Origin: a virus
IMG/VR virus record: IMGVR_UViG_3300019886_000143
Location: 1-39,334 of that record
Direction: 5' to 3' (one strand)
Length of the DNA: 39,334 bases
Shown here: positions 1 to 39,334 of the stretch, one piece after another
Layout of the letters: each line of letters begins with the position of its first letter
How positions within the stretch are numbered: position 1 is the stretch's first letter
Notes under the pieces: generated by a model
Told to the model about the DNA's origin: nothing
Seen by the model: only the letters and a program-made list of their open reading frames with translations
Database searches by the model: none
Program-made: the position numbers and the translations under genes

Positions 1-25
1 GGTCAGGCTCAGTTTGAACAGATAA

Positions 26-553
26 GTGCGTGAAATGATGAAGACGGAATCAAAACAAGTACGGCGGAAGGCGTGGGACGCGAAATACGCAGCGAAGCGC
101 GTACCGCAACGCGTTCGAGCGGCACATGCACGGTACCGACTCAACCGATACGAGCTCTCGCAGGAGGCTTTCGCCTCGATCCTGACCCAGCAAGAGTGGC
201 GCTGCGCGATCTGCAGCATCGAACTCGTTGATGGTCACTTCGTTCGCGTCGGCGACGCGGTGATCCTCAAGCCCGACGATTCGCCGGTGCGTGCGGGATG
301 GCATCGCGATCGCGCCTGCGTGGACCACGACCATGAGACCGGCCGTGTGCGTGGAGTCCTGTGCACGATCTGCAATCGCGCGATCGGCCTCCCGCAGGAG
401 AGCGCCGAACTGGTCGAGCGCGCCGCTAAATACCTTCGCACCGACGTAGATCACCGCGATCCGGACACGAAGAACGGATACCGCGATGTGCTCTCGAAGC
501 GCGCCGCGGATCGGAAGACCAAACGCCGCAAGAAGTCGCGAAAGGATCCATGA
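26..553 (+). CDS. Recombination endonuclease VII-like (HNH/His-Me finger) nuclease
   Basis: A 175-residue protein of the endonuclease VII family, which in T4-like phages cleaves branched DNA such as Holliday junctions. The zinc-binding frame is visible: CAIC near residue 60, then CVDHDHETGRVRGVLC and CNRAIG (residues ~98-120), where DHDH is the metal and catalytic centre. The N-terminus is strongly basic and the C-terminus is a Lys/Arg tail. The start may be GTG at 26 or ATG at 35 or 38. It overlaps the next gene by ATGA, so it is translationally coupled. Its role could be to debranch replicated DNA before packaging, alongside the RuvC-like protein at 37921. Family assignment is good; the exact substrate is inferred. 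Confidence 0.85.
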   Translation: MREMMKTESKQVRRKAWDAKYAAKRVPQRVRAAHARYRLNRYELSQEAFASILTQQEWRCAICSIELVDGHFVRVGDAVILKPDDSPVRAGWHRDRACVDHDHETGRVRGVLCTICNRAIGLPQESAELVERAAKYLRTDVDHRDPDTKNGYRDVLSKRAADRKTKRRKKSRKDP

Positions 554-957
554 CCTACAAGTTCATCAATCGGACGCTTCCCGGTTCGCCGTTCCTCGCG
601 GACTACGACTGCGATGCGTGTGGGCGCTTCGAGCTGCTCACGACGCGCGACGAGAACGGGGATCCGCCCGAGGATGTGCCCTGCGAGACGTGCGGCCGCC
701 CATCGCAACGCGTCCTGTCGACAAAGATCGCGAACCCGGCCTTCATCCCGACCGCGATCAACGAGCCCGGTGCGTCGCGGCACGATAAGCCCGATCCGCG
801 AGCCCTCGACACGCGAGATCTCGCCGAAGGCAAGCTCACGAAGAAGGAGTGGCGCAAGAAGCAGGCGGAGATCACGAAGGCCCGGCGGCATGCGAAACGG
901 ATCAAGGCCGGGCGTGCTGTGAAACGGATCCAGGTCGACTCGGCAGGTGTGAAGTGA
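550..957 (+). CDS. FmdB-like zinc-ribbon protein
   Basis: A 135-residue protein with an N-terminal zinc ribbon: CDACG at about residue 24 and CETCGRPSQRVLS at about residue 45. This arrangement is typical of FmdB-type putative regulatory proteins, and phages often carry copies near terminase or portal genes. The remainder is basic (KKEWRKKQAEITKARRHAKRIK) and probably helical, compatible with nucleic-acid binding. It starts inside the stop of the endonuclease VII gene (ATGA) and ends overlapping the next gene by GTGA. The family call rests on the Cys spacing; the function is unknown. Confidence 0.6.
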   Translation: MTYKFINRTLPGSPFLADYDCDACGRFELLTTRDENGDPPEDVPCETCGRPSQRVLSTKIANPAFIPTAINEPGASRHDKPDPRALDTRDLAEGKLTKKEWRKKQAEITKARRHAKRIKAGRAVKRIQVDSAGVK

Positions 958-1274
958 AGCACTACATCGACGACATGTTCGAGATCACGTCATGGATCGA
1001 TCCCGACAAGATCTTGCCGCCTGTGGTGCAGCTATCGGTCGACTGCGGCTGTAGTGGGTCGGCGCATCTGACTGCAGAGCGTGCTCGGGCAATTGCGAGC
1101 GGCTTGGTCGCCGGCGCCGCGGCGATCGAGCCATATCAGCCGGCTGGCATCGGCGAGGACGCCGACCACGCGGCGCTCGTCGCCTACCTGCTGTCGGCGG
1201 TGCGGCGCAAGGACTGGCATGCGGTCAGCGATGCGGCGAACGACCTGCGTGTGCTCGAGGCGAGCCGCCGATGA
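954..1274 (+). CDS. Hypothetical protein
   Basis: A 106-residue protein read from GTG at 954, which overlaps the previous stop by GTGA; a longer reading from 849 is possible but would lie inside the upstream gene. The first half contains a hydrophobic stretch with CGCSGSAHLT, the second half is Ala-rich helix. No family recognised. Operon position between a zinc-ribbon protein and a 61-residue unknown. Confidence 0.6.
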   Translation: MKHYIDDMFEITSWIDPDKILPPVVQLSVDCGCSGSAHLTAERARAIASGLVAGAAAIEPYQPAGIGEDADHAALVAYLLSAVRRKDWHAVSDAANDLRVLEASRR

Positions 1275-1456
1275 AGGGGACCACCGAGATCAAGTTCGAC
1301 GAGGCCAGCGGGAATGTGGTGTTGACCATCACCACGCCGAGCAACGGCATGACGTCGGTCAACGACTACTCGCTCAAGCAAGCGCTGCAGCTCTACGCCG
1401 CCCTCGCCGCGGCGATCGAGCAACAGAAGCGGCAGGCGGCGGAGCTGATCGCGTGA
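1271..1456 (+). CDS. Small hypothetical protein
   Basis: A 61-residue protein starting at an ATG that overlaps the upstream stop by ATGA. The N-terminal half alternates like beta strands (TEIKFDEASGNVVLTITT) and the C-terminal half is an amphipathic Ala/Gln helix. No family recognised. It overlaps the GNAT gene by GTGA. Confidence 0.55.
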   Translation: MKGTTEIKFDEASGNVVLTITTPSNGMTSVNDYSLKQALQLYAALAAAIEQQKRQAAELIA

Positions 1457-1932
1457 CCGACGTCGCCACGATCCGGCCGATGACGCCCGCCGATCGCCAG
1501 TTCGTCCGCTCGGGCTGGTCGGCATCGTATCGCACCGCTCGCGATCTTCCGCTGATCCCGATGAAGGGCTACGCGGATATCATGCATCCCATCATCGACA
1601 GCTACCTCGACGATCCGCGAGTGCAGACGCTTGTAGCCGCCGGCGACCTGGGCGTGCTGTTCGGGTTCGTGTCGGTGGACCCTCGGCACTACGTGACCGA
1701 GATCCGGAACGAGGACCTCGAGCTCGCTGGATACGTGTACTACCTCTACGTCGCGGGGCCATTCCGCGGTCGGCGGATCGCGAAGCAGCTCCTGGCCGCG
1801 GCCGGCATCGATCGCACCGCCGCCTTCGGCTTCGCGGCAAGCACACCCTGGAGCCGGAAGCTCCGCAGCAAGATCCCGTTCGCCGAGCTCGACACCCTGC
1901 GCGCTCGATTCCTATCGATGGAGGCAACATGA
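1453..1932 (+). CDS. GNAT-like N-acetyltransferase
   Basis: A 159-residue protein starting at GTG 1453 (GTGA overlap). It opens with TIRPMTPADRQFV, a usual GNAT beginning, and has the acetyl-CoA loop as YYLYVAGPFRGRRIAKQLL at about residues 95-115, matching R-x-x-G-x-A. Phages often carry such proteins; substrates are mostly unknown. The C-terminal half is short, so binding of the acceptor may differ from classical GNATs. It sits in a row of coupled genes leading to the degenerate HNH gene. Confidence 0.65.
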   Translation: MTDVATIRPMTPADRQFVRSGWSASYRTARDLPLIPMKGYADIMHPIIDSYLDDPRVQTLVAAGDLGVLFGFVSVDPRHYVTEIRNEDLELAGYVYYLYVAGPFRGRRIAKQLLAAAGIDRTAAFGFAASTPWSRKLRSKIPFAELDTLRARFLSMEAT

Positions 1933-2234
1933 CCGACACCGCATCTAAATCGAACGACACCGCGGCCAAGCCGCAGCTCACCCGCATCCCGCTCGACGCG
2001 GTGTGGTTCCCGGCCGAGGAGCCGATGGATCTGCCCGGCGGCAACGCGATCCAGCCGATGCTGAACTTCGGCCTGCCGAAGGTGAAGGGACGCCAGTACT
2101 TCTTGGGCTACTTCGTGCCGAGCTATCAGGTCGTCGATATCGAGTGGTATCGTAAAGAGGGTGACGAGGCGGAGTACTTCTCCATCCCGATGTCGGCCGT
2201 GAAGAAGATCAAGCGGAGCTCGAAGAAGGCGTGA
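1929..2234 (+). CDS. Hypothetical protein
   Basis: A 101-residue protein, ATGA-coupled to the GNAT gene. The middle part is rich in aromatic residues and probably beta (GRQYFLGYFVPSYQVVDIEWY), followed by a basic end (KKIKRSSKKA). No signal peptide or membrane segment. No family recognised. Confidence 0.55.
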   Translation: MTDTASKSNDTAAKPQLTRIPLDAVWFPAEEPMDLPGGNAIQPMLNFGLPKVKGRQYFLGYFVPSYQVVDIEWYRKEGDEAEYFSIPMSAVKKIKRSSKKA

Positions 2235-2719
2235 TCGATGGCGCGGCCGCGGCTGCAGCGAGACGTCGTCGTTACGACGATCGTCAACGCACGGCCGATC
2301 CGCAGCGCTGGCGCTCGGTCAGACGTCGACATCAGCGTCGACACCGTCACGCGGTGATCGACTTCCTGGGGGGCGAGTGCGAGCGGTGCGGTCTTCGCGA
2401 CGTCCGCGGACTCGTCATCATGCAGGAGCTCGCCGAGCGGCACTCCGAGGATCAGCTCTACACGCTCGTGCTTCACGAGCCCGAGGTCGCGCGCGAGACG
2501 CTGCGCGTGCTGTGCGCGACGTGTCGGCAGATCGAGCGCGCCGCTCACCAGCCGCCGGCGTCGCCGGAGTGCCAGCCGTCGCCATCTCCGCCCGACCAGC
2601 CGTCGGATCCGTCGCCGTCGGACCACGCATCCTCGGATCGCGGCAGCAGCGGCGATCGCCGCGCCGCCGGCGCCGCGGATGTGCCCTCGGACGGCGTACC
2701 CTGGGGCTCGGACTTCTGA
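2231..2719 (+). CDS. Degenerate HNH-like zinc protein
   Basis: A 162-residue protein from GTG 2231. Residues ~38-100 resemble a phage HNH protein: FLGGECERCGLRD, then LRVLCATCRQIERA, giving the two CxxC zinc pairs. The catalytic Asp-His usually found after the first pair (ALQIDH type) is replaced by LVIMQ, so nuclease activity looks lost. The last ~60 residues are low-complexity Pro/Ser/Asp and are encoded opposite the equally low-complexity end of the terminase gene. It is the last gene of the plus-strand run and is convergent with terminase. Zinc binding is likely; a role as a terminase partner is speculation. Confidence 0.5.
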   Translation: MIDGAAAAAARRRRYDDRQRTADPQRWRSVRRRHQRRHRHAVIDFLGGECERCGLRDVRGLVIMQELAERHSEDQLYTLVLHEPEVARETLRVLCATCRQIERAAHQPPASPECQPSPSPPDQPSDPSPSDHASSDRGSSGDRRAAGAADVPSDGVPWGSDF

Positions 2720-4197
2720 AACGCCGGCAGTAGCGCCCCGACGGCGATCCGACCGTAGAGCCAGGCGTCGCACGCGTGGTTCGCCTGCTTCGGGTTCTCG
2801 ACGCGTCGCCCGTTCGCGTCCATGACCCACTGCAGGCTCGACATCTCGGTCGCGAGCGCCGAGCCCTTCATGATCCGCATGTAGCCATCGAGCAGGTCGC
2901 CGCTGACGGTCTCGATCGCCGGGTCCTTGTACTTCGGATGCTTGTCAGCGCCCTTGATGACGATGCCGAACTCCACGCGCATCTCGTCGACAAACCGATC
3001 GCCCTGACCGGAGAGATCCGCGACCATGAAGTCGGGCCAGCCGAGCTCGCCGATGATGCCGGCCGGCTTGGAGATGTCGAGCTCGGGCCCGATGAGGAGC
3101 GTCGCGATCGCGCGGGCGGACTGCTTCGTCTTGTAGTACTCGCCGATCTGCCAGATCGTGCGGTCGAGCTCGTAGCGGAAGCCGAGCGCCTCGAGCGCGA
3201 ACGCATCCTTCCATCCGACGTCCATCGACAGTCCGTAGCCCCAGGTCCTCGAATCGAAGCCGGGCGGAAGCTTCGCCCACCGTGTCGATCCTGGCGTGAT
3301 GATCGGCGACCACTGGTTGTGCTCGGCGCCATCGTCCTTGTACGCGCGATAGGCGTAGACGTGCGTCGCATCGTCCTGCGCCCACTGACCGAGTCCCTCG
3401 CGCAACCATTTCGGGTTGGAGTCCGACCAGCCGTTCGACGCCTTCAGCTGCAGCTTCTTCTCCCACAGCCGTTGCAGCGCAGGGATGCCGGCCTCGGCTC
3501 CCTCCTTCGCGCTCCACGCGTGCGAGGACCACTTGTTCCAGTCATCGGGGTATTCGTCGCGTTTCGCGTACGGGCGATGCTGTGGTTCCTCGGACCCCGA
3601 CGCTCCGCGCGTGACCTCGTAGAAGAGTCCCTCGAGCGAGTAGCCCGGCGTGCCGAGCAGGACGAGCGCGCCGACGAGGCGGGGGCCGATGATCTCGTTG
3701 ACGAGCCGCGCGAGCAGATCTGTGCGGGCGAGACCCGACTCGTCGATCGCGATCTCGTGGAACGTGCGGCCGCGAAGCTTCTCGATCTCGTCGCGCTCGC
3801 CGAAGCCGTGGAGCTGCAGCACCGAGCCGTTCGCGAACGCGAACTCGAGCCGCGTCTCGTTCGAGTGCACGCGATCGTCGAGCCCGAGATCGTGGATGAG
3901 GCCCTTGAACTCGGCCCACACGATCGCTCGCGCGTGGTCGCGGGTGTCGGTGATGTAAAGGCATTGCGCGCCCTTGCCCGTAACCTCATCGCCGCGCATC
4001 AGCACGAGCAGGAGGCGGATCAGTTCGGCGAACGTCTTGCCGGTGCCGCGGCCGCAGAGGAGCGAGATGAAGCGCGCGGGATCGAGAACGAAGTCGCGCT
4101 GCGGCGGATGACACTGCGCGAGCAGGGTCCGCTCGGCGGCCGCGATCTCGTCGAGCGAGAACGGGCCCTCGACCCATTTCCGCTTCGGACCCGCCAA
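2545..4197 (-). CDS. terL: Terminase large subunit
   Basis: A 550-residue ATP-driven packaging motor and nuclease. Walker A is CGRGTGKT (residues 48-55), Walker B FHEIAIDES (D152, E153), and LLGTPG at ~180 is the coupling motif. The nuclease domain shows SMDVGWKD (D326), VADLSGQ (D394) and HACDAWLY (D477), consistent with an RNase H-like metal site. Residues after ~497 are a Pro/Ser then Gly/Asp/Trp low-complexity tail that overlaps the convergent gene. The start is TTG, four bases after the portal stop, in the same frame and with no clear ribosome site, so expression probably depends on reinitiation from portal translation. No small terminase was recognised. Confidence 0.95.
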   Translation of the reverse strand: MAGPKRKWVEGPFSLDEIAAAERTLLAQCHPPQRDFVLDPARFISLLCGRGTGKTFAELIRLLLVLMRGDEVTGKGAQCLYITDTRDHARAIVWAEFKGLIHDLGLDDRVHSNETRLEFAFANGSVLQLHGFGERDEIEKLRGRTFHEIAIDESGLARTDLLARLVNEIIGPRLVGALVLLGTPGYSLEGLFYEVTRGASGSEEPQHRPYAKRDEYPDDWNKWSSHAWSAKEGAEAGIPALQRLWEKKLQLKASNGWSDSNPKWLREGLGQWAQDDATHVYAYRAYKDDGAEHNQWSPIITPGSTRWAKLPPGFDSRTWGYGLSMDVGWKDAFALEALGFRYELDRTIWQIGEYYKTKQSARAIATLLIGPELDISKPAGIIGELGWPDFMVADLSGQGDRFVDEMRVEFGIVIKGADKHPKYKDPAIETVSGDLLDGYMRIMKGSALATEMSSLQWVMDANGRRVENPKQANHACDAWLYGRIAVGALLPAFQKSEPQGTPSEGTSAAPAARRSPLLPRSEDAWSDGDGSDGWSGGDGDGWHSGDAGGW

Positions 4198-4200
4198 TCG

Positions 4201-6135
4201 TCAGGCCTGCATCGGTGCGTACGCGCCTTGATTGAACGCCTGCACCGGCGCGCCGGCGGGGAGTTGCATCGGCGGCATCGCACCGGGCGGCATCTGACCT
4301 GGAGGACCGGGCGGCATTCCCGGCACGCCCGGCATCACCGGTTGTTGCATCGGCGGCGGTGGATTGAGGATCCCCGCGCAGGTGTCGATGAACGAGGAGA
4401 GCCCTTCGAGGACCTCCTCGGGCACGTTGTCCTGCGGTTGGATCAGCAGGTACTCGCGCTGCATCATCGTGATGCACATCTGCAGATTCATGTACGGCTC
4501 GGGCGTCACGCCGGTCTCGCCGTCCTCGATCCGCTCGATGACCCACTCGACGCTCTCGATCGCGGCGTTGTAGAGGCTGAGGATGCGGTCGATGTCGGGG
4601 TGCTGGACGAGCTGGCGCGCCTCGTCGAGTGAGACGATGCCGGCCTGCGCGAGCTCGGTGACGCGTTGCTGACGACCGGCCGGCGTGTTCGCGATCGCGC
4701 TCGCGACCTGCATCTCGTACTTGAGATCGTCGAGGTTGATCTTCTTCCACTTGAGCGTGCGCGCCGGCGAGCCGCCGAACTTGCTGTTGTGGACGAGGTC
4801 CGGGACCTTGTCGGCCGGCAACTTCTTGCACATCGCGATGACGAGCCACATCGTGTCGAGGACGAACTGCTCGTACGCGCCCTGCTGGATCGAGAACCGC
4901 TGCGAGTGCGTCTTGCGAACCTCGCGCACGCCCTCACCGCTCTCGATGCCGCCGGGCACTTGGCCCGCGGACATCATCGCGTTGACGCCGGTCTCGCGCT
5001 CCGCGCTCGCGCGGATGCGATCGACGTCGTTGTACGTCTCCTGCCCGACGGCCTGGTAGTCGACCGATTGCGGAGGCGCGGTCTTGTAGGCGCCGGCGGT
5101 GATGCCGACCTGCGAGAACGTCTTGAACGAGAGGTTCTTGTCCGCCGTGTGCACCCAGACGATCGGGTTCGCCTTCTTGTTGAGCGACTCGGTGATCTGC
5201 CAGTTGCGGCGGTTGAGGTTCGCCTGGTGCGGAAGGATGTACTCGGCGAGCCCGTGGCCATAGAAGCCGAACACGGCGCGGTCCCAGTCCATCGAGCTGA
5301 ACGGGAAGTAGTCGTCCTCGTACTCTTCATCGAGCAGGTCGACGCCGTGGATGCAGATCGTGTGGCGACCCGGAACGTGGTTATCGTGATCGATCGGACC
5401 GATCGGCAGGCGCCAGCTCTCGATCACGACGATCTCGTTCTTGTGCGCGAACGGGCGATAGCCGGCCCACTTGCGCCAGTCGCCCATCGTCTGCGCCTTC
5501 GAGATCTCGACTGCGAATTCGGGGAACTCCTGCGCGAGCAGCTCGCGATCGTAGAACTCGCGAAAGTGGAGCTGGCGCGGCTTGCCGTCGCGGCACTCGA
5601 GCTCGTCGACCACGATGTTCTCGACCGGGACGGGGCGAACGTTCACGCAATCGAACTGATCGATCCAAACCTTGTTGAACGCCTTGCCCTTCAACGCGGC
5701 GCCGGTGCGAAAGCCGTGCTGGCACTTCGCGATGACGTCGTAGTAGGCCATCGCCGCGTTCGAGTACTGCTCGAGACGCTGGGCGTTCTGTTGGCGTGTG
5801 AAGTCGGCGTTGTCGGTCTCGACGCGAATCGAGAGGTCGGCGTCCGCGACGTTCGCGGTGACCGTGTCGATGCCCTGGCGCACGAGGTTGTCGGTGACGA
5901 TCGATCGGCGCTGGCCGATGCCATCGCCGTACGTCCTCGTGCCGCTCGACATCGACATGCGGTTCGTGCGCGGGTTTTGATCGACGAGCGCCTCGAGCCG
6001 GAGGCACTTCAAATAGAACCAGCTCTGCAGGTTCTCGACGGCGCGGACGTAGCTGATCACCTGCTCGTGGACCTTGCCTTCGTCGGCGTTCCACCAGGTG
6101 GAGGCGGGCTGCGCCCCCGGTTGTCGTACTCTCAT
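4201..6135 (-). CDS. Portal protein
   Basis: A 644-residue protein in the portal position, upstream of the large terminase and next to scaffold and capsid. It has the mixed alpha/beta make-up and long C-terminal helices of podovirus portals (residues ~420-580). The last ~55 residues are Pro/Met/Gln-rich (PPPPMQQPVMPGVPGMPP), probably a flexible tail. It should form the dodecameric ring through which DNA enters and leaves and onto which the adaptor binds. Start ATG overlaps the upstream 88-residue gene by ATGA. The call rests on size, position and overall character rather than a diagnostic motif. Confidence 0.85.
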   Translation of the reverse strand: MRVRQPGAQPASTWWNADEGKVHEQVISYVRAVENLQSWFYLKCLRLEALVDQNPRTNRMSMSSGTRTYGDGIGQRRSIVTDNLVRQGIDTVTANVADADLSIRVETDNADFTRQQNAQRLEQYSNAAMAYYDVIAKCQHGFRTGAALKGKAFNKVWIDQFDCVNVRPVPVENIVVDELECRDGKPRQLHFREFYDRELLAQEFPEFAVEISKAQTMGDWRKWAGYRPFAHKNEIVVIESWRLPIGPIDHDNHVPGRHTICIHGVDLLDEEYEDDYFPFSSMDWDRAVFGFYGHGLAEYILPHQANLNRRNWQITESLNKKANPIVWVHTADKNLSFKTFSQVGITAGAYKTAPPQSVDYQAVGQETYNDVDRIRASAERETGVNAMMSAGQVPGGIESGEGVREVRKTHSQRFSIQQGAYEQFVLDTMWLVIAMCKKLPADKVPDLVHNSKFGGSPARTLKWKKINLDDLKYEMQVASAIANTPAGRQQRVTELAQAGIVSLDEARQLVQHPDIDRILSLYNAAIESVEWVIERIEDGETGVTPEPYMNLQMCITMMQREYLLIQPQDNVPEEVLEGLSSFIDTCAGILNPPPPMQQPVMPGVPGMPPGPPGQMPPGAMPPMQLPAGAPVQAFNQGAYAPMQA

Positions 6136-6398
6136 CGCCGCTCCTTCGATAGGTCGTCAATTTCCAGCGTCGGAACAAACCCGCTCGGATAGGCGTCCGG
6201 GTCCTCCCAAGGGCTCGACGGCTCGGGCCACTTGGGCTCCTTGTCGTCGGCCTCGTCATCGGCGGCCGCCGGTACCGGCTCCGCCGCGGCGAAGGTCGCG
6301 GTGCAACCATCGACGCCGATCGCGAGAACACCCTTGCTTCGGAGCTCGTCCGCGCGCCGAACGACGCGGTCGATCCACTCGTCGAAACGATCGCTCAC
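6132..6398 (-). CDS. Small acidic protein upstream of portal
   Basis: An 88-residue protein from GTG 6398 and the first gene of the leftward portal-terminase operon. The N-terminus is an amphipathic helix (DRFDEWIDRVVRRADELR) and the remainder is acidic and proline-rich (ADDEADDKEPKWPEPSSPWED). No helix-turn-helix is visible, so I do not call it a small terminase, though it occupies a place where one might be expected. ATGA overlap with portal. Confidence 0.6.
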   Translation of the reverse strand: MSDRFDEWIDRVVRRADELRSKGVLAIGVDGCTATFAAAEPVPAAADDEADDKEPKWPEPSSPWEDPDAYPSGFVPTLEIDDLSKERR

Positions 6399-6517
6399 GC
6401 AATCACCCTAGTCGCGGGCGATTGGACGCTTCAGGCCTTGACTGTCCGTGCGCGAGAAACACGTACGGACGAACGAGCCGAGCATTCCGAGAATGCAGAC
6501 GCGTAGGGTGAGGGCGA
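6399..6517 (+). promoter_or_regulatory. Divergent late control region with two inverted repeats
   Basis: The only non-coding gap between the leftward portal operon and the rightward scaffold operon, so both must be transcribed from here or read through. It holds an inverted repeat GTCCGTGCG / CGTACGGAC (6444-6452 and 6462-6470, one mismatch, 9-base spacer) and a perfect GCATTC-CGA-GAATGC (6482-6496). TTGACT at 6438-6443 could be a -35 for the plus strand, but no good -10 follows. The repeats could be operators for a late activator; this is inference. Confidence 0.5.
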
Positions 6518-7678
6518 ATGGGTGACACGGCAGAAGCACAGGCTCCCGCGGCCGCTCCGGTAGTGGCTCCCGTCGTGGCGTCGCCGGAAGAGCGACAGGC
6601 CGCGCTGCTCCGCGATCGTGACGAGGCTCGAAAGGCCCGCCGCGCGACCGCGATCTCGAAGATCCACGCCTCTCACGCCGCGGCCGCGGAAGCGCCCGTC
6701 GAAGAGGCGCCCGAGCCGATCGCGCCGGCAAAGCCCACGCTCGCGCCTGCAAAGCCGACCGAAGCTCCGAAGCTGGTCGCCGAAGTGAAACCGACGGACG
6801 CGAAGCCTGTCGAGTCCGGCAAGACGGACTCGGCCGCGGATGACGCGGCGACGCAGCGCGGTCTCGCTCAGATCGAGCGCGCGCGGAAGAACTTCCTCGA
6901 CGAGCGATCGGCGAAGGAAGAGGAACTCTCTCGCCGCGAGGCGCGCATCGCTGCGCGCGAGAATGATGTCACCGGTAAGGTGTCCTCGATCGAGGAGCTC
7001 AAGAAGCTCCCCCTTTCGACGATGCTCGACCGGCTCGGCCTCGATGACACCGCGCTCGTGCAGCTCTCGCGCGAGAGCTACTACCGCACGTCCGAGGGCC
7101 AGAAGAATCCGTCCGCGAAGCAGGCCGTCGAAGAGGTTCGCCAGCGCTCGAGCATGTCCACGCTCGAGCAGCGGGTCGAGGCTCTCACGCGCGAGCTCGC
7201 GGAGACCAAGGAGTCCGCGATCGCGGCGCAGCGACTCGTGTTCCAACGCGAGCACGCGAACGAGTGGGTCGAAGGCGCGCTCAAGGCGGTGCCGGCCGAC
7301 AAGCCGTCGCTGTTCGCACTCCTGCAGGCGAAGAATCCACGCGAGGCACGCAACAAGCTGCTCGCGATCGGCGGCGAGCTCGAGAAGTCGGGCGGCGGCG
7401 AGGCACCGAACGCGGCCGAGGTCTTCGCCGAGTACGAGAAGCGTCAGCGCGAGCTGCTCGAGTCGCAGGGCATCGATGTCGAGCGCCTGCTCGTCCCCGC
7501 AGCGCCCGCGAAGGCCGCGGCGCCGGCGCCGGCGGTCAAGCCCGCGCGTACGCTCGCGCCAGGCTCGACGCAGATCGTCCGCCCCGAATCGGTCCCGACC
7601 ACGCGCGAGGAGCGACGCACGAATGCGGTCGCCAAGATCCGCATGCGGCAACGGCAGACCGCCGACGAAGTTCACTGA
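6518..7678 (+). CDS. Putative capsid scaffolding protein
   Basis: A 386-residue protein just upstream of the major capsid gene, the usual scaffold place in podoviruses. Residues 1-110 are Ala/Pro/Lys-rich with AKPT-type repeats (APAKPTLAPAKPTEAP); residues ~110-320 are highly charged and helical (coiled-coil-like ARKNFLDERSAKEEEL and EQRVEALTRELAETKES). The C-terminus is basic (RRTNAVAKIRMRQRQTAD), as expected for the capsid-binding end of scaffolds. No enzymatic motif is seen. Assignment is by position and composition. Confidence 0.7.
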   Translation: MGDTAEAQAPAAAPVVAPVVASPEERQAALLRDRDEARKARRATAISKIHASHAAAAEAPVEEAPEPIAPAKPTLAPAKPTEAPKLVAEVKPTDAKPVESGKTDSAADDAATQRGLAQIERARKNFLDERSAKEEELSRREARIAARENDVTGKVSSIEELKKLPLSTMLDRLGLDDTALVQLSRESYYRTSEGQKNPSAKQAVEEVRQRSSMSTLEQRVEALTRELAETKESAIAAQRLVFQREHANEWVEGALKAVPADKPSLFALLQAKNPREARNKLLAIGGELEKSGGGEAPNAAEVFAEYEKRQRELLESQGIDVERLLVPAAPAKAAAPAPAVKPARTLAPGSTQIVRPESVPTTREERRTNAVAKIRMRQRQTADEVH

Positions 7679-7752
7679 CCCGGCGCCGAGCGCCACCGAA
7701 GACCGAACACGCTGAGCCCGAGAGACCAAGGGCACGTCCGCACAACCGAAGA

Positions 7753-7778
7753 CCCGTAACGGGGGCGACTGAGTCGCC
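7753..7778 (+). promoter_or_regulatory. Two abutting palindromes upstream of the capsid gene
   Basis: CCCGT-A-ACGGG (7753-7763) is followed without a gap by GGCGACT-G-AGTCGCC (7764-7778). Both are perfect inverted repeats, and they lie in the 117-base gap between the scaffold stop and the capsid ATG. A GGAG ribosome site at 7783-7786 follows, 9 bases before the start. The pair could form leader hairpins that protect or cap the capsid message or set its level; no T-run follows, so a terminator is unlikely. Confidence 0.5.
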
Positions 7779-7795
7779 TCACGGAGTGCTGCCTC

Positions 7796-9007
7796 ATGTC
7801 TCTCGTCACCGACGTTCAGCAATATCTCAAGGATGTGTTCGCCACCGGCTACGCCGACGAGTCGACACGCATCCACCCGGGCCTCGACCAGCTCTCGATG
7901 CCCGACATCATTGGGTTCGACTACAAGTACCTGATCAAGATCGCCAACTCGCAGGCGATCGCGATCGGCGACGACAACCTCGCGGCCGCGCAAGCGATCG
8001 CGGTCGCCGGCGGCTCGAAGTCCAAGCGGTTGACGTTCAACCCGTCGATCATGTCCGGCGAGGCGATCCTTCCGGTCACCCAGCTCGAGATGGCGCTGCG
8101 CGGAAACGCGTACGCGTTCGGCGAGCTCGTCGAGACCGAGGTCGACGGCATGCAGGACGAGTTCTACACGCGCCGCGGCTTCCAGCTGTATCGCGACTCG
8201 TTCGGCAACCGCGGCAAGGTGGCCTCGTTGCCGGGCGGTCAGGTGATCGGGTTCGTCGACCCGCTCGACGTCGTGAACATCCAGGTCGGCATGCCGCTTC
8301 GGTCATCGGTCAACGCGAATGGTTCCGCGCCGCGCGTCGGCACGGCGACCGTCACCGCGGTCGACATCGACGACGGCCTGATCACCGTCGATGCCATCGC
8401 CAACATTGTTGGTCTCGCGGTCAACGACTTCCTGTTCGTCTCGACCGAGCTCAGCCAGCTCGCGCTCGAGGGCATGGGCCTGTCGACGCCGCTGATCGCG
8501 CCCGTCGCCGGCGACTCGTTCCGCGGCCTGGATCGCTCGGCCGACGTCTCGCGCCTCGCGGGCTCGCGCCTGACGGCCGCGCAGGCGACCGGCACGCTCG
8601 AGCAGAACCTCATCAAGCTGATCGCGAAGATCCGCATCGTCGGCGGCAAGTGCAACTACGCCGTCATGAACTCCGACCGCGCGCAGGAAGTTCGCACGCG
8701 GCTCGGCGCGAAGGTCCGCTACAAGGACGGTGGCGACGCGACCTACGGGTTCAACACGTTCATGTTCGATGCGCCAGGCGGCCCGATTACGGTCGTGGAT
8801 GACCCGGATTGCACGTCCACGGCGGCATGGGTCGGCAACACGGCGTCGCAGCAACTGCCGACGCTCGACGCGCTCGTTCGCATCGACGAGAGCGACGGGA
8901 ACTGGGCCTACAAGAAGCCCTCGAACGACCAGATCGGCGTTCGCATCCGCTCGGTCGCGCAGTACCTGCAGCGCGAGCCGCGCAACTTCGGCGTGACGCC
9001 CACCTGA
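7796..9007 (+). CDS. Major capsid protein
   Basis: A 403-residue protein after the scaffold gene with features of an HK97-fold coat: a helical N-terminal arm (SLVTDVQQYLKDVF), a long spine-helix region (residues ~85-135) and many beta stretches. A probable inserted domain lies at residues ~155-220 (SSVNANGSAPRVGTATVTAV). The end QYLQREPRNFGVTPT is also coat-like. A GGAG ribosome site is 9 bases before ATG, and two hairpins sit in the leader. Assignment rests on gene order and character. Confidence 0.85.
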   Translation: MSLVTDVQQYLKDVFATGYADESTRIHPGLDQLSMPDIIGFDYKYLIKIANSQAIAIGDDNLAAAQAIAVAGGSKSKRLTFNPSIMSGEAILPVTQLEMALRGNAYAFGELVETEVDGMQDEFYTRRGFQLYRDSFGNRGKVASLPGGQVIGFVDPLDVVNIQVGMPLRSSVNANGSAPRVGTATVTAVDIDDGLITVDAIANIVGLAVNDFLFVSTELSQLALEGMGLSTPLIAPVAGDSFRGLDRSADVSRLAGSRLTAAQATGTLEQNLIKLIAKIRIVGGKCNYAVMNSDRAQEVRTRLGAKVRYKDGGDATYGFNTFMFDAPGGPITVVDDPDCTSTAAWVGNTASQQLPTLDALVRIDESDGNWAYKKPSNDQIGVRIRSVAQYLQREPRNFGVTPT

Positions 9008-9022
9008 TTCGCGAGCAGCGAA
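9008..9022 (+). other. Small inverted repeat after the capsid gene
   Basis: TTCGC-gagca-GCGAA lies directly after the capsid stop and before an AAAGGAA ribosome site for the next gene. A short hairpin here could lower read-through or stabilise the capsid message. There is no T-run, so it is not a classic terminator. Confidence 0.3.
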
Positions 9023-9032
9023 AGGAACGAAC

Positions 9033-9437
9033 ATGTCGATTCAAACGCAACCCGCTCAGACCGCGGATCCGGAGAGCTACACCCTGCTGCTTCAGCTTCA
9101 GGGTGCGGGCGCCGGCGTCATCCCGGTCATCCCGACGACCTCCAACGCGCACGGCATCACGATCGCTCGTACGAGCGCCGGGCTCTACACGCTGACGTTC
9201 AACGAGGAACCGGGCCCGAACTTCGAGGGCCTCGACGCGGCGTTCGGCGACACGACCAACCCGGTGACGGTGGCCGGATGGTCGGCGACGTCAGGCGTGT
9301 TCACCAAGCGCAGCGCCACCACCAAGGCGACGCTGACGTTCGGCACGCAGAACTCGACGTTCGCGGGCGCCGACATGGCGGTGACGTCGTACGCGTTCCT
9401 CCAGCTCTGCTTCAAGTTGGGCGCACCGAAGCTGTAA
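9033..9437 (+). CDS. Putative capsid decoration or minor head protein
   Basis: A 134-residue protein directly after the capsid gene, with a good AAAGGAA ribosome site. It is almost all beta with many Thr, Gly and Ala (SATSGVFTKRSATTKATLTFGTQNS) and lacks Cys-rich or basic regions. This position and composition suit a decoration or head-fibre subunit. No specific family recognised. Confidence 0.5.
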   Translation: MSIQTQPAQTADPESYTLLLQLQGAGAGVIPVIPTTSNAHGITIARTSAGLYTLTFNEEPGPNFEGLDAAFGDTTNPVTVAGWSATSGVFTKRSATTKATLTFGTQNSTFAGADMAVTSYAFLQLCFKLGAPKL

Positions 9438-9444
9438 GCGGACG

Positions 9445-10131
9445 ATGCCGAACCTCGTCCTCATGTCCGATCTGGTCACGCGAACTACACAGCTCGCGGA
9501 CATGGAAGGGGACGGGTCCATCTCGAACACCGAGTGGAAATCGCTTCTCAGCGAGGGCTACGGCGAGCTCTATGAGGACACCGGCATGGCCGGGCTTCGT
9601 TACTGGGAGACGATCAAGACGTTCATTACCGACGGGACCGGCTTTCTCGCCGAGCCCGATGACCAGCTCGCGATCGTCGATCGTCTCGAGCTGGTCACGA
9701 ACGTCGCGACAGGGAAGTGCCGCCGCATGCGCAGCATCTCTCCGCAAGAACGTGCGCGCTTGTCTGGGCGCGCTGGCCTTCCACGGGCGTACGAGCTCGT
9801 GGACGGCCGCTATTTCCTCTACCCGACCCCACCGGTCGGGCAGACCATCACGCTGCGCTACATCGCGCAGTGCCCGAACCTAACCGCGTTTGCGGACGGT
9901 GCCGTCGTGGATTGCGTGACGTCGTATGGGCGCCGCTTCCTGCAGCTCCACGCTGCGATCCAGGGGATGGCCAAGTCGCGGCGCGACGCGAGCGACCTCA
10001 TCCAGGAGCGCGAGCTCTGCCGCAAGGCTCACATCGAGTGGGCCGGCAATCGTGCGTTCAACGATCAGCCGGTGCTCTTCACCGAGGATGACACCGACGG
10101 CGAGTGTGTCCCCGATAGCTGGGACTTCTGA
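9445..10131 (+). CDS. Head-tail adaptor (connector) protein
   Basis: A 228-residue protein. The N-terminal helices (ADMEGDGSISNTEWKSLLSEGYGELYEDT) and the central beta part (RAYELVDGRYFLYPTPPVGQTITLRYI) followed by C-terminal helices match the general pattern of podovirus adaptor proteins that dock below the portal. Position after capsid and before the large tail protein supports this. Its stop overlaps the HNH gene start by TGATG. Confidence 0.65.
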   Translation: MPNLVLMSDLVTRTTQLADMEGDGSISNTEWKSLLSEGYGELYEDTGMAGLRYWETIKTFITDGTGFLAEPDDQLAIVDRLELVTNVATGKCRRMRSISPQERARLSGRAGLPRAYELVDGRYFLYPTPPVGQTITLRYIAQCPNLTAFADGAVVDCVTSYGRRFLQLHAAIQGMAKSRRDASDLIQERELCRKAHIEWAGNRAFNDQPVLFTEDDTDGECVPDSWDF

Positions 10132-10547
10132 TGCGCCCGCGGCACGGACAAGCGCGTACGCGCTGGCGGCACCAAACGAGAACCTACTCGTCGTGGGTGT
10201 CGATGATTCAGCGCTGTTCGCCCAAAGGCAAATACGCGGGCCGAGTATCGGTCTGCGAACGCTGGCTGTCGTTCGAGAATTTCTTCGCCGATATGGGCGA
10301 GCGCCCCGAAGGTAAGACGCTCGATCGCATTGACGGCGCTGGCAACTACTCGCCGGACAACTGCCGTTGGGCGACGCATTCTGAGCAGAATCGCAACCGC
10401 AGCAGCTGCAAACTAGAGAGCCACGAGTACGACCAGATCGTCTGGTTGAAGTCGCTTGGCTACTCTCGAAACGCGATCGCGCGATTCTTCGAGGTCTGCC
10501 CCTCGACCGTGGCGCAGCATCTGCGACGCGCACAGTGGGGCCACTAG
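10131..10547 (+). CDS. HNH endonuclease with C-terminal helix-turn-helix
   Basis: A 138-residue protein of a common free-standing phage HNH type: YSSWVSMIQRC, then VCERWLSFENFFADMGERP, then LDRIDGAGNYSPDNCRW and EQNRNR. Asp-Arg-Ile-Asp and Asn-Cys-Arg-Trp are the core. Residues ~98-135 form a helix-turn-helix (QIVWLKSLGYSRNAIARFFE) that likely sets target specificity. It lies between two structural genes, a typical place for a homing endonuclease. Stop is TAG. Confidence 0.8.
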   Translation: MRPRHGQARTRWRHQTRTYSSWVSMIQRCSPKGKYAGRVSVCERWLSFENFFADMGERPEGKTLDRIDGAGNYSPDNCRWATHSEQNRNRSSCKLESHEYDQIVWLKSLGYSRNAIARFFEVCPSTVAQHLRRAQWGH

Positions 10548-10697
10548 ATGGCGCTCGCGATCGCCACCGGCCAGCTCGTTCGACCGACGACCCCGAAGCT
10601 CGTGGACGTCGACACCGAGCGCATGCGCCTCGAGTTCGAGCGGAAGATCGCCGAGCTCCAGGACATCGTGCGTCAGCTCGCCGCGAGGGTGACCTGA
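10548..10697 (+). CDS. Small coiled-coil protein between HNH and tail gene
   Basis: A 49-residue reading frame whose ATG follows the HNH stop directly and whose TGA overlaps the next ATG (TGATG). The sequence ends in a heptad-like helix (ERMRLEFERKIAELQDIVRQ). Coupling on both sides and coding character suggest a real gene. Function unknown; a small assembly or tail-associated factor is possible. Confidence 0.55.
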   Translation: MALAIATGQLVRPTTPKLVDVDTERMRLEFERKIAELQDIVRQLAARVT

Positions 10698-13600
10698 TGT
10701 CGGGACTGCCTCGTCAACCGTTCGAGATCCCGTTCGACTCGGGACTGCTCACGCGCGGTGACAAGCGCGCGAAGCCGGAGCCGTCGGTCGAGAACCTGCT
10801 CAACATGGAGTTCGACGACATCGGCGGACTGCGCGTCCGATTCCCGTTCGGCGTGACGACATCAGCGATCACGGGTGGCGGCACGCTGACGAACGTGCGC
10901 CGGTTCGCCAAGCGCAATGGTGAGCTACTTGCCTTCACCGTCACCGGCTTCTACACGTGGGTACCGGCCACCAACTCGTGGACGTATCGCGGCGATCACC
11001 TCGCGGTGATGACCGACGAGCAGACGGTGTTCTCGGAAACCGACGACCAGATTTGCTGCGACCGCGCCGAGCTGAACGGGCAGATCGTCTACGTGTGGAA
11101 AGACTCAGCGGCTGGGACGGTGCGCATTGCGGTGACCGACAAGACGAGCGGCGCTGTGATCCAGCCTCCGACGACGGTTGGTGTATTGGCGGCGTGGCCT
11201 CGGCTGATCGCGTTGTCGAATTGCGTGATCTTACTGGCGGTCCAAATCGGCCCGACAGCGAACCTCCTTGCGTACAAGATTACGCTGTCGCCGTACGCCA
11301 TCACCGGCCCGACGATAATGGGTATCGTCGTCTCGTCCCTATACGACGCCTGCAAGATTCCGGGTCGCGATCAGATCTACGCCGCGTTCGATCTCGGCGA
11401 CACGGGGCCGCGTCACTACAAGATCGCATCCATCGACTCGAGCCTGACGACGTCGTCGGTGACGGCCGTGAATCCGTACGACCCCTCATTGGCCGCTCCG
11501 CAAACAATATCAATCGCGATCTCGCCGGATGCATTGAAGTGCGCAGTCACGATCGCGCAGGGCTACGGCATCATTTCGAGCGGTGTCACGAATCCACAGC
11601 AGGACGCGAGCACCGATATCTGGACGGTGCCAGGTGCCGGCGTGCCGGCGGTGAAGACATCAACGACGGTGATCATCAATTTTCACCCAGGTGGCGCTGG
11701 AGCGTTCATCACCCTGAACAACGTGAACGTGACCTCGGCATTTCGGCTCGTGACCGACGGCGGCCGTTACCGCTGCTATGTGTATTGGACGCAGAACGAA
11801 ACACCGACGACGATCGTGGGGAGCCGCTGGAACTGGATCGATACGACCGGAGCGATTGGGTTCGCCGCGGCGGCTGCGCCGTCCTTCGTGCCCGGTATGG
11901 GGCTCGGCGCTCGAGCGTTCGCGCGTGACACGCACGTCTATCTGATCGGCACGTTCGGCGGGCTCTCGTTCGCCGGATCGGATCCGACCGGCGTGCATAG
12001 TCAGCTGCAGAACACCTACTACCTCTATCGAGACGATGCGTTCTTAATCGGGAAGGCCGTCTGGGGTGAGGGCGCTGGATTTCATCCCTCGGGATGGTTG
12101 CCGAACGTCAATCTCGACGCAGCGAACGCGACCAAGTATGTCGTCATGGAAGGGATTCGCCGCATCGTCGACGTTGGCTCCAACTCGGTCCTGCCGAACG
12201 GACAACCGCAGATCTACGCAGAGCGCGCGCCGCGCGAGGTCGCGTTCGTGTTCGACGACAATCGCGCGCGTCGTTCGCTGCAGATCGGCGAGACGCTATA
12301 CGTGACCGGCAGCATCGTGCTGCAGTACGACGGCAACGCGTTGACCGAGGTAGGGTTCGCGACTTACCCGTGGGCGCTCACTGCAGTCGCCACCGCCACC
12401 GCCGGGCTGCCGGCTGCCGGCGGCTACTCGTACAAGGCGACCGACCGTTGGAACAATGCGGCCGGCGAGATCGATCGCAGCACGACGGCCACCGTCGCGA
12501 ACCTCACGAGCGCGGGCGCGCTGAAGATCGCCGTCAGCCCCGTGTATCTCTACATCACGCGCAAGACCGGCGCGGCCGTCGAGATTTGGCGCACGGAAGT
12601 CAACCCGCCTCCCGGTGCGCCGTTCTTCCTGGTGACGTCGCAAGATCCGAGCACGGCAGGTGCCGATAACGGATACCTGCCCAACAAGCCGACGATCATC
12701 GTTCCGGCTGCGTGGCTCGACAACGAGATCGACGCGACCATCGCTATCGCGCAGGCGAACCCGCAGAACGACAGCACGCTCGATTCGCTCGAGCCGCCTG
12801 GCGCGTCGATCATCATGACCGACGCGCGGCGGATCTATCTCGCGGGCGTTCCAGGCGCGCCGAACACCGTCTACTACTCGAAGTTCCATCAGCCTGGATT
12901 CGTCGTCGGGTTCAACGACTTCCTGTCCTTCGATGTTCCTGCCGACGGCGGCGCGATCGTCGCGCTCGGCTACCTCGATGGCGGACTCATCGTGTGGACC
13001 GACACCGCGACGTACCAGTACTCGGGGCCCGGCTATTCCGATACGGGCACGGGTGGAAACTTCCAGCTCGCACGCGTGGTCTCGCCCGAGCTCGGGGCGG
13101 TCTCGCAGGACGCGCTGAACTTCAGCAGCGAAGGCTGGTACGTCAAAACGCAACGCGGCTGGTACTTGCTCGACAAGGGCATGAACTACCACTACGTCGG
13201 TGCGCCCGTGTACCGCTACGACGACGAGCCAGTGCTCGCGGCGGTCACGATCCCGCAGCGACATCAGATGCGCGTCGTCACCGCGAGCCGTTGGCTCGTG
13301 CTCGATACGCTCGTGAATCAGTGGGCCGAATGGACGATCGCCGACGGTCTCGACATGCTCATCGACGCGAACGGTGCGTGTCAGTACCTGACCTCGAGCG
13401 GCCCGCGCCAGGAGATGACGACGTGGGACGGTTACGCCGGCATCGACACGTCGCTGCTGTTCTTCGAGGTCGAGACGCAGTGGATCAAGCCTGACGGTCG
13501 GCAGCAGGGTCGCTACGTCGTCGATTACGTGCAGCTGCTCGGCGAGTACCGATCGCCCTGCCAGTTCCAGGTGCAGATCGCGAAGGACTACGAGTACACG

Positions 13601-13849
13601 GCGCCCACCGTCCCCAATTGGCACACGGCGAAGATCTGGACACCGACGCCGGCGATCGATGGCAACGCGCTCGAGGTCCGCACGTCGCCGGTGAAGAAGC
13701 GCTGCTCTGCGATCAAGGTCCGCATCAACATCGGCTCGGGGCTCGGCGGGCCGCTACTCGGTCCCTGCGCGCGACTCACATCGCTCACCGGCCAGTTCGC
13801 CGTCGAGCCCGGCATCTACGCGGCGATCGGCGCCGGCCAGAAGCAATAA
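10697..13849 (+). CDS. Large tail/neck protein, phage stabilisation-like
   Basis: A 1050-residue protein starting at ATG 10697; longer upstream starts fall inside the 49-residue gene. It opens with LPRQPFEIPFDSGLLTRGDKR and proceeds as repeated beta-rich modules, as in podovirus nozzle or stabilisation proteins (P22 gp10 or T7 gp12 type) that close the portal channel. YYSKFHQPGF (about residue 725) and late beta modules fit this group. No enzymatic motif. It is followed by an AAGGAG ribosome site for the next gene. Confidence 0.65.
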   Translation: MSGLPRQPFEIPFDSGLLTRGDKRAKPEPSVENLLNMEFDDIGGLRVRFPFGVTTSAITGGGTLTNVRRFAKRNGELLAFTVTGFYTWVPATNSWTYRGDHLAVMTDEQTVFSETDDQICCDRAELNGQIVYVWKDSAAGTVRIAVTDKTSGAVIQPPTTVGVLAAWPRLIALSNCVILLAVQIGPTANLLAYKITLSPYAITGPTIMGIVVSSLYDACKIPGRDQIYAAFDLGDTGPRHYKIASIDSSLTTSSVTAVNPYDPSLAAPQTISIAISPDALKCAVTIAQGYGIISSGVTNPQQDASTDIWTVPGAGVPAVKTSTTVIINFHPGGAGAFITLNNVNVTSAFRLVTDGGRYRCYVYWTQNETPTTIVGSRWNWIDTTGAIGFAAAAAPSFVPGMGLGARAFARDTHVYLIGTFGGLSFAGSDPTGVHSQLQNTYYLYRDDAFLIGKAVWGEGAGFHPSGWLPNVNLDAANATKYVVMEGIRRIVDVGSNSVLPNGQPQIYAERAPREVAFVFDDNRARRSLQIGETLYVTGSIVLQYDGNALTEVGFATYPWALTAVATATAGLPAAGGYSYKATDRWNNAAGEIDRSTTATVANLTSAGALKIAVSPVYLYITRKTGAAVEIWRTEVNPPPGAPFFLVTSQDPSTAGADNGYLPNKPTIIVPAAWLDNEIDATIAIAQANPQNDSTLDSLEPPGASIIMTDARRIYLAGVPGAPNTVYYSKFHQPGFVVGFNDFLSFDVPADGGAIVALGYLDGGLIVWTDTATYQYSGPGYSDTGTGGNFQLARVVSPELGAVSQDALNFSSEGWYVKTQRGWYLLDKGMNYHYVGAPVYRYDDEPVLAAVTIPQRHQMRVVTASRWLVLDTLVNQWAEWTIADGLDMLIDANGACQYLTSSGPRQEMTTWDGYAGIDTSLLFFEVETQWIKPDGRQQGRYVVDYVQLLGEYRSPCQFQVQIAKDYEYTAPTVPNWHTAKIWTPTPAIDGNALEVRTSPVKKRCSAIKVRINIGSGLGGPLLGPCARLTSLTGQFAVEPGIYAAIGAGQKQ

Positions 13850-13860
13850 GGAGAACGATC

Positions 13861-14493
13861 ATGGGCGATCTCAATCAGGGCACTCAGGCGGGAAACGCCG
13901 CCTACCAGAACAACAGCGTCGGGTCCGGCAATCGCTGGGAGGACATGGCGCTCGGCTGGTCCGGTATGGGCCAGTGGGATCCGACCAACGGAGATCGCGG
14001 CTCGCTCCAACAAGCAGCCGCGCAACAGGGCCAGTTCGGGCAAAACCTGCAGGGCCAGTACCTAGCGAATCAGCAAGGCATCAACAGCACGCAAAACATG
14101 CTGTACGGCCTCGCGAACGGACAGAACAGCGTCAGCGCCGCGCAGCTGCAGCAGGGCCTTCAGCAGTCGCAAGCGCAGCAGATGTCGATGGCAGCCGGCG
14201 CGGCGCCGCAGAACCAGGCGATGGCCGCGCGCACGGCGATGAACAACGCCGGCGGCCAGGCGTCCGGGATGATGGGCCAACAGTCGATGGCCGGGCTGCA
14301 GGAGCGACAGGGCGCGCTCAACGCGCTCGCGCAAATGCAGATGCAGCAGAGTGGTCAGAACATGCAGGGCGCGCTCGGCGCGTACCAGGGGCAGAACCAA
14401 GCCTACGGCTCCACGCTCCAGACCCCTCAAAAGGGCGTCGGGAACATGTTCGGTGGCGGCATCGGCGGCGTCGTCGGAGCTCTGGCGGGATAG
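13861..14493 (+). CDS. Gln/Ala/Gly-rich candidate ejection protein
   Basis: A 210-residue protein starting at ATG 13861 (AAGGAG nearby). It is strongly enriched in Gln, Ala, Met and Asn, predicted as long polar helices (QLQQGLQQSQAQQMSM). It ends with a glycine-zipper segment MFGGGIGGVVGALAG that could insert in a membrane. Position at the head of three candidate internal virion proteins suggests a DNA-ejection role like P22 gp7. Family not recognised. Confidence 0.5.
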   Translation: MGDLNQGTQAGNAAYQNNSVGSGNRWEDMALGWSGMGQWDPTNGDRGSLQQAAAQQGQFGQNLQGQYLANQQGINSTQNMLYGLANGQNSVSAAQLQQGLQQSQAQQMSMAAGAAPQNQAMAARTAMNNAGGQASGMMGQQSMAGLQERQGALNALAQMQMQQSGQNMQGALGAYQGQNQAYGSTLQTPQKGVGNMFGGGIGGVVGALAG

Positions 14494-16821
14494 ATGTCCG
14501 ACGATCCGAACGATCCGGCGCTGGACCAGCCGGCGGGCATCCCGCCGATCGATCCGAGCATCAACGGGACGTGGACTCCGCCGTGGCTCTCGCAACAGTC
14601 CGGACCGCCTCCGGTCGTCGACACCGGCGCTCCTCCACTGACGCCGGCCGAGAAGTCGGAGATCCAGATCGATAAGCCGCTCGCGGAGAAGACTCCAGAG
14701 CAGCAACTCGATCCGACGCTGTCGGCCGCGATCCCGACGGATCAGCAGTTCACGCCGCCGTGGCTCGCAGTGGCGCAGGCCGGCGTCGGCGCTCCGCAGG
14801 TCGACGCGGTGAGCGGCGCGCCGGGCCCGAGCTCGGCGCTGAACCCGCAGCAGGCGCAGGACCGGTTCGCGACGATCGCAACGGACCCGACGGCGCCGCT
14901 CGACGAGCGCTCGAAGGCGTGGGCGTCGATGACGCCCGATCAGCGCACGAACGCGCTGAACACGACCGACCCAAAACAGCTCGCCGCGATCGCGAACGAC
15001 GCGATGACACCCCAGGAGCTCGCGACCATCTCGGTGCGCCACAACGCGGCGAAGCTCGACGAGGAGACGATGCGGCTCCACGCGATCTATGCAGAAAACG
15101 CGGCGAAAGCGAGACAGGAGGCCGACGCTCAAGCGAAGGCGTCGGCATACGCCGATGCGGAAGCCGCGAAGGACGCGGCGGCGGCCGAGGCTCTTGTCGC
15201 GCAAGCGAAGAACAATCCGAACCAACGCAGCGCCAGCCGCACGATCGCGGACGTCGTACTCGCAGGCATCGGCGGAATGGTCTCGCAGTTCACCGGCGGC
15301 AAGAATCTCGCGCTCGAGTCGATCCAGAAACGCGTCGAACAAAACATTCAGCAGCAGACCCAGGAGCTGAATCTCGGCTGGAAGGCGATCGACCTGCACA
15401 AGAACGCTGTCGCGTCCGAGTACGCGCGGCACGGCGACGTGATTCGCGCGCAGGCCGTCGCTCGGATCGCCGGACTGCAGGAGGCGAAGGACGCGCTCAC
15501 CACTGACATGCAGAACTACGATCCGAACGGCACGACCGCGCTGTCACGCGCTCAGGTGATCCAGCAGATCGATGGTGTACAGCGGACGGCCGCGAACACG
15601 CTCCATCAGCAGAACTTCAAGAACGGGATGGAGCTCGCGAAGGCGCAGACCGAGGCCGCGGCGCAGACCGAGACCATGCGCAAGAACAAAGCCGACGAGT
15701 CGCTCGCGTGGACCAAGGAAGGTCGCGAGGGTGCGGCGGCGAAGGCCGTGAAGCCCGATGACGTGGTTCACGATCCGGCGTGGTTCGCGCAGCAGGGTTA
15801 CAAAACCGTGCCGGCGGTCGCGATGTCGGTGAAGTCGTTCGGCGGTATCACCGAGAGCAATGCCAAGGCTGGCGAGGCAGCAGGCAAGGACATCTCGAAC
15901 AAGGCCGCCGCAGCGAAGGGCCAGGTTGCCGCTCCGATCCAGGTCGGCACCGCACCGGACGGCACGCCGGTCACGAAGACCACGGTGCTCACGCAGCCAG
16001 ACGGCACGGCATGGGCCGCGCCCGACAAATTTACCGAGATGGCGGCCGGCGCAAAGAAAGTCGCGCGTATCAGCGATGCGCTAGTGCGCGAGATCAACGA
16101 GTGGGGCGGACAGAGCGATATCAAGAAGTCGCCGCACTACCAGCAGATAACGTCGCTACACAAGGATCTGATCTTTGCTCTGCACGAGGCGAAGAAGATC
16201 GAAGGCTTTCGACCCGGCACCGGCGAGCAACTAGAAGAGCTGACCGGCGGCGTCGATCCGACGAGCTTCTTCCGTGATGCGACGCCTGGAATCAAGGCGG
16301 TGAAACAGAACATCACCGACGATCTAAACGACGAGGCGACGACCGCGCTCTACAAGGGGCCGCGCATCGTCTTCAACGATCTCTCTGCACCGCCCGCGCA
16401 GGTCGACACGCCGGCGGACAAGCAAGACAAGGTGCTGACGCAGAACTTCGGCGCGAGCGACATGGACGAGTCGGCACTCGATGCGGACAACCGCGCTTTC
16501 ACGATCGCGGCGCGCAAGGGCGTCACGACGGCACCGTCGGCGAACAGAGCTGACTACGCCGAGGCGCAGGGGCTGAGCCCGCTCGCCACGCGTGCGCTCG
16601 ATAACGGCGTGGCCCCGATCCAGCTGCAAGCCTTCGACGACCTCGAAGGCGATATCAAGGGCAGCGACGACGTTGCGCGCGCTAAGGCCGTCGAACGTTT
16701 GGAGCAGGTCCGCAAAGGCAGCAAGTCGTCCGCGGTGCGCGCGTACGCGAAGGGGTTGATCGAAGAGGCCTCGTCGACGGTGCTCGAAAACACGCCCCTC
16801 GACGTGGAAGGCAAGCGGTAG
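14494..16821 (+). CDS. Candidate internal virion/ejection protein, helical
   Basis: A 775-residue protein. Residues 1-110 are Pro/Asp-rich and probably disordered; residues ~150-400 are long Ala/Lys/Glu/Gln helices (AKARQEADAQAKASAYADAEAAKDAAAAEA). A Gly-rich hydrophobic piece VVLAGIGGMVSQFTGGK lies near residue 255. Large helical proteins in this place in podoviruses are packed in the head and ejected. No lytic domain was seen. ATG follows the preceding TAG directly. Confidence 0.5.
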   Translation: MSDDPNDPALDQPAGIPPIDPSINGTWTPPWLSQQSGPPPVVDTGAPPLTPAEKSEIQIDKPLAEKTPEQQLDPTLSAAIPTDQQFTPPWLAVAQAGVGAPQVDAVSGAPGPSSALNPQQAQDRFATIATDPTAPLDERSKAWASMTPDQRTNALNTTDPKQLAAIANDAMTPQELATISVRHNAAKLDEETMRLHAIYAENAAKARQEADAQAKASAYADAEAAKDAAAAEALVAQAKNNPNQRSASRTIADVVLAGIGGMVSQFTGGKNLALESIQKRVEQNIQQQTQELNLGWKAIDLHKNAVASEYARHGDVIRAQAVARIAGLQEAKDALTTDMQNYDPNGTTALSRAQVIQQIDGVQRTAANTLHQQNFKNGMELAKAQTEAAAQTETMRKNKADESLAWTKEGREGAAAKAVKPDDVVHDPAWFAQQGYKTVPAVAMSVKSFGGITESNAKAGEAAGKDISNKAAAAKGQVAAPIQVGTAPDGTPVTKTTVLTQPDGTAWAAPDKFTEMAAGAKKVARISDALVREINEWGGQSDIKKSPHYQQITSLHKDLIFALHEAKKIEGFRPGTGEQLEELTGGVDPTSFFRDATPGIKAVKQNITDDLNDEATTALYKGPRIVFNDLSAPPAQVDTPADKQDKVLTQNFGASDMDESALDADNRAFTIAARKGVTTAPSANRADYAEAQGLSPLATRALDNGVAPIQLQAFDDLEGDIKGSDDVARAKAVERLEQVRKGSKSSAVRAYAKGLIEEASSTVLENTPLDVEGKR

Positions 16822-19121
16822 TGCCCGATCCGACCCCGCCGAAGACTGTTTCGCTGGTCTCGCCAGAAGGCAAGACGACCGATGTGCCTGCGGATCAAGC
16901 GCAGTCGTACATCGACGATCAGCACTTCACCGTTCAAACGACCGGAGGACGCGCGCAGTCGAACGTCGACACGACCGTCGCGGAGCATTCGTCCAAGCTG
17001 AAGGCGGCCGGGTACGCATTCGCGCGCGGCGTCTCGGGCGGCGCGTCTGACCTGCTGCTCAACGCGGACCAGAAGATCGACGCGCAGGACGAAGAGCAGC
17101 TCCACGGCGGCACGTCACTGCTCGGCAACGTCGCCGGTGCGCTCGTGACCGGCGGACTCGGCGCGGGCTCGCTCGGAGAGCACGCGGCCGAGATGTTCAG
17201 CACGCGCGGCGCGCTCGCCGCTGCAGCCGGCGACGTCGGCGCGCTCGGCAAGACGGTCGGCGGTGTCGTCGAAGGCAGCATCTACGGAGCCGGACAGGGC
17301 CTGTCCGAGGCCGCGCTGTCCGACGATCCGCTCACGGCCGAGAACATCATGGGCCACGTCGGCTCGAACGCGCTGCTTGGCGGCGGTCTGGGCGGCGGAC
17401 TCTCGTTGCTCTCGCACGGCGTCGGCTCGGTGCTCGAGCGCGCCGGTGGAGCGATGCGCGAGGCTGGTGCCGCGAAGGGAGCGCTGGCGTCGGTCCCCGA
17501 GGACCTCGCGAAGCTCGACGAGACTGCGCTCAAGGCGGAGGCCAAGACGGCGGCCGCGGCGCACGAACTCGACAAGGTGGCGGAGGTCAACTCGCTCGAG
17601 TCGCTGCGCGGCAACCAGCGCGCCGAGCTCGCGAACCAGATCCTCGACAGCCACGAGGAGCTGCGGACCGCGAAGATCTACCAGGCCGTGAACGACGAGT
17701 TCACGAAGCTCGCCGAGACGGGCGAGTCCGCCGGCGTCGAGAAGATCGAGGGCATCAGCCTGGCGAAGCGCCAGCTCGCGGACTCGAACGCCGCGCTCTC
17801 GCGGCTGACGAAGCACGAGACGACGTTCGCGCGAGACCCGAGCAAGGCGCTGCAGGCGCTCGAGGATCGCCAGAGCGCTCTCGAGACGATGCAGGAGAAG
17901 ATGCCGCAACTGCGTAGCGCGCTCGCGGACAACCCCGCCGGCGTCGGGCTCGAGCACGTCGATGCCGCGCTCGCGCAGACCAAGTCGCAGATCGACGCGC
18001 TCAAGGCGCTCGACTCCAAGGCGAATCCCGTCACCTCGACCCGTCTGCAGATCATGAAGGCCGGCCCGTCGGCGCGCATGGAGCAGATCGAGGCGGCGCA
18101 GAAGGCGCTCGCCGACGGCAAGGATCTCGGCATCGTCGGCAAGGGCGTGAAGAGCATCGCGAGCTCGACGGCGAGCGGGCTCGCGCACCTCCTGCCGATT
18201 CCGGGCAGCTCGTTCGCGGCGCACTGGATGGGCGAGAAGGCGGGCGCGGCCGTCGAGTGGATGGGCCGCAAGCTGTCGGGCGCGGCGACCAAGACCGCGG
18301 ATGCGACCGCTGGTCACGTGTCGTCGTTCCTCGACGTCGCCGCGAAGGCACCGCGCACGCTCAAAGGTCCCGCGGTCGCGACCGCCACCAAGACCTTGTC
18401 GACGACGAGATTCGGAGCCGAGCAGGCCGTGAAGTCCGACGACCTGAAGGCGCTGTTCAAGGCGCGATCGAGCGAGCTCAAGCAGCAGACGATGTACGCG
18501 CCGCAGCCCGACGGCACGAACGCGGTCGTCATGCGTCCCGAGGCGCGCGCCGCGATGGCGCAGACGTTCGACGGCCTGCGTGCGGCGCATCCCGTGCTCG
18601 CCGACAAGCTCGAGACGATCGCCGCGCGTCGCGTGGCCGTGCAGTCGAAGGCGCTCCCTCGCAAGCCCGACGCTCCGCCGGGTCCGCAGGTCGGGCCCGA
18701 CAAGTGGTCGCCGAGCGATCTTGAGATCCGCCGTTGGGCTCGCGTCGTGCGCGCGACCGAGGATCCGGCCTCCGTCGAGGAGCGGCTCGCGCACGGCATC
18801 GTCACGCCCGAGGAGGCGAACGCGTACCGCGAGGTCTACCCGGAGCGCTTCGCGGCGCTGCAGCAGACGATCTTCAACGCGTTGCCGACGCTCTCGAAGA
18901 CCTTGCCGATGCGTAAGAAGGTCGCACTCTCCATCTTCACCGGCATCCCGATCACGCCGGCGATGCGGCCGGAGATCGTGAAGACGCTGCAGGCGACGTT
19001 CGCCGTCGAGCCGGGCAGCGCCGGCGGCACGCAAGCCCCGAAGCCACAGCCATCGTTTGGCAAGTTCGGTTCGATGAAGGACCAAGACAAGCCGACCCCG
19101 AACCAGGAGCGTCAGTCATGA
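16821..19121 (+). CDS. Candidate ejection protein with glycine-zipper segments
   Basis: A 766-residue protein from GTG 16821 (TAGTG overlap). Residues ~95-210 hold several Gly/Ala-rich hydrophobic stretches (GNVAGALVTGGLGAGSLGE, NALLGGGLGGGLSLLSHGVG), like channel-forming parts of ejection proteins. Residues ~220-410 are coiled coils. Another hydrophobic part (AHLLPIPGSSFAAHWMGEK) is at ~455. Together with its two upstream neighbours it could form the periplasm-spanning conduit. Inferred from composition and order. Confidence 0.5.
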   Translation: MPDPTPPKTVSLVSPEGKTTDVPADQAQSYIDDQHFTVQTTGGRAQSNVDTTVAEHSSKLKAAGYAFARGVSGGASDLLLNADQKIDAQDEEQLHGGTSLLGNVAGALVTGGLGAGSLGEHAAEMFSTRGALAAAAGDVGALGKTVGGVVEGSIYGAGQGLSEAALSDDPLTAENIMGHVGSNALLGGGLGGGLSLLSHGVGSVLERAGGAMREAGAAKGALASVPEDLAKLDETALKAEAKTAAAAHELDKVAEVNSLESLRGNQRAELANQILDSHEELRTAKIYQAVNDEFTKLAETGESAGVEKIEGISLAKRQLADSNAALSRLTKHETTFARDPSKALQALEDRQSALETMQEKMPQLRSALADNPAGVGLEHVDAALAQTKSQIDALKALDSKANPVTSTRLQIMKAGPSARMEQIEAAQKALADGKDLGIVGKGVKSIASSTASGLAHLLPIPGSSFAAHWMGEKAGAAVEWMGRKLSGAATKTADATAGHVSSFLDVAAKAPRTLKGPAVATATKTLSTTRFGAEQAVKSDDLKALFKARSSELKQQTMYAPQPDGTNAVVMRPEARAAMAQTFDGLRAAHPVLADKLETIAARRVAVQSKALPRKPDAPPGPQVGPDKWSPSDLEIRRWARVVRATEDPASVEERLAHGIVTPEEANAYREVYPERFAALQQTIFNALPTLSKTLPMRKKVALSIFTGIPITPAMRPEIVKTLQATFAVEPGSAGGTQAPKPQPSFGKFGSMKDQDKPTPNQERQS

Positions 19122-19657
19122 CTCGATACGTCCAGCTCAATCACGGAACCCTCTACGCCGTCGATCCGATCGGTCCGCCGATCGGCAACATCATCCCGCC
19201 GGTGTGGGACGCCGTGAACAACTGGTCCGTCGCGATTCCCGGAGCGGGCACGTTCTTCTTCCCGATCGGCGGCGAGCGCTACGGCGCGATGGTCGAGACG
19301 GTCTTCCATTCGCTCTCGCTCGTCTGGAACGCGGCGCTCGCCGGCGTGTTCACGATCGAGGGGACGAACTGCGCGAAGTCGCAGACGGCCAACGACACGG
19401 GTGGTCCCGACGTCTCCGACTGGGACACGTCGCCGGCGTGGCAGCAGATCGATATCACCGCGGCCGGGATGCTCTACACGAACATCACCGGAGCAGGAAA
19501 CACGATGGCGAAGCTCACCGCGACGATCGGCGGCGCGAACGCCGGCGGCGCGCTCTACAACCTTCCCGAGCTCGGGATGCTGCGCATGCGCGGCAAGCTC
19601 GTCGCGACGCACAGCGGACAGCTCCGCGTCGCCGCGATGGCGAAGCTCGGATCCTAA
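19118..19657 (+). CDS. Minor structural protein
   Basis: A 179-residue, ATGA-coupled beta-rich protein without signal or catalytic motif (YVQLNHGTLYAVDPIGPP, then ATIGGANAGGALYNLPELG). It sits between ejection and fibre genes, so a role as a tail-tip or fibre-attachment subunit is likely. Family not recognised. Confidence 0.5.
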   Translation: MTRYVQLNHGTLYAVDPIGPPIGNIIPPVWDAVNNWSVAIPGAGTFFFPIGGERYGAMVETVFHSLSLVWNAALAGVFTIEGTNCAKSQTANDTGGPDVSDWDTSPAWQQIDITAAGMLYTNITGAGNTMAKLTATIGGANAGGALYNLPELGMLRMRGKLVATHSGQLRVAAMAKLGS

Positions 19658-19666
19658 GGAGCGCTC

Positions 19667-19960
19667 GTGCCGTACCCGCACATGCCATCGAGCGGTCATC
19701 CGCCGGCCGCGAACCCTGACCAGCGGTTCAAGTACGTGTGCACGGGCACCGAGACCGACACGTTCAACGTTCCGTTGCCGAGCGCGCGTGCAAACACGAA
19801 CTACATCGCGGTCGTGTCGCTGCTCTTCGGCTCCTCGAGCTCGCAGTACCTCTGCAACGCACCACCGACCGGCTACACGACAACCCAGATCCAAGTCATC
19901 GCCGGCGCGGCTCCTGCTGCGGGCGATGTGCTCGGCATCGTCATCACGGACATCGCATGA
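19667..19960 (+). CDS. Small structural protein near fibre
   Basis: A 97-residue protein from GTG 19667 with an AAGGAG ribosome site about 6 bases before. All-beta composition (YIAVVSLLFGSSSSQYLC). It overlaps the fibre gene by ATGA and probably forms part of the same appendage. Family not recognised. Confidence 0.5.
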   Translation: MPYPHMPSSGHPPAANPDQRFKYVCTGTETDTFNVPLPSARANTNYIAVVSLLFGSSSSQYLCNAPPTGYTTTQIQVIAGAAPAAGDVLGIVITDIA

Positions 19961-21408
19961 AGCCCCAAATCATCCGCCCCGTGAGCCGCTTCGCCGCGAT
20001 CGCGGCAACCGTCGCGGCGACTGTCGCACTGTGCATGTTCCCGATGCTCGAGATCGGGCGGAGCTTCGAGCGACACGACCATCGCACGTCGTTCCCGGAA
20101 CAGTTCGTCACGCTGGCCTCGACGCTCGAGGCCGAGAACCTTCACGTCTCGAACAGCGTGATCGTTGACGGCGAGACGGACATGAACAGCCTGCTCAACC
20201 TCGACGGCAATCTACACTTCAATTCGAACCTCAACACGCTGGATATGAACCTCGGGTTCATTACGAATCTCATGGATCCGACGAACGGATCGGATGCGGC
20301 CACGAAGAGCTACGTCGATGCGCACGGCGGAGGTTCGCTCTCGGGCGGAGGCACGAACGGATCCGGCGCACGTTGGACGAGCTCTACGTCGCTCGGTAAC
20401 GCGTCGTTCGGAGACAGCGGATCAATTCTCACGATCAACGCGCTCGCGGATGGCGTGGCAGTCGACAACACGACGTTCGCGGCGCCCTCCGCATTCGTTA
20501 ATAACTACGCGTTTCCCGCGAACGCGCGAACAGTAGTCATCGGCGCGAGCGGCGTTGGCGCGGCGGCACTGGTCACGGGCATCGTCGCCCCGACCACAAG
20601 CTACCGGCGAATCTCGATCGTGAGCAACGCCGGGCAGTGTCTGTCCGTCTACGACGACAATACGAACAGCACGATCACCAACCGTATCAAGTTGCAGATG
20701 AACGCAACCGCGAACGGGTTCCTCTGCAACGGAGGATCGCTGGACTGCATTTATGATCCGAATGCCGGCACGGTCACGCCAGGCCGATGGGTTTGCTCGA
20801 TCACGTGGGCTCAACAGTCCCCGAGTAGCGTCACGATCAACGGGGCGCTGACGGCCACTGGCAACGTCATCGCGTTGAATGCTAGTTTCGCCGGCTTCAT
20901 CGGAGCCAACAACGGTGTGTACGAGGGAGCTGCCAGCGACGTGGTGCTCCACACGAGCGATATCATGTACGGCGTCGGCAGCAACGCTGCGTACACCGGC
21001 TACATCAACGCAGCCGGCTACAACGAGCTGTTGACTCAGCCGCGCTCGCTCGGCATTGGCGACGGCGAGGGCAGTAGCAGTTCACACCTGATCGAATTTC
21101 TCGACGGAGCCACTCGATCGGCTGCATTCTACGGCCACGTCAAAGCGATCGGCGGCATCGCGCCATCGTTCTCCAACGCGCTTTGCAACTCGACGACGTG
21201 CACCGACTACGCGGGCACGATCCAGACATCGTCTACGACAATGACGATCACGTTCGGGCAGACGTACACGAACGCCGACGATGCCGGGTGCATCCTGCAG
21301 GAGATGGGCGGCACGGTCGTGCCGACGTTCACGACGAGTGCGACCGCGTTGACCGCGACCGTCGTCGTGAGCGGCGTCAAGTACCACTACATCTGCGTGG
21401 GGCACTGA
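19957..21408 (+). CDS. Tail fibre-like protein with N-terminal membrane anchor
   Basis: A 483-residue protein from ATG 19957. Residues ~12-35 are one hydrophobic segment (FAAIAATVAATVALCMF) preceded by basic residues, like a signal anchor. Residues ~60-115 carry strand repeats ending in MDPTNGSDAATKSYVDA, a motif very common in phage tail fibres. The rest is Ser/Thr/Gly-rich beta, and the C-terminal domain (TMTITFGQTYTNADDAGC) resembles a receptor-binding or chaperone-type tip. A membrane anchor on a fibre is unusual; the fibre call itself is fairly secure. Confidence 0.7.
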   Translation: MKPQIIRPVSRFAAIAATVAATVALCMFPMLEIGRSFERHDHRTSFPEQFVTLASTLEAENLHVSNSVIVDGETDMNSLLNLDGNLHFNSNLNTLDMNLGFITNLMDPTNGSDAATKSYVDAHGGGSLSGGGTNGSGARWTSSTSLGNASFGDSGSILTINALADGVAVDNTTFAAPSAFVNNYAFPANARTVVIGASGVGAAALVTGIVAPTTSYRRISIVSNAGQCLSVYDDNTNSTITNRIKLQMNATANGFLCNGGSLDCIYDPNAGTVTPGRWVCSITWAQQSPSSVTINGALTATGNVIALNASFAGFIGANNGVYEGAASDVVLHTSDIMYGVGSNAAYTGYINAAGYNELLTQPRSLGIGDGEGSSSSHLIEFLDGATRSAAFYGHVKAIGGIAPSFSNALCNSTTCTDYAGTIQTSSTTMTITFGQTYTNADDAGCILQEMGGTVVPTFTTSATALTATVVVSGVKYHYICVGH

Positions 21409-21411
21409 GCC

Positions 21412-21726
21412 GTGACCGACGGCCAGCTCACGGCGATCCTCGCGGCCATCGTCGCGTGCGCCGGCGTCATCGGCGGTGCGATTCGGTGGAGCGTCAAGCG
21501 GCTGACCAAGGCGCTCGACGACAACACGTTGAGCAACAAGGCCGACGCCAACGCGAAGCTCGAGCTCGCGAAGGAGATGGCCATCCTGTCGGAACGCATC
21601 AACCGCGTGAGTGACTTCGTCGAGGAGCACACGCCGCCGCCACAAGAGCCACCGAAACCACCGAAGCGCGCGGCAACGCCGCATGTACATCCAACACCGG
21701 CCGGGCTCGCGGCACGACGGAGATGA
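21412..21726 (+). CDS. Membrane-anchored coiled-coil protein, inner-spanin or holin candidate
   Basis: A 104-residue protein from GTG 21412. One transmembrane helix near the N-terminus (LTAILAAIVACAGVIGGAI) is followed by a charged coiled coil (NAKLELAKEMAILSERINR) and a Pro-rich tail. This topology suits an inner-membrane spanin or accessory holin. It is the first gene of the lysis group. Confidence 0.5.
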   Translation: MTDGQLTAILAAIVACAGVIGGAIRWSVKRLTKALDDNTLSNKADANAKLELAKEMAILSERINRVSDFVEEHTPPPQEPPKPPKRAATPHVHPTPAGLAARRR

Positions 21727-21729
21727 GTG

Positions 21730-22062
21730 ATGACCGCACGAAGGTCCGCAACCGCACGCAAGCGACCGGTCGAGCCCGAGGGCGCGCTCGCACTCCTCAC
21801 CGTCGGCGACATCGACGACATCAAGGAAGCCACGCGCGGCGTCGGCATGCAGCTCACCCGAATCGAGCGCGTGATGCGCGAGCAGCTCGAGATCAGCCGC
21901 GACAACAGCAAGCACGCGCAGGACATCGCCGAGAACACCAAGGTCCTGCCCCAGCTCGCGAAGGACATCTCGATGCTCCTCGACGTCCTGGTCGGCAAGC
22001 GCACGAACGGCAGCACAGATTTGCAAGCGGCCATCCCGGCCGCGGAAGGAACAGAACCATGA
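21730..22062 (+). CDS. Small coiled-coil protein in the lysis group
   Basis: A protein of about 110 residues (ATG at 21730; GTG three bases earlier also possible). The N-terminus is basic, and residues ~28-90 are helical with heptad character (QLTRIERVMREQLEISRDNS). No membrane segment. ATGA overlap with the holin candidate. Function unknown; possibly a lysis regulator. Confidence 0.45.
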   Translation: MTARRSATARKRPVEPEGALALLTVGDIDDIKEATRGVGMQLTRIERVMREQLEISRDNSKHAQDIAENTKVLPQLAKDISMLLDVLVGKRTNGSTDLQAAIPAAEGTEP

Positions 22063-22295
22063 GCGACCAAGCATCCACCCCACCCACCGTGATCGTCACC
22101 CCCATCTCCTCGCCGACGAAGCCCGGCTGGCGCACGTCGGAGTTCTGGCTCAAGATCGCAGCAACCACGCTGTCGGCGTTGTTTGCCAGCGGCCTCATCA
22201 CCGGCAACACCGCGCTCGCGATCGCCGGCATCGCCGCGGCCGAGCTCGGCTCCTTCGGCTACACCGTGATGCGCACCAACGCGAAGGCGGTCTGA
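22059..22295 (+). CDS. Putative holin
   Basis: A 78-residue protein with two hydrophobic helices (WLKIAATTLSALFASGLIT and ALAIAGIAAAELGSFGYTV) joined by a short turn and a basic C-terminus. Size, topology and place upstream of the endolysin match small holins that form the lysis pore. A strong ribosome site (GGAAGGA) lies about 7 bases before ATG. A longer in-frame reading upstream is only the antisense of neighbours. Confidence 0.65.
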   Translation: MSDQASTPPTVIVTPISSPTKPGWRTSEFWLKIAATTLSALFASGLITGNTALAIAGIAAAELGSFGYTVMRTNAKAV

Positions 22296-22296
22296 G

Positions 22297-22683
22297 ATGT
22301 GGAAAGAACGCCTCGGCGTGACATTCCTCGTCCTGGCCGCGCTCGCCATCCCGGTGACGGCGGGTATGTCCGCCTGCGCGGCGACGAGCCGCAACAAGAC
22401 GCTTGTCGCCGACGTCGCCGTGCTCGATGCGGCCGACGCTGCAGCGACGGCGTACGAGCACCAGCACGCCGAGGCGACGATCGCCGCCGAGAACGGTCCG
22501 CAGCTGCAGGCCGACATCGCGGCGTTTCGCGCGAAGATGGACAAGGTCCACGCCGACATCGACGGTGGCTATCGGCTCGCGGCGAAGGCCGGCGCGGCCA
22601 ACGATTCGCCGTCCCTCACCACGCTCGAGGCCGCGCTCACCGCGCTGCACACCGAGCTCGTCACGATCGGAGTCCTCAAGTGA
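22297..22683 (+). CDS. Secreted/lipoprotein-like protein, outer-spanin candidate
   Basis: A 128-residue protein with an N-terminal signal (LGVTFLVLAALAIPVTAG) ending in MSAC, close to a lipobox. The mature part is helical and rich in Ala/Glu/Lys (HAEATIAAENGPQLQADIAA). A lipoprotein in the lysis cassette could be the outer-membrane partner of an inner spanin. The lipobox is not ideal (Met at -3), so simple secretion is also possible. Confidence 0.5.
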   Translation: MWKERLGVTFLVLAALAIPVTAGMSACAATSRNKTLVADVAVLDAADAAATAYEHQHAEATIAAENGPQLQADIAAFRAKMDKVHADIDGGYRLAAKAGAANDSPSLTTLEAALTALHTELVTIGVLK

Positions 22684-22868
22684 ACGCCACCGAGCTGATC
22701 GAGGTCCTCTCGGCGGCGATCGCCGCTTACACGGAGATCCGCGCCGACCTGCAGAGCGGCGTCATCACGGCCGCCGATGCCGAGGCGAAGATCGCCGTGC
22801 ATCACGCCGCGCTCGTCAGCGCGCGCGCGGCCGAGGATGCGGAGATCGCGGCGAAGGCCACGCCGTGA
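22680..22868 (+). CDS. Small hypothetical protein
   Basis: A 62-residue protein from GTG 22680, coupled by GTGA on both sides. It is one or two amphipathic Ala-rich helices (ELIEVLSAAIAAYTEIRADL). No membrane segment. Its place between spanin candidate and endolysin suggests a lysis-related role, but nothing specific is seen. Confidence 0.5.
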   Translation: MNATELIEVLSAAIAAYTEIRADLQSGVITAADAEAKIAVHHAALVSARAAEDAEIAAKATP

Positions 22869-23485
22869 GCGACCCGCGGCCCGTCTCAGCGTCCGAGGCG
22901 GTCAAGCGCGCGCTGTCCGTCGTCGGCGTCGGTGGCTCGTACCAGCTCGGTACGGGCGACTATCGGCCGCGACTCAACGGCGACCAACTGATCGACGTGC
23001 CGTGGACCGAGCGCGAGAGCGACCACGCGATCGGCGCCGACTGCGCGGGGTTCGCCCTGTCGTGGTGCTGGAAACTTCGACGTCACCGCCCCGGCTACAA
23101 CAAGGGCGGCAAGTTCGACGTCGAGGACGACGTCAACTGCAACAGCGCGATCGGCGACGCCTTCGGTGCGCGCGACCTGTTCGAGCTCGCCTCCGGCATG
23201 CCGAAGCCGGGCGACCTGCTTTGCTACCCGAGCTTCTACCTGAAGAGCGACAGCGGCACGCAGCTGCACTTCATCGGTCACGTGGGCATCTGCGTGGGGA
23301 CCTCGCACGTCACCACGTGGGACCCCGCGAGCCCGCGCTACGACCTCCTCGACGTCGCGCAATGCAGGGGCCCCGACGGCAGGGCCCCCGGCGTGATCTT
23401 CACGGACGGAAGCATCTGGCAGCACCACCGCGATCAGTGGCCGAAGCCCGAGCACACGGTCTACCTGCTTCGCACGGTCGGCTAG
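22865..23485 (+). CDS. NlpC/P60-like endolysin
   Basis: A 206-residue cysteine peptidase-like protein. It shows IGADCAGFALSW with C60, PGDLLCY at ~115, and FIGHVGICVG with H139: the catalytic Cys, the conserved Pro-Gly-Asp and the catalytic His of NlpC/P60 enzymes, which cut peptidoglycan stem peptides. It lacks a signal peptide, so it should need the holin. It ends the late operon, and its TAG shares bases with the TAG of the convergent gene. Confidence 0.75.
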   Translation: MSDPRPVSASEAVKRALSVVGVGGSYQLGTGDYRPRLNGDQLIDVPWTERESDHAIGADCAGFALSWCWKLRRHRPGYNKGGKFDVEDDVNCNSAIGDAFGARDLFELASGMPKPGDLLCYPSFYLKSDSGTQLHFIGHVGICVGTSHVTTWDPASPRYDLLDVAQCRGPDGRAPGVIFTDGSIWQHHRDQWPKPEHTVYLLRTVG

Positions 23486-23679
23486 TCGTCGCCGGAGCCG
23501 CCGGGCACGCCTTCGCAGTGATGCGGTAGCTTCGCGCCGCAGTCGAGACAGTAGGTCGCTGCCTTCTCGGTGTCGAATAACCGCGCAGCACGCTCGCCGC
23601 GATCGTCGAACGTGATCACGCGCCAGCCATTGTGCTGCTCGTAGGGTCCGAGCACTCGCTCGCCGCGCTTCTTCATCAT
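23482..23679 (-). CDS. Integrase-arm-like small zinc protein
   Basis: A 65-residue protein. Residues ~9-42 (VLGPYEQHNGWRVITFDD, then RAARLFDTEKAA) resemble the N-terminal arm-binding part of some tyrosine recombinases. It then ends in CLDCGAKLPHHC, a likely zinc knuckle, and lacks any catalytic Arg/His/Tyr domain. It may be a remnant of an integrase or a stand-alone DNA-binding protein. It is the last gene of the leftward early operon; TAG stop shared with the convergent endolysin. Confidence 0.5.
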   Translation of the reverse strand: MMKKRGERVLGPYEQHNGWRVITFDDRGERAARLFDTEKAATYCLDCGAKLPHHCEGVPGGSGDD

Positions 23680-23709
23680 GCGAATGTGCTCCGGAGTGGC
23701 GACGCCGAT

Positions 23710-23892
23710 CTATGTCGACGGTCTCGGAGCGGCCATCGGGGCCGCGTTGGGTTCGAAGATGTAGCTGATCGTCTGCTCGTTCAGGGGCGCGTAGATCTTG
23801 CCGATGACGATCCACTCCTTGTCGACTTCTACGGCGAGGTACAGATCGTCGCCGATCGAGTAGACGTGGATCGCCTGCGCGTTGGTCTTCAT
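23710..23892 (-). CDS. Small hypothetical protein
   Basis: A 60-residue protein starting at ATG 23892, chosen because it overlaps the upstream stop by ATGA; a longer start at 23934 would lie inside the upstream gene. Mainly beta (IGDDLYLAVEVDKEWIVIG) with a Pro/Ala tail. No family recognised. Confidence 0.5.
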   Translation of the reverse strand: MKTNAQAIHVYSIGDDLYLAVEVDKEWIVIGKIYAPLNEQTISYIFEPNAAPMAAPRPST

Positions 23893-24179
23893 GGCGTTCC
23901 CGCTTCCGCCACCACGTACCTCCAATGCGACCACAGCAACGCCGAACCGACGTCCGTGACGTTCTCGGTGTCATTACGATGCGAGCGCTTGTTGACGACG
24001 ATATCGGCGAGGACCTCGCCGCTCGCGTAGGTGATTCGCATGTCGAAGTCCTCGTCACGCCGTCGCTCGACGTAGAGCTTCGCGCCGGCGAGCTCCGCTC
24101 GGCAGGTGTCGCCCGCAAACTTGAAGACGATATCCGGTGCACCGGAAGTGGATACGCAGGTTGATTCGAAGTCGCTCAT
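23889..24179 (-). CDS. Hypothetical protein
   Basis: A 96-residue protein of beta character (GAPDIVFKFAGDTCRAEL, FDMRITYASGEVLADIVVN). AAAGGA lies about 10 bases upstream of ATG. No signal or membrane segment; two Cys residues in the N-terminal third. No family recognised. A 54-base gap separates it from the preceding gene. Confidence 0.5.
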   Translation of the reverse strand: MSDFESTCVSTSGAPDIVFKFAGDTCRAELAGAKLYVERRRDEDFDMRITYASGEVLADIVVNKRSHRNDTENVTDVGSALLWSHWRYVVAEAGTP

Positions 24180-24233
24180 GGGTCGTAGTCCTTTGGCCTT
24201 CTATGTCGGCCGGTTCGAGAAAACTTACGGTCG

Positions 24234-24389
24234 TTATCGATTTCGAGCGCGGCGGAGGCGCTCGGCATCCTTTCGCACAAGCTCGCGAAGCGCAGCCTCG
24301 TCGATCGGCGCCTCGTCCTCGTTCGCCGGCGACGGGTCGCCGAGCGCCTCGAGGAGCTGTCGCGCGAGCTCGCGCGGATCGGGTTTCAC
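24234..24389 (-). CDS. Small helical protein
   Basis: A 51-residue protein from GTG 24389 (GTGA overlap with the gene before). It is charged and helical (ELARQLLEALGDPSPANEDE, then ALRELVRKDAERLRRARNR) with a basic end. Coding is supported by coupling and composition only. Function unknown. Confidence 0.5.
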   Translation of the reverse strand: MKPDPRELARQLLEALGDPSPANEDEAPIDEAALRELVRKDAERLRRARNR

Positions 24390-24523
24390 CGGATCCTCCA
24401 GCGCCACACCGCATCGCCGGTGGGCGGCAAGACCTTGAGCCGCGCGAGAACGAGGATGCTGTCGACGGTGAGGCGGATCATCAACGCGTAGATCCGGCCG
24501 ATCGCGACGAGGAAGCGGATCAC
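24386..24523 (-). CDS. Small amphipathic/membrane-like protein
   Basis: A 45-residue protein from GTG 24523, overlapping the methyltransferase stop by GTGA. The N-terminal half is hydrophobic with regular Arg residues (IRFLVAIGRIYALMIRLTVD), so it could be membrane-associated. Function unknown. Confidence 0.45.
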   Translation of the reverse strand: MIRFLVAIGRIYALMIRLTVDSILVLARLKVLPPTGDAVWRWRIR

Positions 24524-26370
24524 GCGACCAGCGCTCCGAGATGTGGCGCGACCCATATCTCGTTGTTGTCGAGCTCGAACGCGCCGAGCGACGCGAGCAG
24601 CAAGGCTCGAAGCAGCTGGTTGCCGATCGCGGTGCCCGCCTTCGGCGGAACAGCGTTGCCGATCGCTTCGCGCCATCGCGTGTGGCTCGTTCCAGCAAGC
24701 ACGAGGGGCGCGCCGGCGAACAGCGCCGGGAAGCTCTGCAGCACCGCGAGCTCAAGCGTGGTCAGCGGTCGATGCCACGTGCCATCATCGGCGACGATGA
24801 TCGGGATGAAGCCTGGCGATCGGTCAGGGTTGAGGTCGAGCTCGAGCGCCTCGGCGAGCGTCATCACGCGGTAGCGGTCGCTCGGTGGCCACGTCCGCGG
24901 GTCCGCGACCTGGAACGCCCCGCTGTGGATCTTCGCGCCGCTCGTGACCGTCGGCGAAGGTGACGTCCACGCGGTGACGCCAGCGACCTGTTGCCAGTTC
25001 TTCTTCTTGCCGTCGGCGAAGCGTGGATCGGCGACGCTGAACTTACCGTTGTTCGGAAGCGACTCGCCCGCGATCGTGCCTGCAGCTTCGTTCCACGCGG
25101 TGACGCCGAGGCGACCACCTCCCCATCGTGGATCGGCTACCGCGCCACCGCCCGAGCTCGGCGCCGGTGATCGCGTGATCGTTCCGACCGGTTGCTCCCA
25201 GTCGGTGACGCGATCGACGTTGCCGAACCGTGGATCGGCAACAGCAGCGCGCGCGGCGTCGATGCGATGCTTGCCGATCACGGCGGCGCTGGGCTCGTCG
25301 AACGAGAGCACGCCGTACGCTCCTGCTCGTGGTGCGCAGCCGAGACCGATCCGAGGATCAGCTATCGACGGAGCTCCACTGCCCACGCGCGTATCGGTAC
25401 CGGTTACGGTGAGCGCTGGTTGGGTCCAACCGTGGACGGCGTACTTGTTCCAGTGCCGACCATCGCTCGCAGATATCGCGACGCGCGGATCCGCCACGGC
25501 GACAGAGGCACTGCCGCCTGGGCCGGTCACGGTCTCGGCGGTCGCGTCCCACGCGGTCACTGGTGCGCGGCGGAATTTCTCGCGTCGCTTCTCGCCGTCG
25601 AGCAGCGTGCCGGGGAGGTCGCGCCAGTCGCCGCCGGCAGGAATCAGCGCGAGCCGTAGCCAGTTGCGCCACGACAGCTTCGGTACTGAATGCATCGGGC
25701 CGGCAAGCTCGACGTTCCCGGGAATCGGCAACGGACCGAGAACCTCGCCGCAGGCGCGCACGCGAAGCTTCGGTGGCTGATAGACGAATTGTGGAATCTT
25801 CGCGCGCAGCCGCCAGAGCTGGAAGTAGCGGCGCCGGTGCTGCGCGAGGCCACCGAGCTCTCCGCAGTCGTGCGTGCCCTCGGCGACCGCGTAGCCGTGC
25901 GCCTCGCCCATCGCGATGCAGCGCCGAACCATCGCCTTGCCGCGACTCGCGATCCGCGGAACGTTCTCGACGAAAACGAGCGCCGGCGGTGTCGGCCAGG
26001 TCGAGCAGATCAGGAACAGCGCACGCTCCATCAGCGTGTTCATCCGCTGGTAGTGCTCCTCGGCCGCACGCTTCGCCGAGAGCAGTCCCGAGAAGCCCTT
26101 GCATGGCGGGGACATCATGATGACGTCGGGTGCGACGGGGCCGAAGAACGCGATCAGATCGGCGGGCTCAAGCGTGTGCAAGTCCGCGCACAGCGTCGGC
26201 GCGCCGACGAGCATCTCGAAGTCCTTGCAGGCTAGCGGATCGAAGTCGATGCCGCCGACGGTCTCGAAGGAGGCTTCGTGGTCGCCGACCATCGCGAGCG
26301 CTTGCGACGCCCCCAGGCCCTTGCCGCCCATGCCGCAAAAGATGTGCGCGATGCGATAGGTGTGCTTCAA
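24520..26370 (-). CDS. DNA cytosine-C5 methyltransferase with repeat-containing target region
   Basis: A 616-residue protein from TTG 26370 with GGAGGG 7 bases before it. Motifs: FCGMGGKGLG (~11-20, SAM binding), MMSPPCKGFSG with catalytic C90, FVENVPR (E135-N136-V137), QHRRRYF (~177), and GNAVPP (571-576). It transfers methyl groups to cytosine C5, likely shielding phage DNA from restriction. Residues ~291-495, where the target-recognition domain lies, hold six copies of VADPR/IADPR spaced 34-44 residues. No cognate restriction enzyme is seen, so it is a solitary methylase. Specificity unknown. Confidence 0.9.
   Translation of the reverse strand: MKHTYRIAHIFCGMGGKGLGASQALAMVGDHEASFETVGGIDFDPLACKDFEMLVGAPTLCADLHTLEPADLIAFFGPVAPDVIMMSPPCKGFSGLLSAKRAAEEHYQRMNTLMERALFLICSTWPTPPALVFVENVPRIASRGKAMVRRCIAMGEAHGYAVAEGTHDCGELGGLAQHRRRYFQLWRLRAKIPQFVYQPPKLRVRACGEVLGPLPIPGNVELAGPMHSVPKLSWRNWLRLALIPAGGDWRDLPGTLLDGEKRREKFRRAPVTAWDATAETVTGPGGSASVAVADPRVAISASDGRHWNKYAVHGWTQPALTVTGTDTRVGSGAPSIADPRIGLGCAPRAGAYGVLSFDEPSAAVIGKHRIDAARAAVADPRFGNVDRVTDWEQPVGTITRSPAPSSGGGAVADPRWGGGRLGVTAWNEAAGTIAGESLPNNGKFSVADPRFADGKKKNWQQVAGVTAWTSPSPTVTSGAKIHSGAFQVADPRTWPPSDRYRVMTLAEALELDLNPDRSPGFIPIIVADDGTWHRPLTTLELAVLQSFPALFAGAPLVLAGTSHTRWREAIGNAVPPKAGTAIGNQLLRALLLASLGAFELDNNEIWVAPHLGALVA
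24886..25500 (-). repeat. Six-fold ADPR repeat inside the methyltransferase
   Basis: Six degenerate units, each beginning [VI]ADPR and followed in most by a W..P..T[VI] stretch; spacing is 44, 41, 34, 35 and 42 residues. They lie between motif VIII and motif IX, so they make up most of the target-recognition domain. The coding DNA has related but not identical copies. Confidence 0.7.
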
Positions 26371-26522
26371 CGTCGCGCCCTCCCATTCCGCAGCCGACCC
26401 TCGTCGTGCAGCAGATCGAACCGTTCGAGCTCGTGCTCCTCATTCACGCGGCGTCGGGTGACGTTGCCGAGCCACGGGATCTCAGCGCGCGGCATGTTCT
26501 CGGGCTTGATGTCACGCTGCAT
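26367..26522 (-). CDS. Small basic hypothetical protein
   Basis: A 51-residue protein from ATG 26522 (an ATG at 26558 would add 12 residues). It is highly charged and rich in Arg/Glu (RRRVNEEHELERFDLLHDEG). Its stop overlaps the methyltransferase TTG. GAAGGG lies about 10 bases upstream of the chosen ATG. It could be the remains of the C-terminal part of the truncated HNH gene upstream, though it does not look like HNH. Function unknown. Confidence 0.4.
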   Translation of the reverse strand: MQRDIKPENMPRAEIPWLGNVTRRRVNEEHELERFDLLHDEGRLRNGRARR

Positions 26523-26685
26523 GACCGCGAACCCTTCGCGTGTAAGCGAAGACGCCATATCCGTTGTTCAGCGATGCCGTCCACAGCCAGCATCCGCTCG
26601 ACGAGGCTGCGACCTTTTGCCAGAACCGCGCAGGGAGTCGCGCGTCTCCGAGGACGACCACCTGAGTATTGGTGATTCCACTCAT
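26512..26685 (-). pseudogene. Truncated HNH endonuclease (N-terminal part only)
   Basis: A 57-residue frame starting at ATG 26685 with AGGAGG 8 bases before. ARFWQKVAASSSGCWLWTAS and NNGYGVFAYTRR match the beginning of typical phage HNH endonucleases (FW.KV...CWLW....GYG.F). The frame stops after GHAA, just where the AHR and the HNH core should follow, so the catalytic part is missing. Either a frameshift or deletion broke it, or the stub is kept for another reason. Confidence 0.55.
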
Positions 26686-27233
26686 CAGAATGCCTCCTCG
26701 GCGCGGATCGCTTCCGCTTCGGTGGTTCGTCCGTCGAGTTCGGCGTCGCGCGCCACGAGGTTCACCTCCGGCCAGTGAAGCGTGACGATCGTCGTCGCCC
26801 ACTTCTCGGGCCCGAGGTTGACGGCTGCGGAACGCCTCCAGCGCGTGGTCTCGGGTGGCGTCTCATCGGCCACGTGAAGACCGAACTCGACCGCCCAACG
26901 ACGGACGGCGGCCTCAGCCCACGGGGCTGACTCGAGGTCGATGCTGGCCATGCATCCGTACACGTTGACGCCCGTGATCGTGTCCAGACGTCGCCGCGAT
27001 TCGAGCAGCCTCCCGAGGCCGATGGTCAGCTCGGCATCGCGCCGCTCGCTGAGTCCCTCGGCAAGCTCGTCGAGCTCTGGCTGGTTGAGCGCGATCGGCA
27101 TCGCCTCGCCGTCATCCGAGACAACGAGGCGGCCGATCACCGACGCGTTCCGTCCATCGAGGACGTCGGCGATCTCGGAGCTCGACGCGCGGCGAAACGA
27201 GCCATCGCTCGACAGGAGATAGAGGGTCTTCAT
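26685..27233 (-). CDS. Hypothetical protein
   Basis: A 182-residue protein. The N-terminus (MKTLYLLSSDGSFRRASSSE) seems a small beta domain, the middle is helical and charged (ELDELAEGLSERRDAELTIG) and the C-terminus again mixed. No signal, membrane segment or recognised motif. It ends one base into the truncated HNH start and is ATGA-coupled to the gene before it. Confidence 0.6.
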   Translation of the reverse strand: MKTLYLLSSDGSFRRASSSEIADVLDGRNASVIGRLVVSDDGEAMPIALNQPELDELAEGLSERRDAELTIGLGRLLESRRRLDTITGVNVYGCMASIDLESAPWAEAAVRRWAVEFGLHVADETPPETTRWRRSAAVNLGPEKWATTIVTLHWPEVNLVARDAELDGRTTEAEAIRAEEAF

Positions 27234-27502
27234 GGCTCTGCGGTCTTTCGGATCGCGGCGACGCGGCGCTTCTTGGCCACGTCGACGCCGATCGTTGCGA
27301 ATTCCTCGGCGATGTCGGCGAGCTCGATGATGGCTGTGCAGCGCTCGATATCGCGCAGTGCGAGCCGACCGAGCGACTTGGTCGCGACGTCGGAGATCGT
27401 GACGATCGTCGCCCGAAGCTTCGCCCGTTCCTCGAGCAGCTTGCGAACCGCGGCGTTGGTCTTCGCCGCGTGCTCGAGCTGTTGCTCTTCGGCGGGCGTC
27501 AT
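27230..27502 (-). CDS. Small helical protein
   Basis: A 90-residue protein from ATG 27502, overlapping the exonuclease stop by ATGA. Almost entirely helical, with a coiled coil (EEQQLEHAAKTNAAVRKLLE) and a basic end. Function unknown; its position directly after the exonuclease suggests a role in recombination or its control. Confidence 0.55.
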   Translation of the reverse strand: MTPAEEQQLEHAAKTNAAVRKLLEERAKLRATIVTISDVATKSLGRLALRDIERCTAIIELADIAEEFATIGVDVAKKRRVAAIRKTAEP

Positions 27503-28398
27503 ACCAGCACCTTCTTTCCGTTGAACTCCAGGCCGAGGTCTCCGTCGGGCTCCCAGATGTCGAGCTCGCCGACCGCGCTCAAGTACTCCGGCCACTGCCC
27601 GGTCGCCTCGCAGACGTTCAGCCGTTCGATCCACCCGCGGCACAGCATCTCGCCGACCTCGAGCGCGCGATCGGTGACGCGCAGGATCGACACCGGCCAC
27701 GGCGCGGTCTTCTCGACCGCGACGATGTAAGCGTCGACCGGGCGCTTCTCGCCGATCGTCTCCATCGCCTCGCCGTAGAGCCAGAGCTGCGCGTGATAGA
27801 ACAGGCGCAGCGCCACCCGCGCGAACTGCGACGGCTCCGACGACACCGCGGTCTTCAGGTCGACCAGGTGCGGGCCGCGCGCGTCCGGCGTCGCCCTTGC
27901 CGACTTGCCGACGAACGAGAACTCGATCTTCGATTCGCGCACGGTGTCCTGGCAGAGCAGCCGCATCGCGTGCTCGTTGCGGCGGAGCGCCGTCGCGACC
28001 GCCATCGCCATCGCGTGCTCCTTGTCGTTCAGGATCTCGACGATGCCGTCTTTCGCGGCGTCGGCCTGGAAGTCCTGCCAGGCCTTCGTGCGAGGGTCGC
28101 GCCGGCCCGAGTACCGACCGATCGTGGCCGGATCGCCGAGAAGGGTCGCGTGCACCGCGGTGCCGAACCGCAGCGCATCGGCTCGCTTCTGATACGCGGA
28201 ACCGAGCATCCCGAGCCGGCTCGCGATGGTGTCGTCTTGCGGCTGTTGCGCGGCGTGGTGATAGTGCGCCGGCGAGAGCGCCATCTTCTTGAGCAGCGAG
28301 AATCGTGTCGGCACGGTGCGCGGATCGACGGCCTGCGAGCCATTCGACTCGAGCTCATCGCGGAGGTCCTCGGACAGGTCGAAGGTGTCGTCGAGCAT
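27499..28398 (-). CDS. PD-(D/E)XK exonuclease (RecE/YqaJ-like)
   Basis: A 299-residue nuclease starting at ATG 28398 with AAGGAGG close before it. The N-terminal half has LRFGTAVHATLLGD (near residue 92), common in phage PD-(D/E)XK nucleases of the DUF3799/RecE group. ATPDARGPHLVDLKTA (~180-195) gives the D...DxK core, and FYHAQLWLYGEAM the following YhxQ helix. It probably degrades one strand of double-stranded DNA for annealing recombination or end processing. The gene just upstream is its likely partner. Confidence 0.75.
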   Translation of the reverse strand: MLDDTFDLSEDLRDELESNGSQAVDPRTVPTRFSLLKKMALSPAHYHHAAQQPQDDTIASRLGMLGSAYQKRADALRFGTAVHATLLGDPATIGRYSGRRDPRTKAWQDFQADAAKDGIVEILNDKEHAMAMAVATALRRNEHAMRLLCQDTVRESKIEFSFVGKSARATPDARGPHLVDLKTAVSSEPSQFARVALRLFYHAQLWLYGEAMETIGEKRPVDAYIVAVEKTAPWPVSILRVTDRALEVGEMLCRGWIERLNVCEATGQWPEYLSAVGELDIWEPDGDLGLEFNGKKVLV

Positions 28399-28889
28399 CA
28401 GTCCTCCTTCGGGGCGTCGGGGTCGAACGTGTAGCCATCGCCCGGCGGCGGTTCGGTCGTCGTCTTCGTGTCGGGCGGCGCCGGTGCGAAAGCCGGCTGG
28501 TTCATCTGCGGACGCTTCGGCGCGATGCGGATCGCGTCGGTCTCCTGCTGCTCGCCCGTCTTGCGATCCTTGAACCGCGTGCGGACCACGACGAGCTCGA
28601 CCGGGCCGCGCCACTGCTCGATGACGCCCGTGCCGGTGATCGTCTGCATCGCCTTGCAGTTGGTCGCGTTGAGCGCGAGCACCTTCGGCAGCGCCTTGCC
28701 GCTCCGACCCTTGAACGCGATCCACGGCATGTCCTTCTTCTTGTCGCCGTCGGACACGCCGATCACGCCGCTGTCGACGATCTCCATCACGACCGACGTG
28801 CGGCCGTTGAGGTCCTCGGCGAACAGCAGGTTCTCGTTCATCCGGCGGTGCACCTCGCGCCAGTGCGTCTGCGTCTTCGCCGCGGTCAC
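28398..28889 (-). CDS. Conserved phage protein next to exonuclease, possible DNA-binding partner
   Basis: A 163-residue protein; GTG 28889 is chosen because it overlaps the upstream stop by GTGA (GTG 28922 is the longest option). The core (RTSVVMEIVDSGVIGV, then PWIAFKGRSGKALPKVLALN, then NCKAMQTITGTGVIEQWRG) recalls a small family found beside exonucleases in phages, whose role I do not know for certain. The C-terminus is Pro/Asp-rich, like acidic tails of single-strand binding proteins. An annealing or SSB-like role is inference. Confidence 0.5.
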   Translation of the reverse strand: MTAAKTQTHWREVHRRMNENLLFAEDLNGRTSVVMEIVDSGVIGVSDGDKKKDMPWIAFKGRSGKALPKVLALNATNCKAMQTITGTGVIEQWRGPVELVVVRTRFKDRKTGEQQETDAIRIAPKRPQMNQPAFAPAPPDTKTTTEPPPGDGYTFDPDAPKED

Positions 28890-29587
28890 TTGGACACCGC
28901 CCAGTCCTTGGGCCTCGGACACTCCGGCCAGCTTTCCGAATCAGCCTGGAGGCACCGCAGGATACTCAGTCGATGGATGTCCTCGGGAGCCTTCGAGGGT
29001 TTGAACACCCGATGATCTTTCTTAGGGCCGTCGGACGCGAGCTCGTCGAGGTGTCGCGTTCCCGACGTGCGCACGACGGTGCACGCGCCGATCAACTCGT
29101 ACTCGTCGCCGGCGATCCGCTTCAGCCACCCGACTTTGGTGACCTTGTAGTAGTAGCGGCCGGGCATCTGGATGATTTTCAGTCCTTCTTTCACGTCGAG
29201 TTCTCCGATCAAGATTGCGAGCAGGTTGTGAGCTTTCAGACGGGCGTCGGCGTCGGCGTCGGCGGCGGCGGCGTCGTCGGCGTCGGCGTCGGCGTCGGCG
29301 GCGGCGTCGTCGGCGTCGGCGGCGTCGGCGTCGTCGGCGTCGGCGTCGGCGGCGTCGGCGTCGTCGGCGTCGGCGTCGTCGGCGACGGCGTCGTCGGCGT
29401 CGGCGGCGGCGGCGTCGTCGGCGTCGGCGGCGGATGACCGCCTATCAAAAATCCAGTGGGCCACGCCGAGCCTCGTCGGGTTTTCGCCGTTCGATAAACG
29501 GAAGTCCTCCAACACCGCTCGGGCATCCGGATCGCTCCGAAGATCGAGAAGCTGTTGCGGAGGCTCTAGGGCTCCGCGACCGATCAC
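28886..29587 (-). CDS. Protein with long Ala/Asp low-complexity linker
   Basis: A 233-residue protein from GTG 29587. Residues 1-53 are mixed, residues ~54-115 consist of Ala and Asp with a single Val, and residues ~116-233 form a folded-looking domain (LLAILIGELDVKEGLKIIQ, GRYYYKVTKVGWLKRI). The linker is encoded by a GCC/GAC trinucleotide array. The acidic stretch may be a spacer or a DNA-mimicking segment; no family is recognised. Confidence 0.55.
   Translation of the reverse strand: MIGRGALEPPQQLLDLRSDPDARAVLEDFRLSNGENPTRLGVAHWIFDRRSSAADADDAAAADADDAVADDADADDADAADADADDADAADADDAAADADADADDAAAADADADARLKAHNLLAILIGELDVKEGLKIIQMPGRYYYKVTKVGWLKRIAGDEYELIGACTVVRTSGTRHLDELASDGPKKDHRVFKPSKAPEDIHRLSILRCLQADSESWPECPRPKDWAVSK
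29243..29434 (-). repeat. GNC trinucleotide array coding for Ala/Asp tract
   Basis: About 190 bases built almost only of GCC and GAC codons (GGC and GTC on the plus strand), with longer units visible, such as ADADDADAAD occurring twice in tandem. All three minus-strand readings stay open through it (one gives Thr/Pro repeats). Such arrays are prone to length change by slippage or recombination. Confidence 0.85.
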
Positions 29588-29778
29588 GCGACACCGGCCA
29601 GGCCGCGGAGCGTGTCTCGCGCATTGATCGCCTCTCGCGCCTGCTCTTCGGCGTTACGCTTCTTGCCGCGCGACCAACCCTCCGCGACGAGGCGTCCGCG
29701 CGTTCGGATCTCGTAGTTGAAGCCCGGCTCGCCGCACATCGCGGTCGGCCGGTAGACGATCGTGTAGGTCTTCACCAT
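29584..29778 (-). CDS. Small basic hypothetical protein
   Basis: A 64-residue protein. The first half is beta-like (KTYTIVYRPTAMCGEPGFNY), the second basic and helical (SRGKKRNAEEQAREAINARD). GTGA-coupled with the Ala/Asp protein. No family recognised. Confidence 0.55.
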   Translation of the reverse strand: MVKTYTIVYRPTAMCGEPGFNYEIRTRGRLVAEGWSRGKKRNAEEQAREAINARDTLRGLAGVA

Positions 29779-30125
29779 GGCGCGTCCTCCGCGAACAGCT
29801 CGCGCTCGCTGATCGGCGGCAGGAGCTCCGCGCGCGACAGGAGCAGCGAGAGATACCCGCGGCCCTTGTCGGAGAGCCGGTAGGTGTAGTGGTTGATGCC
29901 GTGCCCGAACCGGTCGAGCAGGCGCTCCTTCACGAGACGGCAGACGATCTGGTTGTAGTTGCCGACCTCGTGATCGGCGACGTTCAGCGCGACGTAGATG
30001 TCGGTCGACGCGACCCAGTCGGCGCGGCGCATGAAGCGGAGCACTCGAACGCGCGGCATCGCGAGCAGCTCGTCGAGCGGGACGTACTTCTGACCGCGCG
30101 CGCTTCGGGTGCAGCGGGCGGTCAC
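29772..30125 (-). CDS. Winged-helix DNA-binding protein
   Basis: A 117-residue protein from GTG 30125 (GTGA overlap). Residues ~24-95 look like a winged helix: VRVLRFMRRADWVASTDIYV, VGNYNQIVCRLVKERLLDR as helices 2-3, and HYTYRLSDKGRGYLSL as the wing and last helix. It resembles small MarR/PadR-like regulators or replication-initiation helpers. It may control the leftward early operon in which it lies; target unknown. Confidence 0.6.
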   Translation of the reverse strand: MTARCTRSARGQKYVPLDELLAMPRVRVLRFMRRADWVASTDIYVALNVADHEVGNYNQIVCRLVKERLLDRFGHGINHYTYRLSDKGRGYLSLLLSRAELLPPISERELFAEDAPW

Positions 30126-30325
30126 GCGCGGCCCCGCAGCGCGGCGCTGATGTCGGCGCGGCGATCGCGAACCTTCTCGATGATGATGAGACGAGCGCCG
30201 GGGAGCATCGCCGGCTGCCGGTAGAACGTCGGCGCCCTCGGCCAGTGCCGGCCGACGAACAGGCCGAGCACGAACGAGGCGATCGGCGCGCACATGCCGC
30301 CGGCGATGAGTGCGAAGAGGATCAT
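30122..30325 (-). CDS. Small membrane protein
   Basis: A 67-residue protein with one hydrophobic N-terminal segment (ILFALIAGGMCAPIASFVLG) and a basic cytosolic part. It lies between the lipoprotein and winged-helix genes, ATGA/GTGA-coupled. Could modify the host membrane after infection; nothing more specific is seen. Confidence 0.55.
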   Translation of the reverse strand: MILFALIAGGMCAPIASFVLGLFVGRHWPRAPTFYRQPAMLPGARLIIIEKVRDRRADISAALRGRA

Positions 30326-30621
30326 GGAATCTGATCCCCGCCCGGCATGCAGTAGCAGACGCGGGTCGCGTCACGCAGCGCGAGCACGTACGGCGACGAG
30401 CCCGGATCGCACTCGCTTCGCGGCGTGCACGTCGGGAAGCAGTGGATGAAGCCGTGCGGATCGGTCGTGCACAGCCCGGCCCGACCGTCGGTGGCGCAGG
30501 CGTACAGGTCACCGCCGCTCTCGGTGTCGCCATCGCCGCACGTGATGGTCGATGCGTCCGGCGGCGAGGCGTTGTCGCCGCACGCGACGAGGAGCGCCGC
30601 GATCGTCAGGATTGCGATCAC
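30322..30621 (-). CDS. Cysteine-rich lipoprotein
   Basis: A 99-residue protein from GTG 30621. IAILTIAALLVAC forms a signal with lipobox (LVAC), cleaved before C14, followed by GDNASPPDAS, a usual flexible start of outer-membrane lipoproteins. The mature part has about eight more Cys (CGDGDT, YACATDG, GLCTTD, HCFPTC, ECDPG, VCYC), suggesting disulfides. A secreted lipoprotein inside an early phage operon suggests surface modification or superinfection exclusion. It recalls myxobacterial lipoproteins. Confidence 0.65.
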   Translation of the reverse strand: MIAILTIAALLVACGDNASPPDASTITCGDGDTESGGDLYACATDGRAGLCTTDPHGFIHCFPTCTPRSECDPGSSPYVLALRDATRVCYCMPGGDQIP

Positions 30622-30860
30622 GGCGCGCGCTCCTGCGGGACTTCGATCACGACCTTGCCGTCGTCGTCCCGCTTCATCAGCCGCGCCTCGGTCTTCACCA
30701 GCACGCCGATCGTCGTGGTGACCTGGGCGGCGGTGGCGCGCACCGCCTCCGCGAGCTCGTCGAGCCCTTCGGCCTTCGCCTCCTTGAACTGCTCCTGCAG
30801 CGTCTCGTTGATCGCGTACAGCTCGAGCAGGAGCCGAACGGTGCGGCGCGGCGTGCTCAC
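30618..30860 (-). CDS. Small helical protein
   Basis: An 80-residue protein from GTG 30860, which overlaps the upstream frame by GTGA. Long helices (LLLELYAINETLQEQFKEAK, then DELAEAVRATAAQVTTTIGV) and a Lys/Asp-rich end. No membrane segment. Function unknown. Confidence 0.5.
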   Translation of the reverse strand: MSTPRRTVRLLLELYAINETLQEQFKEAKAEGLDELAEAVRATAAQVTTTIGVLVKTEARLMKRDDDGKVVIEVPQERAP

Positions 30861-31054
30861 GAGCGAACCTCGATCGTTCCGATCACGACCACCGTCACGC
30901 AGTGGAACTGGTTGTCGCTCGGCTGCATCGTGCGGATCTCCTGCACGACGAGCGACGGCTGGTCGCGCATCTAGACCGTGACCGCCTCGCCGAGCACGTC
31001 GCGATCGCGGTGCATCGTCGCGGAGAAGATCTTGACGATCGGGACGCGCTTCAC
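30857..31054 (-). pseudogene. Small FSAT...FHC protein interrupted by an in-frame TAG
   Basis: Reading from GTG 31054 gives KRVPIVKIFSATMHRDRD and ...GEAVTV, a TAG at 30973-30971, then in the same frame ATG and MRDQPSLVVQEIRTMQPSDN, QFHCVTVVVIG, up to TGA. Together the two halves look like one 65-residue protein of a family I recall from Myxococcota (KVFSAT..RDRE.LGE.VTEW...SSD..FHC.T), with the TAG in the place of a conserved Trp (TGG). It is coupled on both sides by GTGA, so the frame is intact apart from the stop. Two short peptides by reinitiation at the adjacent ATG are also possible. Confidence 0.55.
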
Positions 31055-31239
31055 TTGTCACCGCCGACGCGCGGTTGCGGAACGCCCGTCGCATCCGTCT
31101 CGCGGATGATCGGAATCAGCTGGCGTCGGCGCGGCTCGCGCTCGGCGTCCCGGTTGGCGTCGCGATCAACCTTCTCGTTGATGCGGCGCGATTCGTCGTA
31201 ATAGAGGTGGTTTCCGTTCTCGTCCTGAGTCGTGAGCAT
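31051..31239 (-). CDS. First gene of the leftward early operon; small Arg-rich protein
   Basis: A 62-residue, highly charged protein (SRRINEKVDRDANRDAEREP, then RRRQLIPIIRE). The ATG lies 3 bases from a perfect copy of the operator, so it should be the first gene under repressor control. No ribosome site is obvious, and the leader must be very short. The Arg-rich part could bind RNA, and its place matches that of antitermination genes in lambdoid phages, but no homology is seen. Confidence 0.55.
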   Translation of the reverse strand: MLTTQDENGNHLYYDESRRINEKVDRDANRDAEREPRRRQLIPIIRETDATGVPQPRVGGDK

Positions 31240-31242
31240 CCA

Positions 31243-31300
31243 GTATCATTACCTGATACGTATGACACTCGTCCAGTCTCTTTGTATCAGTTCGTGCGAC
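31243..31300 (-). promoter_or_regulatory. Left operator region (two sites)
   Basis: Perfect site GTATCA-ttacc-TGATAC at 31243-31259 and a second site with one degenerate half, GTATCA-gttcg-TGCGAC, at 31284-31300. Both have the 5-base spacer and are about 41 bases apart centre to centre, near four helical turns. They sit directly before the first gene of the leftward early operon. A clean promoter was not identified. Confidence 0.65.
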
Positions 31301-31320
31301 TGGTAGATCTACGCGAGCAA

Positions 31321-31503
31321 CTACGCGTGGTAGCGCTTGCGCGGTCGACCTCGAAACATCAGCTGCCAATCATAGCGGGCGATGATCTGCTGCGCCTCGA
31401 TGAGATCGCGGAGCCCGCTCTGCACCTCCTCGAACTTCGCCTCGTCGAGTTCGCGAAGCGCCGCGCCTAACGCCGCCCACTGAACGCCGGAATCGTCTTC
31501 CAT
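31321..31503 (-). CDS. HTH-less paralogue of the repressor tail
   Basis: A 60-residue protein whose residues 7-38 (WAALGAALRELDEAKFEEVQ) match residues 91-122 of the adjacent repressor (WAELGAKLRELDAARFAEML): I count 17 identities in 32 positions. It lacks the helix-turn-helix half. The GGAGG before it directly abuts the ATG, so translation may be weak. It is probably co-transcribed with the repressor. If the shared part is the oligomerisation domain, this protein could form mixed inactive complexes and tune repression. Confidence 0.6.
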   Translation of the reverse strand: MEDDSGVQWAALGAALRELDEAKFEEVQSGLRDLIEAQQIIARYDWQLMFRGRPRKRYHA

Positions 31504-31533
31504 CCTCCGACGCTAGCAACCGGGGCTGACTAC

Positions 31534-31959
31534 TTAGCGCGCGCGGTCCGGATTGGGCCGTAAGATCATGGCAAATGCGTTCTTCTCCTGAATCTTCGCA
31601 TCTACCAATAACCGCACGCCGGTGAGCATCTCGGCGAAACGAGCTGCGTCGAGCTCTCGCAGCTTGGCTCCAAGCTCGGCCCATTCGGCGAGCGGTGATT
31701 CCGCATTCGAGCCGACGAGTGGGCGCCGGCTCTTCGCTTCGATCCTCACTAACTCGTCCTCGACACTGCGCAGCGATCCGATGCTGGCCTTCCCGGCCTT
31801 CAGACGGAACGCGGTCGCTCGTTCGATGCCGGCCTTCTTACAAAGCTCGACCCACTCTTGTCCGATGGCGTTCGCGCGCGCGACAACCTCGGCGACCTGC
31901 GCGGCCGTCGCGTGATTCTTCGGCACCGCGACGCCAGGGATCTCGCGTGGCTTCTCCAT
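31534..31959 (-). CDS. XRE-like phage repressor
   Basis: A 141-residue protein from ATG 31959 (AGGGAA about 6 bases before); a longer start at 32016 would read through an operator and is less likely. Residues ~33-72 form a helix-turn-helix (QEWVELCKKAGIERATAFRL) followed by a helical C-terminal part with WAELGAKLRELDAARFAEML, likely for dimerisation. There is no LexA-like peptidase domain, so RecA-dependent self-cleavage is not expected. It lies between two operator clusters, like cI in lambda. Confidence 0.7.
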   Translation of the reverse strand: MEKPREIPGVAVPKNHATAAQVAEVVARANAIGQEWVELCKKAGIERATAFRLKAGKASIGSLRSVEDELVRIEAKSRRPLVGSNAESPLAEWAELGAKLRELDAARFAEMLTGVRLLVDAKIQEKNAFAMILRPNPDRAR

Positions 31960-31987
31960 CGATTCCCTGATGGTAAAGCCCGCGCGC

Positions 31988-32036
31988 GTATCACTTCTGA
32001 GACCACCATCTTGCACTCGGTATCAGGGTCTGATAC
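31988..32036 (+). promoter_or_regulatory. Right operator/divergent promoter region
   Basis: Perfect site GTATCA-gggtc-TGATAC at 32020-32036 and a degenerate GTATCA-cttc-TGAGAC at 31988-32003. They lie between the repressor start and the Cro-like gene, so both promoters would be covered. TTGCAC (32011-32016) and GATACT (32032-32037) might be a weak rightward promoter with the -10 inside the operator; this is tentative. Confidence 0.65.
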
Positions 32037-32044
32037 TTGAGTGG

Positions 32045-32239
32045 ATGATGTCTACAGGAAACCGCATCCAGGCTATCCGCGAGAAGCGGGGATGGAGCCG
32101 GGCTGACCTGGCGAAGAAGCTCGGTTGCACGCGGATGACCGTATGGCGTCTCGAAACAGGCGAGACGAGCCTACCTGCAGACGAGCTGCCTCGGGTCGCT
32201 CGTGTGCTCAAGGCCAAAGTGACCGAGCTGATCGCGTGA
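32045..32239 (+). CDS. Cro/CI-type helix-turn-helix regulator
   Basis: A 64-residue protein from ATG 32045 (ATG 32048 also possible). It is a full HTH_3 domain: IQAIREKRGWSRADLAKKLG, CTRMTVWRLETGETSLP, and VARVLKAKVTELI. The size and the divergent place next to a repressor fit a Cro-like protein that shuts repressor synthesis or early genes. The start lies 8 bases after the right operator. Confidence 0.8.
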   Translation: MMSTGNRIQAIREKRGWSRADLAKKLGCTRMTVWRLETGETSLPADELPRVARVLKAKVTELIA

Positions 32240-32241
32240 CG

Positions 32242-32661
32242 CTACAGACCGGGAGCGCCGAGGTGCTCGGACGGCGGAACGTTGAGGCACTTCTGTCGAG
32301 CCATCTCGAACAGCCCGTCGGCCTTCGCACCGATGTCGTTTCGTTCGTCGTTGAGTGCCGCGTGCAGAATCACGCCGGGGATGATGAACAGGGCGTAGGC
32401 GATGAACAGCCCAAAGTTGCGACCGCCGGTCTCGTAGTGCTGTCGAACGTCGATCGACTGTTGCGCAGCGAGCACCTCGCAGTTCTCGCTCGGCGACTCG
32501 GGTCGTCGGCAGTTCAGCTGTGGATCGTCGTCGCCGAGCTTCATCGAAGCACCTCCGAGCACCATGCCCTGTATCGAGCACTGCTCGCGCGGCCGAATCG
32601 GCAGCTCGGCCATGCACGAGGTCAGCGCCAACACGGTCACCACGCCCAGGATTCTTCTCAT
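32242..32661 (-). CDS. Membrane lipoprotein, candidate lysogenic-conversion gene
   Basis: A 139-residue protein on the strand opposite both neighbours. RILGVVTVLALTSC is a signal with a good lipobox (LTSC, C16). Several Cys follow, and a second hydrophobic stretch (FGLFIAYALFIIPGVILHAA, ~83-102) could be a transmembrane helix. Its place next to the regulators and its isolated orientation are typical of moron genes expressed in the lysogen, for example for superinfection exclusion. Function inferred. Confidence 0.6.
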   Translation of the reverse strand: MRRILGVVTVLALTSCMAELPIRPREQCSIQGMVLGGASMKLGDDDPQLNCRRPESPSENCEVLAAQQSIDVRQHYETGGRNFGLFIAYALFIIPGVILHAALNDERNDIGAKADGLFEMARQKCLNVPPSEHLGAPGL

Positions 32662-32682
32662 CGGCAGCCAGCGTAACGCACA

Positions 32683-32931
32683 ATGCCCATCGATCGCACA
32701 CGTCGGGATGCTCTCGCGCACGCTCTTTGTGCACGAATTTGTGATGACCGTCGCAGCGAGGACGAGCTCGTCGTGGCCGACAAGCTGCTCGGTCGCATCG
32801 AGCTCGGCGCCGATCGCTACGGCCCGCTCGATCTCTCGAAGGCGCGCGACTGGGATCGCGAGCTCGCCGAGGAGCTGCTCGACGTGCAGGTGTATCGCGC
32901 GATCGCGCAGACCCTGGGGCGTCGCGTATGA
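32683..32931 (+). CDS. Hypothetical early protein
   Basis: An 82-residue, charged helical protein. ELGADRYGPLDLSKARDWDR and ELAEELLDVQVYRAI recall small phage proteins of the MazG/dATP-dGTP pyrophosphohydrolase-like group, where acidic residues bind Mg; only the shape is similar and I do not claim the activity. Its stop overlaps a 15-residue leader frame by ATGA. Confidence 0.5.
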   Translation: MPIDRTRRDALAHALCARICDDRRSEDELVVADKLLGRIELGADRYGPLDLSKARDWDRELAEELLDVQVYRAIAQTLGRRV

Positions 32932-32975
32932 CCAGCTTTTTATTTGCTCGTGCGCGTCCGGAGTGTGGACGGTGA
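32928..32975 (+). CDS. 15-codon leader peptide before the helicase
   Basis: ATG at 32928 overlaps the previous stop (ATGA); the frame MTSFLFARARPECGR ends in a TGA that overlaps the helicase GTG (GTGA). It thus forms a translational bridge between the two genes. GGAG at 32960-32963 within it serves the helicase start 8 bases later. A regulatory or purely coupling role is inferred. Confidence 0.35.
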   Translation: MTSFLFARARPECGR

Positions 32976-34573
32976 GCGCATCTATCACGTCGATCCGTCC
33001 GCGGACATTGCCGCACAACCTCGACGCGGAAGCCTCCGTGCTCGGCGGCGTCATCCTCGACAACAAGATACTTGCGGGCCTCGACATGCTCGCGACCCAC
33101 TCGTTTTACGATCCGAGACATCGCGTCACGTGGGACGCGATGCGCAATCTCCAAAGCGCCGGCCAACCGATTGACGTCGTGACGCTCGAGGCCGAGGTCG
33201 CTCGGATGGGCAAGCTCGACGCCCTCGGCGGGATGGCGTTCTTCGGCGAGATCGCGATGCGATGCCCAACGCCCGACAACGTGCTCGCGTACGCGCGGAT
33301 CATTCGCGATCACGCGCTGATTCGCGAATCTGCACTCACCGGCGCCCGCATGGTCGAGCGCGCGTACGACTGGGAATATTCGGCAGACGAATTTCTCGGC
33401 GAGCACCTCGCGGACATCCAACGGATCGAGCGCGAGTATCGCGAGGCGAACGAGAAGCTGCCGATCATCACGATCGAGGACACGCTCGACGAGAACGAGC
33501 GCCTCGCGCGAACGCCGATCTTCGAGACGCCATTCCCTGAGCTCAACAAGGCGCTCGGGTTCGGCGGTCTTCTCGGCGGTCAGGTCTACTACCTCGCCGG
33601 CGGCACGGGCTTCGGCAAGACGAGTTGGATCGCGACGGTCGTGCGTGCGCACGCCGAAGCCGGTAGGCCGGCTCTCATCGCGTTCTGGGAGATGTTCGGC
33701 GGCTACTACACCGCTCGCATGTCGGCTCCGATCCTCGGGGTGCCGGCGACGCAGATCCTGCGCGGACATGTCGAGCGTCGAAGCATTTCGAATGTGTTTA
33801 GCGCGATGCCGGGCTCGATCGAGATGCTCGATTCGCCGTCGATGTCGGTGCTTCGTCGAACGGTCGAGCGAACAATCAGACTCGGCCGCGGTGCGCCGCT
33901 GATCGTCGTCGACTACATCCAGCTCCTCGGCGAGAAGGTGATGGCGACGATGCAGCGGCCCGATCCGCGCGTCGCCGCGGGGATGGCGAGCGCCGGACTC
34001 CGCGCGCTCGCGAAGGAGACCGGCTGCGCGATCATCGCGGTGTCGGCAGCCGGACGATCAGCGTCGAAGGATCTCAACAAGGACGTCCGGAAGCATCCGC
34101 CGCGTGACCTGATCGCCGCGTCGCGCGAGAGCGGATCGATCGAGTTCGATGGCGCCGGCGTGATCGTGCTCTCGATGCTCGATGAGATGGACGGCGACGA
34201 GCACATCGCGACGATGACTGTCGCGAAGGCGCGGTTCGGGATGACCTGCCACATTGATTCGAGGTTCGGCGGTCACTCCGGCGGCTGGCGAGAAATCGGT
34301 CGCGTTCAGAAGGTGACAACGATCGATTCGAAGCGGGACGACGGCTCCTTCCGACAGGAGATCCTGGCCGCCATCAAGAAGGCCGGCGGCATCGCTTCGA
34401 AGAACAAGATCTCGAAGCTCATCGGCCGCAACAAGACGTCCGTCTTGAGCGAGGTCGACGTGATGATCGATGCCGGGATCGTCATCTCCACGAGCGGCGG
34501 AATCTCGGTCGCCCAAGTGGTTCCGGAGGTGGTTCCAGCCCTTCTTCAGACCGCGATGCTGGAGTCCCAATGA
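32972..34573 (+). CDS. DnaB-like replicative helicase
   Basis: A 533-residue protein from GTG 32972 with GGAG 8 bases before. N-terminal DnaB domain (LPHNLDAEASVLGGVILDNK, ~13-32), linker, then RecA-like domain with GGTGFGKTS (Walker A, 210-218), AFWEMFGGYYTARM, and PLIVVDYIQLLG (Walker B, D314). Unlike most DnaB proteins it carries an extra C-terminal winged-helix-like part (FRQEILAAIKKAGGIASKNK, then ISKLIGRNKTSVLSEVDVMI). No primase or loader gene was found. The 3' end of the gene contains two copies of the origin-like repeat. Confidence 0.85.
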   Translation: MSASITSIRPRTLPHNLDAEASVLGGVILDNKILAGLDMLATHSFYDPRHRVTWDAMRNLQSAGQPIDVVTLEAEVARMGKLDALGGMAFFGEIAMRCPTPDNVLAYARIIRDHALIRESALTGARMVERAYDWEYSADEFLGEHLADIQRIEREYREANEKLPIITIEDTLDENERLARTPIFETPFPELNKALGFGGLLGGQVYYLAGGTGFGKTSWIATVVRAHAEAGRPALIAFWEMFGGYYTARMSAPILGVPATQILRGHVERRSISNVFSAMPGSIEMLDSPSMSVLRRTVERTIRLGRGAPLIVVDYIQLLGEKVMATMQRPDPRVAAGMASAGLRALAKETGCAIIAVSAAGRSASKDLNKDVRKHPPRDLIAASRESGSIEFDGAGVIVLSMLDEMDGDEHIATMTVAKARFGMTCHIDSRFGGHSGGWREIGRVQKVTTIDSKRDDGSFRQEILAAIKKAGGIASKNKISKLIGRNKTSVLSEVDVMIDAGIVISTSGGISVAQVVPEVVPALLQTAMLESQ

Positions 34574-34893
34574 CTGCGCCTCAACTCGGTTTGTTCGAAA
34601 CGCCGAATAGTGAGGAGTTTCGCGGTTCCAAACCGGTTCCGGAACCACCTGGAACCACCGAGACCAGGTGGTTCCGGAACCACCTGCCGAATTCCTCAAT
34701 GATTCAAGGCGGTACAAGCATCGCCCTAAAGGGAACTGAAATCCTGGAACCACCTACCGAAAACAGACCCCTCTTGCAGGGGGAGAGTGATCGCTACGCT
34801 CTCTCCCCTGCTGATCAGAAGGGTCGTGGACCGGAACCGGACAGAAGCAGAGCTACCCCGGTTTCCACCTCCGGAACCACCTCCGGAACCACC
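34515..34893. repeat. GGAACCACC repeat array, candidate replication origin
   Basis: GGAACCACC(T) or its complement occurs at about 34515, 34527, 34641, 34651, 34666, 34676, 34746, 34873 and 34885, with partial copies (GGTTCC/GGAACC) at 34624, 34635 and 34833. 34666-34685 is a perfect 20-base palindrome (AGGTGGTTCC then its complement); 34641-34660 holds two direct copies head to tail, and the last two copies repeat at 12 bases. Between them lies a relatively A/T-rich piece (34688-34745). The array spans the end of the DnaB-like gene and the low-complexity N-terminus of the next helicase. Confidence 0.75.
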
Positions 34894-36471
34894 CCTCAAC
34901 TCCGCCCCTATCAGACCGCCGCGATCGAAGCGGTGGAGCGCGAGCTCGCCACCCATCGCAGCACCCTGCTCGTGCTTCCGACCGGCACCGGCAAGACGGT
35001 CGTCTTCGCGGAGCTCGCGCGTCGCGATGCGCTCGCCGGATCACGAACGCTCGTGCTCGCGCATCGCACCGAGCTGCTCGAGCAGGCCGCGCGAAAGCTC
35101 ACCGACGTCGGAGTCACGTCGAGCATCGACCAGGGTCAACGTATCGGCTCACGGTGGGCGCAGGTGGTCGTCGGTTCGGTGCCGACGCTGCGAGGAGCTC
35201 GCCTGCATCGCTACCCGCGCGACTTCTTCGCCAAGCTCGTGGTCGACGAGGCGCATCACTCCGCCGCGAAGAGCTACGGCAACATCCTCGAGTGGTTCAC
35301 CGGCGCGAAGGTCCTCGGCGTCACGGCCACGCCGGATCGCGCGGACGGCAAGGGCCTCGGCAAGATCTTCGAGACGCTCGCGTACTCGTACGAGATGCGA
35401 CGAGCGATCGCGGACGGCTTCTTGTCGCCGCTCCGAGCCAAGCGCGTGCTCGTGAAGGACATCAACCTCGCGGCGGTGAAGAATCGCGCCGGCGACTTCG
35501 CGCAGGACGAGCTCTCGAAGGTCCTCAACGATGCGAAGGCCGTCGTCGGCGTCGTGGTGCCGCTGCTCGAGATGGCGGACCGCCGTCGCACGCTCGTGTT
35601 CGGCGTCGACGTCGCGCACGCCAAGGCGATCGCGCAGGCGATCAACGATCGGCACCCGGGCAAGGCGATGGCGCTTGACGGAACCGCGAACGCCGTCGAG
35701 CGCGCCGCGGTGCTGGCGCTGTTCAAGCGCGGAGCGTTCCAGTTCCTGTGCAACTGCGCGCTATTCACGGAGGGCTTCGACGAGCCCAGCATCCAGTGTG
35801 TGGCGATGGCGCGGCCGACGCAGAGCCGCGTGCTGTACACGCAGATGCTCGGTCGCGGCACGCGGCTCTTCGAGGGCAAGACCGACTGCCTCGTGCTCGA
35901 CTTCGTCGGCAACAGCGGCAAGCACCGGCTGATCGGACCGGCGGATGCGCTCGCGGCCCGCGAGCTCGACGACAAGACCCGCGAGATCATCGAGAAGGAT
36001 CTCGACGGGCAGCAGGACCTCGAGGACGTGCTCGCGCATGCCGAGGAGGAGGCGAAGAAGAGATCCCGCCGCGTGAACGAGCTCGCGATCGCCGAGTACC
36101 GCACGCGCGAGGTCGATCTGTTCCTGGGCGACCACATGCCGGACGTCGACCTCGATTCGGACGCGGCTAAGCGCCCCATGACCGACGTCCAGCGCGCCGA
36201 GTTCGACCGTCTCAAGCTGGGCAAGCCTCCGCAGGGGTTCTCCGAGGCGGAGGCGCACGCAATGTTCCTCGCCGTACGGAAACGGCGGGCGCTCGGCCTG
36301 TGCACTGTGGCGCAAGCCAGAGCGTTAGAGCGGGCAGGGATCGACACCAAGGGCATGAAGTTCGAGCGGGCGAACGAGCTGATCATCAAGATCGTCGGCG
36401 CCAACGCGTGGGGCCAGCCGTGGCGTGTGTTCAGCGGCGCTCCCGAGTACCGGCCCGGGAGGCGCTCGTGA
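34570..36471 (+). CDS. SF2 DEAH helicase with sliding-clamp motif
   Basis: A 633-residue ATP-dependent helicase, ATGA-coupled to DnaB. Motifs: LRPYQTAAIEAV (~111), LPTGTGKT (136-143), VVDEAHHS (DEAH 226-229), VTATPDR (~251), and QMLGRGTRLFEG (~420). This is the UvsW/RecQ/type III restriction-like group used in fork remodelling or branch migration. Residues 1-110 are low-complexity and contain PQLGLFE at the start, a canonical bacterial beta-clamp binding motif. The coding DNA of this part holds most of the origin-like repeats. The C-terminus is helical (VRKRRALGLCTVAQARALER). Confidence 0.85.
   Translation: MTAPQLGLFETPNSEEFRGSKPVPEPPGTTETRWFRNHLPNSSMIQGGTSIALKGTEILEPPTENRPLLQGESDRYALSPADQKGRGPEPDRSRATPVSTSGTTSGTTPQLRPYQTAAIEAVERELATHRSTLLVLPTGTGKTVVFAELARRDALAGSRTLVLAHRTELLEQAARKLTDVGVTSSIDQGQRIGSRWAQVVVGSVPTLRGARLHRYPRDFFAKLVVDEAHHSAAKSYGNILEWFTGAKVLGVTATPDRADGKGLGKIFETLAYSYEMRRAIADGFLSPLRAKRVLVKDINLAAVKNRAGDFAQDELSKVLNDAKAVVGVVVPLLEMADRRRTLVFGVDVAHAKAIAQAINDRHPGKAMALDGTANAVERAAVLALFKRGAFQFLCNCALFTEGFDEPSIQCVAMARPTQSRVLYTQMLGRGTRLFEGKTDCLVLDFVGNSGKHRLIGPADALAARELDDKTREIIEKDLDGQQDLEDVLAHAEEEAKKRSRRVNELAIAEYRTREVDLFLGDHMPDVDLDSDAAKRPMTDVQRAEFDRLKLGKPPQGFSEAEAHAMFLAVRKRRALGLCTVAQARALERAGIDTKGMKFERANELIIKIVGANAWGQPWRVFSGAPEYRPGRRS
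34776..34811. other. Long hairpin within the origin-like region
   Basis: GCAGGGG-g-AGAG at 34776-34787 pairs with CTCTCCCCTGC at 34801-34811: 11 base pairs with one bulged G and a 13-base loop. It lies inside the helicase coding frame but in its low-complexity N-terminal part, so DNA- or RNA-level function is plausible, for example single-strand initiation. Confidence 0.5.
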
Positions 36472-37079
36472 AGAGCATGACGCCCAAGCAGATGGTCGCG
36501 GCGATCGCGAAGCTGCGTGCCGAGAACGCGCGGCTGAGGACGAAGCGCGCGAACGTTCTCGGCGGGAGCAAGGAGATCGACAGAGGCGGGTGGTGCTCGC
36601 CTCGCGCGTGGGCACAACGCGTCGGACCGTTCGATCACGATCCGTTCAGCAATCCGCGCTCGCACATCGTCAGCACGACGCGCTCGATGCTCGAGGACGG
36701 CGGCAACGGCCTGTTGAATCTCGACGCGGCCGGCTCCTGGCGCTGCGGAACGACGCGCGTGATCGGCTGCGCCGACGAGAACACGAGCACGTGGATACAA
36801 CCGCCGTACGAGATCGTGCTCGCGGCGATCGCGCACTACGGCCACACGCGGTTCTGCGCCTTGCTTCGCTTCGATCCTTCGACGGAGTGGTTTCGTCGGC
36901 TCTATCGCTTGACCGCGCTGGTGTGCGTCCCACGCCAGCGCATCGACTTCGAACCTCCGCCGGGCGTGAAGGCCTCGAAGAACCCTTTTCCGCACGCCCT
37001 TTACTACGCACGCGAGAGCGACGCCACGCCGGCCGTCCTTCGCGCGTGCGTCGCTTGGAGAACCGGCAATGGCACGTAG
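36468..37079 (+). CDS. Phage Dam-like N6-adenine methyltransferase
   Basis: A 203-residue protein from GTG 36468 (GTGA). It matches the phage Dam family layout: GGWCSPRAWAQRVGPFDHDP (start of SAM domain), NLDAAGSWRC, then STWIQPPYEIVL, where QPPY replaces the usual NPPY/DPPY, and ALLRFDPSTEWFRRLY, VPRQRIDFEPP. N6-methylation of adenine may protect phage DNA or mark it for packaging or replication. A second methylase (C5) lies at 24520. The Gln variant might alter activity. Confidence 0.7.
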   Translation: MKSMTPKQMVAAIAKLRAENARLRTKRANVLGGSKEIDRGGWCSPRAWAQRVGPFDHDPFSNPRSHIVSTTRSMLEDGGNGLLNLDAAGSWRCGTTRVIGCADENTSTWIQPPYEIVLAAIAHYGHTRFCALLRFDPSTEWFRRLYRLTALVCVPRQRIDFEPPPGVKASKNPFPHALYYARESDATPAVLRACVAWRTGNGT

Positions 37080-37512
37080 ACAGCTGCAGATCAAAGGCAC
37101 GGAACGCAAAGAACACCCCGAGGTCGAAACCGCGGCCGACTCGTATCGCGAGGCTCGCGACGATCGGATGGAGCTCACGAAGAAGGAGAAGCAGAAGAAG
37201 CTCGAGCTCATCGCCGTGATGCAGGCGCACAAGCTCAAGAAGTACAAGTTCGATGACTCCGAGGGCGAAGAGCTCTGCGTCGCGATCGAGGACAAGATCG
37301 ACGTCAGCGTTCGCAAGACCGGCGACACCGCGAGCGAGGTCGGTACCGGCGTCTCGTCGGGCGACGGTGAAACGGGCGGCATCTCGCAGGGCCTCATCGA
37401 CCAGGCGCTGAAGGCGCAGGACGACATGAACGTCGAGGAGACCGCGGGAGGCGACATCGTCGTTCCCGACAAGGCCGCGCCGAAGACCAAGCGCAAGGCG
37501 AAGAAGAAGTGA
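37069..37512 (+). CDS. Conserved phage helical protein
   Basis: A 147-residue protein, overlapping the methylase gene by 11 bases. The core (AADSYREARDDRMELTKKEK, then LIAVMQAHKLKKYKFDD) resembles a small family common in phage early regions. A Gly/Ser-rich linker and a Lys-rich end (TKRKAKKK) follow. Function unknown; DNA contact by the tail is possible. Confidence 0.5.
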   Translation: MARRQLQIKGTERKEHPEVETAADSYREARDDRMELTKKEKQKKLELIAVMQAHKLKKYKFDDSEGEELCVAIEDKIDVSVRKTGDTASEVGTGVSSGDGETGGISQGLIDQALKAQDDMNVEETAGGDIVVPDKAAPKTKRKAKKK

Positions 37513-37769
37513 GCGAAACCTCGGTCACGATCCATCTGGTTCCCGGCGACACGGCACCGCGCTACGACGGAGGCATCGTCGAGGCGGAGCTGCAGCACGT
37601 CACGATCACCGAACAGGGCACGCAAGCGCATCTGCCGATCGTGGACATCGTCGCCGTGTTGCCCGATGGCAACCGCGTCCTGATCGCCTGCACCGGTCGT
37701 GTCGTCAACATGATCAGCGCAGCCGTGAAGGGCGTGAACGTGCGCAACCACGGAGTCGCGGAACCATGA
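37509..37769 (+). CDS. Hypothetical protein
   Basis: An 86-residue, mainly beta protein from GTG 37509 (GTGA overlap) (SVTIHLVPGDTAPRYDGG, VDIVAVLPDGNRVLIACTGR). No signal or catalytic motif. Overlaps the next small gene by ATGA. Confidence 0.55.
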   Translation: MSETSVTIHLVPGDTAPRYDGGIVEAELQHVTITEQGTQAHLPIVDIVAVLPDGNRVLIACTGRVVNMISAAVKGVNVRNHGVAEP

Positions 37770-37924
37770 GCGATCCGGCCGACAAGGGAGCCGAGCGCGA
37801 GACTCGTCCGCATGCGTGCACCAAGCGCACGTGGTGCATCGAGCTCGTCGACCATGTCGGCCCGTGCATCGAGGTTCCGCGCGAGAAGCACACGACGCCG
37901 AACTACGGACCGAGGCGCGCATGA
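37766..37924 (+). CDS. Small Cys-containing protein
   Basis: A 52-residue frame from ATG 37766, coupled by ATGA on both sides, with HACTKRTWCIELVDHVGPCI giving three Cys and two His in 18 residues. A zinc-stabilised mini-domain is possible. Coding is supported by coupling only; no family recognised. Confidence 0.5.
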   Translation: MSDPADKGAERETRPHACTKRTWCIELVDHVGPCIEVPREKHTTPNYGPRRA

Positions 37925-38463
37925 TCCTCGGCGTCGACACCGGCAATCGCACGTTCGGGTGGGCCCGCTTCGATCATGAGAAGCGACGGTTTGATGGCAT
38001 CGGCGCGATCGAGCTGCCGAACGACAAGGCGCTGCAGAAGACCGACGACCAGGCCGATCGCGTGATCACGATCGGCGGACTGCTCGTGGACGTCGTGCGC
38101 GACTGCGACATCGTGGTCGTCGAGCGCATGAGCTTCCCGCCCGGCGGTCAGGTGCCGATCGCGCTCGGCTTCGCCGTCACGGTCGGCGTCGCTCGCGCGG
38201 CATCGCATCGGCCGGCGGTCTACACGGTCAAGCCGCAGACATGGCAGCGCGCGGTGCTGCCGAACAGCGGCAAGAAGGTTGATTACGAGGAGCTTGAGCT
38301 GCTGGTCGGCGAGTACGTGCGGCGCGATCAAGCATCGGCGATCGCGCTCGACTCGCTCGCTCCCGCGCTCCGCAACCACGCGCTAGATGCCGCGGCGATC
38401 GCGATGATGGGCGCGTTTCGCCTGAACGAGTGCCGACTCGTCAAGGAACGGGTGCTCGCATGA
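37921..38463 (+). CDS. ruvC: RuvC-like Holliday junction resolvase
   Basis: A 180-residue protein from ATG 37921. RNase H-like fold with MILGVDTGNRTFGWA (D6), IVVVERMSFPP (Glu at ~75), and NHALDAAAIAMMGAF (Asp at ~159) in the RuvC order. It cuts four-way junctions made by replication and recombination. A second structure-specific nuclease of the endonuclease VII family lies downstream if the molecule is circular. Confidence 0.75.
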   Translation: MILGVDTGNRTFGWARFDHEKRRFDGIGAIELPNDKALQKTDDQADRVITIGGLLVDVVRDCDIVVVERMSFPPGGQVPIALGFAVTVGVARAASHRPAVYTVKPQTWQRAVLPNSGKKVDYEELELLVGEYVRRDQASAIALDSLAPALRNHALDAAAIAMMGAFRLNECRLVKERVLA

Positions 38464-38705
38464 GCCGCGTCGATCGCAGGAAGCGTCACGCGACGGGCGT
38501 CATGGGTCGCAACGGCACCACGCCGATCGAGATCAAGAACCTTGAGCACGCGATCGCCGAGCTCACGAGCGCTCGCGAGGAGCTGATGCGCATCGATGCG
38601 GCGCAGCTCCGAGGTCTCGACCGCGTGCACGCTCGCGTCGAACCGATCGCGAGGCTCGTGCTCGTGCGCAGGTACATCGACGAGATCGCGAAAGGCGCCA
38701 CGTGA
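38460..38705 (+). CDS. Small basic helical protein
   Basis: An 81-residue protein, ATGA-coupled to ruvC. Basic N-terminus (SRVDRRKRHATGVMGRNG) and two helices (NLEHAIAELTSAREELMRID, RVHARVEPIARLVLVRRYID). Function unknown; DNA-binding plausible. Confidence 0.5.
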   Translation: MSRVDRRKRHATGVMGRNGTTPIEIKNLEHAIAELTSAREELMRIDAAQLRGLDRVHARVEPIARLVLVRRYIDEIAKGAT

Positions 38706-39079
38706 TGAACCTCGACACGTGGACGCTCGATCCGGTGTTCGGATGCAGAATCTGGACGGGCAAGCTGAGTGACAACGGCCGCCCGGTGATCTGGCGCGGG
38801 TCGTCGCCGCAGAGCGTGATTCGCATCGTGATGGGCACGATCAAGCCCGAGCACGTTCCAGATCACCTGTGCCGCAACATCGTGTGCGTGTATCGCGAGC
38901 ACCTCGAGGCCGTGACGAAGGCCGAGAACGAGCGGCGCAAAGGCATGAAGTATCGGATGAAGCGAGCGAAGTGTCCGCACGGTCATCGACTCGACGAGGC
39001 GACAAGGATGTTGACGCCGACAGGCGGTGTGCTGTGTCGGATCTGTCATCGAGAACAACAAGCAGGAGAACGAGCATGA
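38702..39079 (+). CDS. HNH endonuclease
   Basis: A 125-residue protein from GTG 38702 (ATG 38705 also possible). It has GCRIWTGKLSDNGRPVIW, VPDHLCRNIVCVYREHLEAV (H, N and H of the HNH core with a zinc Cys pair), and the added C-terminal ribbon CPHGHRL...CRICHRE found in many phage HNH proteins. The N-terminal part is shorter than usual but the core seems intact. It may act as a homing nuclease or packaging helper. Confidence 0.75.
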   Translation: MMNLDTWTLDPVFGCRIWTGKLSDNGRPVIWRGSSPQSVIRIVMGTIKPEHVPDHLCRNIVCVYREHLEAVTKAENERRKGMKYRMKRAKCPHGHRLDEATRMLTPTGGVLCRICHREQQAGERA

Positions 39080-39285
39080 GCAAGACGATCAGTGAAGTGA
39101 TGCAAGAGCTACTCGACGCAACCTCTGCGGCAGTGCAGCGCTGCGAAGGGACGACCACGGAAGCGTTCACGCGCGCGTACGCGACGCTCGAGTCGACGAC
39201 GAGCCCATCGTTCGGCACGAGCACAGCGAGCAGCGCAGGCGTTCGTGAGCTAGGTGCGATCGGCGCGCCGGCACCGGGTGCCTGA
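39076..39285 (+). CDS. Small hypothetical protein
   Basis: A 69-residue protein from ATG 39076 (ATGA overlap). One helix (ISEVMQELLDATSAAVQRCE) followed by a Ser/Thr/Ala-rich tail. No family recognised. Last gene before the end of the window. Confidence 0.5.
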   Translation: MSKTISEVMQELLDATSAAVQRCEGTTTEAFTRAYATLESTTSPSFGTSTASSAGVRELGAIGAPAPGA

Positions 39286-39334
39286 CCACCCCATTCGGGC
39301 CGGGTAACCCCCTCGATGGGGTAGGACCTCGGCC
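39270..39334. other. Right-end inverted repeats
   Basis: GGCACC-g-GGTGCC (39270-39282) overlaps the end of the last gene, and ACCCC-cctcgat-GGGGT-like pairing lies at 39307-39322. No T-run follows either, so terminator function is doubtful. The remaining bases hold nothing else I can see. No direct repeat of the window's first bases is found here. Confidence 0.3.

Follow-up and report, generated by a model that had tools for sequence, protein, structure and literature searches.

A putative lambda-type immunity region built from sequence-unrelated parts in an apparently uncharacterised phage lineage

In a 39,334-bp record of an uncultured phage (IMG/VR IMGVR_UViG_3300019886_000143, analysed over its full length and hereafter called the window), positions 31,243 to 32,239 probably constitute a lambda-type immunity region, that is, a lysis/lysogeny switch, built from sequence-unrelated parts; we put the probability of this reading at about 0.8. 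The lambda-type reading is well supported by layout and by comparison with a relative, and the repressor is a non-lambda one. Divergent repressor and Cro-like genes are separated by shared dyads, a second cluster of dyads lies beyond the repressor at the start of a leftward operon, and replication genes (DnaB, helicase, RuvC-like) lie rightward and recombination (exonuclease VIII-like) leftward. We favour an O_L-repressor-O_R-cro reading because a related phage, G003, keeps this layout with near-identical spacings around a different dyad.

Results

Operator-like dyads flank the candidate repressor

The dyad GTATCA-N5-TGATAC is present in perfect form, as originally predicted, at 31243..31259 (O_L1, GTATCATTACCTGATAC) and at 32020..32036 (O_R1, GTATCAGGGTCTGATAC). 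The leftward operon's first gene has its start codon 12 bp from the centre of O_L1, and the cro-like start codon is 17-20 bp from that of O_R1. Each perfect dyad has a degenerate partner. O_L2 (31284..31300), 41 bp from O_L1, carries two mismatches, both in the right half-site, and O_R2 (31988..32003), which is 32.5 bp away from O_R1 and lies 36.5 bp from where the repressor gene starts, carries one mismatch together with a 4-bp spacer that sets its geometry apart from that of the N5 dyads. Both degenerate copies are real, then, albeit weaker than the original prediction implied. Each cluster holds two recognisable sites, compared to three in lambda-type regions.

From base composition, 0.00034 perfect copies of the dyad are expected in the window. 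We also searched for every dyad made of 4-6-bp half-sites around a spacer of 0-9 bp, running the search alike on the observed clusters and on controls from the same genome, namely 1000 dinucleotide shuffles and 1000 random region pairs; the window clusters outscored 1000/1000 of the former and 1000/1000 of the latter. A scan for GTATCA/TGATAC sites with spacers of 4-6 bp, which covered the 39,334-bp record and was hence genome-wide for the available sequence, found three sites with no more than one mismatch, every one of them in this region, and five with two or fewer, of which four lie here. Such a scan had been proposed as a check on the switch, and the many equally good copies elsewhere that would have spoken against it were not seen. 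The operators may overlap promoters in the window; a consensus promoter scan found no sigma-70-like promoter.

The genes around the dyads

The gene to the right of O_R1 (32048..32239, +; 63 aa, with an ATG also at 32045) faces right, as anticipated, and heads the rightward replication operon. Its product is a clear helix-turn-helix (HTH) protein of the Cro/C1 type (Pfam HTH_31, 4.1e-13; HTH_3, 1.9e-11) that resembles the DNA-binding domain of the 434 repressor in the PDB. Relatives of this Cro-like protein were considered for footprinting and dropped as uninformative, being generic XRE proteins of Firmicutes, enteric and mycobacterial phages. Further along, the operon encodes a DnaB-like replicative helicase (32972..34573, +; phrog_19, E 7e-52), a second DNA helicase (34570..36471, +; phrog_16, E 6e-95) and a RuvC-like resolvase. 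The left cluster does precede a leftward operon, whose first gene (31051..31239, -; 62 aa) has no family match and which leads, via a gene from a family of unknown function (28398..28922, -; phrog_21613), to a recombination-type exonuclease (27499..28365, -; exonuclease VIII-like, DUF3799/PD-(D/E)XK).

Between the clusters, the candidate repressor gene (31534..31959, -) encodes 141 aa, with a weak lambda-repressor-type HTH (LCKKAGIERATAFRLKAGK) and a helical C-terminal segment. The protein has no family match in Pfam, NCBIfam or PHROGs. With a small XRE profile the alignment falls exactly on LCKKAGIERATAFRLKAGK, at a weak E of 0.095, and the HTH, which is detectable only against XRE proteins, resembles that of the window's own Cro-like protein, with 0/1000 shuffles aligning as well. 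These alignments weakly suggest an XRE/HTH repressor. The leftward gene predicted between the clusters is there; its label 'XRE' amounts to a weak similarity. By sequence, no relatives were found in viral contigs, bacterial genomes, phage or plasmid records. An AlphaFold single-sequence model was uninformative and gave no meaningful fold match; it renders residues 89-132 as helix with low to moderate confidence. The S24 peptidase domain (PF00717), which we detected in 10/14 control genomes, is absent from the whole of the window and from G003, in line with the claim that the repressor has no peptidase domain. It is fair to infer that the phage must be induced by another route than lambda.

How might such a switch operate? 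The 141-aa protein would bind the GTATCA-N5-TGATAC dyads pairwise on both sides. At O_R, where the sites are about three helical turns apart, it would shut the Cro-like/replication operon and control its own gene; at O_L, with about four turns between sites, it would shut the leftward recombination operon. The Cro-like protein, in turn, could read the same dyads via a similar recognition helix and push the phage toward lytic growth.

A relative keeps the layout but not the dyad

Searches with DnaB, terminase, portal and capsid proteins returned a handful of contigs of this lineage, among which G003 (40,372 bp) is the only one that includes an immunity region, making it a single comparator. (The exact O_L1 17-mer also matched in 16 viral contigs; these were taken as chance matches.) The terminase of G003 is about 54% identical to that of the window and its structural genes follow the same order, inverted. 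In the window itself, the terminase, portal and structural module occupies 2545-6135 (-) and 6518-21408 (+). None of 50,697 phage records matched the window portal protein, and a portal search of bacterial genomes found no prophage; the phage appears, from these searches, to belong to an uncharacterised lineage represented by few metagenome contigs only.

Two further features of these genomes deserve mention in their own right. The window (28886-29587, -) and G003 (L024; 2075-2881, -) both encode proteins with conserved termini (LxPPQxLLDxRSDPDARAVL at the N-terminus, EGLKxIQxPGRY at the C-terminus) around a long, strongly acidic Asp/Ala repeat, whose DNA is a GGCGTC tandem array. The window also encodes a C5-cytosine DNA methyltransferase (24520-26370, -); it matches its family in two separate stretches, which points to an insertion or to an unusually long variant of the enzyme.

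In G003, a small XRE gene (6294-6512, -) sits in the Cro-like position and opposite it lies the gene for a 134-aa HTH repressor (6594-6998, +) that matches a PHROG annotated 'transcriptional repressor' (4.4e-5). Foldseek matches of the latter are mostly to the HTH of SinR, DdrO, 434 and HipB, at probabilities mostly of 0.5-0.9 and E values all above 0.4. A 52-aa ORF (L024; 7086-7244, +) occupies the rex position, and the next operon comes after it. The G003 dyad, TCGG-N5-CCGA, is exact at 6524-6536, 7227-7239 and 7268-7280, with a one-mismatch copy at 6557-6569; the O_L2 dyad at 7227-7239 overlaps the last codons of the 52-aa ORF. In the all-dyad search, 1-2/1000 shuffles and 1-11/1000 random pairs scored as well, so that the G003 dyad is supported yet less extreme than that of the window.

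The spacings agree closely. O_L sites are 41 bp apart in both phages and O_R sites 33 bp apart in G003 versus 32.5 bp in the window; the strong dyad lies 18 bp from the cro-like start (window: 17-20 bp) and 11 bp from the start of the leftward-type operon (window: 12 bp), and O_L and O_R are separated by 744 bp versus 777 bp. Note that these matches were noticed post hoc and carry no formal test; the chance of finding a one-mismatch site within 1 bp of the 33-bp position is about 0.005. The two repressors, by contrast, yield no significant alignment. Conserved layout with a changed dyad implies that operator sequence and repressor have diverged, and the comparison supports a pattern as would be expected of heteroimmune phages. 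Recognition helices compared by eye (TRMTVWR/ERATAFR in the window, PQSSV/AQSTL in G003) are alike within each phage and unlike between them, in keeping with both proteins of a phage reading the same dyad; the likeness is only suggestive of shared operator reading.

A copy of the repressor tail in the rex position

The clusters flank the candidate repressor, as claimed, but they also enclose a second small leftward gene (31321..31503, -; 60 aa) that the earlier reader overlooked. It lies between the repressor and O_L, where lambda carries rex and 434 carries hex as accessory genes (PMC3564112). The first half of its product repeats the C-terminal segment of the repressor (WAALGAALRELDEAKFEEVQSGLRDLIEA versus WAELGAKLRELDAARFAEMLTGVRLLVDA): 17/29 residues are identical and the local alignment score is 90, the maximum in 1000 shuffles being 46. 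Judged from this alignment, the protein, which is without an HTH, clearly duplicates the helical segment at the repressor's C-terminus.

Being related to its repressor as SinI is to SinR, the 60-aa protein is a candidate antirepressor. SinI copies the two-helix hook of SinR, and the mixed dimer that the two proteins form can no longer bind DNA (PMC3163267); by analogy the 60-aa protein might plausibly modulate or disarm the repressor via mixed dimers, a role that is much less certain than the switch itself. In its most specific form, in which a stand-alone dimerisation tail in the lambda-rex position poisons a non-cleavable repressor through mixed dimers, we consider the idea tentative and rather doubtful.

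Alternatively, and at only slightly less than even odds, the gene might be a decaying duplicate, or its product an inconsequential partner of the repressor. We found no relative of the protein outside this phage, and the small ORF at the corresponding place in G003 bears no detectable or significant similarity to it, as one might expect of a dispensable duplicate. Yet the frame is open, begins with ATG and has coding-like codon use, and 19/35 nucleotide differences from the repressor gene fall at third codon positions, as expected for protein-coding sequence under selection.

Is the region a switch at all?

No tyrosine integrase, resolvase or partition gene was recognised in the window, making lysogeny only putative, while G003 does carry a tyrosine integrase. 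One might therefore imagine a lytic phage that inherited the switch from a temperate ancestor, has since lost lysogeny, and uses the Cro/CI-like pair solely to time early transcription. Missing sequence offers a limited way out: the linear records of the window and G003 break between the same two genes (the 38702-39079 homolog and endonuclease VII), from which we conclude that the window is probably almost complete, with little missing; the shared ends (window 1-553 and 38702-39334, and the ends of G003) even suggest fixed physical genome ends. Nevertheless, the record may be incomplete, and the phage may be maintained as a plasmid, or may integrate by means of an integrase that escaped recognition. 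The repressor gene, the Cro-like gene and the four sites have all stayed intact, where decay would be expected if they were unused. Loss of lysogeny is something we regard as unlikely, though worth keeping in mind.

A reversal or sharing of roles, with the rightward HTH protein (32048-32236) as the main repressor and the 141-aa protein as an accessory regulator, seems more improbable still. It would account for the firm HTH family match being confined to the rightward protein. However, that protein is encoded at the head of the replication operon, like Cro. The 141-aa protein is the one encoded between the clusters, and its counterpart at the same position in G003 has matches among phage repressor families.

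Finally, that the dyads arose by chance or serve other readers (a host regulator, terminators) can be given very little credence, for although some half-sites double, by eye, as a TGATAC -10-like sequence, 0/1000 controls were as good as the window clusters in the all-dyad search, nothing resembling a terminator turned up at the dyads, and G003 keeps dyad positions rather than dyad sequence, which fits a phage-encoded, diverging reader better than a host factor.

Discussion

Reading the region as a lambda-type switch places it alongside lambda, 434 and P22, with which it shares a repressor gene between two clusters of one dyad, a divergent Cro-like gene at the head of a replication operon, a leftward recombination operon starting at O_L, and accessory gene(s) between repressor and O_L. 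It differs in that its repressor is not alignable and is without an S24 autocleavage domain, in its dyad, in having two recognisable sites per side rather than three, and in the lack of an integrase in the window. Of the O_L-cI-O_R-cro arrangement put forward in the original prediction, then, the layout stands and recurs in G003, while the weak repressor HTH, the two sites per side and the want of a recognisable integrase or resolvase fit it less well.

Small repressors that do without cleavage have precedents. Gifsy phages have small non-cleavable repressors with known antirepressors (PMC3121763), and GfoR/GtgR, at 136 aa, are close in size to the 141-aa protein and likewise without a cleavage motif (PMC3121763). 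The Gifsy antirepressors, however, lie outside the immunity region under LexA control (PMC3121763), whereas the candidate described here lies inside. The candidate repressor had no significant match among the 50,697 phage records, a set that may or may not include Gifsy phages. CI of TP901-1, which works with MOR, is likewise an HTH repressor with a helical C-terminal segment, through which it dimerises, in place of a peptidase domain (PMC4941734); it shows no detectable homology to the candidate, and its operators are O_R, O_L and a distant O_D (PMC4941734).

With regard to the 60-aa protein, the closest parallel is SinR-SinI of Bacillus subtilis, where the small protein consists solely of a duplicate of the repressor's C-terminal pair of helices (PMC3163267). 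SinR is a bacterial biofilm regulator with no alignable sequence, and the heterodimer is only a candidate in our case. Small phage proteins proposed to inactivate the phage's own repressor are also encoded by the smORFs of linear plasmid-like phages, but those are without homologues and act on autoproteolytic repressors (PMC10432266), whereas the 60-aa protein is a paralog of the repressor tail. Non-cleavable small repressors and antirepressors are thus already known; a repressor-tail paralog in the rex position could be a potentially new part.

What emerges is a concrete, testable switch for a lineage whose portal protein is unmatched in 50,697 phage records. The window and G003 form a natural pair, in which the operator layout has been kept while operator sequence and repressor have changed, and which is well suited to asking how new immunity specificities come about. 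If the tail gene does disarm the repressor, we would be looking at a phage with a non-cleavable repressor that builds its off-switch from a fragment of that repressor; poisoning through mixed dimers would make this a self-contained, SOS-independent induction or threshold-setting device, born of a partial duplication of the repressor gene.

Follow-up and report, generated by a model that had tools for sequence, protein, structure and literature searches.

In the SinI-SinR pair of Bacillus subtilis, the repressor combines a helix-turn-helix (HTH) with a helical segment for oligomerisation at its C-terminal end, and its neighbour is a 57-residue homologue of that segment lacking the HTH (PMC3163267). 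SinI is homologous to the C-terminal hook of SinR, and the SinR-SinI heterodimer is inactive, its DNA binding being abolished (PMC3163267). TrlR, CerN and FleT are likewise regulator copies in which the DNA-binding domain is missing, and their target is the full-length protein (PMC11655674). Among phages, lambda expresses rexA and rexB from the promoter that serves its repressor, and RexA tilts the switch in favour of lysis (PMC11077077). In the CI-Mor switches of the lactococcal phage TP901-1 and the staphylococcal phage phi13, the activity of the repressor is altered by a small phage protein that binds to it (PMC11149083), and phiC31 makes three in-frame repressor proteins with different N-termini (referenced in PMC4557955).

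Here we describe a phage locus with the SinI-type trait, in which a small protein is homologous to the C-terminal segment of the neighbouring repressor and has no HTH. The window, meaning the whole stretch of viral DNA that was analysed, is 39,334 bases long.

The immunity module and its operators

The putative immunity repressor (31534..31959, minus strand; 141 residues) runs from an ATG at 31959 to a stop at 31534; starting instead at a GTG 57 nt upstream of that ATG would lengthen the protein to 160 residues, but this codon abuts the operator. Its N-terminal half is HTH-like, the HTH being visible by eye only (ELCKKAGIERATAFRLKAGK) and unrecognised by Pfam, PHROGs or NCBIfam profiles, and its C-terminal segment, residues 91-132, is predicted to be helical. 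Divergent from it is a gene for a cro-like HTH protein of 63-64 residues (32045..32239, plus strand), matched by Pfam HTH_31 at 4e-13 and HTH_3 at 2e-11. The operator OR, GTATCA-GGGTC-TGATAC (32020..32036), lies between the two genes. Beyond the repressor, OL1, GTATCA-TTACC-TGATAC (31243..31259), is placed 3 bp upstream of the ATG of the first gene of the leftward operon (31051..31239, minus strand; 62 residues), and a weaker, probable site OL2, GTATCA-GTTCG-TGCGAC (31284..31300; two mismatches), is found 41 bp from OL1. OR and OL1, both perfect palindromes, are the only occurrences of GTATCA-N5-TGATAC in the record, and the motif did not occur at all in 200 first-order Markov shuffles.

The operators bracket the repressor and the small gene, as they do cI and rex in lambda, with about 760 bp from OL to OR. 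The divergent genes and the palindromic operator between them thus point to a lambda-like CI/cro immunity module, if the HTH of the repressor is accepted by eye. Repressor binding at OR and OL is putative, being suggested by their position and palindromy. These flanking palindromes, together with the reading frame common to the two genes discussed below, go beyond what the original prediction had described.

A search of the record with the integrases of two relatives, G004 and G018, found no integrase; the record may be a fragment. Both relatives have the same switch layout and carry an integrase, and the window phage may have lost its own.

A separate gene copies the repressor tail

The small gene (31321..31503, minus strand) begins with ATG, encodes 60 residues and lies downstream of the repressor on the same strand, 30 nt behind the repressor stop, where the original prediction had placed it. 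In an ungapped local alignment the small protein and the repressor tail have a BLOSUM62 score of 90; the 17 shared residues claimed for them are confirmed, in 31 columns and not the 32 first given. The maximum among 5000 shuffles was 54 (Gumbel p about 1e-8), and no other unrelated frame of the window scored above 54, apart from an antisense frame of the repressor itself. By tblastn, residues 8-54 match repressor residues 92-137 with 42.6% identity over 47 residues (E 2e-7); the homology thus spans nearly the whole small protein, and the first seven residues are its own. As judged from its sequence, the small protein is paralogous to the C-terminal domain of the repressor and lacks the DNA-binding domain, as had been proposed; its gene lies within the operator-flanked module. 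Pfam, PHROGs and NCBIfam gave no match for it that would point to RexA or RexB.

Single-chain AlphaFold models place helices at residues 9-50 of the small protein and 89-132 of the repressor. The small protein is modelled as a single long helix, not a hairpin, and confidence in the repressor model is low (pLDDT 60). The repressor tail, helical in this low-confidence prediction, amphipathic and common to the G018 repressor, is likely to be an oligomerisation segment.

No terminator-like site is present on the minus strand between repressor and small gene. The ribosome-binding-like sequence GGAGG abuts the ATG of the small gene directly, and this poor spacing suggests that less of the small protein than of the repressor may be produced. 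The protein ends in a basic stretch, FRGRPRKRYHA (31321-31360, minus strand), which resembles an AT-hook core (RGRP); by virtue of this end it may retain some contact with DNA.

Age, selection and probable role of the copy

Is the small gene the debris of a duplication, or has it been maintained? At the DNA level the two copies do not form a simple repeat, with identities of 68, 74 and 35% at the three codon positions. Between them pS is 0.76, which is saturated, against a dN of 0.38, implying that the tail copy is old and has been kept by selection. A neutral simulation of the 31-residue tail segment, with 38 random substitutions in each of 20,000 trials, retained at least 17 of the 31 residues in only 0.01% of copies (p 1e-4) and introduced a stop codon in 58%. 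Of the 19 positions that are hydrophobic in the repressor tail, 15 are still so in the copy, as expected if a packing face has been kept. The small gene is an old copy under purifying selection. A non-functional relic or an untranslated ORF, which the poor spacing of the ribosome-binding site and the absence of the gene from G018 might suggest, is therefore highly improbable, given saturated synonymous divergence with amino acids preserved and no stop.

The repressor and the small ORF share one reading frame, with 152 codons from start to start and an offset of 204 bp between the tail and its copy. The shared frame and the start-to-start distance are consistent with some 204 bp having been duplicated in tandem without loss of frame. 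The same figures would also suit the remnant of a longer repressor that had two C-terminal domains in tandem, or a read-through extension to one, but the gap of 30 nt contains TAA and TAG in frame, and the separate ATG has its own preceding GGAGG; we regard this as the least credible of the explanations considered.

We tentatively favour the reading that the small gene is a selected duplicate of the repressor tail whose product co-assembles with the repressor and lowers its activity, much as SinI does. The small gene would have arisen long ago, when the C-terminal oligomerisation segment was duplicated in tandem and in frame, and selection would have retained it as an accessory of the immunity operon. 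In the lysogen it is probably co-transcribed with the repressor, from the slot between repressor and OL that rex fills in lambda. Having the same helical segment and hydrophobic face, the small protein would most likely co-assemble with the repressor. The mixed complex would be one DNA-binding domain short, so that repressor activity and the cooperativity between OL and OR would be reduced, and the ratio of small protein to repressor would set the lysis-lysogeny balance, as expected of a titrating modulator. Co-assembly is supported by the common strand and frame, the short gap, the uninterrupted minus strand between the genes and the operators flanking the pair. Against it stand the low pLDDT of the repressor model, the single long helix of the small protein, the lack of sequence kinship with SinI and SinR, the ribosome-binding site spacing and the fact that G018 and G004 show the gene not to be a conserved component.

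That mixed oligomers weaken repression is plausible by analogy, and the brake on immunity envisaged by the original prediction is one of several outcomes; the letters alone would allow a tail copy to weaken the repressor, strengthen it or leave it unaffected. We also consider possible, with less confidence than the general reading, a more specific arrangement: encoded in cis by the repressor operon, at a fixed ratio and in the rex slot, a dominant-negative copy of the oligomerisation tail would buffer repressor activity and set the threshold for lysis by stoichiometry.

The paralogy and position that speak for an antagonist would serve equally for a co-assembling modulator that strengthens or reshapes repression, an altered stoichiometry bridging OL and OR over the intervening 760 bp or so, or tuning cooperativity, with no antagonist involved. 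In three phages the OL sites come as a pair, 41-42 bp apart, with OR at a distance, an arrangement suggestive of looping or cooperative binding, and FleT alters the affinity of FleQ for its sites rather than plainly blocking it (PMC11655674). Proteins without a DNA-binding domain more usually titrate, however, and we think such a strengthening or reshaping role unlikely.

Related phages and the slot between repressor and OL

The first of the two relatives, G004 (IMGVR_UViG_3300046517_001909), has a portal protein 65% identical to that of the window phage. Its module comprises a cro-like gene, a divergent gene for a repressor-like protein of 134 residues and then a gene for a 52-residue protein, with three WTCGG-N5-CCGAW operator sites and an OL1-OL2 spacing of 41 bp. 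G018 (IMGVR_UViG_3300046533_000621; portal 39% identical) encodes a cro-like protein with 43% identity to that of the window over 47 residues and a repressor colinear with the window repressor (p 0.002), the two having EWAE.G in common in the tail; its operators are CTACA-N5-TGTAG, OL1 and OL2 are 42 bp apart, and it has no gene between repressor and OL. In all three phages, beyond the repressor as seen from OR, a second group of operators precedes the leftward early operon, and in each OL1 is within a few bases of the first leftward gene's start codon. Because their operator sequences differ, the three should be heteroimmune. Two further relatives by portal gene, G006 and G008, gave no HTH_3 match in records that are both incomplete.

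The 52-residue protein of G004 resembles the window's small protein by eye (W..L...LD...Y), but the likeness was not upheld (p 0.79), nor was this protein significantly similar to the tail of its own repressor (p 0.52). The slot between repressor and OL thus holds a tail copy in the window phage, a dissimilar 52-residue gene in G004 and no gene in G018, implying that the conserved module carries the tail copy as an accessory and not as a conserved component. Looking for the small gene in relatives that have the repressor, as the original prediction had suggested, gives a mixed result: the slot is occupied in G004, by a gene whose product bears no detectable likeness to a repressor tail, and is empty in G018.

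This variability would also suit an accessory gene that serves the lysogen in a way of its own, for instance by superinfection exclusion or through another partner, built from a recruited helical domain that no longer binds the repressor. The same slot in lambda is occupied by rexA and rexB, transcribed with cI (PMC11077077), and the basic tail FRGRPRKR would be in keeping with a separate role. The repressor tail has nevertheless been kept along nearly the full length of the small protein, hydrophobic face included, and we judge an independent function somewhat unlikely.

Among the sequences compared, the tail copy appears in one phage only. Pattern scans of a viral contig collection with the repressor, the small protein or their alignment found no relatives, and neither did scans of a genome contig collection with the pair or the portal protein; the neighbouring DnaB-like helicase, used as a scan query, also found none. 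The matches from tblastn against phages and plasmids were at chance level, and sequence searches of the PDB returned nothing meaningful. With no close relative in the collections searched, persistence of the pair across phages has not been seen.

A close relative's terminase (L003:3079-5646) has an intein-like in-frame insertion, from CFVAGTLVRTDRGELPIETIRVGDLVWTR at its start to VEHEYFANGILVGN at its end, which the terminase of the window does not have. In the product of an early gene of the window (28886-29587, minus strand), the N-terminal half is of Ala/Asp low complexity and varies in length, and a C-terminal segment of about 110 residues is conserved; homologues occur in L020, L032 and the phage-like contig L031. 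The last of these also contains (L031:1049-9000) a tandem-expanded gene family of about 25 consecutive small ORFs on one strand, of 65-140 residues, nearly all of which share a TCVRC-like cysteine motif close to the end.

Comparison with known switches

How far do the described systems account for this locus? The lambda immunity region has the same order, OL - accessory gene - repressor - OR - cro, but the rex genes are not copies of cI, and the repressor here has no recognisable lambda CI-type C-terminal domain. The gene for Mor is divergent, and Mor is not known to be derived from the repressor tail. It contacts the N-terminal domain of CI (PMC11149083), whereas the small protein here copies the tail of its repressor. 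The phiC31 isoforms come from one gene with alternative starts; here there is a separate, duplicated gene. TrlR-TraR, CerN-CerM and FleT-FleQ resemble the present pair in having a regulator copy without the DNA-binding domain (PMC11655674), but they belong to other regulator families, cellular or carried on the Ti plasmid, whereas this is a phage repressor.

A limited search of the open-access literature turned up no phage in whose switch the repressor tail recurs as a separate protein, and so did not contradict the view that this exact layout is undescribed. The principle itself is not new, antagonists made of a regulator's oligomerisation domain being known from bacteria; what the locus may add is a case in a phage switch, with the antagonism putative. 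If the copy does bind the repressor, the slot between repressor and OL would be a variable position for switch modifiers in this phage group and, more generally, tunable switches would be obtainable by phages through partial gene duplication. The repressor and its tail copy form a small two-gene cassette that can be tested.

Finally, the closest parallel remains SinI-SinR, although the likeness is one of design. The Pfam SinI profile PF08671 had no match in G000 or G004 at E 10, and homology to SinI was rejected, hhalign of the tail pair with SinR and SinI aligning five columns with a probability of 0.8%. SinI-SinR is a chromosomal biofilm switch in which sinI is under its own Spo0A control, whereas the small gene here is presumably expressed constitutively with the repressor; the SinR-SinI heterodimer is known (PMC3163267), and its counterpart here is suggested by sequence. 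If that counterpart forms, the pair would be a compact, ratio-set regulator of lysogeny arising from a simple domain duplication, a phage-borne and co-encoded analogue of SinI-SinR.

Follow-up and report, generated by a model that had tools for sequence, protein, structure and literature searches.

The iterons of the phage lambda origin (ori) lie inside or overlapping a replication gene, O, in this case the gene of a separate initiator. Other mobile elements encode a helicase that recognizes its own origin: SaPI Rep and SCCmec Cch2 both recognize, via the C-terminal domain of the helicase, repeats located just downstream of their own gene (PMC7581432). In SaPI Rep/ori and in the pri-rep/ori of Gram-negative PICIs, the iteron array directly follows the gene of the initiator helicase (PMC7581432, PMC6092414), and the rep-ori of an E. 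coli PICI supports plasmid maintenance (PMC6092414). For SCCmec Cch2, the isolated C-terminal domain binds direct repeats of a putative origin just downstream of the gene, with inverted repeats nearby (PMC7581432).

Here, we analysed a viral contig of 39,334 bases (the whole stretch, hereafter the window) that carries an array of the iteron nonamer GGAACCACC (short word GGAACCAC) at the junction of two replication genes. An earlier note on this DNA had proposed the array as a candidate origin. We propose that it is the replication origin of this phage, placed at the 3′ end of a helicase gene, with iterons that would be read by the winged helix of that helicase, a reading to which we give a probability of about 0.8. 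As in SaPI and PICIs, the array (34516-34893) is found immediately 3′ of a helicase gene (stop at 34573), and a C-terminal DNA-binding domain is predicted on the helicase at the level of the fold. By analogy, the best reading is a self-encoded origin resembling those of SaPI Rep and SCCmec Cch2, except that the helicase is of the DnaB type. The parallel with lambda O drawn in the earlier note holds insofar as the iterons are within a replication gene, but it is looser than that with SaPI Rep/ori and SCCmec Cch2, in both of which the C-terminal domain of the helicase recognizes an origin directly downstream of its gene (PMC7581432); in the window the iterons are at the end of the helicase gene and overlap an SSF2 ORF.

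The window also differs from these systems in several respects. Its helicase is DnaB-like by Pfam (DnaB and DnaB_C), unlike those of SaPI and PICIs, whereas Cch2 translocates 3′ to 5′ and has been likened to MCM helicases. The iteron reported for Cch2 is AAGTG (ACCACTTA on the origin strand). Other ORFs scanned in the window belong to families of phage recombination proteins and nucleases, with hits to exonuclease VIII, methyltransferase, endonuclease VII, HNH and RuvC-like families.

The repeat array and its genes

Eight exact copies of GGAACCACC were found, all at 34528-34893, and the rest of the 39,334 bases holds none, which answers the call of the earlier note for a count of the motif over the remainder of the genome. 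Together with a ninth copy carrying one mismatch, they confirm its count of at least nine copies within about 380 bases across two replication genes (Table 1). Over the whole span of the array, GGAACCAC occurs nine times and GGAACC 12 times, both strands included, and 12 of the 23 GGAACC cores of the record fall inside these ~375 bp. When up to one mismatch was allowed, GGAACCACC had 18 sites against 5.8 expected, a number that none of 100 dinucleotide shuffles reached. Shuffling gave no information on the most repeated 9-mer, as the window also holds a short tandem repeat of GACGCC type (29243-29643), in which one 9-mer occurs 14 times within 400 bp.

Table 1. Coordinates of the array, its iterons and the overlapping genes in the window
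Feature	Position	Strand	Basis
DnaB-like replicative helicase, DnaB N-terminal and DnaB_C domains	33008-34573	+	Pfam, phrog_19
C-terminal winged helix of the DnaB-like protein, proposed iteron-binding domain	34340-34519	+	AlphaFold2, structural matches, profile
Iteron 1, GGAACCACT, one mismatch to the nonamer	34516-34524	-	
Iteron 2, GGAACCACC	34528-34536	-	
SSF2 (ResIII/DEAD) helicase ORF, N-terminal ~105 codons overlapping the array	34570-36471	+	Pfam
Perfect 18-bp inverted repeat, 11-nt loop, built of iterons	34635-34681 (arms 34635-34652 / 34664-34681)		
Iteron 3, GGAACCACC	34641-34649	+	
Iteron 4, GGAACCACC	34651-34659	+	
Iteron 5, GGAACCACC, left half of palindrome	34667-34675	-	
Iteron 6, GGAACCACC, right half of palindrome	34676-34684	+	
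60 bp of lowest GC content in the array (45%), possible melting region	34690-34749		weak, p = 0.064
Iteron 7, GGAACCACC	34746-34754	+	
Second hairpin, GCAGGGGGAGAG...CTCTCTCCCCTGC on a GACCC/GGGTC base	34766-34826		fold
Iteron 8, GGAACCACC	34873-34881	+	
Iteron 9, GGAACCACC	34885-34893	+	

The DnaB-like gene (end at 34573) shares its last ~60 bp with the array, and the SSF2 ORF (start at 34570) its first ~325 bp. The DnaB-like protein matches Pfam DnaB (1.1e-25), Pfam DnaB_C (5.7e-21) and phrog_19 (1e-51); its ORF spans 32564-34573, and the true start is probably further downstream. A single-protein scan confirmed no relatives of this protein. The SSF2 ORF matches Pfam ResIII (4e-29), and since this match begins at residue 110, its N-terminal ~105 residues appear to be derived from the repeats.

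Recurrence of the array at helicase gene ends

A first scan of IMG/VR for three spaced GGAACCAC copies in direct orientation returned at least 120 stretches; among the matches listed, many were one-orientation arrays, some of them within long ORFs, and about 20 had mixed orientations like the window. A stricter pattern, GTGGTTCC-N-GGAACCAC-N-GGAACCAC, which combines an inverted pair with a direct copy, was found in 62 IMG/VR stretches, as compared with one for a reversed-word control. At 51 of these 62 loci the array is located at the 3′ end of a gene for an AAA_25/DnaB-type helicase or a VapE-type primase-helicase. When the ORFs near the arrays were clustered by blastp, 29 of these loci adjoined one AAA_25/DnaB-type cluster and 17 a VapE-type cluster; a domain search supplied the other five (L027, L143, L159, L171 and L172), L027 being counted only on a DnaB_C match of E 0.0011, below Pfam's cut-off. 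Eleven loci are outside the helicase count (L131, L133, L134, L137, L141, L146, L147, L154, L170, L173 and L174). The association is informative since the search specified a word and no gene, and the helicase clusters are the only protein clusters adjoining most arrays. GGAACCAC is thereby found at the same gene position in dozens of phages, often very distantly related, suggesting a similar layout in phages with DnaB- and AAA_25-type helicases.

Blastn of the L171 region among phages gave no match and tblastn of the L172 helicase a single weak one; a 19-row helicase alignment was abandoned as a search query, being too divergent. No paper tying GGAACCAC to phage replication was found in the open-access literature, where the texts combining GGAACCAC, phage, helicase and repeats dealt with other subjects, judging by title.

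Some GGAACCAC arrays have no adjoining recognized helicase. At L146:2006-2093 and L174:10915-11002 the nearest gene ending upstream belongs to a terminase cluster, at L076:3515-3735 the neighbour is a BRO/antirepressor gene, and a further array of this kind is found at L063:11055-11176. At L096:5250-5800, an array at the end of a VapE gene is followed by an antiterminator Q gene, and this stretch (GGAACCAC, VapE type) has matches in 134 of 5,426 complete E. coli genomes.

A second sample was drawn independently of the motif. An alignment of two TOPRIM plus AAA_25 helicases was used to fetch 80 relatives, of which 55 were kept after removal of near-duplicates, incomplete genes and the two query loci. 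An 8-mer present in at least five copies within 400 bp of the 3′ end was found for 17 of the 55 primase-helicase genes, as compared with 1 of 53 at 5′ ends and 13 of 581 other sequence windows (Fisher p 3.6e-12); the other 38 genes had no such 3′-end array. These genes are TOPRIM-type relatives and not of the DnaB_C type of the window, which is represented by the window and the L027/L273 contig only. The 3′-end words vary by lineage (CAGTTCGC, AGACTCCA, CCCTTGCA, GGACAACC and others). The 3′-end array is thus a trend in the TOPRIM/AAA_25 group, with GGAACCAC as one of many words. It is apparently a frequent one; the strict pattern built with GGACAACC returned 11 stretches.

In the genes of the VapE-type primase-helicases of E. 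coli prophages, Yersinia phage YeP4 and APSE-2, repeats are likewise arrayed at the 3′ end, but the proteins carry a VapE-like domain instead of DnaB_C. Some of these relatives keep the position and change the word, which is AGACAACCT in YeP4 and GTAACAACCT in APSE-2, as expected if the word and its reader change together. Behind the VapE-type genes, the YeP4 array spans L180:4560-4860 and that of APSE-2 L181:3290-3400.

The DnaB-like helicase as carrier of the array

The window places two helicase genes beside the array. SSF2 homologue loci were fetched by protein, and among the 23 examined the array was found at one, L273. L273 and L027 come from one contig; in L027 the array is flanked by a truncated DnaB_C-type ORF (E 0.0011, short of Pfam's cut-off) on one side and by the SSF2 gene on the other. 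Tblastn of the DnaB-like protein of the window against the 23 loci gave no match, L273, whose DnaB-like gene is cut by the contig end, being included in this count. The array does not travel with SSF2; its natural carrier is therefore the DnaB-like helicase.

The proposal that selection acts on the DNA and not on the protein gains support from related loci, in which GGAACCAC is intergenic (e.g. L033, L108, L120 and L124) or encodes different peptides. Major-allele frequencies averaged 0.984 in iteron columns and 0.859 outside for 16 VapE-type arrays, and 0.914 and 0.827, respectively, for ten Prim-Pol-type arrays, part of this conservation being expected since the search fixes three copies per locus. 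Most of the array of the window lies inside the SSF2 ORF, as it would if the repeat were a by-product of low-complexity coding at the start of that protein. We consider such an origin of the repeat extremely improbable: both strands and both genes carry copies, comparable arrays are largely between genes in L033, L108, L120, L124 and L027, 22 of the 23 SSF2 homologue loci have no array, and the reversed word of the control was nearly absent where the strict pattern recurred.

A predicted winged helix as the proposed reader of the iterons

The earlier note had pointed to the winged-helix end of the DnaB-like protein as the initiator, and the predicted fold, a profile and the carrier of the array now back this choice on comparative grounds. 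The last 98 residues of the helicase were modelled with AlphaFold2 together with 18 homologous segments as a winged helix (core pLDDT 92-95) with the element order H-S-H-H-S-S. Foldseek returned no match at E 0.001 or better. The best matches by Foldseek and VIA-align (Z about 9-10) were mostly winged-helix DNA-binding proteins, none standing out as a replication initiator. These matches support the predicted winged-helix fold and say nothing on its function.

Among them are repressors and the centromere-binding proteins AspA and TubR, and the gene of a Cro/CI-type HTH protein (31970-32239) lies ~2.3 kb upstream of the array. Both would fit an array that serves as a transcriptional operator, or as a partition (centromere) site, for a regulator that reads the repeats. 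We hold this to be very unlikely, as the position of the array is tied to helicase gene 3′ ends across many lineages, the structural matches show a shared fold only, and a general family scan of the ORFs recognized no partition gene.

A profile was built from 22 C-terminal segments of GGAACCAC helicases. In leave-one-out scoring, 20 of the 22 segments exceeded 10 bits, that of the window reaching 34 bits. Among unselected relatives with other words, from which L182 and L183 were set aside since both carry GGAACCAC, L248, L187 and L208 scored 22-28 bits (best 28, 24 and 22) and nearly all others below 10. The segments having been cut by hand, the link between winged helix and word given by the profile is suggestive only. 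Prim-Pol-class C-termini were not recognized by it, and their common descent with the winged-helix set is not claimed (hhalign probability 1.9). The link of domain to word is not one to one, since GGAACCAC also accompanies these Prim-Pol C-termini and VapE proteins.

The same word beside helicases with different C-terminal segments, and beside VapE proteins, is what one would expect if the origin were real but its iterons were read by another phage or host protein, the winged helix having some other role. Candidates in the window would be the Cro/CI-type protein and several ORFs near the helicase that lack a family match. We judge this reading improbable: only helicase clusters adjoin most arrays, word turnover between related VapE phages argues against a fixed host reader, and family matching recognized no separate initiator among the small ORFs scanned in the window, although the absence of a match does not exclude one.

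With the winged helix as the preferred reader, we propose the following sequence of events. The C-terminal winged helix of the DnaB-like helicase would bind the GGAACCAC iterons, thereby gathering helicase subunits on the DNA; the neighbouring duplex would open, perhaps with the help of the inverted repeats, and the helicase hexamer would load and start forks with the host polymerase. The candidate origin of the earlier note is well supported by recurrence at helicase gene ends, by the sample chosen by protein and by the carrier comparison. This comparative case is strong; from it we infer binding, unwinding and loading, as well as any part that hairpins may play in melting or priming. If the proposal is correct, a repeat array at a helicase gene end would mark in the sequence where this phage and many others have their origin, and the DNA-binding tail reading each word could be matched to it. 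More tentatively, many helicases, distantly related or unrelated to one another (DnaB-like, AAA_25 with various primase domains, and VapE-type), may share GGAACCAC as their origin word, and reading tails and origins might form an exchangeable module, with the attached GC-rich hairpin as a melting or priming site, an idea that we regard as possible but doubtful.

Hairpins and candidate origin signatures

The perfect palindrome described in the earlier note as 20 bases (34666-34685) exists and is slightly longer, 22 bp at 34665-34686. It overlaps the 18-bp inverted repeat of Table 1, which could form a hairpin or cruciform; the region 34610-34700, folded as single-stranded DNA, had a z of -7.44. 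For the second hairpin (folded region 34755-34850) z was -2.45, and 4 of 200 shuffles folded equally well. A comparable GC-rich hairpin is present in many related arrays. Among the strict-pattern loci, inverted iteron pairs are partly selected by the pattern itself, which requires inverted words; the inner GC-rich stems are not part of the search pattern and also occur in loci from the earlier direct-repeat search. The stem of L157 is unlike that of L079 in sequence, with pairing preserved. At L243:5211-5330, behind a TOPRIM-type primase-helicase gene, the array is symmetric, with three TGCAAGGGT copies, an AT-richer middle and three inverted copies in succession.

Descriptions of PICI origins give an AT-rich region with one set of iterons on either side. 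In the window, iterons flank the least GC-rich 60 bp on both sides, but the AT-richness of this stretch is not significant when compared with same-size stretches of the window (p 0.064). An early percentile ranking had made it look strong, and in view of the matched-size result AT-richness was dropped as support for the origin. Over 27 loci the median p was 0.13, with 5 of 27 below 0.05. The GC-skew check suggested in the earlier note yielded no significant signal: the cumulative minimum is at 32,018 and the range did not stand out from block shuffles (0.148).

As to a DnaA-dependent iteron plasmid origin, no DnaA box (TTATCCACA, up to one mismatch) was found within 500 bp of the array of the window. 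At other loci, three exact DnaA boxes flank the GGAACCAC array of L157:11479-11754, and one lies near the array of L178.
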